Origin: an uncultured Eubacteriales bacterium
Lineage (GTDB): Bacteria > Bacillota > Clostridia > Oscillospirales > Ruminococcaceae
DNA: 44,253 nucleotides
Direction: 5' to 3'
Assembly: GCA_900319075.1 (NCBI GenBank)
Contig: ONMZ01000011.1
Location: forward strand, 1 to 44,253
The notes below the pieces were generated by a model. It did not search any database, was not told where the DNA came from, and saw only the letters and a list, made by a program, of their open reading frames with translations. The first letter of the stretch is position 1; each line of letters starts with the position of its first letter. Position numbers and translations under genes: made by a program. Positions 1-44,253 of this stretch are shown here, piece by piece.

Positions 1-19
1 GCGCTCCGCAAGGGGTGAA

Positions 20-84
20 TTCCAAAACAGTCCGGTGGACTGTTTTGGAAGAGGGGACGCCCTGCAAGAGAGGGCGTGCCCCTC
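20..84. repeat. Two adjacent perfect or near-perfect hairpins, possible dispersed REP-like element or trp terminator
   Basis: Positions 20-50 form an inverted repeat with 14-bp arms and a 3-nt loop (TTCCAAAACAGTCC, GGT, then the complement). Immediately after it, 51-84 folds as GAGGGG-A-CGCCCT, 7-nt loop, AGGGCG-TG-CCCCTC. The pair lies about 75 bp downstream of the trpA stop and has no long T-run on either side. It could end the trp transcript, but the composition looks more like a dispersed palindromic element. Only one copy is in this window, so dispersal is an inference. Confidence 0.5.
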
Positions 85-159
85 AGAAACACAATGTCAT
101 AATACTTCTATATTGACACTGCCAGTACCGGCTGCTCTTTTTTTATTTAATAATATATT

Positions 160-939
160 TCAGCCGGCTGAGCTGATAGCTGCTTTCATTGTTCTGACGT
201 ATTCTCCAATCTGTTCGGGTGCCTGTTTGCCGTGCTTTTCAAGAAGCCTGATTATAGCCGAGCCGACTATCGCCCCGTCTGAAAGCTGCGCCATATGTTT
301 TGCCTGCTCGGGTGTTGAGATGCCAAAACCGACTGCACACGGGACGTTGGTATTTTGTCTTATCACATCTACGATCGAGCCGATATCGGTGGTTATCCGG
401 CTTCGCACACCTGTTACACCAAGACTTGAAACAACATAGATAAATCCCTGTGCCTGACTTGCTATCATGCCGATGCGCTCATGGGAAGTTGGTGCGATAA
501 GGGAGATAAGATCTACGCTGTACTTATCGCACATAGGCTGAAACTCGCCCTTTTCCTCAAAGGGCAGATCGGGCAGGATAAGTCCGTCGATGCCTATTTC
601 GCTGCAGGTCGATATAAATTTTTCTGCACCGTAGGAAAAGACAACGTTTGCGTATGTCATAAATACCATGGGAACGGTAACGTCCTTTCGCAGCTCGTTT
701 ACAAGTGAAAAGACCTTATCGGTGGTGGTTCCGCCGTTGAGTGCACGAAGATTTGCCCCCTGGATAACAGGCCCTTCGGCTGTGGGGTCTGAAAAGGGGA
801 TTCCAAGCTCGATCAAGTCGGCACCGTTTTGCGCCATTGCCCTTACGGCTTTTGCGGTGGTTTCAAGATCGGGGTCGCCGCAGGTTATAAAGGGTATGAA
901 TGCTTTGCCCTTTGCGAACGCTTTTGATATATTACTCAT
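160..939 (-). CDS. trpA: Tryptophan synthase alpha subunit
   Basis: This 259-residue protein cleaves indole-3-glycerol phosphate to indole and glyceraldehyde 3-phosphate in the alpha2beta2 tryptophan synthase complex of the cytoplasm. The TIM-barrel catalytic loop is visible as [16 protein letters not shown]; Glu44 corresponds to the catalytic Glu49 of E. coli. The catalytic Asp60 position (usual motif LADGP) is Glu here (TAEGP), a conservative change. A phosphate-binding AVGFGIS stretch lies near residue 200. It is the last gene of the trp operon and its start overlaps the trpB stop by 8 nt, which implies translational coupling. Length is typical for the family. Confidence 0.97.
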
Positions 940-2122
940 GGATATCCTCCCCTCTGTAACGGGCGATAGCGGCGCAGTCCTTATCGCCTCTGCCCGAAAT
1001 GGTGATAACTATGATCTTATCGCTGCTCATTGTGGGAGCAAGCTTTATTGCGTGGGCAACTGCGTGTGCCGATTCTATTGCAGGGATTATTCCTTCGGTC
1101 CTTGCAAGATATTCAAAGGCATTTACAGCCTCATCGTCGGTAACGGGAACATACTGCGCTCTGCCTATATCATGCAGATGTGCGTGCTCGGGACCGATGC
1201 CCGGGTAATCAAGCCCTGCGGAGATGGAATACACAGGGGCGATCTGACCGAAGTTATCCTGACAAAAGTAAGATTTCATTCCGTGGAATATGCCCAGCCT
1301 GCCGGTTGCGATGGTGGCTGCTGTTTCAAAGGTATCAACGCCTCTGCCTGCTGCCTCGCAGCCGATGAGGGCTACGTCTTTGTCGTTGATGAAGTGATAA
1401 AAGCTGCCGATGGCGTTTGAGCCGCCCCCCACGCAAGCGAGCACCGCATCGGGCAGCCTGCCTTCCTTTTCAAGGATCTGCTGTTTTATTTCCCTGGAAA
1501 TGACCGCCTGGAAATCACGGACTATGGTAGGAAATGGGTGAGGCCCCATTACAGAGCCAAGGCAATAATGGGTATCGCTTATGCGTGAGGTCCATTCTCT
1601 CATTGCCTCTGAAACTGCATCTTTAAGTGTTGCGGTGCCTGTTGTAACAGGTATGACCTCAGAGCCCAGAAGTCTCATTCGGTAAACGTTGAGCGCCTGT
1701 CTTTTGGTATCCTCCTGGCCCATAAATACCACACACTCCATGCCCATTAGGGCAGCTGCGGTAGCAGTTGCAACGCCGTGCTGTCCCGCGCCTGTTTCTG
1801 CGATAAGGCGTGTTTTGCCCATTTTCTTTGCAAGAAGAGCCTGCCCGAGTACATTGTTTATTTTATGGGCTCCGGTATGGTTCAGATCCTCACGTTTGAG
1901 GTATATTTTTGCTCCCCCAAGGTCTTTTGTCATTTTCTTTGCAAAGTAAAGCCTTGAAGGTCTGCCTGCATATTCGTTGAAAAGCTCGGTAAGCTCGGCG
2001 TTGAACGCATCATCGTTTTTATAGTGCTCATAAGCCTTTTCAAGCTCGATAACTGCGTTCATCAGCGTTTCGGGGATATACTGTCCGCCGTGGATACCAA
2101 AGCGGCCTTTAAGTTCAGCCAT
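932..2122 (-). CDS. trpB: Tryptophan synthase beta subunit
   Basis: This PLP enzyme of 396 residues condenses indole with serine to give tryptophan, receiving indole through a tunnel from TrpA. The Schiff-base lysine is Lys87 in the HTGAHKINN motif, the same number as in the enteric enzyme. The phosphate-binding GGGSNAIG loop lies near residue 231. It is a standard TrpB1 type (close to 400 residues), not the longer TrpB2. It lies between trpF (2 nt gap) and trpA (8 nt overlap). Start and length agree with the family. Confidence 0.98.
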
Positions 2123-2124
2123 TT

Positions 2125-2733
2125 CTATCCTTCCTTTCTCACGGCAGCTGCGAAAGCTGCCATTTTGGTTTTATCTTTTTTGCCGTCTGTTTCAAGGCTG
2201 CTGCTGGCATCGACTGCAAAGGGGTGAAGGGTCTTTATTGCCTTTCCTACATTTTCCGAAGTCAGTCCGCCTGCAAGAAAAAACGGTCTTTGTAGGCTTT
2301 TTATAAGTGTATGGTCAAATGTCTTTCCCGTGCCCTTGCCGGAGTCAAGGAGAATATAGTCTGCGCTTGAAAGCTGTGCAAGCTGTAAATCGTATTCACT
2401 TGTTACGGTGAAGGATTTGATGACAGGTTTGCCTGTTAGCTGTCGGATCATTTTGATCTGATCGTTGTCTTCATTACCGTGGAGCTGAATGATATCAAGT
2501 GCTTCGGCGTAGTACTCCATGATATTTTCTATCGGCTCGTCAACAAAAACGCCCACTTTCTTTGCGTATGACCTGTGATCGTCAAGATAACTTACCAGTT
2601 CGCAGAAGGTGCCAAGACCGATCGAACGGCGAAAGCCCTGTGTGAGGATAAAGCCGACATAATCAACACCAAGTGCGCTTGCGGTGATAATATCGGACGG
2701 GTTTCGCATTCCGCAGAATTTTATCTTTGTCAT
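2125..2733 (-). CDS. trpF: Phosphoribosylanthranilate isomerase
   Basis: This 202-residue single-domain TIM barrel converts N-(5-phosphoribosyl)anthranilate to the enol carboxyphenylamino-deoxyribulose phosphate. The N-terminal KFCGMR holds the catalytic cysteine (Cys7). [14 protein letters not shown] supplies the catalytic aspartate, and a [10 protein letters not shown] phosphate-binding segment follows. It is separate from trpC, unlike the fused enteric TrpCF. Gaps of 2 nt to both trpC and trpB place it firmly in the operon. Confidence 0.96.
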
Positions 2734-2735
2734 TT

Positions 2736-3518
2736 CTATTCCCCTTTCAGCTCTCTGAGCTTTTGGGAGATATCGGCTGCACGCATGAGCGCTTCACCGA
2801 TCAGCACTCCATCTGCCCCTGCCTGTTTAACAGCCTTTACATCTTCGGGGGTGTTTATCCCGCTTTCGGAAACGAAAAGAACCTCTTTGGGAACAAGACT
2901 TCGCAGTGCGGCACTGTTTTTGGTATCAACAGAAAAATCACGCAGGTCACGGTTATTTACGCCGACTATCCTTGCGCCGCAGTCAAGAGCGATCTTGATT
3001 TCATCGCTGTTGTGGGCTTCCACCAGCGCACTTATGCCAAGGGTGTGGGCTATGCCGATAAATTCCTTTATCTGCTCGGGTGTAAGGATCGAGCAGATCA
3101 GCAGAACTGCTTTTGCACCAAGGACCTTTGCCTGATAGATCATATATTCATCAACTGTAAAATCCTTACGCAGACAGGGGATAGTTACTTGCTGTGAGAT
3201 CTGCCGCAGGTACTCGTCTTTGCCAAGAAACCACTTTGGTTCGGTCAGCACCGAGATGCAGTCCGCACCTGCCTTTTCGTACCGATGGGCAATTTCAAGA
3301 TAGGGAAACTCATATGATATAACTCCCTTTGAGGGGGAGGCTTTTTTACATTCGCATATAAAGGATAGCTCCGGTTTTCTAAGCGCCTTTTCAAATTCAA
3401 AGCCGCCCTTTGGCAGGCTAAGGGCTTTTTCCTTCATCTCACCTGGAGAAACAAGTTTTTTGTAAGCCTGCGTTCTCACCTTTGCGTAGTCTGCAAGCTG
3501 CTGTAAGATGCTGCTCAT
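2736..3518 (-). CDS. trpC: Indole-3-glycerol phosphate synthase
   Basis: This 260-residue TIM-barrel enzyme decarboxylates and closes the ring of carboxyphenylamino-deoxyribulose phosphate to indole-3-glycerol phosphate. The family signature [14 protein letters not shown] (around residue 55) carries the catalytic lysine. The catalytic Glu/Asn pair appears as VEAHN and VGVNNRDL, and the C-terminal VSESGI and GVLIGEALM motifs bind phosphate. The start overlaps the end of trpD by 4 nt (ATGA), which is typical translational coupling. Confidence 0.97.
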
Positions 3519-4543
3519 TTTATATCACCGCTGTTGCTTTTTTCAATGAAGCTTTCAAGGGTTTTGAGCGCTTTGCCCGAGTCGATAAGCTCGGCTGCCA
3601 GCTTAATGCCATCTTTCATGCTATCTGCCTTGCCGGCAATATAAAGGCTTGCACCTGCATTCAGCAAAGCGGCGCTGCGCTTATGTCCCTTTTCCCCCTC
3701 AAGTATCCTGCGAACGATCTGTGCGTTTTCCTGCGGGGTGCCGCCTTTGAGGTCTTCCTTTGTACAGCGCTCAAAGCCGAACTGCTCAGGGGTTATGGTA
3801 TAGGTCTTATACCAGCCGTCCTTTATCTCGCATATTCTTGTGGGTGCGCTCAGAGAGATCTCATCAAGCTTATCTGTTCCGTAAACGACCATTCCACGTT
3901 TTATCCCAAGCTCGATAAGCACCTGTGCAAGGGGTTCAACAAGGTAATCGTCGTATACTCCAAGCAGCTGCATTTTCGGACTGCCCGGATTGGTGAGGGG
4001 ACCCAGGATATTGAAAACGGTTCTGAAACCAAGCTCCCTGCGGATAGCGCCCACGTATTTCATTGAGGTGTGGTATTTTTGTGCAAAGAAAAAGCAGATG
4101 CCCACATCGTTTAGAAGCTCACGGCACTTATCCGGTGACTGCTCGATATTCACCCCCAGCGCTTCAAGACAGTCAGCTGTTCCGCAGGCGGAGGAAGCTG
4201 CTCTGTTGCCGTGCTTGGCAACCTTTACTCCTCCTGCTGCGGCGATAAGGGCAGATGTGGTGGAGATGTTGAAGCTGTGAGCGTTATCGCCCCCTGTGCC
4301 CACGATCTCAAAAAGGTCAAGGTCGGTGTCGACTTTTGTCGCATGATCTCTCATTGCGGCAGCGCAGCCTGCTATCTCGCTGGTAGTTTCAGCCCTTGCG
4401 CTTTTTGTGGAAAGAGATGCAAGAAATGCGGCATTTTGTGTGGGGGTGGTCTCGCCGCTCATTATCTCGTTCATAACGGTATATGCCTCGTCGTAGGTGA
4501 GGTCCTGCTTATTGACTATTTTTACGATAGCTTCTTTTATCAT
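3515..4543 (-). CDS. trpD: Anthranilate phosphoribosyltransferase
   Basis: This 342-residue enzyme transfers phosphoribosyl from PRPP to anthranilate. The PRPP-binding GTGGD motif is followed by [21 protein letters not shown] and [15 protein letters not shown], all in family order. It stands alone, not fused to trpG as in enterics. The start at 4543 has a strong upstream GGAGG site. It is separated by 13 nt from trpG and overlaps trpC by 4 nt. Confidence 0.97.
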
Positions 4544-4556
4544 ATCTTTTTCCTCC

Positions 4557-5123
4557 TTAAAGATTTATAAAGTTTTCAAGTATTCTTTTTCCGTTTGGTG
4601 TAAGTATGGATTCGGGGTGGAACTGAACGCCGTATATCCTATGCTCCCTGTGCTGCACCGCCATTATTTCTCCGTCGTCGGTCACAGCAGTTATTTGCAG
4701 ACAATCGGGGATAGTATCCTTTTTAGCGGCGAGTGAATGGTACCGGGCGGCAAGCATTGATCTTCCGATCCCGGAAAACAGCGGCGAATCAGCGATGATC
4801 CCGATCCGGGACTGCTTGCCGTGCATAAGCTGTTTTGCATAGCTTATCTTTGCACCGTAAGCCTCGCAGATCGCCTGATGTCCAAGGCAGACCCCAAGGG
4901 TCGGTATTTGCCGGCAAACTGTTTTAGCTGCCTGAATTATCATGCCTGCGTCGCAGGGTCTTCCGGGGCCGGGTGAAATGACTATCTTTTCGGGGGCAAG
5001 AGCGCTTATCTCACCGGCGGTCATTTCGTCGTTTCTTATGACCTTTATATCGGGCTTTATCTCGCCGATCATCTGATAAAGGTTGTAGGAAAAGCTGTCG
5101 TAATTATCTATCAGCAGTATCAC
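4557..5123 (-). CDS. trpG: Anthranilate synthase glutamine amidotransferase subunit
   Basis: This 188-residue class I glutamine amidotransferase supplies ammonia to TrpE for anthranilate synthesis. The triad is visible: Cys79 in GVCLGHQAI, and His169 and Glu171 in QFHPES. The oxyanion region PGPG lies at 51-54. The start overlaps the trpE stop by 4 nt. In Clostridia such a subunit can also serve folate synthesis (PabA), but no pab gene is nearby, so the trp role is the main one. Confidence 0.96.
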
Positions 5124-6592
5124 TTCACATCACCTCCCAGCTCCTGTGCTGCTTTAAGTGCGCCTATAACGGCGGCTGCTTTGCCGGCACATTCACGGTA
5201 TTCGTTTTCGGCAACTGAATCTGCAACTATCCCTGCGCCGCTGCGGACAAAGACTTTTCCGTTCTTTTTGAATGCTATCCGTATGGCTATACAGGTATCA
5301 AGGTTTCCTGTAAAATCAATGTAGCCGACTGCACCGCCGTATATCCCACGCTTGTTGTTTTCAAGCTCTGCTATCAGCTCGCAGGCTCTTATCTTCGGTG
5401 CGCCCGAAAGTGTTCCTGCGGGAAGGACTGCGCTTATGGCATCTATTGCATCGCAGCCGTCCTTGATCTCGCCTCTTACGGTAGACCCGATGTGCATAAC
5501 ATGGGAAAATCGCTCGATGCTGCGGAGCTTTTCCACCGTAACGCTGCCAAAGCGGCTCACCTTTCCAAGGTCGTTGCGTCCGAGATCTACCAGCATATTA
5601 TGCTCGGCAAGCTCTTTTTCGTCAGCAAGAAGCTCCCTTTCAAGGGCTTTGTCATGGGCTTCATTTTTACCCCGAGGTCTTGTGCCTGCAAGGGGAAAGG
5701 TATGCAGCACGCCGTTTTCCAGCTTTACAAGGGTCTCGGGGGAGGCACCTGCGATCTCCACATCGGTGCCGCTGAAATAAAACATATACGGTGAAGGGTT
5801 TATTGTGCGAAGCATTCGGTAGGTGTTCAAAAGACTGCCTTCAAAATCTGCGCTGAGTCTGTTTGAAAGGACTATCTGAAAAATATCCCCCTCATAGATA
5901 TGCTGTTTTGCCTTTTCGACCATGCTGCAAAACTGCTCTTTGCTGAACAGCTCCCGGACAGGGGAGGTCATTTTGCCCGGGGCTTCAAAAAGCTGCTCTC
6001 CGTTTTCAAGAATATGGGCTATGCGTTCAAGCTCTTTAACCGCACGCTTATACTCGCTTTCAGGATCGTTTAGCTTTATGTTCACTATAAGTATCAGCTT
6101 TTGCCTTAGATTGTCAAAGGCGATGACCTTATCAAAAAGCATCAGGTCAATGTCTTTGAAATGCTCCGTATCCGTAGTCGGCAGGCGAAGGGATGGCTCG
6201 CTGCAGCTTATAAAATCATATGCGAAATAACCCACAAATCCCCCTGTGAACGAGGGCAGCCCTTCTATTTTCGGGCTTTTGTATTGTGATAGGATAGATC
6301 GAAGCACCTGCTTGGGGTCACCCTGAGTTTTTTTGCCGTCAACGATGACCTCGTTTTGCGAACAGGTGACTATCCTTTTGGGTTCAAATCCAAGGAAGGT
6401 GTATCTTCCCCATTTTTCGTTGCTTTGTGCAGATTCAAGCATAAAGCAGTGATTCGATACCTTTTGCAGTTTTCTCACTGCCTGTATTGGGGTGCATATA
6501 TCGGAAAGGATCTCGCAGCTTATGGGGACGATGTCGTAGCTTCCTTGTGCGGCGTATTGCCTTACTGTCTGGATATCGGGTGTTGTTATCAT
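5120..6592 (-). CDS. trpE: Anthranilate synthase component I
   Basis: This chorismate-using subunit has 490 residues and makes anthranilate with TrpG. The N-terminal feedback-binding motif appears as MLESAQ. The C-terminal chorismate-binding domain carries RNDLG, the GGAVGYID segment and an AGAGIVADS end. I chose ATG at 6592 because AGGAGG (6606-6601) lies 8 nt upstream; an ATG two codons earlier is too close to that site. Longer readings would run into the T-box terminator. It is the first gene of the trp operon. Confidence 0.96.
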   Translation of the reverse strand: MITTPDIQTVRQYAAQGSYDIVPISCEILSDICTPIQAVRKLQKVSNHCFMLESAQSNEKWGRYTFLGFEPKRIVTCSQNEVIVDGKKTQGDPKQVLRSILSQYKSPKIEGLPSFTGGFVGYFAYDFISCSEPSLRLPTTDTEHFKDIDLMLFDKVIAFDNLRQKLILIVNIKLNDPESEYKRAVKELERIAHILENGEQLFEAPGKMTSPVRELFSKEQFCSMVEKAKQHIYEGDIFQIVLSNRLSADFEGSLLNTYRMLRTINPSPYMFYFSGTDVEIAGASPETLVKLENGVLHTFPLAGTRPRGKNEAHDKALERELLADEKELAEHNMLVDLGRNDLGKVSRFGSVTVEKLRSIERFSHVMHIGSTVRGEIKDGCDAIDAISAVLPAGTLSGAPKIRACELIAELENNKRGIYGGAVGYIDFTGNLDTCIAIRIAFKKNGKVFVRSGAGIVADSVAENEYRECAGKAAAVIGALKAAQELGGDVK

Positions 6593-6639
6593 GTGCATTG
6601 CCTCCTGTTTGAGACTGTCAGGGGAGTGCATGGGCAAAT

Positions 6640-6674
6640 AAAAAACGCCCCCGACAGATCGCTTTTGATCTGTC
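6640..6674 (-). terminator. Intrinsic terminator of the trp T-box
   Basis: On the minus strand GACAGATC, a 6-nt loop AAAAGC, and GATCTGTC are followed by GGGGGCG and a run of six T. It lies directly after the T-box sequence and before the trpE ribosome site. Confidence 0.9.
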
Positions 6675-6934
6675 AAGGACGAATAGTTCAAATTATCCGT
6701 GGTGCCACCTTGATTCACGGCTGTGCCGTGCCCTTAGCAGGATACTATCATATCCCCGGCTTTGTAACGTCTGCCTCTGACGTCGCAGAATACTTTGTGA
6801 TGACCTCATCACATTTGACTGCGCCCTCTGCGGTCCATTTGACAACTTGTTTCTTACCCGATCTCAGCACCACGGGCTCTCTGTAAAGGCATAACTGCCG
6901 TTATCTCCGCATCAACGGTTTAACTTATTAAATT
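6640..6934 (-). promoter_or_regulatory. T-box riboswitch, tryptophan-specific, controlling the trp operon
   Basis: Read on the minus strand, the leader has a long Stem I with a GAGAGCCCGTGG segment. The specifier triplet TGG (6837-6835) sits in the expected AAATGGACC context. The conserved T-box sequence AAGGTGGCACCACGG follows at 6711-6697, then an intrinsic terminator at 6674-6640. Uncharged tRNA(Trp) would pair its anticodon with TGG and its NCCA end with the T-box bulge, favouring antitermination and trp transcription. T-box control of trp genes is established in Firmicutes. The 3-D fold was not computed. Confidence 0.93.
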
Positions 6935-6940
6935 GATGAA

Positions 6941-6969
6941 ATAATAACACTCTTATTGATGAATGTCAA
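6941..6969 (-). promoter_or_regulatory. trp operon promoter
   Basis: TTGACA (6969-6964), a 17-bp spacer and TATTAT (6946-6941) predict a start near 6934, just upstream of the T-box Stem I. Between this promoter and the cdd stop at 7073 about 100 bp carry no recognised gene. Confidence 0.8.
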
Positions 6970-7072
6970 TAGTGCAGCACTATGTTTTACATTTTGTTAA
7001 CATTTGATTTTCGATCGGCATAAAGGGTGCACCTGATATTTGCCTGAAAAAAGAGGGTATATTCATGTATTT

Positions 7073-7489
7073 TTATTTACCGAGCATCTGCGGACCGAAG
7101 CTTTCGGGGAGCAGCTGTTCAAGTGTCATTTCTTTATAGTCTGTTTCTGATCTTGCAAAGATGACCGTAAGTTTTTCAGGGTCGCAGAATTCCCGCATTA
7201 CCTGCCTGCATATGCCGCAGGGGGGACAGTAGTCGCTTGCACAGTAGTTTGCACCGCCTGCGATGGCGATGGCTGTGATCTCTTTTTCGCCGCAGGCAAC
7301 TGCGTGGGATATGGCATTTCTCTCTGCACAGATGCCGGCAGGGTAAGATGCATTTTCAACGTTTACGCCTGTGTATATCTTTCCTGAGCTGCAAAGGACA
7401 GCAGCTGCCACGTTGTATCCCGAATAGGGCGCATACGAGTTTTTAAGGCTTTCAAGCGCTAAGCGGATAAGCTGTTTTTTGTCTGTCAT
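7073..7489 (-). CDS. cdd: Cytidine deaminase
   Basis: This 138-residue homotetrameric-type enzyme deaminates cytidine and deoxycytidine to uridine for pyrimidine salvage. The zinc site is clear: CAERNA (zinc Cys and catalytic Glu) and CPPCGICRQ (two zinc cysteines). The N-terminal YAPYSGYNVAAAV and NVENASYPAG substrate motifs are present. I chose ATG at 7489, preceded by an AGGTG site; a GTG three codons upstream has no site. It is the last gene of a minus-strand group with trmB. Confidence 0.95.
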   Translation of the reverse strand: MTDKKQLIRLALESLKNSYAPYSGYNVAAAVLCSSGKIYTGVNVENASYPAGICAERNAISHAVACGEKEITAIAIAGGANYCASDYCPPCGICRQVMREFCDPEKLTVIFARSETDYKEMTLEQLLPESFGPQMLGK

Positions 7490-7512
7490 ATTTATCACCT
7501 GTTTTGATCCTT

Positions 7513-8181
7513 TTATTTCATATAGGCTTCAAGTCTGTATATAGGCATCCCTTGAGAGGAGAACCTTTGCTCATACTCGGTGACGATGTTGCCTTCAAAA
7601 TCGCTGTTATGCAGGTCAAGGCTGACGTTTTTGAGTGCAAAGCCGTTTTGTGTGAACTGTTCGATGGAGAACTCAAAAAAGTGCATATTATCCGTTTTCT
7701 GATGTATCTCGCCGTTTTTGGTAAGCAGCTTTTTGTAGATCTCAAGAAAGCCCTTGTGAGTAAGTCGGTGAGATGCGTATGTGTTTTTTGGAAAAGGGCA
7801 GCTGAAATTGAGAAAGATCAGCCCGATAGAATTTACAGGGATATAGCAGTCAAGGTACTCGGCATTTCCACGAAGAAAAATAAGGTTGGGTATGTGCTGC
7901 TCAATGGCATTTTCAGCGGCATCGACGATGACATTGCTGGACTTTTCCACCGCAAGCAGATTAACATCGGGATGTGTTTTAGCGTACTCGATGGCGAACT
8001 GTCCTTTGCCACAGCCGATCTCCAGTATCACGGGTGCATCGTTTCCGAACAACTGCTTATAATCAAGCAGGCTTGAGGTGTCCTTTACCTGAAAATTCTT
8101 CTCGTCCCTGTCCAAGTATATTATTTTATTTCCGCAGGCCTCCAGCCTTGCTTCAAGATTGCGTTTTCTCCTCATTCTCAT
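7513..8181 (-). CDS. trmB: tRNA (guanine-N7-)-methyltransferase
   Basis: This SAM-dependent methyltransferase of 222 residues forms m7G46 in tRNA. The SAM site ILEIGCGKGQFA is clear, followed by NLLAVEKSS. The catalytic segment usually written DPWPKxRHxKRR reads CPFPKNTYASHR here, so the usual Asp is Cys; the HQKTDN motif and a C-terminal TEYEQRFSSQG are kept. ATG at 8181 starts the expected MRMRRKRN; upstream TTG codons are less likely. The start lies inside the 3' end of the upstream gene (29 nt overlap). Confidence 0.88.
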   Translation of the reverse strand: MRMRRKRNLEARLEACGNKIIYLDRDEKNFQVKDTSSLLDYKQLFGNDAPVILEIGCGKGQFAIEYAKTHPDVNLLAVEKSSNVIVDAAENAIEQHIPNLIFLRGNAEYLDCYIPVNSIGLIFLNFSCPFPKNTYASHRLTHKGFLEIYKKLLTKNGEIHQKTDNMHFFEFSIEQFTQNGFALKNVSLDLHNSDFEGNIVTEYEQRFSSQGMPIYRLEAYMK

Positions 8182-8743
8182 CGTCAATGGTCGCTCCTTC
8201 AGCTTTTTTTTCAAGCATCACTCTGAACAGCATCATAAGATCAAACACTGCCAGTGTGAACAGATCTATTATAATAAATCCTAAAAACAACAGTGCATAG
8301 TCGGGCACTATTTTTTCTACCTTTTGCATAACGGGATATGATTTTCCGTCTATGTTTTCAGTGCTAAAGCCTGACGGTGCGTCTTTGCTCTGATAGATCG
8401 CAACAGGGGAGTAAAGCTTGCATATCCACGGCAGCGATGCGTCAGCGGTCCTAATAACGAATTCACCGCTTGAAAATAGCTGGCTTTCGTGGAAAAACAG
8501 GTGTGATGGAGTCTGCTTTTCATAACTGATAGAGCCAAGGATAGTACCGCTGTGAACTCTGTATTCGCTGCGCTTTGAATCTATCGCCTTCTGATCGACC
8601 TCAAGCAGTATGAACGACACCGCAGCAACAGCGGCAAGCACGATGTTGACCAGCAGTATCCTGTGCTTTTTTGAGCCCTTGAGACGCTTGACAGCATGAA
8701 ATATCGTAAAGCCTGCGACTATCAGACCAAACAAAACAAACAT
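8153..8743 (-). CDS. Membrane protein of unknown function
   Basis: About 196 residues, not recognised. Two N-terminal hydrophobic segments (about residues 1-16 and 30-47 of the chosen start) flank a basic loop KRLKGSKKHR. A soluble stretch of about 100 residues follows, then a third hydrophobic segment LLFLGFIIIDLFTLAVF and an acidic tail. The middle domain is probably extracytoplasmic. ATG at 8743 is chosen for its AGGTGG site; a GTG four codons earlier abuts the previous stop. It lies between another unknown gene and trmB and appears co-transcribed with both. Confidence 0.7.
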   Translation of the reverse strand: MFVLFGLIVAGFTIFHAVKRLKGSKKHRILLVNIVLAAVAAVSFILLEVDQKAIDSKRSEYRVHSGTILGSISYEKQTPSHLFFHESQLFSSGEFVIRTADASLPWICKLYSPVAIYQSKDAPSGFSTENIDGKSYPVMQKVEKIVPDYALLFLGFIIIDLFTLAVFDLMMLFRVMLEKKAEGATIDDENEEKTQS

Positions 8744-8755
8744 ATCTATACCCAC

Positions 8756-9280
8756 CTATTTCAGATTATGCTCAAACCAGTTCCGGTCTGAGGTGCATTT
8801 CAGCCACTTGGTGCACGAGCCGGTGAGTGCGTTTTCGTAAGGGTATATATTAAGCATTATCTCCGGTTCTTCATCACCGCTGTAAATTGGGGTGACTTTG
8901 AAACTTATGTCCTTGCTGATTATGCTTGAAAGGGCATCTTCTATTGTCTGTCCTTTGGCGACACGCTGGGCGGCATCGGATATTTTCAGATCCCGCAGCT
9001 TTGCCTGGTAGATCTTTTTCCCGTCTTTTTTAGTCACAAGGGGCATACTAACTTTTCTCGGTACAAGTTTGCCCTTGCGCTGTTCCATTATCTCAAGGTC
9101 TTTCAGCTGTACCTCTCCGCTGTCGATAGCCTCTCCGGAAAATGAAACGCAAAGCCCCTTGTTTGATGCCTTTCCGTCGCTTGTTATGCTGAAAGAGAAC
9201 CTGAGAGAGTCGATAAGTATTTTTCCGCAGGCTGCAAAATCCAGCTTTACCGGCATTTCCTTTTTCCAAAACAGCCTCAT
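8756..9280 (-). CDS. Hypothetical protein, soluble
   Basis: This 174-residue protein is not recognised. It has no signal peptide or membrane segment and has many charged residues. A GGAGG site lies 7 nt upstream of the ATG at 9280. It is the first gene after the minus-strand promoter at 9354-9326 and ends directly before the unknown membrane protein, with which it may work. No catalytic motif was found. Confidence 0.7.
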   Translation of the reverse strand: MRLFWKKEMPVKLDFAACGKILIDSLRFSFSITSDGKASNKGLCVSFSGEAIDSGEVQLKDLEIMEQRKGKLVPRKVSMPLVTKKDGKKIYQAKLRDLKISDAAQRVAKGQTIEDALSSIISKDISFKVTPIYSGDEEPEIMLNIYPYENALTGSCTKWLKCTSDRNWFEHNLK

Positions 9281-9325
9281 TGCCGCACCTCCCGTTTATT
9301 CTATGGAACTGTTTACTAACAATAC

Positions 9326-9354
9326 AGTATAGCACAAACATTTGCTTATTGCAA
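9326..9354 (-). promoter_or_regulatory. Promoter for the minus-strand group ending in trmB-cdd
   Basis: TTGCAA (9354-9349), 17-bp spacer, TATACT (9331-9326). It lies about 45 bp upstream of the ribosome site of the gene starting at 9280, and back to back with the iorA promoter. Confidence 0.7.
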
Positions 9355-9379
9355 GTTTTGCAGGATATGATATTTTGTA

Positions 9380-9408
9380 TTGCAATTTTCAGTTGTGTGT
9401 GTTATAAT
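9380..9408 (+). promoter_or_regulatory. Promoter of the iorAB-paaK-ACT operon
   Basis: TTGCAA (9380-9385), 17-bp spacer, TATAAT (9403-9408), predicted start near 9415. The spacer and -10 are ideal. Confidence 0.78.
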
Positions 9409-9504
9409 ATATAAGGTTATTGGCTCGCTGATATGCGTGCCGTGAGCTATGGAGAAAATCGCCGCATCTACAAGCAGCGGCAGATGAAAGGAACGATTCA
9501 GATC

Positions 9505-11232
9505 ATGAAGAAACTAATGCTTGGAAACGAGGCAGTTGCAAGAGGATTGTATGAAGCAGGCTGCCGTATCGCATCGGCATATCCCGGGACCCCATCAACG
9601 GAGATAACCGAGACACTGGCAAAGTATGATGAGGTGTATGCTGAGTGGGCGCCGAATGAAAAGGTCGCTATGGAGGTGGCTCTGGGTGCATCTATCGCAG
9701 GTGCAAGAAGCTTTTGTGCAATGAAGCACGTGGGACTCAACGTTGCTGCCGATCCCCTTTATACCGCAGGATACACCGGCGTTACAGGCGGAATGGTCGT
9801 TGCAGTTGCAGATGACCCGGGAATGCACTCGTCACAGAACGAGCAGGATTCAAGGCACCATGCTATTGCATCAAAGACACTTATGGTGGAGCCTTCCGAC
9901 TCAGCAGAGTGTAAGGAATTTGCAAAAAAAGCTTATGAGCTTTCCGAGAAGTTTGACAGCCCTGTTCTTATAAGACTTTCAACGAGAGTTTCCCATTCTC
10001 AGTCTGCTGTTGAGCTTTGTGACAGGGTGGAAAAGGATCTTATCCCTTACGAGAAAAACATAGATAAGTATGTTATGATGCCTGCAAAGGCTATAAAGCG
10101 TCACCCGATAGTTGAGGACAAGCTGAAGGCTGCTGCACAGTATGCAGAAACAAGCGATCTTAACAGAGTTGAGATGGCTGATACAAAGATAGGCGTTATC
10201 ACAGCAGGCATCTGCTACGAATACGCAAAGCAGGCACTTGGCGACAAGGCAAGCTTCCTCAAACTGGGTATGATAAACCCTATGCCTGTAAAGCTTATCA
10301 AAGATTTTGCAGCAAAGTGCGATAAGGTCTATGTTATCGAGGAGCTTGACGGTATCATCGAAAGCCATTGTAAGAACATCGGCGTTGACGTTATCGGCAA
10401 GGAGCTTTTCGGCTACATCGGTGAGATCTCCCAGACTATCGTTTCGGAAAAGATATTGGGTACTAAGCCGGAGTTTGATACATTTGCAGAAAATGTCCCG
10501 GTAAGACCGCCGGTAATGTGTGCAGGCTGCCCTCACAGAGGTCTGTTTTACTGCCTTAAAAAGCTGGGGGTTACCGTTTCGGGCGACATCGGCTGTTATA
10601 CCCTTGGCGCAACAGCTCCGCTGAACGCTATGGACTCAACTATCTGCATGGGTGCATCTATCTCTGCCCTCCATGGCTTTAACAAGGCGTTGGGCGAAAA
10701 GGCTGAGAAGAACTCCGTTGCAGTCATCGGTGATTCCACATTTATGCACAGCGGTATGACAAGCCTTGTGAACGTGGCATACAACGCTACAAATTCCACC
10801 GTTATAATCCTTGACAACTCTATCACAGGTATGACCGGTCACCAGCAGAACCCGACCACAGGCAAGAACCTTAAAGGCGACCCTGCGGCTGCGGTAAATC
10901 TTGTTGATCTTTGCCACGCTATCGGCATAAAGAGCGTAAGAGTCGTTGACCCTTACCATATGGCTGAAACGGAAGCCGTTATAAAGGAAGAGCTTGCAAA
11001 GGACGAGCCAAGCGTTATAATCTCACGCAGACCCTGTGCGCTGCTGAAATACGTTAAGCACAATCCACCGCTGAAAGTTGACAGCAGCAAGTGCGTTGGC
11101 TGTAAGCAGTGCTTGAAGATAGGCTGTCCTGCTATCTCTATGCACGACGGCAAGTCTGTTATCGACCATACACAGTGCGTTGGCTGCGGCATCTGCACAG
11201 AAATGTGCAAGCCGGGCGCTATCGTAAAGTAA
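9505..11232 (+). CDS. iorA: Indolepyruvate ferredoxin oxidoreductase, alpha subunit
   Basis: This 575-residue subunit, with IorB, oxidatively decarboxylates arylpyruvates (from Trp, Phe and Tyr) to aryl-acyl-CoA and reduces ferredoxin. N-terminal pyrimidine-binding part (YPGTPSTEI, NEKVAMEVALGASIAGAR) is followed by a TPP-binding part (GDIGCYTLGATAPL and GDSTFMHSG). The C terminus carries two 4Fe-4S motifs with cysteines at about 530, 533, 536, 541 and 558, 561, 564, 568. I chose ATG at 9505 (MKKLMLGNEA), the usual family start, with an AAAGGA site upstream. It heads the operon with iorB, paaK and an ACT protein. Confidence 0.95.
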   Translation: MKKLMLGNEAVARGLYEAGCRIASAYPGTPSTEITETLAKYDEVYAEWAPNEKVAMEVALGASIAGARSFCAMKHVGLNVAADPLYTAGYTGVTGGMVVAVADDPGMHSSQNEQDSRHHAIASKTLMVEPSDSAECKEFAKKAYELSEKFDSPVLIRLSTRVSHSQSAVELCDRVEKDLIPYEKNIDKYVMMPAKAIKRHPIVEDKLKAAAQYAETSDLNRVEMADTKIGVITAGICYEYAKQALGDKASFLKLGMINPMPVKLIKDFAAKCDKVYVIEELDGIIESHCKNIGVDVIGKELFGYIGEISQTIVSEKILGTKPEFDTFAENVPVRPPVMCAGCPHRGLFYCLKKLGVTVSGDIGCYTLGATAPLNAMDSTICMGASISALHGFNKALGEKAEKNSVAVIGDSTFMHSGMTSLVNVAYNATNSTVIILDNSITGMTGHQQNPTTGKNLKGDPAAAVNLVDLCHAIGIKSVRVVDPYHMAETEAVIKEELAKDEPSVIISRRPCALLKYVKHNPPLKVDSSKCVGCKQCLKIGCPAISMHDGKSVIDHTQCVGCGICTEMCKPGAIVK

Positions 11233-11257
11233 TTCATACCGAAAGGAATGTACATAA

Positions 11258-11833
11258 ATGGAAACAAAATCAATCATGATAGTTGGCGTGGGCGGACAAG
11301 GCTCGCTGCTGGCATCAAGACTTATAGGAAATGTCCTGCTGCAGCAGGGTTACGATGTAAAAGTGTCAGAGGTACACGGTATGAGCCAGAGAGGCGGCTC
11401 GGTAGTCACCTACGTTAAGTACGGCGACAAGGTGTATTCGCCTGTTGTTGAAAAGGGTGAGGCTGATATCATCATCAGCTTTGAGACCCTTGAAGCTGCA
11501 AGATATGTGCCTTTCCTCAAAAAAGGCGGTCATATCGTGCTTTCCACTCAGCAGATAGACCCTATGCCCGTTATAAACGGTGCGGCGGTTTATCCGGAAA
11601 ACATCGTGGAAAAGCTCAAAGGTATGGGCATTGATGTTATCGCTGTTGACGCTTTGAAAATAGCTGAGGAATGCGGAAACGCAAAGGCTTCAAATGTGGT
11701 GCTTATGGGTGTTGTGTCAACAAAGATGCCGTTTGAAGAAGCTTGCTGGAATAAGGCAGTGGAGGAATGTGTGCCGGCTAAGTTCCTGGAGCTTAATAAA
11801 AAGGCGTTTGCTATGGGCAGACAGGTTAATTAA
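11258..11833 (+). CDS. iorB: Indolepyruvate ferredoxin oxidoreductase, beta subunit
   Basis: This 191-residue gamma-domain-like subunit pairs with IorA. The N-terminal IVGVGGQGSLLASRLIG and SEVHGMSQRGGSVVTYV segments are signatures of the 2-oxoacid:acceptor oxidoreductase gamma/beta family. It lies 25 nt downstream of iorA with a GAAAGGAA site. Length is typical. Function as partner of IorA is secure; the preferred arylpyruvate is unknown. Confidence 0.94.
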   Translation: METKSIMIVGVGGQGSLLASRLIGNVLLQQGYDVKVSEVHGMSQRGGSVVTYVKYGDKVYSPVVEKGEADIIISFETLEAARYVPFLKKGGHIVLSTQQIDPMPVINGAAVYPENIVEKLKGMGIDVIAVDALKIAEECGNAKASNVVLMGVVSTKMPFEEACWNKAVEECVPAKFLELNKKAFAMGRQVN

Positions 11834-11869
11834 GTTAGTTTTTTTTAGTCCGCAAAGGAGTGAAGGACA

Positions 11870-13180
11870 ATGGGAAAGTATTGGAATGAAAAGATAGAAT
11901 GCATGGAGCGTGAGGAGATGCTCGCCCTGCAAAGCCAGAGACTGGTAAAGCAGGTCCGGCACGTTTGGGACAACGTTCCCTACTATCGCAAAAAAATGGA
12001 AGAAAAAGGCGTTACACCGCAGGACATAAAGGGTGTTGAGGACCTTTATAAGCTGCCGTTCCTTTCAAAGGCAGATCTGCGTGATGCATACCCCTACGGT
12101 CTGCTGGCAAAGCCTTTGAGCGATTGCGTAAGGATACATTCTACCAGCGGTACCACAGGCAAAAGGGTAGTGGCTTTTTATACGCAAAATGACGTTGATA
12201 TGTGGGAGGATTGCGTTGCCAGGGCTATTACCGCAGCCGGAGGTACAAAGGATGATGTATGTCAGGTGGCTTACGGATACGGCCTTTTCACAGGCGGTGC
12301 CGGACTTCACGGAGGCTCACATAAAGTGGGCTGCCTTACATTGCCTATGTCATCGGGAAATACCGAAAGACAGATCCAGTTTATGCAGGACCTTGGTGCT
12401 ACTATACTTTGCTGTACCCCTTCCTATGCCGCTTATATAGGTGAAACGGTCAAGAAAATGGGACTTACCCCGGACGACCTTAAACTCAAAGCCGGTATCT
12501 TCGGTGCCGAGCCGTGGACAGAGGAAATGCGTCAGCAGATCCAGGCTTCTCTTGGTATAAAAGCGTATGACATCTATGGACTTACCGAGTCAAGCGGACC
12601 GGGTGTGGCTTTTGAGTGCCAGTGTCAGCACGGAATGCATATAAACGAGGACAACTTTATTGCCGAGATAATAGACCCCGAAACGGGCGAGGTGCTGCCG
12701 GATGGGGAAAAAGGCGAGCTTGTATTTACAAGCATAACCAAGGAAGCTTTCCCGCTTTTGCGTTACAGGACCAGAGATATATGTGTCCTTACAAGAGGAA
12801 AGTGCGAATGCGGAAGAACACTTGTGAGAATGGCAAAGCCTATGGGCCGCTCGGACGATATGCTTATTATCCGTGGAGTAAACGTTTTCCCGTCACAGAT
12901 AGAAAGCGTATTGCTGAAAATGCACAATGTGTCGCCTAATTACCAGATCGTTGTCGGACGTGAGAATAATACCGATACTTTCGAGGTAAGGGTGGAGATA
13001 ACCGAGGAGATGTTCAACGATACCATAAGATCCATCGAGGAGCTTGAAAAGAAGATCTCTCAGGAAATGCTTTCTGTCCTTGGTATCAAGGCAAAAATAC
13101 GTTTGGTTGAACCAAACAGTATTCCAAGAAGCGAGGGCAAGGCTGTAAGAGTTATAGATAACAGAAAGCTTTTGGACTAA
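11870..13180 (+). CDS. paaK: Phenylacetate-CoA ligase family protein
   Basis: This 436-residue adenylate-forming enzyme links phenylacetate or a related aryl acid to CoA with ATP, or runs in reverse to yield ATP from aryl-acyl-CoA. The phosphate-binding STSGTTGKRV motif is at 91-100, YGLTESSGPG is the A5-like motif, and RTRDI with GRSDDMLIIRG follows in the C-terminal half. Placed directly after iorAB it probably converts the arylacetyl-CoA product to the free acid with ATP formation, as proposed for such clusters. Substrate is inferred. Confidence 0.93.
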   Translation: MGKYWNEKIECMEREEMLALQSQRLVKQVRHVWDNVPYYRKKMEEKGVTPQDIKGVEDLYKLPFLSKADLRDAYPYGLLAKPLSDCVRIHSTSGTTGKRVVAFYTQNDVDMWEDCVARAITAAGGTKDDVCQVAYGYGLFTGGAGLHGGSHKVGCLTLPMSSGNTERQIQFMQDLGATILCCTPSYAAYIGETVKKMGLTPDDLKLKAGIFGAEPWTEEMRQQIQASLGIKAYDIYGLTESSGPGVAFECQCQHGMHINEDNFIAEIIDPETGEVLPDGEKGELVFTSITKEAFPLLRYRTRDICVLTRGKCECGRTLVRMAKPMGRSDDMLIIRGVNVFPSQIESVLLKMHNVSPNYQIVVGRENNTDTFEVRVEITEEMFNDTIRSIEELEKKISQEMLSVLGIKAKIRLVEPNSIPRSEGKAVRVIDNRKLLD

Positions 13181-13214
13181 ATAAAATATATATTTCAGAT
13201 AGGGGGTCATTAAA

Positions 13215-13646
13215 ATGACAGTAAAACAGTTATCAGTTTTTGTTGAAAACAGACCCGGAAGATTAAGTGCGATCACCGAGCTTCTGGGCAACGCAGGGAT
13301 CAATATCCGTGCCATGTCTATTGCAGATACCAAGGACTTCGGTATATTGAGACTTATTGTTGACGATGCGGAAAGATCCGTTAGCGTCCTCAAGAAAGAG
13401 GGCTGTTCGGTAACCCTTTCCAATGTTCTTGTGCTGAGGATAGCCGACAGACCCGGCGGACTTGCAGAGGCAATGAAGGTGCTTTACGGGTACAATATCA
13501 GCGTTGAATATATGTATGCTGCATTTATCAATACCGAAAACAATACCGCTTGTCTGGTGCTTCGTGTGGACGATAACGACAAGGCGGTAACTGCCCTTGA
13601 GGAGAAAGGTTACAAGCTTCTTTCACAGGATGAACTGGGGCTTTGA
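13215..13646 (+). CDS. Tandem ACT-domain protein
   Basis: This 143-residue protein is made of two ACT domains (about 1-70 and 71-143). Each starts with a beta strand and an RPGRL or RPGGL turn typical of amino-acid binding. It has no catalytic domain. Such proteins often follow iorAB-paaK and probably sense an aromatic or branched amino acid. It is the last gene of this operon; an AGGGGG site precedes the ATG. About 80 bp without feature separate it from the next promoter. Confidence 0.88.
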   Translation: MTVKQLSVFVENRPGRLSAITELLGNAGINIRAMSIADTKDFGILRLIVDDAERSVSVLKKEGCSVTLSNVLVLRIADRPGGLAEAMKVLYGYNISVEYMYAAFINTENNTACLVLRVDDNDKAVTALEEKGYKLLSQDELGL

Positions 13647-13729
13647 AAAAGTCCGCAAAACCCCTTGAATGTAAGCTTAGGCTAACTATTCCCAAAAAAT
13701 GAAATTTTAGTGAAAATACAAAAATGTAC

Positions 13730-13757
13730 TTGATTTTTATGAAAAATGTGTTATGAT
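13730..13757 (+). promoter_or_regulatory. Possible ferredoxin promoter
   Basis: TTGATT (13730-13735), 16-bp spacer, TATGAT (13752-13757). The AT-rich upstream stretch and independent terminator suggest that the ferredoxin is a separate transcript. Confidence 0.55.
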
Positions 13758-13813
13758 AATAACAGGCACAAGAGGTCGTGTCTGTATAAAATGAAAACAA
13801 GGAGGATTTCACT

Positions 13814-13984
13814 ATGGCTTACAAAATCAGTGATGAGTGCATCGGCTGCGGCGCTTGCGTAGACGGTTGCCCTGTTGGTGCAATTTCTTTGGACGGCGAT
13901 AAGGCTAAGATCGACGCTGATGCTTGCATCGATTGCGGTGCTTGCAACGGTGTTTGCCCTGTAGGAGCTCCAAATCAGGAATAA
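13814..13984 (+). CDS. Ferredoxin, 2[4Fe-4S] clostridial type
   Basis: This 56-residue ferredoxin has two classical cluster motifs, CIGCGACVDGCP and CIDCGACNGVCP, in a symmetrical fold. It is a low-potential one-electron carrier in the cytoplasm. The ATG is preceded by GGAGG. It can accept electrons from IorAB just upstream. It is also a reasonable donor for the NifH-like reductase encoded about 15 kb away, though that link is only inferred. It has its own promoter and terminator. Confidence 0.95.
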   Translation: MAYKISDECIGCGACVDGCPVGAISLDGDKAKIDADACIDCGACNGVCPVGAPNQE

Positions 13985-14000
13985 TTACATAGTCGACAAA

Positions 14001-14035
14001 GAGCACCTGTCCCACAAAGGATGGGTGCTTTTTTT
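14001..14035 (+). terminator. Intrinsic terminator after ferredoxin
   Basis: AGCACC...GGGTGCT forms the stem and is followed by a run of T. It lies 17 nt after the ferredoxin stop. Confidence 0.85.
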
Positions 14036-14118
14036 GTGCAATTTTACCATAAATTACAGTTTGTAATCGTTAAAATTATATTGATTACAGAAATGTTACA
14101 ACTTGGTTACAAAAAACG

Positions 14119-14148
14119 TTGACACTCTTTATCATGTTGTGTTATACT
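14119..14148 (+). promoter_or_regulatory. Promoter of the transglutaminase-like gene
   Basis: TTGACA (14119-14124), 18-bp spacer, TATACT (14143-14148). Confidence 0.72.
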
Positions 14149-14186
14149 TGTATACGGGGAAAAACATAATAAGGAGTTACTTTATA

Positions 14187-15125
14187 ATGAGTACATTGAA
14201 AACCAGCGTCAAGAGCAGGATAATCGCCGCTGCGGCTTGCATTGCCGTAGGTGCCGGCGCATCAGGTTATTTTGCTGTTGGCATTGGCGGAGATCAAGTT
14301 AATATTGGTGAAACGGATACTTCTTTCACCGCACAAGCTTCTAAAGAATCATCCGCAGAGAAAACACAGCAAGAAAAGACAGTTACTTATTCAATGTGGC
14401 AGCCAAAGCTTGCAGCAGCTCCTGCATCTGCTCAGACAAAAACTGTGACACAGCAGACCACTAAGCAGACCACAACGACTTGTGCAACAACAAAGGCAGC
14501 TGCAACCACAACGAAAGCAGTTACCACAAAAAAAGCGGTTACTACCACCAAAAAGGTGACAGCGGCTAAGCCGGTGATCACCACAAAGATCCAGGGCAAT
14601 CCTGTTATTTACGATGTAGGCGGTTCGGTAAAGGAAAGGCTCAATTCTGTTAAGCCTGAGGAACTCAAGCCGACTATAACCGTAAGCGGCAATGAAAAGG
14701 CAGTGCTTGAAAAGTACATGAAGGCACTTGTAAATGATAAGATGACCAATTACGAGAAGGTGCTTACCTGCTATGACTATCTTATCAACCACACATACTA
14801 TGCATACGGCGGCTGGAACAACCCGATGCAGTCTGTATTGGTAAGAGGTTTCGGCACCTGTACAGAGTATTCACACGTAATGTGTGCAATGCTGCGTTAC
14901 ATGGGCTTCAAAGCAAATACCGTATGGGGTCAGACCACACTTGCAGGCGGAGGATATGGCCAGCATATGTGGGTCGAGCTTACAATAAACGGCAATACTT
15001 ACGTAGTTGACCCGCAGGTAGATGACAATATGTCCTACGGCGGAAGACTCTCACACAAGAGATTTGTCAAGCTTTATTCGGAAGTACCCGGACAGTATAT
15101 CAGAGGATATACAGAGAAGTGGTAA
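14187..15125 (+). CDS. Secreted transglutaminase-like (papain-fold) protein
   Basis: This 312-residue protein has an N-terminal signal-type segment (basic KSRIIAA followed by a hydrophobic Ala/Gly stretch to about 34). A linker rich in Thr, Lys and Ala spans about 83-135. The C-terminal domain (about 165-312) is transglutaminase-like: Cys225 in GFGTCTEYS, His260 in QHMWVEL and Asp275 in VVDPQ form the expected triad. Such proteins in gut Clostridia are probably cell-surface proteases or cross-linkers; the substrate is unknown. I chose ATG at 14187 with its AAGGAG site. No dockerin or sortase signal is seen. Confidence 0.87.
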   Translation: MSTLKTSVKSRIIAAAACIAVGAGASGYFAVGIGGDQVNIGETDTSFTAQASKESSAEKTQQEKTVTYSMWQPKLAAAPASAQTKTVTQQTTKQTTTTCATTKAAATTTKAVTTKKAVTTTKKVTAAKPVITTKIQGNPVIYDVGGSVKERLNSVKPEELKPTITVSGNEKAVLEKYMKALVNDKMTNYEKVLTCYDYLINHTYYAYGGWNNPMQSVLVRGFGTCTEYSHVMCAMLRYMGFKANTVWGQTTLAGGGYGQHMWVELTINGNTYVVDPQVDDNMSYGGRLSHKRFVKLYSEVPGQYIRGYTEKW

Positions 15126-15140
15126 TCATAAATAAGAAAT

Positions 15141-15177
15141 AAGAGGTAAGATTTTGTGTCTTACCTCTTTTTATTTG
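15141..15177. terminator. Bidirectional terminator between the transglutaminase-like gene and lysR
   Basis: AAGAGGTAAGA, 7-nt loop and TCTTACCTCTT with T-rich flank on both strands serve the two convergent genes. Confidence 0.85.
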
Positions 15178-15206
15178 TCAGAAGATATGTTTACACCGCC
15201 GAAGTT

Positions 15207-16133
15207 TCAGCCTACGGTGCTTTGTTCAAGACTTTTTTTAAGCTCGCTTATATATGTTCTGCATATCTCACTTTTTGCGCTGTGCTTTTTTGTGATGTAG
15301 CCGATGTGCATTATGCTGTTGGGATTCTCGCTGTCCTCTTTGTAGGGAACGACAACATATTCGTTTGAGCTGCCGTCCTTTGAAAGTATCCCCGAGCAAA
15401 GGGTGTATCCATTCAGGGTTCTCATAAGCTCGCCCATAGCCGCCCTGTCAGTAGCCCTGATAGAGCGTGGATAGTTGTTCTCGCTGAGTATCTCCTCGGC
15501 AAAAAGAAAGCCGTCGGTGCCGTCCTGCTCAAAGGAAAGACAGGGGTATTCGCCAAGCTGTTCAAGACTGAGCGAGGTCTGGTTTGCAAGGGGATGACCG
15601 CTGTACATATAAACATATGCGTGGCACTTTATAAGCTCTGTAAATTCAAGCTCGTACTCGTCAAGAAGCTTGCTTATCAGCTTGCGGTTGAGGTTGCTTA
15701 TGTAAAGCACGCCAATCTCGCTTTTAAGACTTCCCACATCTTTTATGACATTTTGCGTCTGGGTTTCACGTATGGCAAAATCAAACAAAAGGGTATCAAA
15801 CTTCTTGACCGTGTTTATAAATGCGTTTACCGCAAATGTGTAGTGCTGAGTCGATACACCGAATTTGCGCTTTTTTTCGCTGCCTGCGTAATTTTCGCAC
15901 ACAAGCTCATACTGTCTGTAAAGCTGTGCAGCCTGGCGCAGAAAATCCTCACCCTCTGCGGTGGGTACAGCGCCTTTATGAGTCCGCAGGAAAATCTGTA
16001 TGCCGATCTCGTTTTCAAGCTCACGCACGGCGCTTGTCAGCGTTGGCTGCGATATGCCAAGATGCTGTGCCGCCTTGTTCATGGAACCGTACTGTTTGAC
16101 AGTCAGCGCATAGGATATCTGAATTAAAGTCAA
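15207..16133 (-). CDS. LysR-family transcriptional regulator
   Basis: About 308 residues. The N-terminal winged helix-turn-helix is clear (SMNKAAQHLGISQPTLTSAVRELENEIG and FLRTHKG). The rest is a periplasmic-binding-like effector domain. I favour TTG at 16133 because it gives MTLIQISYAL, the usual LysR start, and has an AAGGGGG site; ATG at 16154 lacks one. It is divergent from metY1, a typical layout for a LysR controlling its neighbour. Sulfur regulators such as CysB, CysL and YtlI belong to this family, so sensing of O-acetylserine or a sulfur compound is plausible but not shown. Confidence 0.88.
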   Translation of the reverse strand: MTLIQISYALTVKQYGSMNKAAQHLGISQPTLTSAVRELENEIGIQIFLRTHKGAVPTAEGEDFLRQAAQLYRQYELVCENYAGSEKKRKFGVSTQHYTFAVNAFINTVKKFDTLLFDFAIRETQTQNVIKDVGSLKSEIGVLYISNLNRKLISKLLDEYELEFTELIKCHAYVYMYSGHPLANQTSLSLEQLGEYPCLSFEQDGTDGFLFAEEILSENNYPRSIRATDRAAMGELMRTLNGYTLCSGILSKDGSSNEYVVVPYKEDSENPNSIMHIGYITKKHSAKSEICRTYISELKKSLEQSTVG

Positions 16134-16163
16134 TACGACCGCCCCCTTCTTCATTTCTCGAAA

Positions 16164-16192
16164 ATAGTATCACACTTGAAGTCGCTTGTCAA
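16164..16192 (-). promoter_or_regulatory. Promoter of lysR
   Basis: TTGACA (16192-16187), 17-bp spacer, TACTAT (16169-16164) on the minus strand, about 30 bp upstream of the translation start. Confidence 0.7.
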
Positions 16193-16368
16193 GAGAAAAG
16201 TGTATGTATTTTTCTGCCCGGGCAATGTGATTTTTTTATTATAGGTTATAGACTGGATTTATAGCAAAGCCGTTTTTTGATAACGATTTCTTATAATGTA
16301 CCATTTTTCCCTGCCCAAGAGCGCCCGCAAGCAGCTTTTATACCTTGAAAACCCTTTATTATAGGCAA

Positions 16369-16382
16369 AGACAACGTTATCA
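16369..16382. promoter_or_regulatory. Candidate LacI-family operator, upstream copy at metY1
   Basis: AGACAACGTTATCA matches 12 of 14 bases of the TGATAACGTTATCA core found three times upstream of mccB. Its centre lies 103 bp before that of the promoter-proximal copy. Confidence 0.55.
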
Positions 16383-16393
16383 TCTTTTGTATT

Positions 16394-16420
16394 CAGCCGC
16401 TTGTTCCGGCTGTTTTTTTC
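16394..16420 (+). terminator. Terminator-like hairpin in the metY1 upstream region
   Basis: CAGCCG, 7-nt loop, CGGCTG, then seven T. It ends any transcript that starts upstream of 16394, for example from a TATAAT at 16292-16297. It lies before the main metY1 promoter, so it may only insulate the operon. The rest of the 439-bp region between lysR and metY1 holds promoters and operators and no gene that I can support. Confidence 0.6.
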
Positions 16421-16470
16421 TGCGAAATCGAAAGAAAATACGTGAAAACATCGCCTGTGAGAGACGCTTG

Positions 16471-16486
16471 GTGATAACGATGTCAC
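16471..16486. promoter_or_regulatory. LacI-family operator at metY1 promoter
   Basis: GTGATAACGATGTCAC differs in two positions from the perfect palindrome GTGATAACGTTATCAC seen near mccB. It ends 9 bp before the -35 box, the same spacing as at mccB. Confidence 0.7.
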
Positions 16487-16495
16487 GTTTTTTTG

Positions 16496-16524
16496 TTGAC
16501 CCACAGGCAGTTTTAGGCTACACT
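16496..16524 (+). promoter_or_regulatory. metY1 operon promoter
   Basis: TTGACC (16496-16501), 17-bp spacer, TACACT (16519-16524), predicted start near 16531. The operator 16471-16486 is centred near -52. Confidence 0.7.
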
Positions 16525-16572
16525 GAACACATCGCAGAAAAACGAAATCAAAAACCGAAAGGGAGTCATCTT

Positions 16573-17862
16573 ATGGCAGAATTAAAATTTGACACAAAAA
16601 AGATCAAGGCAGGATATGATTCCAAGGACAACAACCTTGCGATCTCACCCCCGATCTATCAGACCACATCATATGATTTCAAAAACACACAGCACGCACA
16701 GAATCTTTTTACCTACAAAGAGGCAGGCTATCTTTACACAAGGGTAGGCAACCCGACGGTCACATACTTTGCAGAAAGGGTTAAGGCTCTTGACGGTGCA
16801 AAGAACGCAGTCGCTGTTGGCTCGGGAATGGCAGCTATCAGCTATACGCTTTTGAACCTTGCTTCAAAGGGCGGAACGATACTTGCATCGCCTTATCTTT
16901 ACGGCGGAACGATAGATGCCTTTGACAGACTTTTTCCTGAGCTTGGTATAAAGATAAAGCTCACCGATGCGGTGCTTGATCCACAAAAGCTTGAGGAGCA
17001 GATAACCGACGATGTAAAGGCTATCTACGTTGAGTCTATAAGCAACCCAAATGCATATCTGCTTGATATTGATGAAATATCAAAGGTCGCACACAAGCAC
17101 GGTGTACCGGTTGTAGTTGACAACACCCTTGCTACGCCTTATCTTTACAGACCTCTCGAGCACGGCGCTGATATAGTTGTTTACTCGGCAACAAAGGCGC
17201 TGACAGGTCACGGTAATATCATCGCAGGTCTTATACTTGACAGCGGCGATATGAGCCTTTACACAAAGGAAAAGTATCCCCAGTTCTATGAGCCGATAGT
17301 TATGCTCGGGGGCAAGTCCACCGCAGATATATTCCCCGATAATTTCTTTATCTTCCGTGCAACGCTTGTATACCTTAATCTGCTGGGTGCAGCACTTTCA
17401 CCCCAGGACGCATACCTTGGCATTATAGGTCTTGAAACACTTTCAGAGCGTGTGGCAAAGCAAAGCTCAAACGCTGCAAAGATAGCTGCATACCTTGAAA
17501 GCTCGCCTGCGGTGGAGTGGGTACGTCACCCCAGCCTTGCAAGCTACAAGTTCAAGGAGCTTGCAGACAAGTACCTTACCAATGGCGGCGGCGGAGTGCT
17601 TTCATTTGGTGTAAAGGGAACTCCTGAGCAGGAGGCAAAGTTCATCAACAGCATAAAGCTGTTCCACTACCATGTAAATCTTGGAGATGCACGTTCGCTG
17701 ATAGTTGACTCACCAAATACCACCCACAGCGAGCTTAACGAGGATGAGCTGAAGCTTGCAGATATACCGCACAACCTTGTTCGTATATCCGCAGGTCTTG
17801 AGGACGCAGATGATCTTATTGCCGACCTTGAACAAGCTTTCACAGCCGCAGGTCTGCTGTGA
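16573..17862 (+). CDS. metY: O-acetylhomoserine sulfhydrylase-type enzyme, divergent copy
   Basis: This 429-residue PLP enzyme of the Cys/Met metabolism family joins O-acetylhomoserine with sulfide or methanethiol to give homocysteine or methionine. The PLP lysine is Lys208 in YSATKALTGHG. YTRVGNPT and GSGMAAI motifs are present. I chose ATG at 16573 (MAELKF) with its AAAGGGAG site; longer in-frame starts run through the operator. It is clearly different from the second copy at 39694. Its link to a transporter operon and to the same LacI operator as the nitrogenase-like operon suggests it may capture methanethiol; this is inference. Confidence 0.9.
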   Translation: MAELKFDTKKIKAGYDSKDNNLAISPPIYQTTSYDFKNTQHAQNLFTYKEAGYLYTRVGNPTVTYFAERVKALDGAKNAVAVGSGMAAISYTLLNLASKGGTILASPYLYGGTIDAFDRLFPELGIKIKLTDAVLDPQKLEEQITDDVKAIYVESISNPNAYLLDIDEISKVAHKHGVPVVVDNTLATPYLYRPLEHGADIVVYSATKALTGHGNIIAGLILDSGDMSLYTKEKYPQFYEPIVMLGGKSTADIFPDNFFIFRATLVYLNLLGAALSPQDAYLGIIGLETLSERVAKQSSNAAKIAAYLESSPAVEWVRHPSLASYKFKELADKYLTNGGGGVLSFGVKGTPEQEAKFINSIKLFHYHVNLGDARSLIVDSPNTTHSELNEDELKLADIPHNLVRISAGLEDADDLIADLEQAFTAAGLL

Positions 17863-17889
17863 TAAGCAAACGAAGGGAAGTATGATGAA

Positions 17890-18429
17890 ATGAGCTCAAG
17901 GAAAAATGAGAAAATAATGCTGCTTGTTCTTGCGGGACTTTTTGCAGCGATAATAACTGTATCGACCATGATGATACGCATACCTACCCCGACAAAGGGA
18001 TATATAAACCTTGGCGACTGCTTTGTGAACATTGCAGGCTGGCTGCTGGGACCTCTTTACGGCGGAGCAGCGGCAGGCATAGGCTCGTCCCTGTCGGATC
18101 TTTTTGCAGGATACACAGTGTATGTGATACCTACATTTATAATAAAGGCTCTTATGGCAGCCACGGCATTTGCAGTATTCAAGGCTTTGAGCAAAAAACT
18201 TCCGACACTTGTGGGCAGGATAATTTCTGCCATAGCAGCAGAGCTTGTGATGGTCGCAGGCTACGCAGTCTATGAGTCGTTTCTTTACGGCTCTGCGGCA
18301 ACAGCGCTTACGGGCGTTGCAGGCAACATCGTTCAGGGCATCGGCGGAGTTTTGTTCGGTGTGCTGCTTTATGAGGGGATTATCGCAAGGATACCTGCTG
18401 CAAAAAGCCTTGCATCAGCAAAGAAATGA
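17890..18429 (+). CDS. ECF transporter S component (substrate-specific membrane protein)
   Basis: This 179-residue protein has five to six hydrophobic segments. The GYINLGDCFVNIAGWLLGPLYGGAAAGIGSSLSDLFAGY pattern (about 37-75) is typical of S components of energy-coupling-factor vitamin transporters. No EcfA or EcfT genes are adjacent, so it would use a shared module encoded elsewhere. Substrate cannot be read from sequence; the setting between metY1 and an SsuABC-type transporter suggests a sulfur-containing or cofactor-related compound. The start 27 nt after metY1 puts it in the operon. Confidence 0.82.
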   Translation: MSSRKNEKIMLLVLAGLFAAIITVSTMMIRIPTPTKGYINLGDCFVNIAGWLLGPLYGGAAAGIGSSLSDLFAGYTVYVIPTFIIKALMAATAFAVFKALSKKLPTLVGRIISAIAAELVMVAGYAVYESFLYGSAATALTGVAGNIVQGIGGVLFGVLLYEGIIARIPAAKSLASAKK

Positions 18430-18455
18430 TTTGAGTAAAAAAGGAGAGGAAAGTA

Positions 18456-19511
18456 ATGAAAAAAAGAGTTAAAATACTGTCATTTGTTCTGTCTGCGGTG
18501 CTGCTTGCATCCTGCTCGGTCAGCGAGTCAAAGTCTGACTCTTCAAAGGCGGACAGCACAGCATCAGCAAGCAACAGCAAGTCTGACTACAAATACGGCA
18601 AAATAGATATCCCCGGAAAAGACGGCGCTCTTTGCGGCGCACCCATCTACATCGCCTACGAGAACGGCTATTTTGCAGACGAGGGCTTTGATGTGAACCT
18701 TATCTCCACCGATTTCGAGGCAAGAAAGATAGGTCTAAACAACGGTTCTATCCCCATAGTCAACGGCGACTTCCAGTTCTTCCCGTCGATAGAGAACGGC
18801 ATAGATGTAAAGGTCGTTGACGGACTGCACGAGGGCTGTATCAAGTTCGCAGTCAAACCCGATTCGGACATCAAGACCGTGCAGGACCTCAAGGGCAAAA
18901 AGATAGGCGTTGACGAGATAGGCGGCACACCGCATCAGGTGGCTTCACTGTGGCTTGAAAACGCAGGCATCTCCGCAGATCCCGCAAAGGGCGAGGTAAC
19001 GTTCCTGCCTTATTCGGACGGAAACCTTGAATTTGAGGCGCTTGCAAAGGGGGAGATAGACGTTGCGGCGCTGTGGGATCCCCTCGGTTCTATCCACGAA
19101 AAAGCAGGCGATGTTCGTATACTGTTTGACCTTGGCACCGATGAATACTTCAAGGGTCATTTCTGCTGCTTCCTTTATGCGTCATCAAAGGTGCTGAACG
19201 AAGAGCCCGAAAAGGTCGCCGCACTTTTGAGAGCATACCGCAAAGCGCAGGAATGGATATATGAAAACCCCGAAAAGGCCGTGGATATAATCGTCAACAA
19301 AAAGTATGCCGCTATCGAGGATAAGGAGCTTGCAGTCTCGCTTGTAAAGAGCTACGGCTATCCATCGGCGGATAAGCATAACGAAAGCTGGGACGCACGC
19401 GTTGAAAACGATGTTAAGTACTTCGTTGACGGCTTGTCAAAGATAGGCTACCTCAAGAGCGATCCGAGCGAATTTGCAAAGAAGATCTATCAGAAGGTAG
19501 ACGTAAAATAA
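18456..19511 (+). CDS. ABC transporter substrate-binding lipoprotein, SsuA/TauA-like
   Basis: This 351-residue lipoprotein has a signal peptide with lipobox LLASC (Cys about 21), then a Ser/Lys-rich linker. The mature domain is of the NMT1/SsuA class: APIYIAYENGYFADEGFDV near the start, and KTVQDLKGKKIGVDEIGGTPH in the middle. These proteins bind sulfonates, taurine, nitrate or pyrimidines outside the membrane. With metY1 upstream and the cognate permease and ATPase downstream, an organosulfur ligand is most likely. A strong AGGAG site precedes the ATG. Confidence 0.9.
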   Translation: MKKRVKILSFVLSAVLLASCSVSESKSDSSKADSTASASNSKSDYKYGKIDIPGKDGALCGAPIYIAYENGYFADEGFDVNLISTDFEARKIGLNNGSIPIVNGDFQFFPSIENGIDVKVVDGLHEGCIKFAVKPDSDIKTVQDLKGKKIGVDEIGGTPHQVASLWLENAGISADPAKGEVTFLPYSDGNLEFEALAKGEIDVAALWDPLGSIHEKAGDVRILFDLGTDEYFKGHFCCFLYASSKVLNEEPEKVAALLRAYRKAQEWIYENPEKAVDIIVNKKYAAIEDKELAVSLVKSYGYPSADKHNESWDARVENDVKYFVDGLSKIGYLKSDPSEFAKKIYQKVDVK

Positions 19512-19521
19512 AACATCAGTC

Positions 19522-19546
19522 GGGCGGTGGAATAAAGCCGCCCTTT
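19522..19546 (+). other. Intercistronic hairpin between binding protein and permease
   Basis: GGGCGG, 10-nt loop, CCGCCC and three T. Hairpins at this place commonly protect or attenuate mRNA so that the binding protein is made in excess over the membrane parts. Role is inferred. Confidence 0.6.
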
Positions 19547-19572
19547 GAGTTCAAAGGTCAGGAGAGATACTT

Positions 19573-20655
19573 ATGGATAATGCTGCTGCACTGCCTCTGA
19601 AGGAAGCCGATACAGCCGCCGAGAATACAAAAAAGTCAGTCAGGTGGGGCTATAAGCACAACGGCTACTTTGCCCTGAAGGTGCTGCTCACCCTGTCGGG
19701 ATTTATCATCGCGATCATCGTCAATATCGCCTTTCCCCAAAAGGCAGCCGTTGAGTTCAAGACCTATACGCTCGTTTTTTTCGGTCTTAACATCGGCCTC
19801 ACGATAAACGATGCGTATATTTTTGTTATCGCCGTGCTTATGCTTATCTATGGTGCGGCAGGGGTGCGTGCGTTCTTTGACACAGCAAGAAGAAAGCTTT
19901 ACTGCAAAAATGCGGCTTTCCGCTTTGCAATAGGAATCGCACTTGCACTGTGGGATATCGGCGGCACAAAGCTGCAATGGTTTGCCCAGCCGTTTTTCCC
20001 GGGTCCTGCACAGGTCATTGAGGCATATCTTGCCGACGGCGACTATGTTGTTCAAAACACACTTTACTCGCTGCGGCTTTATGCAGCAGGCTTTTCCTGC
20101 GGAGTGCTGCTTGGCGTAGGTACAGGCATACTTATCGGCTGGTTTCCGAAGGTCTACTACTGGGTGTATCCCGTGCTTAAAATAACGGGCGTTGTGCCCG
20201 CAGTCGCGTGGATGCCCTTTGCCCTCACGCTGCTGCCAAATTCATTCACCGCTGCGGTATTTCTGATAGTGATCTGCGCATGGTTCCAGATAGCATTTCT
20301 CACTGCGCAGGGCATACAGTCAACGCCCAGGCAGACCTACGAGGCAGCGCGCATACTCGGCAGCGGACAGATAGGACTTATCATTCACGTTGCGATACCC
20401 CACGCTATGCCCGATATCTTCACAGGCATAAGCTCTGCAAATGCGATGGCATTCACAACGCTTGTAATGAGCGAGATGCTCGGTCAGCCGGGCGGACTTG
20501 GCTACTACATCAATCAGTCAAAGGTATGGAGCGCATACTATAAGGTGCTTGCGGCTATCGTGGTGATGGCGGTGCTTTTCTCGCTGATAAATCACTTTAT
20601 CGGCATCATCAAAAAGCGCACGTTAAGATGGCAGGAGGGAGTGTTGAAAAAATGA
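19573..20655 (+). CDS. ABC transporter permease, SsuC/TauC-like, with N-terminal extension
   Basis: This 360-residue permease is about 100 residues longer than the usual SsuC. The extra part has a charged N-terminus and at least two more membrane segments (about 33-55 and 65-98). The usual permease core follows and includes the EAA loop EAARILGSGQIGLIIHVAIPHAMPDIF. It works with the lipoprotein upstream and the ATPase downstream, with which it overlaps by 4 nt (ATGA). Substrate probably a sulfonate-like compound; this is inferred from context. Confidence 0.88.
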   Translation: MDNAAALPLKEADTAAENTKKSVRWGYKHNGYFALKVLLTLSGFIIAIIVNIAFPQKAAVEFKTYTLVFFGLNIGLTINDAYIFVIAVLMLIYGAAGVRAFFDTARRKLYCKNAAFRFAIGIALALWDIGGTKLQWFAQPFFPGPAQVIEAYLADGDYVVQNTLYSLRLYAAGFSCGVLLGVGTGILIGWFPKVYYWVYPVLKITGVVPAVAWMPFALTLLPNSFTAAVFLIVICAWFQIAFLTAQGIQSTPRQTYEAARILGSGQIGLIIHVAIPHAMPDIFTGISSANAMAFTTLVMSEMLGQPGGLGYYINQSKVWSAYYKVLAAIVVMAVLFSLINHFIGIIKKRTLRWQEGVLKK

Positions 20656-21431
20656 GCAGCAGTATCAGCATATCGCGTGTGAACAGGGTATACACCGATA
20701 CCGACGGCAATACCGTCAACGCGCTTGCCGATGTCAGCCTTGATATCAAGGCTGGGGAGTTTATTTCGATAATCGGTCCCTCGGGCTGCGGAAAGACAAC
20801 GCTCCTGCGCCTTATCGCAGGACTTGATAAACCGCAGTCCGGCGAGCTTTCTATCGACGAGCGCACAATAAAGGACGTTTCGACCGAGCGCGGATATGTT
20901 TTTCAGCAGGGAGGGCTTTTTCCGTGGCTGACGGTCGAAAAAAACATAGCATACGGCTTGAAGGCAAGGGGAGTGTTCAAGCGTGACAGGTCAAAGGTCA
21001 GCGAATATATCTCGCTGGTCGGGCTTGACGGCTTCGAGAGCGCCTACCCGCATCAGATATCGGGCGGCATGGCACAAAGAGTCGCAATAGCAAGGGCGCT
21101 GATAAACGAGCCCAAAGCCCTGCTGCTTGACGAGCCAATGGGCGCGCTTGATTCTTTCACAAGGGCAGACCTTCAGGATAAGCTTATCGAGCTGTGGAAG
21201 CAAAAGGGCACGACCATGATACTTGTCACACACGACATCGACGAGGCGATATACCTCAGCGACCGCATCGTGATAATGACACCTCGCCCGGGCAAGATAA
21301 GCAGCATCGTAAACGTTGACCTGCCAAGACCTCGTCACAGGGGCGGCGGAGAGTTTCTTGCCCTGAGAAAGTCGATACTTGAATTTTTCGAGCTTGCGCA
21401 GGCACAGCCGCAGCCCGAGTATATTATATAG
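20652..21431 (+). CDS. ABC transporter ATP-binding protein, SsuB/TauB-like
   Basis: This 259-residue ATPase energises the SsuABC-type importer. Walker A GPSGCGKTT is at 42-50, the Q-loop at about 85, signature SGGMAQR at 137-143, Walker B LLLDEP at 157-162, and the switch His at 194. The start at 20652 overlaps the permease stop (ATGA); an ATG eight codons upstream is less likely. The FQQGGLFPWLTVEKNI segment is typical of the nitrate/sulfonate/taurine branch. Confidence 0.9.
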   Translation: MSSSISISRVNRVYTDTDGNTVNALADVSLDIKAGEFISIIGPSGCGKTTLLRLIAGLDKPQSGELSIDERTIKDVSTERGYVFQQGGLFPWLTVEKNIAYGLKARGVFKRDRSKVSEYISLVGLDGFESAYPHQISGGMAQRVAIARALINEPKALLLDEPMGALDSFTRADLQDKLIELWKQKGTTMILVTHDIDEAIYLSDRIVIMTPRPGKISSIVNVDLPRPRHRGGGEFLALRKSILEFFELAQAQPQPEYII

Positions 21432-21481
21432 GCAACACCACACAGTCACCTGCTGACGCACAATGGTCATGCGGTATTGCC
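21431..21481. repeat. 51-bp palindromic-ended element, possible MITE/REP fragment
   Basis: GGCAACACC at 21431-21439 and GGTATTGCC at 21473-21481 are inverted repeats with one mismatch around a 33-bp centre. The element fills the gap between the SsuB-like gene and the next operon segment. No T-run follows, so a terminator is unlikely. Confidence 0.4.
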
Positions 21482-21507
21482 TGCAAAATGGAAAGTGAAG
21501 AAAGAAT

Positions 21508-21915
21508 ATGAAAAGAACTATATTAGGTCTTGCACAGGGCGTTACAGCCCTCGTGCTGACGATAGGAGCATTTACATTTTTTAAAGCGTGCGGCGATATG
21601 GACGGAAAGTTCATGGCTTGCCACTGGGCGCAGAATGCAGTCGTGCTTGTCGGCATAGTGCTGAGCGTGCTTGCACTTGTGCGCATACTGCTGCGTGATG
21701 ATAACATCAGAACAGGTCTTTCGATAGGCATTTTTGCCCTGTCAGCTGCCACAGCGTTCATCCCGGGTACTGCGATAAACCTTTGCATGATGGAGGATAT
21801 GGCGTGCCACACGACCTTCAAGCCTGCGGTCATCGTCATCTCGGTGCTGCTCGCAGTTTTGTCGCTCGGTGATGTCATCGCAGGTTTTGCAGCCGGGAAG
21901 AGGAGATCACAATGA
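21508..21915 (+). CDS. DUF4418-type membrane protein
   Basis: This 135-residue protein has four predicted membrane segments. Conserved-looking MACHW and MACHTTF motifs with paired Cys and His, plus an early KACG, suggest the DUF4418 family. Its stop overlaps the start of the FtsX-type permease by 4 nt. The three-gene set DUF4418, permease, ATPase probably makes one membrane complex. Function is unknown; the Cys/His pairs could bind metal or heme, which is only a guess. Confidence 0.7.
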   Translation: MKRTILGLAQGVTALVLTIGAFTFFKACGDMDGKFMACHWAQNAVVLVGIVLSVLALVRILLRDDNIRTGLSIGIFALSAATAFIPGTAINLCMMEDMACHTTFKPAVIVISVLLAVLSLGDVIAGFAAGKRRSQ

Positions 21916-23117
21916 GCATAAAAAAGCTGCTTTTAAAAAGTATAACAGGCAGACCTCTGCGCAGCCTTGCGCTGCTGTTCATCTGCGTGATAATGTCAGG
22001 CGCAGTGTACGGCGGCGCAGTTGTGTGGGCAAGCCTTGATAACGGCATAAGCAGTCTTGAAAAGCGGCTGGGCGCGGACATCATCGTGGTACCCAAAAGC
22101 GCCGGCGAAAAGACAAGGCTTGAAGAAATGCTGCTACAGGGAACCGTCGGATACTTTTATATGGATAAGTCGGTCAGTGCTGAGCTTGATAAGATCGACG
22201 GAGTAGAAAAGCAGTCATCGCAGTATTTTCTCGTATCGGCAAGCTCCGAGTGCTGCAGCGCAAAGGTGCAGATAATCGGCTTTGACGAGGATACGGATAT
22301 CTCCGTCAAGCCGTGGCTGCAAAACGCTTACAGCAAAAGGCTGGGGCAAAACGAGATAATAGTCGGCTCAAAGCTCACCACAAAGGTCGGTCAGATATTC
22401 AAGCTTTACGGTGTTGAGTGCAAGGCGGTCGGCAAGCTCGGATCAACAGGCACAGGCGTTGATACGGCGGTCTATGCAAGCAGCGATACCGTCAAGGGAC
22501 TTATCAGAGCCGCACAGTCAAAGGGCATATCGGTGCTTTCAAAACAAAGTCCCGATGATGTTATCTCCTCGGTATATATCAAGGTGCGCGAGGGCTATGA
22601 TATCGACGAGGTCACGGCGAAGATAAATCTTGGCATAGACGGCGTGCAGGCAGTGCGTACAAGGTCAATGATAACAGGCACAGCGGATAAGCTGTCCGTG
22701 CTTTCGGCAGGCATAACCATACTTATCGCCGCAGTGTGCATACTTTCGGCGGTGATAATGCTCGTTGTTTTCACAGCGCTTGCAAATGAACGCAAGGGCG
22801 AGTTTGCACTGCTGCGCGTTATAGGATTTTCACGCGCAAGGCTCGCTCGGCAGGTGCTCGGCGAGGCTTTTGTGATCTGCGTTATCGGTGCGCTTGCAGG
22901 GATAGCAGCTGCCTCTGCGGCAGTATTTCCGTTCGGTGCGCTTATCGAGAAAAAAGCAGATCTTCCGATGCTTTCGCCCGGTATTGTTTCTGTGATCGGA
23001 TATGCGCTTATCGCATTTGCAGCGGTGTGTGTGACAGGTCCGCTTGCATCTGCGTACTCGGCGTACAGGCTCAGCCGCATCGACACGGGCAGAATACTCA
23101 GAGAGGGTGACAGCTAA
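21912..23117 (+). CDS. FtsX/MacB-family ABC transporter permease
   Basis: This 401-residue protein has one N-terminal membrane helix (about 17-40), an extracytoplasmic MacB-PCD-like domain (about 45-255), and three C-terminal helices (about 270-390). This is the classical type VII ABC layout for mechanotransmission, lipoprotein release or peptide/antibiotic handling. It overlaps the DUF4418 gene and abuts the ATPase gene. Substrate is unknown. Confidence 0.87.
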   Translation: MSIKKLLLKSITGRPLRSLALLFICVIMSGAVYGGAVVWASLDNGISSLEKRLGADIIVVPKSAGEKTRLEEMLLQGTVGYFYMDKSVSAELDKIDGVEKQSSQYFLVSASSECCSAKVQIIGFDEDTDISVKPWLQNAYSKRLGQNEIIVGSKLTTKVGQIFKLYGVECKAVGKLGSTGTGVDTAVYASSDTVKGLIRAAQSKGISVLSKQSPDDVISSVYIKVREGYDIDEVTAKINLGIDGVQAVRTRSMITGTADKLSVLSAGITILIAAVCILSAVIMLVVFTALANERKGEFALLRVIGFSRARLARQVLGEAFVICVIGALAGIAAASAAVFPFGALIEKKADLPMLSPGIVSVIGYALIAFAAVCVTGPLASAYSAYRLSRIDTGRILREGDS

Positions 23118-23795
23118 ATGATCATCACAGCAAAAGGCATCAGCAAAAGCTATAAACGCAGCAAGGGCGGTAATGGCTTCGTGCAGGTGCTTTCGGATAC
23201 CGACCTTTCTATCGAAGGCGGAAAGGTCTATGTGATATACGGGCGCTCAGGCAGCGGAAAAAGCACGCTTATGAATATCCTTGCAGGCTTACTTTCTCCA
23301 AGCAGCGGCAGCGTCAGCTATGACGGCAGGGATATATACTCTCTTTCCGACCGCGAGCTTTCAGCCCTGCGGTGCTTAAGTGTCGGGTATATCCCGCAGA
23401 TGCACAGCGCAGTCGGCACATTGACTGTCAGGGAGAATATCCTTCTGCCCTCGGCGGTCAGCGAAAAGCCCGTTGACAGCGCAAGGGCGGATGAGCTTAT
23501 CACCCGCCTGGGACTTACCGAGCTTGCCGATGTTCGTGCAAACGTGCTTTCCGGCGGAGAGCTGCGCAGGCTTTCGCTTGCACGTGCGCTTGTCAATTCG
23601 CCATCTGTCATTTTTGCCGACGAGCCGACAAACGATCTTGACGATGAAAGCGCAAAGCTTGTCGTGCAAATGCTTCACGCATCGGCGCAGGCAGGTGCGG
23701 CAGTAGTTATCGTCACTCACGAGCTTTTTGTCCGTGACGGTGCGGATGTGTTGTATTTTGTGCACAATAAAAGTCTTGTGAGAGAAAAGGGGTAA
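23118..23795 (+). CDS. ABC transporter ATP-binding protein, LolD/MacB-like
   Basis: This 225-residue ATPase has Walker A GRSGSGKST, signature LSGGELRRLSLARAL, Walker B VIFADEPTNDLD and switch His in VTHE. The family partners FtsX-type permeases. It starts right after the permease stop, so the two form the transporter. Nothing in the sequence reveals the substrate. Confidence 0.9.
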   Translation: MIITAKGISKSYKRSKGGNGFVQVLSDTDLSIEGGKVYVIYGRSGSGKSTLMNILAGLLSPSSGSVSYDGRDIYSLSDRELSALRCLSVGYIPQMHSAVGTLTVRENILLPSAVSEKPVDSARADELITRLGLTELADVRANVLSGGELRRLSLARALVNSPSVIFADEPTNDLDDESAKLVVQMLHASAQAGAAVVIVTHELFVRDGADVLYFVHNKSLVREKG

Positions 23796-23797
23796 AT

Positions 23798-24289
23798 ATG
23801 TTCATAAGAAAAGCTAAACAAAGCGACCTTGACCGGATCGCAGAGATCGAAAGCATTTGCTTTCCCCAAGGACAGGCGGCAGGCAGGGAAGCTTTCAGGG
23901 ATCGCCTTTGTTCGTTCTCGGACTACTTTATGGTAATGTGCGATGAATATGGAAAGGTGGTTTCCTTTATAAACGGCTTTACGACCGATATACCCGATCT
24001 TACCGATGAAATGTATAAAAATGCATATATGCACGATAAAAATGGTACGTGGCAGATGGTGTTCGGATTGTGCACGCTCCCTGAATACAGGCAAAGAGGT
24101 TTTGCACAAAGGCTCCTTAAAGAGTTCATCAGGCAGGCAAGGCTTCAGGGAAGAAAGGGCGTTGTGCTGACCTGCAAGCAGCAGCTTATCACCTATTATG
24201 AGAAGTTCGGCTTTGTCAGCGAGGGAGTGAGCAGAAGTTCGTTTATCGGTGAAGTGCAGTGGTACCAGATGAGGCTTGTGCTGGGATAA
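23798..24289 (+). CDS. GNAT-family N-acetyltransferase
   Basis: This 163-residue protein has the acetyl-CoA pyrophosphate loop YRQRGFAQRLL at about 92-102 and the C-terminal ITYYEKFGF motif of GNAT enzymes. It starts 2 nt after the ATPase gene and looks like the last gene of the long operon. The substrate is unknown; amines and amino acids are typical. Detoxification of a sulfur metabolite is possible, without direct evidence. Confidence 0.85.
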   Translation: MFIRKAKQSDLDRIAEIESICFPQGQAAGREAFRDRLCSFSDYFMVMCDEYGKVVSFINGFTTDIPDLTDEMYKNAYMHDKNGTWQMVFGLCTLPEYRQRGFAQRLLKEFIRQARLQGRKGVVLTCKQQLITYYEKFGFVSEGVSRSSFIGEVQWYQMRLVLG

Positions 24290-24307
24290 AAATTAACATT
24301 TACCGTA

Positions 24308-24336
24308 TTGACATAGTTATGATGATGTGATAATAT
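24308..24336 (+). promoter_or_regulatory. Promoter of the LacI-family gene
   Basis: TTGACA (24308-24313), 17-bp spacer, TAATAT (24331-24336). A short palindrome TGATAATATCA (24328-24338) overlaps the -10 box and could allow autoregulation, but it is shorter than the main operators. Confidence 0.72.
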
Positions 24337-24381
24337 CATAGTAATTTGATATGAAAACTATGTTGAAAGGAGCGGGCATCA

Positions 24382-25455
24382 GTGTCGTTGAAGGAAATTG
24401 CACAGATGACAGGAGTTTCCGTGTCTACCGTAGGCAGGATACTAAACGATCCAAAGCACAGATGCTCTGATGAGCAGGTGCGTAAAAGGGTCCTTGAGGC
24501 GGCTCGAGAGATAAACTATATCCCAAACGCAAATGCCAGAAATCTCAAATCGGGGGGCAGCCTGGGCGATAAGATATATTCTGTGAATATATTGCTCACA
24601 AGGTTTTCCAGCGAGACTGCCGATCCGTTTTATGACGAGCTTCTTATGCAGCTGGAAAAAGAACTGCGAAACAGCGGCTGCATAATTGCCAACGTGTGGC
24701 ATAACGCAGAGTTTTCTGATGAAAGATCCGGCAGGGCGGATAATCTCTCTGCGCTTGTTGATTCGCTTTACGATGAAAATTCTCAAAAGCATGACGGGCT
24801 TATCATCATAGGGAAGGTCACAAGGCGTGGGCTGCGTGTGCTTAAAACCAAGGAAAAGAATATAGTTTCCATAAACCGCAACTCCACCAACTATGAGGTG
24901 GACGAGGTCCTTTGCGACGGCAAAAGGATAGCACGTGAGGCTGTGGCGTACCTTGCACGGCTGGGACACACAAAGATAGCCTATGTGGGCGACTGCCATA
25001 ACGAATCCCGCTTTGCAGGCTATCAGGCGGCGCTTGCGGATATGCATCTTGCGCCGGACATCGACTATGTTTTTGATACCTCACCCAACGAGCATAACGG
25101 GCTTATGGCATACGACTATTTCAAATCACTTGCAGACCCGCCTACGGCTGTTTATTGTGCAAACGATATTCTCGCTGTGGGGTTCATAAACGCCTTCGGA
25201 AAGCGCAGGCAAAAGCACTATCTGCCCTCTGTGATATCAAGTGACGATATAGATGCGGCTCAGTACACCAAGCCCATGCTGACAACGATATCACTGCCGA
25301 AGTCCGACATGGTGCGCTTTGCGCTGATGCTTCTGCTTGACAGGATAAAGGGCGGTCACAAGATCGTCTCACGCATCGAGCTTGAAGGAACACTGATGAT
25401 ACGGGAAAGCTGCCGCAGTTACAGCGAAATAACTGAACCGGAGTATTATATCTGA
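24382..25455 (+). CDS. LacI-family transcriptional regulator
   Basis: This 357-residue regulator begins with a LacI helix-turn-helix (SLKEIAQMTGVSVSTVGRIL), a hinge ending in NANARNLKSG, then a sugar-binding-protein-like effector domain. It starts with GTG at 24382 after an AAAGGAG site. Three perfect palindromes lie just downstream of it, before mccB, and a related copy lies at metY1, so it is the obvious candidate for both operons. LacI proteins usually sense sugars or nucleosides; a role in organosulfur use would be unusual. The effector cannot be predicted. Confidence 0.9.
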   Translation: MSLKEIAQMTGVSVSTVGRILNDPKHRCSDEQVRKRVLEAAREINYIPNANARNLKSGGSLGDKIYSVNILLTRFSSETADPFYDELLMQLEKELRNSGCIIANVWHNAEFSDERSGRADNLSALVDSLYDENSQKHDGLIIIGKVTRRGLRVLKTKEKNIVSINRNSTNYEVDEVLCDGKRIAREAVAYLARLGHTKIAYVGDCHNESRFAGYQAALADMHLAPDIDYVFDTSPNEHNGLMAYDYFKSLADPPTAVYCANDILAVGFINAFGKRRQKHYLPSVISSDDIDAAQYTKPMLTTISLPKSDMVRFALMLLLDRIKGGHKIVSRIELEGTLMIRESCRSYSEITEPEYYI

Positions 25456-25471
25456 CATGATGCGGTCAAAC

Positions 25472-25487
25472 ATGATAACGTTATCAT
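25472..25487. promoter_or_regulatory. LacI-family operator O1
   Basis: ATGATAACGTTATCAT, a perfect 16-bp palindrome with central CG, 17 bp after the stop of the LacI-family gene. Confidence 0.8.
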
Positions 25488-25548
25488 TATAACAGGCGCA
25501 AAAGTGTGTTCAGACTGCATTTTAGCGCACAAAGTCCCTGTTTCAAGC

Positions 25549-25564
25549 GTGATAACGTTATCAC
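25549..25564. promoter_or_regulatory. LacI-family operator O2
   Basis: GTGATAACGTTATCAC, perfect 16-bp palindrome, centred 77 bp from O1 and 114 bp from O3. Confidence 0.85.
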
Positions 25565-25662
25565 AATGTAAAACTGCTTAACGATGATTTAACATTTACG
25601 TTACCTTTTCTTCGGATGATCACCGCAAATAACGTATATTCACAAGGGGCAGACTGCCGGGT

Positions 25663-25678
25663 GTGATAACGTTATCAC
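25663..25678. promoter_or_regulatory. LacI-family operator O3, promoter-proximal
   Basis: GTGATAACGTTATCAC, perfect palindrome ending 9 bp before the mccB -35 box. It is centred near -52 relative to the predicted start. Confidence 0.87.
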
Positions 25679-25687
25679 ATATTGCGG

Positions 25688-25716
25688 TTGACTTATCCGA
25701 AGTTTTCATTTACAAT
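25688..25716 (+). promoter_or_regulatory. Promoter of the mccBA and nitrogenase-like operon
   Basis: TTGACT (25688-25693), 17-bp spacer, TACAAT (25711-25716). Predicted start near 25723. The 313-bp region between the LacI-family gene and mccB holds this promoter, three LacI operators and one Rrf2-type site; no other gene is seen. Confidence 0.83.
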
Positions 25717-25723
25717 AAAACCA

Positions 25724-25741
25724 TACCAAACAGATAGGTAA
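25724..25741. promoter_or_regulatory. Rrf2/CymR-type operator at the mccB transcription start
   Basis: TACCAAACAGATAGGTAA matches the motif TACCAANNCNATAGGAAA found at the suf and metY2 promoters, with two mismatches. It begins 7 bp after the -10 box, exactly as the copy at 39515 does in metY2. Confidence 0.7.
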
Positions 25742-25768
25742 ACTATGAAAACGAAGGGAAGAATATTT

Positions 25769-26923
25769 ATGAGTTACAAAAGCATCGATACAGCCCTTAT
25801 CCACGGCGGTATTTCCATAGATGAGCGCACAGGCGCAGTCAATGTCCCCATCTACCAGACATCCACCTTCAAACAGGACGGACTTGGAAAGATGAGAGGA
25901 TACGAGTATTCAAGAACGGGAAATCCTACCCGTGAGGCACTTGAAAAGCTTATCGCTGAGCTTGAGGGAGGATATGCAGGCTTTGCATTTGCCAGCGGTC
26001 TTGCCGCTGAAACAGCGGTGCTGAGTCTTTTGCATTCAGGCGACAGGGTGCTTATCTCCTCAAACGTCTACGGGGGAACGTTCAGACTGCTGAATAACGT
26101 CTTTGACCACTTTAATATCACCTACACTATTTCTGATACCGAAAATCCCGAGGCTTTTGAAAATGATATTACGTTCGATGTAAAGGCGGTGCTTCTTGAA
26201 AGCCCGGCAAATCCCCTCATGACAGTTACGGATATAAGAAAGATCGCACAGATAGCTCACGAACACGGTCTTTTGGTTATTGTGGATAACACCTTTATGA
26301 CGCCCTACCTGCAAAGGCCTATCTCCCTTGGCGCAGATATCGTGGTCCACAGCGCAACAAAGTATCTTGGGGGACACAGCGACGTTGTGGCAGGACTTGC
26401 CATTGCAAAGACAAAAGAGCTTGCCGATAAGATCGCCTTTGTTCAGAACTCCACAGGGGGAGTTCTTCCGCCCTTTGACAGTTTTTTGCTGATAAGAGGC
26501 ATAAAAACCCTTGGAGTAAGGCTTGACAGACACGTGGAAAATGCGCTGGCTGCCGCAAACTTCCTCAGCAGTCACAGCGCAGTTAAGAGCGTGCATTATC
26601 CCGGGCTTGAAACAGACAAGGGCTACGAAATAAATAAGTCGCAGGCTAAAAACGGCGGCGTTATGATCTCTTTTGAGCTAAAAGACGGGTATGATATTAA
26701 AAAGTTCTTTGAGAGCCTTGAGCTTATCACCCTTGCGGAAAGCCTCGGGGGAGTTGAATCACTTGTGTGTCACCCATCAACAATGACACACGCATCTATT
26801 CCCGAGGAGATACGTAAAAAGGTCGGCATCACCGACGGACTTATAAGACTGTCCATAGGCATTGAGGATATAAACGATATACTTGAAGATCTTAAACAGG
26901 CGATAAACAGCTCAAAATTGTGA
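25769..26923 (+). CDS. mccB: Cystathionine gamma-lyase type enzyme (gamma-synthase possible)
   Basis: This 384-residue PLP enzyme of the Cys/Met metabolism family resembles MccB (YrhB) of Bacillus. It splits cystathionine to cysteine, ammonia and 2-oxobutyrate in reverse transsulfuration, and can also release sulfide. The PLP lysine is Lys198 in HSATKYLGGHS; YEYSRTGNPT and VQNSTGGVLPP are present, and the C-terminus has ESLGGVESL. A gamma-synthase role cannot be excluded. The next gene is the mccA partner. ATG at 25769 is chosen (AAGGGAAG site). It is the first gene of the operon with the nitrogenase-like genes. Confidence 0.88.
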   Translation: MSYKSIDTALIHGGISIDERTGAVNVPIYQTSTFKQDGLGKMRGYEYSRTGNPTREALEKLIAELEGGYAGFAFASGLAAETAVLSLLHSGDRVLISSNVYGGTFRLLNNVFDHFNITYTISDTENPEAFENDITFDVKAVLLESPANPLMTVTDIRKIAQIAHEHGLLVIVDNTFMTPYLQRPISLGADIVVHSATKYLGGHSDVVAGLAIAKTKELADKIAFVQNSTGGVLPPFDSFLLIRGIKTLGVRLDRHVENALAAANFLSSHSAVKSVHYPGLETDKGYEINKSQAKNGGVMISFELKDGYDIKKFFESLELITLAESLGGVESLVCHPSTMTHASIPEEIRKKVGITDGLIRLSIGIEDINDILEDLKQAINSSKL

Positions 26924-26933
26924 GGTAAGATAT

Positions 26934-27842
26934 ATGCTGTATGAAAATATGCATCAGCTCGTTGGCAATACGCCGCTTGTGGAGCTTGTGAATATGGGGG
27001 TCTCCCCCGAAGTACATATTTTTGCAAAACTTGAAATGTATAACCCTTCCGGAAGCGTTAAGGATCGTATCGGTAAGTATATGATAGAGTGCGCTGAAAA
27101 AGAGGGAAGGCTTAAAAAAGGCGGCACGATAATTGAAGCCACCGCAGGAAACACCGGACTTGGCATCGCATTCGCTGCACTTGGAAAAGGCTACAGGGTC
27201 ATCTTCACAGTCCCAACAAAGTTTTCCGCAGAAAAACAGGCACTTTTGCGTGCGTTCGGCGCAGAGGTGATAAATACGCCTCGTGAAGAGGGAATGCTGG
27301 GAGCGGTGAAAAAAGCTGAAGAGCTTAAAGCGCAGATACCTGACGCTATTTCCCTTGATCAATTTAAAAATCCCGGCAATCCCCTTGCCCACTACGAAAC
27401 CACAGGCAAGGAGATATGGGAGGATATCGGCGGAAAGGTAACACACATAGTGGCAGGTGCAGGAAGCGGCGGAACATATACGGGCATAGTCAGGTATATC
27501 AAACAGCAGGACCCGGCTGTTCAGGGTGTACTTGCGGACCCGGAGGGTTCGACTATCGGCGGCGGAGAGCACTTTGACTACAACATTGAAGGAATAGGAA
27601 ATGATTTTATACCCGATACAATGGATATCAGTCTTGTGGATAAGGTCGTCAAGGTCAATGACCGGGAGGCATTCGCCACCGTGCGTGACCTTGCCCGCAA
27701 CGAGGGGATAATCGCAGGTTCTTCGTCAGGTGCTGCAATGGCAGCGGCTTTGAAGCTTGCAAAAACACTTGACAGGGGAAACATTGTCGTTGTATTTCCC
27801 GACCGGGGAGACAGATATTTCAGCACGGGATTATTTGGATGA
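26934..27842 (+). CDS. mccA: Cystathionine beta-synthase / cysteine synthase family protein, MccA-like
   Basis: This 302-residue fold-type II PLP enzyme has Lys43 in PSGSVKDR and the substrate loop EATAGNTG, as in MccA (YrhA) of Bacillus (cysteine synthases usually have TSGNTG there, as the second copy at 40990 does). The reaction is probably condensation of homocysteine with O-acetylserine or serine to cystathionine. An LADPEGS and GGGE pair also matches MccA. It follows mccB by 10 nt, forming a homocysteine-to-cysteine pair. Specificity is inferred by motif, not measured. Confidence 0.88.
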   Translation: MLYENMHQLVGNTPLVELVNMGVSPEVHIFAKLEMYNPSGSVKDRIGKYMIECAEKEGRLKKGGTIIEATAGNTGLGIAFAALGKGYRVIFTVPTKFSAEKQALLRAFGAEVINTPREEGMLGAVKKAEELKAQIPDAISLDQFKNPGNPLAHYETTGKEIWEDIGGKVTHIVAGAGSGGTYTGIVRYIKQQDPAVQGVLADPEGSTIGGGEHFDYNIEGIGNDFIPDTMDISLVDKVVKVNDREAFATVRDLARNEGIIAGSSSGAAMAAALKLAKTLDRGNIVVVFPDRGDRYFSTGLFG

Positions 27843-27852
27843 CGGTGATATA

Positions 27853-28224
27853 ATGATCTATCTGATAGCATTTGCAAGCTCTGATGGAGTTAATATTGAC
27901 AGACATTTCGGAAATGCGGAAAAGTTTTATATTGTAAAGCTTGATACCCGGAAGCTTGACGGGGATATAGTCGAACAAAAAACTGTATCACCTGCCTGCA
28001 TGGGAGGAATACATAAGATCTCAGGGTTTGATGGGGTACTTGAAGCCCTTGGAGGTGTAAGCGCCATTGTCGCACAGCGAATTGGAAACGGCGCACGGGA
28101 GTATGTTACACAAAAGGGGATCGCTGTATATCAGATGCCGCTTCAGATCGAACAGGCTTTGTGTCTGCTTATGGAAGAAAAACAATGGGAGGTTGACAAA
28201 TGGCTATCTCATACGAAGAATTGA
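27853..28224 (+). CDS. NifX/NafY-type FeMo-cofactor-binding domain protein (copy 1)
   Basis: This 123-residue protein has the dinitrogenase iron-molybdenum cofactor domain fold pattern: MIYLIAFASSDGVNIDRHFG and AEKFYIV at the N-terminus, followed by an alternating strand/helix body. Such proteins carry NifB-cofactor or related clusters between maturase and apo-enzyme. It begins 10 nt after mccA and overlaps nifB by 25 nt, so the cofactor carrier and maturase are translationally linked. One further copy lies at the end of the operon. Confidence 0.86.
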   Translation: MIYLIAFASSDGVNIDRHFGNAEKFYIVKLDTRKLDGDIVEQKTVSPACMGGIHKISGFDGVLEALGGVSAIVAQRIGNGAREYVTQKGIAVYQMPLQIEQALCLLMEEKQWEVDKWLSHTKN

Positions 28225-29081
28225 CAACAAAGCATCCATGCTTTGCCAGAGGAGATAAAAACGGCAGCGGACGGATACATCTTCCCATAAGCCCGAGCTG
28301 TAATATTGAGTGTAAATTCTGTGAGCGCAGCTTTAACAGCTACGAGGTACGGCCGGGCGTTAGCAGAACGGTCATCACACCCCACGAGGCGATAGATGCC
28401 ATACGCAGAGCTTTGCAGTTGTGCCCCGATATAAAGGTGGCAGGTATCGCAGGCCCGGGAGATACTCTTGCAAGCCCTTTTGCCCTGGAAACTTTCAGAC
28501 TTATAAAAAAAGAGTTCCCGGAGCTTGTAAAGTGCATGAGCACCAACGGACTTTTGCTTGCCGAAAAGGCACAGGAGGTCATTGATGTGGGGATAGACTC
28601 GCTGACAGTCACAGTCAATGCAGTCGATCCGCTGATCGAGGCGCAGCTCAACGACGGGATCGTTTGGCACGGTGAGCATATAACGGGTATTGAAGCAGCA
28701 CAGATACTTATCCAGCAGCAGCTAAAGGGCATCGAGCTTGTAAGCGATGCCGGATTGACCGTTAAGGTGAACACAGTTCTTGTTCCCGGTATAAATGACG
28801 GACATATTGAAAAGATAGCGATGACCGTTGCAGAAAAAGGGGCAAGCATATATAACATCATTCCGCTTATACCCCAGCACAAGCTCAAAGAATGCCGTGA
28901 ACCGGACTGCATGGAGCTTGAAAGGGCGATACTCATAGCATCAAAGCACATAGATGTTTTCAGGCATTGTCAGAGATGCCGTGCAGATGCGGTGGGGATC
29001 CCCGGCGGTGAGGACTTTGGAGACAGGGTCTACCTTGATCTGCAAAGGCTTTCAAAAAAGGATACATTTTCACATGGTTAA
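28200..29081 (+). CDS. nifB: NifB-like radical SAM cofactor maturase (short form)
   Basis: This 293-residue radical SAM enzyme has CNIECKFC (Cys34, 38, 41) for the SAM cluster. NifB-specific KHPC (Cys14) and FRHCQRCRADAVG (Cys257, 260) ligate the auxiliary clusters. AGIAGPGD, MSTNGL and KVNTVLVPGIND are also NifB signatures. NifB fuses two 4Fe-4S clusters with a carbide to make an 8Fe precursor. This copy lacks the C-terminal NifX domain, but separate NifX-like genes flank it. A GGGAGG site precedes the ATG. Confidence 0.94.
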   Translation: MAISYEELTTKHPCFARGDKNGSGRIHLPISPSCNIECKFCERSFNSYEVRPGVSRTVITPHEAIDAIRRALQLCPDIKVAGIAGPGDTLASPFALETFRLIKKEFPELVKCMSTNGLLLAEKAQEVIDVGIDSLTVTVNAVDPLIEAQLNDGIVWHGEHITGIEAAQILIQQQLKGIELVSDAGLTVKVNTVLVPGINDGHIEKIAMTVAEKGASIYNIIPLIPQHKLKECREPDCMELERAILIASKHIDVFRHCQRCRADAVGIPGGEDFGDRVYLDLQRLSKKDTFSHG

Positions 29082-29086
29082 TATAA

Positions 29087-29962
<876 letters not shown>

Positions 29963-29976
29963 TAGGAGAGTGCTTT

Positions 29977-31443
29977 ATGAGTAAAGTCAATTTAGATATA
30001 CCCGAGGTGGAAATAAGGGAGATACGTCTTGGCTCCATAACGGGATTTCAGGGAACTGCCAAAGAGCTTGTTTCAGCCTGCTCCGGCTGCGGGAAATTAA
30101 AGGACAAGAACCGTTCGTTCAGCCAGTGCCTTGGCTGCGGAACGTCAAATGCCGCTTGTACGCTGACGCTTATCCAGGACGCAGCGATAATATCCCACGG
30201 ACCTGTGGGCTGCTCCACCTGTCTGCACGAGTTTGCTTTTACATATCGTGTGAACGCTTATCTGAGACAGCTTGAACACCCCACACAAAGAAAGATATTC
30301 TCCTCCAACCTTGAAGAAAAGGACACCATTTACGGAGGCGCTAAAAAACTTGAATCTGCCATCCGTGAGGTTTTCAAAAGAGCAAAGCCAAAGGCTATCT
30401 TTGTGATAACCACCTGTGCGGCAGGCATTATCGGTGACGATGTGGAAAGCGTGACCAACGCCGCACAAAAGGAGCTTGGTATACCCGTTGTGGCAGTTTT
30501 CTGCGAGGGCTTCCGTTCAAAGATGTGGACATCGGGTTTTGATGCAGGCTATCACGGCATTGCAAGAAAAATAATCAAGCCCGCAAGACAAAAGAGGAAC
30601 ATCATCAACGTTATAAACTTCTGGGGAAGCGACATCTTCCGTGAGTGGTTTGCAGAGTTTGGGTATGAACCAAATTACATCACCCCCTTTGCGACCGTTG
30701 ACAGCCTTAGTTATTCCAGCGAGGCGGCGCTTACGGTGCAGGCTTGCTCAACGCTGGGCAGCTATCTGGGTGCGGCACTGGAACAGTCCTTCGGTGTGCC
30801 GGAGATAAGGAACTCTCCGCCATACGGAATAGTTCAGACAGACCGCTGGTTCAGAGAGCTTGGTCAGATAATCGGCAAGGAAAAAGAGGTGGAAGAGTTC
30901 CTTGTCCGCAAAAAGAAGGAGTATATGCCAAAGATAGAGGCGCTGCGTGAAAAGCTCAAAGGCAAGACTGCATACGTTACAGCAGGCGCATCTCACGGAC
31001 ACTCTCTTCTTGCTCTTCTTAAAGAGCTTGGCATGGAGCCGAGAGGAGCGGCTATATTCCACCACGACCCAAAGTATGATAACGAGGACGAGCGTGCGGA
31101 TACTCTCAAACACACCGTTGAGGATTATGGTGATGTGGAAAATTACAACGTCTGCAACAAGCAGGAGTTTGAGCTTGTCAACGTGCTCAATAAGATCAAG
31201 CCCGATATACTCCTTGCACGCCACGGGGGAATGACCTTGTGGGGCGCAAAGCTCGGCATACCCTCACTTCTTGTGGGTGACGAGCATTTCGGAATGGGCT
31301 ACGAGGGACTTGTTAATTACGGTGAGCGTATACTTGAAACTATCGACAACGATGAGTTTGTAAAGAACCTTGCAAAGCATTCGTCAAATCCATATACAGA
31401 TTGGTGGCTTCAGCAGGAGCCTTACACATTCTTGGGAAAGTAA
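29977..31443 (+). CDS. NifD-like catalytic subunit of a nitrogenase-like reductase
   Basis: This 488-residue protein has three NifD-type P-cluster cysteines: Cys54 (or 51/61) in the CLGCGTSNAAC stretch, Cys79 in GPVGCS, and Cys147 in TTCAAGIIGDD. Spacing fits Azotobacter NifD. Candidate cofactor ligands are Cys257 in VQACSTLGSYLG and His437 in GDEHFGMGYEG, comparable to NifD Cys275 and His442. A further CSGCGK (Cys35, 38) precedes the first cysteine, so the N-terminus has two CxxC pairs. It pairs with the NifK-like gene 12 nt downstream. Function is most like MarD by context; this is an inference. Confidence 0.9.
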   Translation: MSKVNLDIPEVEIREIRLGSITGFQGTAKELVSACSGCGKLKDKNRSFSQCLGCGTSNAACTLTLIQDAAIISHGPVGCSTCLHEFAFTYRVNAYLRQLEHPTQRKIFSSNLEEKDTIYGGAKKLESAIREVFKRAKPKAIFVITTCAAGIIGDDVESVTNAAQKELGIPVVAVFCEGFRSKMWTSGFDAGYHGIARKIIKPARQKRNIINVINFWGSDIFREWFAEFGYEPNYITPFATVDSLSYSSEAALTVQACSTLGSYLGAALEQSFGVPEIRNSPPYGIVQTDRWFRELGQIIGKEKEVEEFLVRKKKEYMPKIEALREKLKGKTAYVTAGASHGHSLLALLKELGMEPRGAAIFHHDPKYDNEDERADTLKHTVEDYGDVENYNVCNKQEFELVNVLNKIKPDILLARHGGMTLWGAKLGIPSLLVGDEHFGMGYEGLVNYGERILETIDNDEFVKNLAKHSSNPYTDWWLQQEPYTFLGK

Positions 31444-31455
31444 AGGAGAATTCAT

Positions 31456-32796
31456 ATGGCAGGATTGATTGAACAGGAGAGATATACCTGTGCGATAGGA
31501 GCTTTGCAAACGGTGGTCGCCATACCCCGTGCAGTTCCAATACTTCATTCGGGACCCGGCTGCGGAGTGATGATAAAAGGCTTTTTTGAGCGCTCGGCAG
31601 GGTATGCAGGGGGAGAGACTGCACCCTGTACAAATTTCAGCGAGAAAGAGGTCGTTTTCGGCGGAACGGACAGACTTCGCAATATTATAAAAAACACCTA
31701 CAAGGTGCTTGATACCGATCTTCAGGTGGTAGTTACCGGCTGTACCGCAGGCATTGTGGGAGATGATGTGGCAAGCGTTACAGATGAATTTCTCTACGAG
31801 GAGGACAGACCCATTGTCCACGTTGAAACTTCCGGTTTCAAATCCAACAACTATGTTTCCCACTCGGCTGTGGTAAATGCAATAATTGACCAGTATGTAA
31901 GCAGATTTGAAGATCAGAATCCATCACGCTCTGAGAAAAACCTGGTGAACCTTATTGCATCTATCCCTTACCAGGATCAGTTCTGGAAGGGTAATCTCAA
32001 AGAGTATAAGCGGCTGCTTGAAGGATTGGGACTTAAAGTCAATATCCTTTTCGGACCGCACAGCGGCGGCGTAAAAGAGTGGCAGACTATCCCCAAGGCA
32101 AACTTTAACGTCTTTGTTTCCCCCTGGTACGGCGAGCCTATAGTCAAAAATCTGCAAAGGCGCTACGGTCAGCCTTACTATCAGTTCGGTTATATGCCCA
32201 TCGGTGCAAACGAAACAACTAAGTTCTTAAACGGTGTTGTTGATTTCGCACTTGAAAACGGCGCACAGATCGACGAGGAAAAGGCAAGGGCATTCATCAC
32301 TGAGGAGGAAAAGGCATACTACGAGGAGATAGACAATCTGGCAACATTTCTTCTTGAGTTCCGCTACGGTCTGCCAAGCTATGTGCATATCCTTCACGAT
32401 GCAGGATATGTGACTGGACTGACAAAATTTCTTCTGCACGAAACCGGACTTGTCCCCAAGGAGCAGTTTATTGTTGACAATGTTCCGGCAAAGTATCAGC
32501 AGCAGATCTCGGCAGACATCAAGTCTGCATCAGACAAGCGTGAGATACCTGTGTACTTTGACCCTGACGCAGGTGCAATGCAGGATATTATCCGGGGGCT
32601 TGACCACAAGGGCAGGGGACTTATCCTGGGAAGCGGCTGGGACAAAGAGCTTGCCGCTGAGATAAATGCAGATTTTCTTTCTATTGCCTGTCCCACACCG
32701 TACCGTATCGTGCTGACCACAAACTATGTTGGTTATTCCGGCGGTCTGCGTGTTATCGAGGATATCTACAATACTGCATTAGCTTCATATAAATAA
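31456..32796 (+). CDS. NifK-like subunit of a nitrogenase-like reductase
   Basis: This 446-residue protein is a NifK homologue lacking the long N-terminal extension of Mo-NifK. P-cluster-type cysteines are Cys12 (RYTCAIGAL), Cys36 (GPGCG) and Cys96 (TGCTAGIVGDD), spaced almost as NifK Cys70, 95 and 153. With the NifD-like protein it should form an alpha2beta2 core. The pair keeps P-cluster ligands on both sides, so it is not CfbD-like, which has a simple homodimer. The gene has an AAAGGAG site 12 nt after the D gene. Confidence 0.91.
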   Translation: MAGLIEQERYTCAIGALQTVVAIPRAVPILHSGPGCGVMIKGFFERSAGYAGGETAPCTNFSEKEVVFGGTDRLRNIIKNTYKVLDTDLQVVVTGCTAGIVGDDVASVTDEFLYEEDRPIVHVETSGFKSNNYVSHSAVVNAIIDQYVSRFEDQNPSRSEKNLVNLIASIPYQDQFWKGNLKEYKRLLEGLGLKVNILFGPHSGGVKEWQTIPKANFNVFVSPWYGEPIVKNLQRRYGQPYYQFGYMPIGANETTKFLNGVVDFALENGAQIDEEKARAFITEEEKAYYEEIDNLATFLLEFRYGLPSYVHILHDAGYVTGLTKFLLHETGLVPKEQFIVDNVPAKYQQQISADIKSASDKREIPVYFDPDAGAMQDIIRGLDHKGRGLILGSGWDKELAAEINADFLSIACPTPYRIVLTTNYVGYSGGLRVIEDIYNTALASYK

Positions 32797-32802
32797 CGTA
32801 AA

Positions 32803-32827
32803 AAGCTGCCGTTTTATCCGGCAGCTT
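32803..32827 (+). other. Intercistronic hairpin between the NifK-like and second NifX-like genes
   Basis: AAGCTGCCG, 7-nt loop, CGGCAGCTT: a perfect 9-bp stem 6 nt after the NifK-like stop. No T-run follows. It could stabilise the upstream mRNA end or reduce readthrough into the last gene. Confidence 0.65.
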
Positions 32828-32849
32828 GTCCTTTAAAGGAGGGGATATT

Positions 32850-33182
32850 ATGGCAAGGATCGCAGCTGCAACAAGCGACGGCTTTACGGTAAACGAGCAT
32901 TTCGGTCACGCAAAGTTTTTCCGTGTGTATGATCTGGGTGAGAAGGGTCATACCTTTGTAGAAATACGTGATGCGGTGGCTGTCTGTCAGCACAGCCTCG
33001 GACACGATACCACACGTTTTGATAAGATAATTGAATTGCTCTCAGACTGTGATGCGGTGCTGGTGCAAAAGATCGGAGAGGGTGCGGCGGCTTACCTTAT
33101 CTCAAAAGGCGTAAGGGTCTTTGAGGTCAGCGGAAGCATTGATGCGGTACTTAAAAAGTTCATTGAGAACGGAATACTTTAA
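32850..33182 (+). CDS. NifX/NafY-type FeMo-cofactor-binding domain protein (copy 2)
   Basis: This 110-residue protein has the same domain as copy 1: IAAATSDGFTVNEHFGHAKFFRVYDL and, later, VLVQKIGEGAAAYLISKGVRVFEVSG. A good AAAGGAGGGG site precedes the ATG at 32850. It probably carries or protects the cofactor made by the NifB-like protein. It ends the operon; the terminator hairpin lies immediately after it. A difference in His and Cys content from copy 1 may mean a different cofactor state, but this is a guess. Confidence 0.86.
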   Translation: MARIAAATSDGFTVNEHFGHAKFFRVYDLGEKGHTFVEIRDAVAVCQHSLGHDTTRFDKIIELLSDCDAVLVQKIGEGAAAYLISKGVRVFEVSGSIDAVLKKFIENGIL

Positions 33183-33185
33183 AAA

Positions 33186-33216
33186 AAGAGCACTGCTTTA
33201 GTTTAGCAGTGCTCTT
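33186..33216. terminator. Terminator between the nitrogenase-like operon and metA
   Basis: AAGAGCACTGCT, 7-nt loop, AGCAGTGCTCTT. On the minus strand a T7 run follows, so it is strong for metA; on the plus strand the tail is weaker (GATGTTTT). Confidence 0.85.
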
Positions 33217-33225
33217 GATGTTTTG

Positions 33226-34128
33226 TCAGAACTCGTATGGGGTTATCTGATATACAAAGTAGTTCAGCCAGTTGGTGAACAGAAGGTTTGATGCGCTCAG
33301 CCAGCGGCTCACAGGTTCTTTATCCGGGTCGTCGTCAGGGAAATAGTTTTTCGGCACATCAGGCGAAAGCCCCTTGTCGGTATCACGGATATATTCTTCT
33401 GAAAGCCTGTAAAGGTCATACTCGGGATGACCGTTGACGAACACATTGCCTTTGTTATCTGTGATGATATAAACACCTGTCTGGTCAGACTCGGCTATAA
33501 TGGTCAGATCATCGTTGCTGAGTATATCATCTTTATTCAGACCTGTATATCTCGAATGAGGCGCATAAAAGTTTTTGTCGATCCCTCGCATAAGCTCGCT
33601 TTGCGGATCAGTTATGGTGTGACTGAACACTCCTGAAAGCTTTTTGTCAAGCTCTGATTTGCGTACACCGTAATGATAGTACAGTCCTGCCTGAGCTCCC
33701 CAGCACAAATAAAGCGTCGAGGTAACGTGAAGCGCTGCCCATTCAAATATAGCACTCAGCTCTCCCCAGTAGTCAACATCTTCGTACTCCAGCTTTTCTA
33801 CTGGTGCGCCTGTAACGATCAATCCGTCAAAGTACTTGTTTTCTATCTGATAAAACGGCTGATAGTTGTTGAGAAGATATGATGCCGGGGTGTTTTTGTA
33901 CTGATGTGTTACGAGCCTGATAAATGTCACCTCTATCTGCAAAGGTGAATTGGAAAGCAGTCTTAAAAGCTGCAATTCGGTGTTTTGCTTATCCGGCATC
34001 AGGTTCAGCACAGCGATCTTGAGCTGACGTATATCCTGATGCTGCGCACGTTCCTCAGTCATTGCAAATATATTTTCTTTTTTCAGCTTCTCAATGACCG
34101 GTAAGGTCTCTTTCAATCTTAATGGCAT
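33226..34128 (-). CDS. metA: Homoserine O-acetyltransferase, MetA fold
   Basis: This 300-residue enzyme activates homoserine. The nucleophile is Cys142 (LYLCWGAQAG), and NGHPEYD carries the catalytic His and Glu. Position 111 is Glu (GAPVE), which in this family selects acetyl-CoA rather than succinyl-CoA, where Gly is found. The product O-acetylhomoserine is the substrate of MetY copies in this window. It is the last gene of the suf-rrf2-metA operon, 18 nt after rrf2. A GGAGG site precedes the ATG. Confidence 0.95.
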   Translation of the reverse strand: MPLRLKETLPVIEKLKKENIFAMTEERAQHQDIRQLKIAVLNLMPDKQNTELQLLRLLSNSPLQIEVTFIRLVTHQYKNTPASYLLNNYQPFYQIENKYFDGLIVTGAPVEKLEYEDVDYWGELSAIFEWAALHVTSTLYLCWGAQAGLYYHYGVRKSELDKKLSGVFSHTITDPQSELMRGIDKNFYAPHSRYTGLNKDDILSNDDLTIIAESDQTGVYIITDNKGNVFVNGHPEYDLYRLSEEYIRDTDKGLSPDVPKNYFPDDDPDKEPVSRWLSASNLLFTNWLNYFVYQITPYEF

Positions 34129-34146
34129 ATTTCCTTCCTCCCCTGA

Positions 34147-34596
34147 CTAAATGTAGTACATATAGTTTTGCTCTTCAGCAAGACCCTGCTTGTATTCTTT
34201 TATAAGATCATCAAGGGTCATCTTTTCTATGAAACGCAGCATATTGCTGTTGAGATTTGACCACAGACAGTTGTTTACAGATTCACGTATCCCATCAGAG
34301 TGCCCGTCACATTTTTCATATGTATTTGCAAGGATATTGTTGTCAAGGGTATTGAGGATATCGCAAAGCAGTATCTTGTTTGCAGGACGTGAAAGCCGGT
34401 ATCCGCCGTAAATGCCTTTATGTGACCTTACAAACTTCCCCTGACGCAAAACAAGAAGTATCTGTTCAAGGTATTTTTGAGAGATGTTCTGCCGCCGGGC
34501 TATATCCGAGGAACGAACAGCCGTCCCGTCCTCGGAATGGATACCTATATCAGTCAGCGCAACAATACCCAGCTCAACTTTTGTATTTATTTTCAT
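34147..34596 (-). CDS. Rrf2-family regulator, CymR-like
   Basis: This 149-residue regulator has the Rrf2 winged helix (VELGIVALTDIG, SSDIARRQNISQKYLEQIL and SHKGIYGGYRL). Only two Cys in the sensor loop (KCDGHSDG, NNCLW) remain of the three IscR cluster ligands. The C-terminus ends in NYMYYI, close to the YMFYI tail of B. subtilis CymR, which docks in CysK. It sits between sufU and metA. ATG at 34596 (MKINTKV) is preferred over longer forms. It probably binds TACCAANNCNATAGGAAA at the suf, metY2 and mccB promoters; not proven. Confidence 0.85.
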   Translation of the reverse strand: MKINTKVELGIVALTDIGIHSEDGTAVRSSDIARRQNISQKYLEQILLVLRQGKFVRSHKGIYGGYRLSRPANKILLCDILNTLDNNILANTYEKCDGHSDGIRESVNNCLWSNLNSNMLRFIEKMTLDDLIKEYKQGLAEEQNYMYYI

Positions 34597-34621
34597 TCCG
34601 CCCTTTCTCCCCTTAATATAT

Positions 34622-35050
34622 TTATTTCTTTTGTTCAAGTATCTTTTCCATGGTGTTCCAGCTGAGCAGTGCACATTTCACTCTGGCAGGCATTTTTGAA
34701 ACGCTGTGCAAAGCGCCTGCCTCTTCAAGCTCATCGATCTCCTCGTCGGAAGCCTCGCCGGATATCATCTTTCTGAAAAGATCTGTGTAGTGCCTTGCCT
34801 CGTCAAGAGTTTTACCTATAATAAGTTCAAGCATTATATCCGCACTTGCCTGTGAGACTGCACACCCTATACCGGTAAAGGAACCGTCTGCGATAATGCC
34901 GTCGTGAATGTCAAGATTAAGGGATATGTTATCTCCGCAGGTGGGATTCAATCCCTTGCAGCAGTCGGTCGCACATTCAAGCTCATGCTTGTGCAGCGGG
35001 TGCAGATTGTGATCGGCAAGGACCTCTCCGTAAAAGCTGTCAGTTGTCAT
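34622..35050 (-). CDS. sufU: SufU-type Fe-S scaffold / sulfur transfer protein
   Basis: This 142-residue protein has NPTCGD (Cys38, Asp40), GIGCAVSQASA (Cys63) and RVKCALLSW (Cys126), the zinc/sulfur-accepting set of SufU. In Gram-positives SufU takes sulfur from SufS for the SufBCD scaffold. Its start overlaps sufS by 11 nt. Length and motifs are typical; the Asp separates it from many Nif-type IscU proteins only in part. Confidence 0.93.
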   Translation of the reverse strand: MTTDSFYGEVLADHNLHPLHKHELECATDCCKGLNPTCGDNISLNLDIHDGIIADGSFTGIGCAVSQASADIMLELIIGKTLDEARHYTDLFRKMISGEASDEEIDELEEAGALHSVSKMPARVKCALLSWNTMEKILEQKK

Positions 35051-36263
35051 AGCCCATTCTCCTTCTTATTGAACCCAGTGTTTGTATAAACCTTGTTATA
35101 TCCTGTTCATCGTTATAAAATGCAAGACTCATTCTTGCTGTTGACTGTACATCAAGATACTGGTGCAAAGGCTGTGCACAGTGATGACCGGCTCGTATGG
35201 CAATGTTGTCGGCATCAAATATGGCTGCGATGTCGTGAGGATGAACACCGTCTATGGTAAATGTCAGTATCCCGTGGTGATCTTCCGGATCGTTTGCACC
35301 TATTATATTTACGTGGGGGATTTTTTTCATCTCATCAAAAGCCAGTGCTGTAAGCTGATCTTCACGCTCTTGAATGGTTTTAAATCCGATCTCTTTTATA
35401 TAGTCTATTGCAGCAGCCAGTCCGGCAGCACCGCCGGCGTTGACTGTGCCTGCCTCAAACTTATGAGGAAGCTCTGCATAGGTGGCATCTTCACGGGTGA
35501 CATATTCGATCATCTCGCCGCCTGAAAGAAACGGCGGCATTTTTTCAAGTATTTCCTGCCGTGCATAAAGCACACCGATCCCCATGGGAGCAAGCATTTT
35601 GTGACCGGAAAAAGCGAGAAAATCAACGTTAAGCTCCTTCACGTCAATAGGGATATGCGCCGCACTCTGTGCAGCATCGCAGACGATGAGTGTGCCGTTT
35701 TTATGGGCAATGTCTGCAAATTCCTTTATTGGATTGAGCCTGCCGAAAATGTTAGATATCTGTGCGATGGCAAAAAGCTTGGTGCGTGGGGTGAGAGCTT
35801 TTTCAAGATCCTTTGCTGTGTATTTTCCCCTTTTGTCACATTCAAGAAATTTCAGGACCGCTCCCTTTTGCTTTGCAAGTATCTGCCAGGGCAAAAGGTT
35901 TGAATGGTGTTCGCTTATGCCTACAAGTATTTCGTCGCCCTGGTCAATGTTTGCCAATCCCCAGCTGAATGCGATCAGGTTCAGACTTTCGGTGGCATTT
36001 CGTGTAAAGATTATCTCTTTTGTGCTGTTTGCACCGATAAATTCCTTTACACTTTTACGGGCGTTCTCGTAGACCTCTGTTGCTTTTACGCTAAGCTCGT
36101 AAAGCCCTCTCAGAGGGTTGGCGTTTTGCTCGATGTAATACTTTGCCAGGGTGTCTATGACCCTTTTGGGTTTTTGCTGGGTTGCCGAATTATCAAGGTA
36201 AACAAGATCTTTGTATTTATTAAAAACAGGGAAGTTTTCTTTGCCTAAAAGAGAGTTACTCAT
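35040..36263 (-). CDS. sufS: Cysteine desulfurase, SufS type
   Basis: This 407-residue PLP enzyme removes sulfur from cysteine as persulfide for Fe-S cluster assembly. PLP Lys222 lies in FSGHKMLAP, the PLP-stacking His in SEHHSNLLPW, and the catalytic Cys362 in RAGHHCAQP, the short-loop SufS pattern. ATG at 36263 (MSNSLLG) is chosen with its GAGGT site; it overlaps sufD by 8 nt. It links cysteine supply here directly to Fe-S cluster demand of the nitrogenase-like proteins. Confidence 0.95.
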   Translation of the reverse strand: MSNSLLGKENFPVFNKYKDLVYLDNSATQQKPKRVIDTLAKYYIEQNANPLRGLYELSVKATEVYENARKSVKEFIGANSTKEIIFTRNATESLNLIAFSWGLANIDQGDEILVGISEHHSNLLPWQILAKQKGAVLKFLECDKRGKYTAKDLEKALTPRTKLFAIAQISNIFGRLNPIKEFADIAHKNGTLIVCDAAQSAAHIPIDVKELNVDFLAFSGHKMLAPMGIGVLYARQEILEKMPPFLSGGEMIEYVTREDATYAELPHKFEAGTVNAGGAAGLAAAIDYIKEIGFKTIQEREDQLTALAFDEMKKIPHVNIIGANDPEDHHGILTFTIDGVHPHDIAAIFDADNIAIRAGHHCAQPLHQYLDVQSTARMSLAFYNDEQDITRFIQTLGSIRRRMGYDN

Positions 36264-37137
36264 TTTTATTACCTCGTCCGATCTTATTGTATATGCGCTG
36301 GCGGATCTGTTCATCTGAAATAGTATCCACTATCTGTGCGATCTTTGAAAATGCCATAAGCTGTACGATCTTTTCATCCGGCAAGCCTCTTGACTGCATA
36401 TAGAAAATATGCTGCTCATCAACTCGTCCGATAGATGCGCCGTGGCTGCCCTGAACATCCTCCTCAGCACAAAGTATCAATGGGACAGTTTTGTTTTTCA
36501 CCTTTTCACCCATAAGCAAAACATCCTCGTTTTCAGCGCCCACCGCACCGCAGCAGCCTTTGGCAAAGTCGATGGTACCCTTAAAGATCTTCTCGGAGCT
36601 GCCGTTCATAACGCCCTTTGCAGCTATCTGCGAATTGGTTTTTCTTCCAAGATGATCTGCCAAAAGATTAATGTCCAGTTTGTCACTGCCGCCGAGAAGA
36701 TAGCCGATGTTAGCTGTAAATACTGATTTTCTGCCCCCAAGAGTGGTGTTTATATCGCTTAGTGCGTCACCCGGCTCAAGAAAGATCTGTATCAGCTCAA
36801 ATCTTGCATCGTCGCTAAGCTTTGCATCAAGCTTTGCCATTGTCTGTGCCTTGCCTTCAAAAACCTGCACCAGTGTGACAGCGGAGCTGTTTTCCGCCTT
36901 GACAGTTGTACGGATACTTGCTTTATCCGTGGGGTCTATAAACATTACAGCCCTTTTGATCTCACCGCTTCGTGCTGTGATCTCAAAAGCTGTGCTTTGC
37001 AAAACCTCCGACTCGCTTTTTTCTTCGTCAAGCGTGACAGTTTTTATGTCAGATGCATCAGCTTCTCTTTGTGTATCGTTCACTCCCAGCCAGGAAAAGG
37101 TGGGGACGGGAAGTTTGTTTAGTTTTATCATACTCAT
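36256..37137 (-). CDS. sufD: SufD-like Fe-S assembly protein
   Basis: This protein has about 293 residues, shorter than SufD of E. coli (over 400). The C-terminal beta-helix part is clear: NSQIAAKGVMNGSS, CCGAVGAENEDVLLMGEK and SHGASIGRVDEQHIFYMQSRGL, the SufB/SufD family signature. It partners with SufB and SufC as a scaffold. ATG at 37137 lies after an AGGGTG site, 5 nt after the sufB stop. The short N-terminal domain is common in Clostridia. Confidence 0.9.
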   Translation of the reverse strand: MSMIKLNKLPVPTFSWLGVNDTQREADASDIKTVTLDEEKSESEVLQSTAFEITARSGEIKRAVMFIDPTDKASIRTTVKAENSSAVTLVQVFEGKAQTMAKLDAKLSDDARFELIQIFLEPGDALSDINTTLGGRKSVFTANIGYLLGGSDKLDINLLADHLGRKTNSQIAAKGVMNGSSEKIFKGTIDFAKGCCGAVGAENEDVLLMGEKVKNKTVPLILCAEEDVQGSHGASIGRVDEQHIFYMQSRGLPDEKIVQLMAFSKIAQIVDTISDEQIRQRIYNKIGRGNKNE

Positions 37138-37142
37138 TTTTA

Positions 37143-38552
37143 TCACCCTATGCTTCCGTGCATTTCAAGTCCTATGAGGTTGTTCATCTCCATGGCATAT
37201 TCAAGGGGAAGCTCCTTTGAAACGTTGTCTGCAAAACCTCTGACTATCATAGCTTTTGCCTCTTGCTCACTCATTCCTCTGCTCATGAGATAAAACACAG
37301 ACTCATCGCTTATGCGGCCTATTTTAGCCTCGTGTCCGATGTCTGCAAACTTTGTGCGTATGTCCATTGCCGGCACCGTGTCTGAACGTGAAATGCTGTC
37401 CAGCATAAGCGATTCGCAGCTTACTGAGCTTTTGCTGCCGTGGGCCTCCGGCTTGACCACGACTGCACTTCTGAAGGTGCTTATTCCGCCTGATTTGCTA
37501 ATGGACTTGGTGTTCATATAGGATGAAGTATTCGGTGCATTGTGGACCATTTTTGCACCTGTATCAAGGTTTTGCCCCTCGCCTGCAAAGGTTATGCCTG
37601 TGAACTCTGCACGGGCACCCTCGCCGTTGAGAATGCTCATGGGATACAGATACGAAACGTGGGAGCCAAAGCTGCCGGATACCCACTCTATCTTCCCCCC
37701 CTGAGAAACAAGCGCACGCTTGGTGTTAAGGTTGTACATATTCTTTGACCAGTTCTCGATGGTGGAATAGCGCAGCGTTGCGTTTTTGCCCACATAAAGC
37801 TCCACGCAGCCTGCGTGCAGACCTGCCTCGTAATACTTCGGGGCAGAGCACCCTTCGATGAAATGCAGATAGGAGTCTTCTTCCAGGATTATCAAAGTGT
37901 GTTCAAACTGTCCTGCGCCTTTTGCGTTGAGCCTGAAATAGGATTGCAGGGGTATCTCAAGCCTTACACCCTTTGGAACATACACAAACGATCCCCCCGA
38001 CCATACCGCACCGTGGAGCGCCGCAAACTTGTGGTCTGTGGGCGGAACCAGCTTCATAAAGTGAGATCTTATCATCTCAGCGTAACGCTCATCATGCATT
38101 GCGCTTTCAAGGTCGGTGTAAACTACTCCCGACTGTGCGACCTCTTTTCTTACATTGTGATAAACAAGCTCGCTGTCATACTGTGCCCCCACACCTGCAA
38201 GCGATTCTCTCTCCGCTTGGGGTATGCCAAGGTTTTCAAAGGTCTTTTTTATATCCTCGGGAACATCGTTCCAGTCTGTGTTCATGCGGCTTTTCTGCCT
38301 TATGTATGTGATTATCCTGTCAACGTCAAGTTCGTCTATGGACGGCCCCCAGTTGACCATTTTTATCTTATTGTATATATCCAGCGAGTGCAGACGCAGA
38401 TCTCTCATCCATTCCGGGTCGCCCTTTTCCTGTGAGATCTCTCTGACTATTTCCTCTGTAAGGCCGCTGCCAAGGAAGCTGCTTTCGTCCTCATCAAATC
38501 TGAAATCATAGCGTGAACGGTCGATGTCCGCAACATATGTTTTTTCCCCCAT
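37143..38552 (-). CDS. sufB: SufB Fe-S scaffold subunit
   Basis: This 469-residue subunit has the SufB beta-helix core: HYIEGC-like LHFIEGCSAPKY, NLNTKRALV, GSKSSVSCESLMLD and the IGRISDESVFYLMSRGMSE end. Cluster assembly takes place at the SufB-SufD interface with ATP use by SufC. ATG at 38552 (MGEKTY) has an AAGGAG site. It follows sufC by only 4 nt. Confidence 0.95.
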   Translation of the reverse strand: MGEKTYVADIDRSRYDFRFDEDESSFLGSGLTEEIVREISQEKGDPEWMRDLRLHSLDIYNKIKMVNWGPSIDELDVDRIITYIRQKSRMNTDWNDVPEDIKKTFENLGIPQAERESLAGVGAQYDSELVYHNVRKEVAQSGVVYTDLESAMHDERYAEMIRSHFMKLVPPTDHKFAALHGAVWSGGSFVYVPKGVRLEIPLQSYFRLNAKGAGQFEHTLIILEEDSYLHFIEGCSAPKYYEAGLHAGCVELYVGKNATLRYSTIENWSKNMYNLNTKRALVSQGGKIEWVSGSFGSHVSYLYPMSILNGEGARAEFTGITFAGEGQNLDTGAKMVHNAPNTSSYMNTKSISKSGGISTFRSAVVVKPEAHGSKSSVSCESLMLDSISRSDTVPAMDIRTKFADIGHEAKIGRISDESVFYLMSRGMSEQEAKAMIVRGFADNVSKELPLEYAMEMNNLIGLEMHGSIG

Positions 38553-38556
38553 CATC

Positions 38557-39303
38557 TCACTCCTTGTCGGTATATTTGTCAAATCCGTTTTTGATAACAT
38601 CATCAACAAGCTCAGCGGGGCCGTCACAAACTATCTTTCCACCTGAGAGAATGTGGGTCTTGTCAACGGTTAGCGACTCAAGTATTTTTGTGTTGTGGGT
38701 AATGATAAGAAGTGTTCCGCCTGTGCGGTTCTTGTATTCGTTTATCCCCTTTGAAACTGTTTTAACAGCATCAACATCAAGCCCGGAGTCTGTTTCGTCA
38801 AGTATTGCAAGCTTTGGTTCAAGGATCAGCAGCTGAAGGATCTCGGCTTTCTTTTTCTCGCCCCCTGAAAAGCCCACGTTAAGATCCCGCTGTGCATATG
38901 AGCTGTCCATATCCACGAGCTCCATTGCGGCTTTAAGCTTCTTTTTGAAATCCCACAGCTTCATATGTTTGCCGCTTATCTGCTCCAGTGAGTTGCGTAA
39001 AAATTCCGAAAGGGTTATCCCGGGTATCTCAACAGGGTTCTGAAACGAAAGAAAGATACCCCTTTTTGCCCTTTCGTATGCAGACTCGTTAGTTATATCC
39101 GCACCGTCAAAAAGTATCTTACCGTCTGTGACAGTATACTCAGGGCTTCCCATTATCGCAAGCCCCAGAGTTGATTTTCCCGCACCGTTATGACCCATAA
39201 GAACATGAGTGCTGCCTTTTTCCATACCCAGTGAAACACCGTGCAGCAAGGGCTTGTCCTCCGCACTTACGCAAAGGTCTGTTATAGTTAATAGCTGTGA
39301 CAT
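38557..39303 (-). CDS. sufC: SufC ATPase
   Basis: This 248-residue ABC-type ATPase drives the SufBCD scaffold. Walker A is GHNGAGKST near residue 38, signature LNVGFSGGEKKKAEILQLL, and Walker B LAILDETDSGLD, the form typical of SufC. It is the first gene of sufCBDSU-rrf2-metA, transcribed from the promoter at 39403-39375. The GAGGAGG-type site lies upstream of its ATG. Confidence 0.96.
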   Translation of the reverse strand: MSQLLTITDLCVSAEDKPLLHGVSLGMEKGSTHVLMGHNGAGKSTLGLAIMGSPEYTVTDGKILFDGADITNESAYERAKRGIFLSFQNPVEIPGITLSEFLRNSLEQISGKHMKLWDFKKKLKAAMELVDMDSSYAQRDLNVGFSGGEKKKAEILQLLILEPKLAILDETDSGLDVDAVKTVSKGINEYKNRTGGTLLIITHNTKILESLTVDKTHILSGGKIVCDGPAELVDDVIKNGFDKYTDKE

Positions 39304-39374
39304 ATTTATCCTCCTGAGTCTATTAAGAATAGTATGTTAATTATAATCCTACCGTTACAGTATGTAATAAACAC

Positions 39375-39403
39375 ATTGTAGCATTTATTACCTACCAAGT
39401 CAA
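39375..39403 (-). promoter_or_regulatory. suf operon promoter
   Basis: On the minus strand TTGACT (39403-39398), 17-bp spacer, TACAAT (39380-39375). The -35 box is inside the Rrf2-type site. Confidence 0.83.
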
Positions 39404-39410
39404 TAGGAAA
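39393..39410. promoter_or_regulatory. Rrf2/CymR-type operator at suf promoter
   Basis: TACCAAGTCAATAGGAAA, overlapping the minus-strand -35. The sequence ATTTCCTATTGACTT is shared with the divergent metY2 promoter. Confidence 0.75.
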
Positions 39411-39428
39411 TAAGCGAATTTATAATAT

Positions 39429-39445
39429 CCTACAATACAAGTAGG
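39429..39445. repeat. Small inverted repeat between suf and metY2 promoters
   Basis: CCTAC, 7 bp, GTAGG. It shares CCTA/TAGG ends with the Rrf2-type sites and may be a weak site for the same regulator. Confidence 0.35.
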
Positions 39446-39471
39446 TTAATATAGCTTATGTTTGTACAACA

Positions 39472-39489
39472 TTTCCTATTGACTTTGTA
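39472..39489. promoter_or_regulatory. Rrf2/CymR-type operator overlapping metY2 -35
   Basis: On the minus strand TACAAAGTCAATAGGAAA, one base from the suf copy. The longer context is ATTTCCTA, 9 bp, TAGGAAAT (39471-39495). Confidence 0.75.
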
Positions 39490-39507
39490 GGAAATATGGG
39501 TTATACT
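39479..39507 (+). promoter_or_regulatory. metY2-cysK promoter
   Basis: TTGACT (39479-39484), 17-bp spacer, TATACT (39502-39507), predicted start near 39514. Confidence 0.83.
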
Positions 39508-39514
39508 TAAAACA

Positions 39515-39532
39515 TACCAATCCGATAGGAAA
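39515..39532. promoter_or_regulatory. Rrf2/CymR-type operator at the metY2 transcription start
   Basis: TACCAATCCGATAGGAAA. It begins 8 bp after the -10 box, as the mccB copy does. The reverse strand, TTTCCTATCGGATTGGTA, resembles the CymR boxes of Bacillus as I recall them. Confidence 0.75.
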
Positions 39533-39562
39533 TAGACATTATACCACGAAGGAGTGCTGATA

Positions 39563-39637
39563 ATGACACTTATTTTTACAGTACTTATCCGCAGCAATTA
39601 TCGCTATGGACGAATGCATTATAAATGTACGGGATAA
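39563..39637 (+). CDS. Possible 24-residue leader peptide upstream of metY2
   Basis: An AAGGAG site lies 8 nt before ATG 39563, followed by 24 codons ending with ...MHYKCTG and TAA. It is transcribed from the metY2 promoter and stops 56 nt before metY2. One Cys and two Met near the end could make ribosome progress depend on sulfur amino acids, but no clear terminator/antiterminator pair was seen. It may be a chance reading frame. The rest of the 390-bp region holds the divergent promoters and operators. Confidence 0.45.
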   Translation: MTLIFTVLIRSNYRYGRMHYKCTG

Positions 39638-39693
39638 TAAGAGATAAGAAATAATAACATATCACAAACACTGTAAATAAAGGAGTAAATATT

Positions 39694-40974
39694 ATGAGCA
39701 ATTATAGATTTGAAACATTACAGCTTCACGTTGGACAGGAGCAGGCAGACCCTGCAACAGATTCAAGGGCAGTGCCTATTTATCAGACCACATCTTATGT
39801 TTTCCACAATTCCGAGCATGCAGCAGCACGCTTCGGACTAACAGACGCAGGCAACATCTACGGCAGACTTACAAACTCCACTCAGGATGTCCTTGAAAAA
39901 AGGGTCGCAGCACTTGAGGGCGGTGTCGCAGCTCTTGCGGTAGCATCAGGCGCAGCAGCTATCACATACGCTATACAGGCACTTGCAGGCAAGGGTGAAC
40001 ATATCGTTGCACAAAAGACTATCTACGGCGGAAGCTACAACCTGCTTGCACATACACTTCCCATCTATGGGGTACAGACCACTTTTGTGGATATCCATGC
40101 ACTTGACCAGGTAAGGGCAGCTATAAAGCCTGAAACAAAGGCGATATTCATCGAGACCCTCGGCAATCCAAACAGCGATATCCCTGACATTGAGGCGCTG
40201 AGCAAGATCGCACACGAGCACAACATCCCTCTTGTAATCGACAACACGTTCGGCACACCGTTCCTTATCAAGCCTATCGAGCTTGGGGCAGATATAGTTG
40301 TACACTCTGCAACAAAGTTCCTGGGCGGTCACGGAACCACCCTGGGAGGCGTTATTGTTGACTCGGGCAAGTTCAACTGGTCGCCTGAGAAGTTCCCCGG
40401 CATCGCAGCACCAAATCCAAGCTATCACGGCGTATCATTTACCGCAGCAGCAGGTCCTGCAGCATTTGTAACTTATATCAGAGCTATCCTTCTACGTGAC
40501 ACAGGTGCAGCGATCTCACCGTTCAATGCGTTTTTGCTTTTACAGGGAATAGAGACCCTTTCACTCAGACTTGAGCGTCATGCAGAGAATACAAAGAAGG
40601 TCGTTGAATATCTGGCATCACATCCCCTGGTGGAAAAGGTCAACCACCCGTCACTTCCTGACCACCCACAGCATGAGCTTTACAATAAGTATTTCAAAAA
40701 CGGAGGCGGCTCCATATTTACCTTTGACATCAAGGGCGGAAAAGAAGAGGCATGGAAGTTTATAGACGCACTTAAAATTTTCTCGCTGCTTGCAAACGTT
40801 GCCGATGTTAAGTCGCTGGTGATCCACCCTGCATCAACAACACATTCACAGCTTTCCGAAAGCGAGCTGACAGATGCAGGCATCAATCAGAATACTATCA
40901 GACTTTCCATCGGTACAGAGCATATTGACGATATTATTGCAGACCTTGAAAATGGTTTTGCAGCTATTAAATAA
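39694..40974 (+). CDS. metY: O-acetylhomoserine sulfhydrylase (canonical copy)
   Basis: This 426-residue PLP enzyme makes homocysteine from O-acetylhomoserine and sulfide (or methionine from methanethiol). PLP Lys208 is in [34 protein letters not shown]-type segments and an IIADLENGF end are typical of MetY. It is the first gene of metY2-cysK and has an AAAGGAG site. Together with metA it closes direct sulfhydrylation. It differs clearly from the copy at 16573. Confidence 0.95.
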
Positions 40975-40989
40975 AAAGGAGAGATTCTT

Positions 40990-41922
40990 ATGGCTAACAT
41001 CTACAAGGGAACACTTGGTCTTATCGGAAACACCCCACTGGTTGAGGTGGTAAATGTTGAAAACGAACTCAAGCTTGAGGCAACTGTACTTGCGAAACTG
41101 GAATATTTCAATCCTGCCGGGAGCGTAAAGGACAGGATCGCCAAAGCAATGATCGAAAAGGCGGAGCAGAACGGACTTCTCAAAAAAGGTTCTGTTATCA
41201 TCGAGCCTACCTCGGGAAACACAGGTATCGGACTTGCATCCATCGCCGCAGCAAAAGGTTATCGCATTATAATAACAATGCCTGAAACCATGAGCGTTGA
41301 ACGCCGAAATATTCTTCGTTCATACGGCGCAGAGATCGTATTGACAGACGGCGCAAAGGGTATGAAAGGCGCAATCGCCAAGGCAGAGGAGCTTTCAAAG
41401 GAAATTGAAAACAGCTTTATCCCCGGTCAGTTTGTAAATCCTGCAAATCCTGAGATCCATAAAAACACGACCGGCCCGGAGATATGGAACGATACCGATG
41501 GAAAGGTGGATATCTTTATTGCAGGTGTTGGTACAGGCGGAACAGTAAGCGGAGTAGGTGCGTTCCTCAAAGGAAAAAATCCTGATGTGAGGGTCGTAGC
41601 GGTTGAGCCGGAAAGCTCACCTGTGCTTTCCAAAGGTACAGCCGGAGCGCATAAAATACAGGGTATCGGTGCCGGTTTTGTACCGGAGGTACTTGATACA
41701 GAGATCTACGACGAGGTATTTGTTGTATCAAACGATGATGCTTTTGCAAAAGCAAAGCTGCTTGCTAAAAAAGAGGGTATCTCGGTGGGCATTTCCTCCG
41801 GTGCAGCTCTTCACGCAGCTATCGAGCTTGCACAGCGTCCTGAAAACAAGGGCAAAACCATCGTGGCGCTCCTTCCGGACAGCGGCGACAGATACTATTC
41901 AACACCACTGTTCACAGAATAA
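40990..41922 (+). CDS. cysK: Cysteine synthase A (O-acetylserine sulfhydrylase)
   Basis: This 310-residue PLP enzyme makes cysteine from O-acetylserine and sulfide. PLP Lys46 is in NPAGSVKDR, the substrate loop is TSGNTG, and the phosphate-binding loop is GTGGT. It lies 15 nt after metY2. It is also the likely partner for the CymR-like regulator, whose C-terminal YI tail could enter its active site. No cysE gene is seen in this window. Confidence 0.95.
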
Positions 41923-41932
41923 TATAACTCTT

Positions 41933-41969
41933 AAAGCGGAATGCCGTATTCAGCGGTGTTCCGCTTTTC
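41933..41969 (+). terminator. Intrinsic terminator after cysK
   Basis: AAAGCGGAA and TTCCGCTTT form the outer stem, with an inner CCG/CGG pair, followed by TTTCTT. Confidence 0.8.
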
Positions 41970-41998
41970 TTGACAAATCCTATGGAAAAGCTTATAAT
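41970..41998 (+). promoter_or_regulatory. Promoter of the IscR-like rrf2 gene
   Basis: TTGACA (41970-41975), 17-bp spacer, TATAAT (41993-41998): full consensus. The spacer has CCTATGGAAAA, partly like the Rrf2 sites. Confidence 0.83.
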
Positions 41999-42027
41999 AA
42001 AATAAGTATCAAAGAAAGGATTGAGTC

Positions 42028-42444
42028 GTGTTGAAGATATCAACAAAAGGCAGATATGCTCTGCGGCTTATGCTTGATCTTGCACTGTGCGAAAAGGGCA
42101 AGTATATTGCTCTTAAAGACATATCTCAAAGACAGGATATAAGCGTAAAATATCTTGAACAGATAATCTCTGTTCTTAGCCGTGCAGGCTTTGTCAGGAG
42201 CGTGAGAGGCTCAGGCGGCGGATATATGCTTGCCAGGGACCCTGAGGAATACACCGTAGGAATGATCCTTCGTCTGACCGAAGGCAGCCTTGCACCTGTG
42301 GCGTGTCTTGAATACGAGCCGAACGATTGCCCCCGAGCTGAAAGCTGTGTTACACTTGGGGTGTGGGAAAAGCTCTATAAGGCGATCAATGATGTTGTGG
42401 ATAATATCACCCTTGCCGACCTGGCAGAGCAAAGCAATAAGTGA
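42028..42444 (+). CDS. Rrf2-family regulator, IscR-like with three cysteines
   Basis: This 138-residue regulator has the Rrf2 winged helix (MLKISTKGRYALRLMLDLA, KDISQRQDISVKYLEQII, RGSGGGYMLA). The loop CLEYEPNDCPRAESC holds three Cys in IscR-like spacing, so a 2Fe-2S sensor is likely. It starts with GTG 42028 after AAAGG. It is monocistronic and follows cysK. IscR homologues repress suf/isc when clusters are plentiful; which promoter it binds here is not shown. Confidence 0.9.
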   Translation: MLKISTKGRYALRLMLDLALCEKGKYIALKDISQRQDISVKYLEQIISVLSRAGFVRSVRGSGGGYMLARDPEEYTVGMILRLTEGSLAPVACLEYEPNDCPRAESCVTLGVWEKLYKAINDVVDNITLADLAEQSNK

Positions 42445-42496
42445 TATTTGTTTGTACTTATAGCTGCCAGGCACAATAAATCGGATATAATAAGAG

Positions 42497-42530
42497 ATCC
42501 GCTGAGAGATAAAACCTCAGCGGATTTTTT
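42497..42530 (+). terminator. Intrinsic terminator after the IscR-like gene
   Basis: ATCCGCTGAG, 9-nt loop, CTCAGCGGAT, then TTTTT. Confidence 0.9.
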
Positions 42531-42534
42531 GACA

Positions 42535-42567
42535 TAAAAAAGGCATTTACCAAACGATGAATGCCTT
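42535..42567 (-). terminator. Terminator downstream of fic
   Basis: On the minus strand AAGGCATT, a loop, AATGCCTT followed by T-run. It lies about 117 bp downstream of the fic stop; the gap otherwise holds a short direct repeat (TTGTTAGT twice near 42573-42591). Confidence 0.7.
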
Positions 42568-42683
42568 AAAATTTGTTAGTTACTTGTTAGTAACACTGCT
42601 TTGTCCTTAGATGCATATAGCGACTATTGTTAAGAATTATCATCTTTTTTTGATTTCATCTAAAAAAAGGAGAAAAATGCTTA

Positions 42684-43451
42684 TCAAAAACGCTGAGCTA
42701 AGACATCTTTGTAGTTGTCAGCGCCTCTGTTATACTCAATGCCAAAGTAATCAAGAATAGCTGCCATATTATCCTGCGAAGCAAGCAGAACATTGATGAG
42801 CCGTTCGTTTTTGTCCTCGGTCTGCCATTCTTTCAAGCCCATATAATAGAACATCTTGTCGTTATCGTCGATTATGAAAGGCAAAATGCCATTTGCGAGA
42901 CACTGCTTGAACATCAGCAGCCTGCCGGTTCTGCCGTTCCCGTCGTAAAATGGGTGTATTCTCTCATATTTCATATGGAACTCGGCGATCTCGAACAGCG
43001 TCATATGCGACTGATCGTATTCAGATAACAGCTTTTTTACTTCATCGGATACTTTTTCGGGTGCAACTGTTGTCAAATCGGCAACATAGTTCGCTTCTTT
43101 CTTATACTCACCGATAACAGCACTGTTGTCCATTACACCTGTTTTAAGGATAGCATGCAGCTGTTTGATATAAGCCTCATCAACAGGCTGAGAGATATTG
43201 TCAAGTATAAAGTCAAAACAGCGGAAATGATTGACCGTCTCAATGACATCGTTTACTCTGACTGCCGCTTCGGACTTATCAATTCCGACACCAACAGTTT
43301 TTGTCTCATAAATATATCTTGTCTGATCGTGGGTGAGTCTGCTGCCCTCAATGTGATTGGAGTTATAAGCAAAATCCACCTGCATCTTGTTATAAACTCC
43401 GCCCTTGTGACCGGCATTCTTTTCAGCGATCAGTTTTTCAAGCAGCTTCAT
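42684..43451 (-). CDS. Fic-domain protein (putative AMPylator) with N-terminal inhibitory motif
   Basis: This 255-residue protein has the complete Fic motif HPFYDGNGRTGR at 166-177. His166 would activate the target hydroxyl and the GNGR loop binds nucleotide phosphates. Near the N-terminus SNHIEG (31-36) fits the class II self-inhibitory motif [S/T]xxxE[G/N], with Glu35 expected to block ATP. Thus this is an active-type but self-inhibited enzyme. No antitoxin gene is adjacent. The target is unknown. An AGGAGG site precedes the ATG. Confidence 0.92.
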   Translation of the reverse strand: MKLLEKLIAEKNAGHKGGVYNKMQVDFAYNSNHIEGSRLTHDQTRYIYETKTVGVGIDKSEAAVRVNDVIETVNHFRCFDFILDNISQPVDEAYIKQLHAILKTGVMDNSAVIGEYKKEANYVADLTTVAPEKVSDEVKKLLSEYDQSHMTLFEIAEFHMKYERIHPFYDGNGRTGRLLMFKQCLANGILPFIIDDNDKMFYYMGLKEWQTEDKNERLINVLLASQDNMAAILDYFGIEYNRGADNYKDVLAQRF

Positions 43452-43484
43452 TTGCGTTCCTCCTTATCGTTCAACGGTATTATA

Positions 43485-43513
43485 ATTATACACCAAATCG
43501 CCTGTAAAGTCAA
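43485..43513 (-). promoter_or_regulatory. fic promoter
   Basis: On the minus strand TTGACT (43513-43508), 17-bp spacer, TATAAT (43490-43485). Confidence 0.82.
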
Positions 43514-43589
43514 TATTTGCGCAGTTTAATTCAACAACGCAACAATGCAGACAATAGGAAATAATGCATCCTTGCAACCCATATATTAT

Positions 43590-43617
43590 AAAAAGCCGTG
43601 TAAAAACACGGCTTTTC
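43590..43617. terminator. Bidirectional hairpin upstream of fic
   Basis: AAAAGCCGTG, 6-nt loop, CACGGCTTTT. A/T runs on both sides make it a possible terminator of the minus-strand remnant to the right. Confidence 0.7.
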
Positions 43618-43618
43618 G

Positions 43619-43636
43619 TTTCCTATTTGCATGGTA
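43619..43636. promoter_or_regulatory. Possible further Rrf2/CymR-type site
   Basis: On the minus strand TACCATGCAAATAGGAAA, two mismatches to the 16 defined positions of the suf/metY2 motif. A weaker copy, AATGCAGACAATAGGAAA, is at 43544-43561. No clear promoter is next to either. Confidence 0.3.
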
Positions 43637-43740
43637 GGGCATCCCGCCTTTTATAGTTCCCAATTTTTGATAGTAAGGTTAGGGTTTCCTTCTTTTAATA
43701 GTTCCCATTTTGCACGGTTAGGAAATACCGCTTGTAAGTT
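43633..43740. repeat. Short degenerate tandem repeat, about 2.5 units of 39-44 bp
   Basis: Units begin at 43633, 43677 and 43716 with GGTAGGG, GGTTAGGG and GGTTAGG. The first two share TTTATAGTTCCCAATTTT or TTTAATAGTTCCCATTTT. Copies are imperfect. The 333-bp gap between fic and the remnant thus holds a promoter, a hairpin and this repeat. Confidence 0.55.
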
Positions 43741-43784
43741 TGTAACTTACATCATATATATTATAACCGGTTATACCTGATTCG

Positions 43785-44070
43785 TCAAGGAATTTTATCT
43801 TCTAAATACTCAGTCAAAACATCCTCCACATTATCGGTTTCATAGTTGTTCCATATAACACCGTTGATGTAGGCGAGATACTTGCTTTCAAGTATTTCAT
43901 ATATAGCGTCCCACATATCAGCATAGTTTTCGTGCACTGATGTGAAAAACTCGATACACGAGCAGTGTATGTTCCTTTCGCAGTAATATCATAACACTCA
44001 AGCATTTTATCGTTTGCATCTGCAAATTTCAAACAGTCGAGACCGCCTTTAAGCTTTTTGAATAGTATAT
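43785..44070 (-). pseudogene. Frameshifted remnant of an unknown gene
   Basis: Two minus-strand frames join to give a continuous protein-like reading. The upstream frame reads FKKLKGGLDCLKFADAND... to about 43965. After a one-base shift the second frame reads CSCIEFFTSVHENYADMWD... and ends ...YLEDKIP at 43785. Neither half has a good start; the 5' end meets stops before 44070. The aromatic- and acidic-rich composition is protein-like. I do not recognise the family. Confidence 0.5.
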
Positions 44071-44097
44071 TTACGAACGATTAGATGTTTGTTGCGT

Positions 44098-44253
44098 TTA
44101 ATATGGTAAAGAATACTTATAACAAAGTGTTTCCCAATCTTTTTTTGAAATTATATCATCAAGCATCAACATTTTTGTTGCAACCTCAAAATCGTCTGAA
44201 ACTGCATAGAAAACACCAACATTATCTTCAAGGTCTGCCTGTTCCATTTCTTC
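44098..44253 (-). CDS. C-terminal end of an unknown protein, cut by the window edge
   Basis: The minus strand is open from the edge for 51 codons to TAA at 44098. The peptide is acidic (EEMEQADLEDNVGVFYAVSD...) and ends in CYKYSLPY. No known domain can be assigned from this length. It may belong to the same decayed locus as the frameshifted remnant downstream. Confidence 0.5.
   Translation of the reverse strand, partial: EEMEQADLEDNVGVFYAVSDDFEVATKMLMLDDIISKKDWETLCYKYSLPY

Follow-up and report, generated by a model that had tools for sequence, protein, structure and literature searches.

A group IV-A nitrogenase-like reductase encoded in a cysteine and methionine operon of a rumen Ruminococcus relative, a candidate enzyme for sulfur scavenging

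Considering that a relative of rumen Ruminococcus encodes a nitrogenase-like enzyme within a cysteine and methionine operon, the question arises whether this enzyme fixes nitrogen or handles sulfur. Reading of the window (the whole 44,253-nt stretch of DNA analysed) revealed a plus-strand run of eight open genes: mccB, mccA and genes for NifX-, NifB-, NifH-, NifD-, NifK- and again NifX-like proteins (Table 1). The initial annotation had described a single operon with tight spacing up to the NifK-like gene, and the open frames, gaps, families and relatives all agree with it: up to that gene the gaps measure 8–14 nt, with one 25-nt NifX/NifB overlap, and 53 nt separate the NifK-like from the second NifX-like gene. 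The operon bounds, 25688 and 33216, agree with a promoter-like site at the start and a terminator-like hairpin at the end.

Table 1. Features of the operon and of its surroundings in the window.
Feature	Position	Strand	Basis
LysR-family regulator, divergent from MetY/importer operon	15207–16154	-	Pfam HTH_1 + LysR_substrate
Two degenerate operators, 2 mismatches each (16369–16382, 16472–16485)	16369–16485		upstream of MetY
Promoter-like TTGACC-17-TACACT, MetY operon	16496–16524	+	pattern match; operator ends 10 bp before
MetY-like O-acetylhomoserine/O-acetylserine sulfhydrylase	16573–17862	+	TIGR01326, 468 bits, below cut-off of 495
ECF transporter S component	17890–18429	+	PF07155; TIGR04002 below cut-off
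Ssu/Nrt/Tau-type ABC importer: binding protein (18456–19511), permease (19573–20655), ATPase (20628–21431)	18456–21431	+	profile matches
LacI-family regulator	24382–25455	+	PF00356 + PF13377
Putative LacI operators, three exact TGATAACGTTATCA palindromes (at 25473, 25550, 25664)	25473–25677		pattern search
Promoter-like TTGACT-17-TACAAT, sigma70-like, reductase operon	25688–25716	+	pattern match only
mccB, cystathionine gamma-lyase/homocysteine desulfhydrase type	25769–26923	+	PF01053
mccA, cystathionine beta-synthase/cysteine synthase type	26934–27842	+	PF00291; PDB 5xw3, 5b1h
NifX-like protein 1	27853–28224	+	PF02579
NifB-like radical SAM protein, without NifX domain	28200–29081	+	TIGR01290, 256 bits, below cut-off of 344
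NifH-like ATP-dependent reductase	29090–29962	+	PF00142; TIGR01287 above cut-off
NifD-like catalytic alpha subunit, group IV-A	29977–31443	+	scores, D tree, residues, predicted fold
NifK-like catalytic beta subunit, group IV-A	31456–32796	+	scores, residues, K tree
NifX-like protein 2	32850–33182	+	PF02579
Terminator-like hairpin, 12 pairs, listed for both strands	33186–33216		pattern match only
MetA homoserine acyltransferase (best score acetyl type, below cut-off)	33226–34128	-	profile matches
Rrf2 regulator, SufU, SufS, SufD (below cut-off), SufB, SufC	34147–39303	-	profile matches
Second MetY (39694–40974) and CysK (40990–41922)	39694–41922	+	TIGR01326, TIGR01139 above cut-off

The best NCBIfam match of mccB was NF005810, at 549 bits and below the cut-off of 594, and its best PDB match was 7d7o. 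For mccA, the cysteine synthase profile (354 bits) and the cystathionine beta-synthase profile (351 bits) nearly tied, so that the name is a reading aided by the adjacent mccB. The two adjacent genes may form an MccA/MccB pair of CBS type and CGL type, CBS and CysK being inseparable by sequence and the MccB match, though the best, falling below its cut-off. The NifB-like proteins keep the radical-SAM cysteines and the C-terminal CxxC in 46/46 rows, and the NifH-like proteins keep the cluster cysteines in 48/48. The closest solved structures to the importer binding protein are too distant to name its substrate.

D was detected at E ≤ 1e-80 in 10 of the 197 genomes of the family, the own genome counted, and five of these ten, besides the own genome, carry a D that is 93–95% identical within the gene order of the window (in one, the last NifX is absent from the gene calls). 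This recurrence of D and of gene order argues that the operon is not a chance assembly. Beyond these close relatives the same gene set was found again in varying order, and a search for D relatives in viral contigs found none. Our IV-A set, defined by at least 55% identity to the window D, draws on the best 80 of at least 573 confirmed loci and is therefore the portion closest to the window; three of 84 loci (L069, L102, L103) had no intact D in the gene calls. The own genome (86.65% complete) holds six PF00148 matches, namely the operon D/K and four divergent ones adjoining hydEF, and no NifEN was found among them.

The window D, 41% identical to MarD, scored 441 bits against it (9fmg_A) and 134 bits against the best nitrogenase, while the window K scored 384 bits against MarK and 64 bits against its next match. 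The predicted fold of D matched 9fmg_A with a TM score of 0.90 by query length and 9d9u, the other Mar entry, whose chains are partial, with 0.72–0.73 by query and 0.92–0.93 by target; nitrogenase chains among the 50 matches listed gave 0.65–0.73. In the D tree, the window D fell into a 31-row clade (support 100/99) with E. proavitum NfaDK and Heliophilum NflDK1, and in the K tree the window K fell into a 22-row clade (100/100) with the same partners. R. rubrum MarD belonged to a 10-row clade (100/100) inside a 12-row group (100/100), separate from the IV-A clade; the K tree split alike, and in neither tree was the window protein placed inside the MarDK clade. The careful D tree omits L131 and L137, which are long branches; in it, one D-like row, L139_13076, takes a weakly supported position (89/68) intermediate between the IV-A group and the Mar group. 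Canonical nitrogenase was ruled out by profile scores and, for NifD, NifE, NifK and NifN, by the trees; Bch and CfbD were ruled out by profile scores, the careful trees containing no Bch or Cfb rows. The initial annotation had claimed a MarBHDK-like reductase distinct from true nitrogenase and CfbCD and had proposed a D/K phylogeny: the claim is supported, and the phylogeny sets the window D and K outside both the Nif and the Mar clades. Its suggestion of a new branch stands as far as the separation from Mar goes, but the branch had already been described as group IV-A (Nfa), with E. proavitum and Heliophilum NflDK1.

All 81 IV-A D proteins keep MarD Cys66, 73, 91, 158 and 270, Trp195, Phe199, His375 and Arg428, and 80 of the 81 keep the equivalent of His429. 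The P-cluster cysteines and the cofactor cysteine and histidine are present in IV-A D/K, and the window D/K carries the P-cluster and [Fe8S9C] ligands as well as the Arg428-His429 pair of MarBHDK. By contrast, where these proteins have Trp195 and Phe199, the four NifD rows carry Gln and His; Trp and Phe occupy these NifD Gln191 and His195 sites, accompanied by the Arg-His pair, in all 31 IV-A tree rows, E. proavitum included. Neither trees nor residues put the window D/K in a NifDK clade with Gln191 and His195 equivalents. Because further uncharacterised group IV rows also have the Arg-His pair, Trp195 and Phe199, these residues are no proof of Mar chemistry. A methylthio-alkane reductase with the same role and substrates as R. 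rubrum Mar would account for the four gene types, ligands, Arg-His pair and fold in common, but seems unlikely to us, since the IV-A proteins form their own clade in both trees and have replaced the pocket residue His194 (Met in the window D; Val, Ile or Met in 81/81), which is His in 10/10 MarD-clade rows and another residue in the two extra rows of the 12-row group. Furthermore, Pectinatus retains a Mar-clade D/K alongside its IV-A D/K, which suggests differing substrates.

The sulfur link made by the initial annotation is borne out by the surroundings of other IV-A loci. Genes for Cys/Met PLP enzymes or CBS/CysK were located within 6 kb of D in 32 of 52 non-redundant IV-A loci, as opposed to none of 20 nif loci (chosen from the 54 of 348 genomes that gave a match, each locus scoring above the NifD cut-off). 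Among full IV-A windows the count was 21 of 27, and six of the 20 IV-A loci devoid of such a gene lie in full 12-kb windows. NifI accompanied 19 and NifE all of the 20 nif loci, whereas neither was found at any of the 52 IV-A loci. An SsuA-type importer gene was present near D at 19/52 IV-A loci, and Cys/Met PLP genes at just two of eight Mar-clade loci. Of 22 chosen carriers, 15 had no match to the sulfite reductase family PF01077, including the own genome and the complete E. proavitum genome, so that the product is more likely a thiol or sulfide; the other seven do have such a match. LuxS was found in 6 of 13 carriers, the own genome and E. proavitum among them, and is absent from seven, some of which are 98–99% complete.

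This sulfur-gene context contradicts the label of nitrogenase given to group IV-A. Excerpts of PMC9147875 report that E. proavitum, in which nfaDK are the sole nif-like genes, incorporates 15N2 and that Heliophilum grew on N2 without classical nif genes; they cite group IV-A as a nitrogenase made without NifEN and predict, in general terms, sulfur functions among groups IV–VI. The E. proavitum enzyme is termed a functional nitrogenase in a passage of PMC11257099. The 15N2 report is the main evidence against a sulfur function, and the E. proavitum genome has only two PF00148 matches, that is, one D/K pair. No literature linking the E. proavitum genes to sulfur was found among the matches listed, a scope that excludes North et al. 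2020, said to describe the discovery of Mar, and Zheng et al. 2016, reportedly on E. proavitum. A genuine minimal nitrogenase that needs no NifEN to fix N2, the role put forward for E. proavitum and Heliophilum NflDK1, would also agree with the retained P-cluster and cofactor ligands and with the NifV match of Heliophilum, the only one above cut-off among 22 genomes. We nevertheless consider it quite improbable, given the Trp, Phe and Arg-His residues, the absence of NifI and NifE beside the IV-A loci, and the separate nif system that 6 of 14 chosen carrier genomes own by PF00148 score (in G198 on a 4.4-kb metagenome-bin contig). Moreover, the E. proavitum genes themselves are in a single run with MetY, an Ssu-type importer, mccB and mccA; as a termite-bacterium relative thus adjoins the same sulfur genes, the IV-A branch may break sulfur compounds and not fix nitrogen. 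Acetylene reduction would not be decisive for nitrogenase, because Mar reduces acetylene as well (PMC12552129, excerpt).

A bifunctional enzyme, combining C–S cleavage with some N2 reduction, would reconcile the sulfur context with the 15N2 data, both being correct, and NifEN, which carries this type of cluster too, reportedly reduces a little N2; we find it doubtful, as MarDK, the nearest characterised relative, gave no N2 reduction (both from parts of PMC12552129). Hardly tenable is an isethionate reductase of the IsrBHDK type, releasing sulfite from an Ssu-imported sulfonate: Ssu-type importer genes do lie beside many IV-A loci and Isr operates together with SsuCAB, but IsrD has one of three P-cluster cysteines and no cofactor cysteine and IsrB is NifB-like in its radical SAM motif only (PMC11423573), whereas all four cysteines and a NifB-like B are kept here, and most of the 22 carriers mentioned above have no PF01077 match. 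The likelihoods attached to the preferred and to the competing explanations partly cover one another in what they assert and are not meant to sum to one.

LacI control, another claim of the initial annotation, is probably correct, considering the LacI gene and the operator-like palindromes. The three exact TGATAACGTTATCA copies before mccB are the only ones in the 2.26-Mb genome, and at up to three mismatches the window contains 14 sites against 1.84 expected. Since the MetY/importer operon, about 8 kb upstream, has degenerate copies of the same operators, the MetY connection is firmer than first supposed. Among relatives, MetY copies 84–90% identical lie close to a LacI gene in four of five stretches, and operator sites with at most two mismatches were found upstream of 12 of 14 counted MetY copies (the window row scored 0, an upstream TTG being taken as start). 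In 562 kb, 49 of 52 sites with at most one mismatch were upstream of mccB or MetY, two contigs being counted twice (locus pairs L020/L037 and L022/L046). These results suggest that the reductase and MetY/importer operons form one regulon with common putative LacI operators. The genome holds 36 sites with up to two mismatches, compared to 8 for a reversed-pattern control, and seven of the 36 are in the window. A wider LacI regulon found no support among six sites examined outside the window, namely all four with one mismatch and two with two, which fall inside coding sequences (by their translations rpoB, rpoC, two further genes and one that is HrcA-like); more degenerate targets may lie among the other 23 two-mismatch sites. 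Rfam gave no SAM riboswitch at the gathering score in 11 sources. It gave a T-box at 6672–6924 of the window, distant from the operon, and another in L074.

We conclude that the operon probably serves sulfur scavenging by means of a group IV-A nitrogenase-like reductase, which would cleave C–S bonds and feed methanethiol to MetY, with MccAB leading to cysteine; the sequence itself shows the gene content, clade, ligand residues, context and operator-like repeats. The organosulfur substrate would be taken in by the importer. The NifB- and NifX-like proteins would build and carry a cluster, presumably of the [Fe8S9C] type, and the NifH-like protein would deliver electrons via the P-cluster, driven by ATP, allowing DK to split the C–S bond reductively. 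The thiol set free, most likely methanethiol, would be joined to O-acetylhomoserine by MetY to form methionine, whose sulfur MccA and MccB could pass through homocysteine and cystathionine to cysteine. The local LacI regulator, if it binds the palindromes, would switch both operons together. As for the whole clade, including the E. proavitum enzyme and Heliophilum NflDK1, we lean somewhat towards a C–S reductase and not a nitrogenase, acting on a substrate unlike that of Mar, probably an Ssu-imported organosulfur compound; in gut anaerobes, our guess would be a methylthio-sulfonate or methylthio-acid.

In the papers examined, group IV-A is the nitrogenase-like branch beyond groups I–III that is credited with N2 fixation. 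If our reading is true, the exception of a nitrogenase made without NifEN falls, diazotrophy inferred from IV-A genes is wrong and termite-gut group IV nifH calls need re-examination. There would be a further family of anaerobic C–S-cleaving metalloenzymes, which might set free methane, ethane or ethylene and could be tested in rumen bacteria that grow in culture, among them Ruminococcus albus, whose strains 8 and AR67 carry the operon.

Among known systems, the window shares its D and K clades with E. proavitum NfaHDK (70% identity for D, 65% for K) and Heliophilum fasciatum NflDK1 (62% and 53%). MetY is in the run in both organisms, joined in E. proavitum by mccB, mccA, NifB, NifX and H, but gene order differs from the window, neither a LacI gene nor operators occur in the stretches read, and the literature describes these enzymes as fixing N2. 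The R. rubrum MarBHDK system (PDB 9FMG, 9D9U), whose B-H-D-K order we know from its name in the papers, resembles the window in its B, H, D and K types, cluster ligands, Arg-His pair and best fold match; the window differs by its separate clade, the loss of His194, and the mccBA and NifX genes in its operon. Rhodobacter capsulatus IsrBHDK is likewise a nitrogenase-like sulfur enzyme paired with an Ssu importer, but it is missing most cluster ligands, which the window D/K keeps, and releases sulfite (PMC11423573). Finally, MccA-MccB reverse transsulfuration employs two PLP enzyme types that the adjacent mccB and mccA genes probably represent, here in one operon with a nitrogenase-like reductase.

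All eight genes proposed in the initial annotation (mccB, mccA, NifX, B, H, D, K and NifX, where B, H, D and K are the NifB-, NifH-, NifD- and NifK-like genes) lie on the same strand, with a sigma70-like promoter match at the start and a terminator-like hairpin at the end. Profile matches placed D, K and H in the nitrogenase family; the NifB-like B is a radical SAM protein that lacks a NifX domain, and one NifX-like protein lies on each side of the B-H-D-K set. The source genome is 2.26 Mb and 86.65% complete. Among the best 80 of 573 loci, the named D proteins closest to the window's (93-96% identity) belong to Ruminococcus albus and to bins assigned to Ruminococcus and other Clostridiales. 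Several carry a rumen label, so that the host is probably related to rumen Ruminococcus.

Coordinates of features in the window and in two compared loci
Feature	Sequence	Coordinates	Strand
T-box leader	window	6672-6924	minus
MetY1 operon (MetY, ECF S component, Ssu/Nrt/Tau-type importer)	window	16573-21431	plus
DUF4418 gene, FtsX-type permease, ATPase	window	21508-23795	
LacI-family gene	window	24382-25455	plus
mccB to second NifX operon	window	25688-33216	plus
HydF, HydE, nitrogenase-like H-D-K twice, then HypF, HypD (single run)	L007 (G000:C46)	5593-17707	
NifB-like protein also matching NifX (423 aa)	L107 (Heliophilum)	15047-16318	

The window D matched MarD of the Rhodospirillum rubrum methylthio-alkane reductase Mar (9fmg_A) at 441 bits, against 134 bits for the best nitrogenase, and K matched MarK at 384 bits, against 64 for the next. 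The predicted D structure (pLDDT 82, pTM 0.84) aligned to 9fmg_A with a TM of 0.90, compared with 0.65-0.73 for nitrogenase chains among the 50 matches listed. Of the residues named in the Mar structure paper (PMC12552129), the window D retains the three P-cluster Cys, the cofactor Cys270 and His429, and Arg428, Trp195, Phe199, His375 and Cys73 (MarD numbering). These MarD-type residues were invariant over 81 IV-A D proteins, except for His429 in one, and the three Cys of K were present in 73/75, 73/75 and 74/75 rows. Four NifD rows carry Gln and His at the columns where IV-A D has Trp and Phe; because Trp, Phe and Arg-His also occur in several other uncharacterised group IV rows, they separate the group from NifD but do not fix the substrate.

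In the D tree (61 rows; UFBoot/SH-aLRT), the window fell in a 31-row clade (100/99) and R. rubrum MarD in a different clade of 10 rows (100/100), a separation also seen in the K tree (49 rows). MarD His194, adjacent to the cluster, was retained in 10/10 MarD-clade rows, whereas 81/81 IV-A D proteins have Val, Ile or Met. The possible new branch suggested initially is thus distinct from Mar in both trees, but it is the group IV-A of Endomicrobium proavitum and Heliophilum. The window enzyme belongs to group IV-A, outside Mar, and probably works like Mar.

Gene neighbourhoods were compared in 84 loci (the best 80 of 573 confirmed loci, the window and three others). An intact D was recovered from 81 of them, and limiting identity to <88% left 52. 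When neighbours within 6 kb were clustered without preselected families, those recurring in the 52 loci were K (45), MetY (25), NifX (24), NifB (22), ABC ATPases (20), CBS/CysK (17), NifH (17), mccB (16), SsuA (16) and SsuC (13); an NlpA-type (MetQ family) binding protein was near 8 and a permease near 7. With a fixed set of families, the IV-A loci were then compared with 20 nif loci from the same phylum: 32/52 IV-A but 0/20 nif loci had Cys/Met PLP enzymes or CBS/CysK nearby, and 19/52 but 0/20 an SsuA-type binding protein, whereas NifI (0/52 against 19/20) and NifE (0/52 against 20/20) were absent beside IV-A. Since the loci are not independent by descent, Fisher values for these contrasts exaggerate independence. 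Cys/Met PLP or CBS/CysK genes were found in 21 of the 27 IV-A loci with the full 12 kb available, and at least two of the other six (L030, L122) carry them at greater distance. Of the eight Mar-clade loci tested, 2 had Cys/Met PLP enzymes nearby and 5 had SsuA. L030, on the Candidatus Chlorohelix plasmid NZ_CP128401.1 (Chloroflexota), is an IV-A cluster (D 58% identical) that also holds MetY and genes for an ABC importer. Exporter genes like those following the window's MetY1 operon recur near some IV-A loci (L066, L073, L083). In loci L136 (Pectinatus) and L137-L139 (Sporomusa), several D/K pairs of differing clades share one neighbourhood with Cys/Met enzymes and genes for an Ssu-type importer, an arrangement in which a single H and B might act for many substrates.

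The 2.26-Mb genome has three exact copies of TGATAACGTTATCA, all within 300 bp upstream of mccB, and operator-like sites with up to three mismatches numbered 14 in the window (1.84 expected). Upstream of the MetY1 operon there are two degenerate copies, and the copy closest to the -35 match ends 10 bp upstream of it in each of the two operons. When the window was taken together with related loci, 22/24 mccB and 12/14 MetY1 copies had a site with no more than two mismatches upstream. Such sites were missing from six loci, E. proavitum included, whose examined stretch has no LacI gene. LacI would bind these putative operators.

A sulfite or sulfide product would require sulfite reductase or CysK, and not reverse transsulfuration. 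PF01077 had no match in 15 of 22 chosen carrier genomes, including the window's genome and the complete E. proavitum genome, and matched in the other 7, one a congener. A route from methanethiol through methionine to cysteine would need MetY and mccBA, and we infer that methanethiol is probably released. LuxS provides one step from S-adenosylhomocysteine toward homocysteine; it was found in 6 of 13 genomes tested, the window's and E. proavitum among them, and not in the other 7. In Clostridium sporosphaeroides it lies ~5 kb upstream of D.

The D and K of E. proavitum (strain Rsa215) fall in the window's clade. As they are that genome's only PF00148 matches, we equate them with the published NfaDK, which PMC11257099 and PMC9147875 describe as a functional group IV nitrogenase. 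Heliophilum NflDK1, a predicted nitrogenase in the latter, is also in this clade; we take L107 for it because this copy adjoins NifH and NifB. That group IV-A DK is a genuine nitrogenase seems improbable to us. Against our view, the published 15N2 result for E. proavitum is not overturned, and Heliophilum has been cultivated on N2 (both PMC9147875). Heliophilum alone among 22 genomes has NifV above the cut-off, which favours a homocitrate cofactor there; five others have shorter NifV-like frames, below the cut-off, near nif matches. Acetylene reduction cannot discriminate a nitrogenase from a Mar-like enzyme, since Mar reduces acetylene (PMC12552129). By PF00148 >330 bits, 6 of 14 chosen carrier genomes hold a nif system besides IV-A (three of them checked by gene content), so that IV-A is not the sole candidate nitrogenase there; the other 8 had none by this threshold.

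Separately, L007 carries the hydrogenase-associated run listed in the table, and gene calls place a similar run in L135 (G204:C75). Among 13 genomes tested, 8 Ruminococcus-type genomes had no HydG match above the cut-off; all 8 have [FeFe]-hydrogenase domains and six or ten PF00148 matches each. One might speculate that nfl pairs with HypF and HypD supply CO/cyanide in place of HydG.

Compared with the window, where NifB- and NifX-like proteins are encoded separately, the two are apparently fused in Heliophilum. E. proavitum D and K are 70% and 65% identical to those of the window, and its genes run MetY, SsuA, SsuC, SsuB, D, K, NifX, mccB, mccA, NifB, NifX, NifH (8/12 checked with Pfam). The main value of these comparisons is that the nitrogenase label of group IV-A conflicts with its genomic setting.
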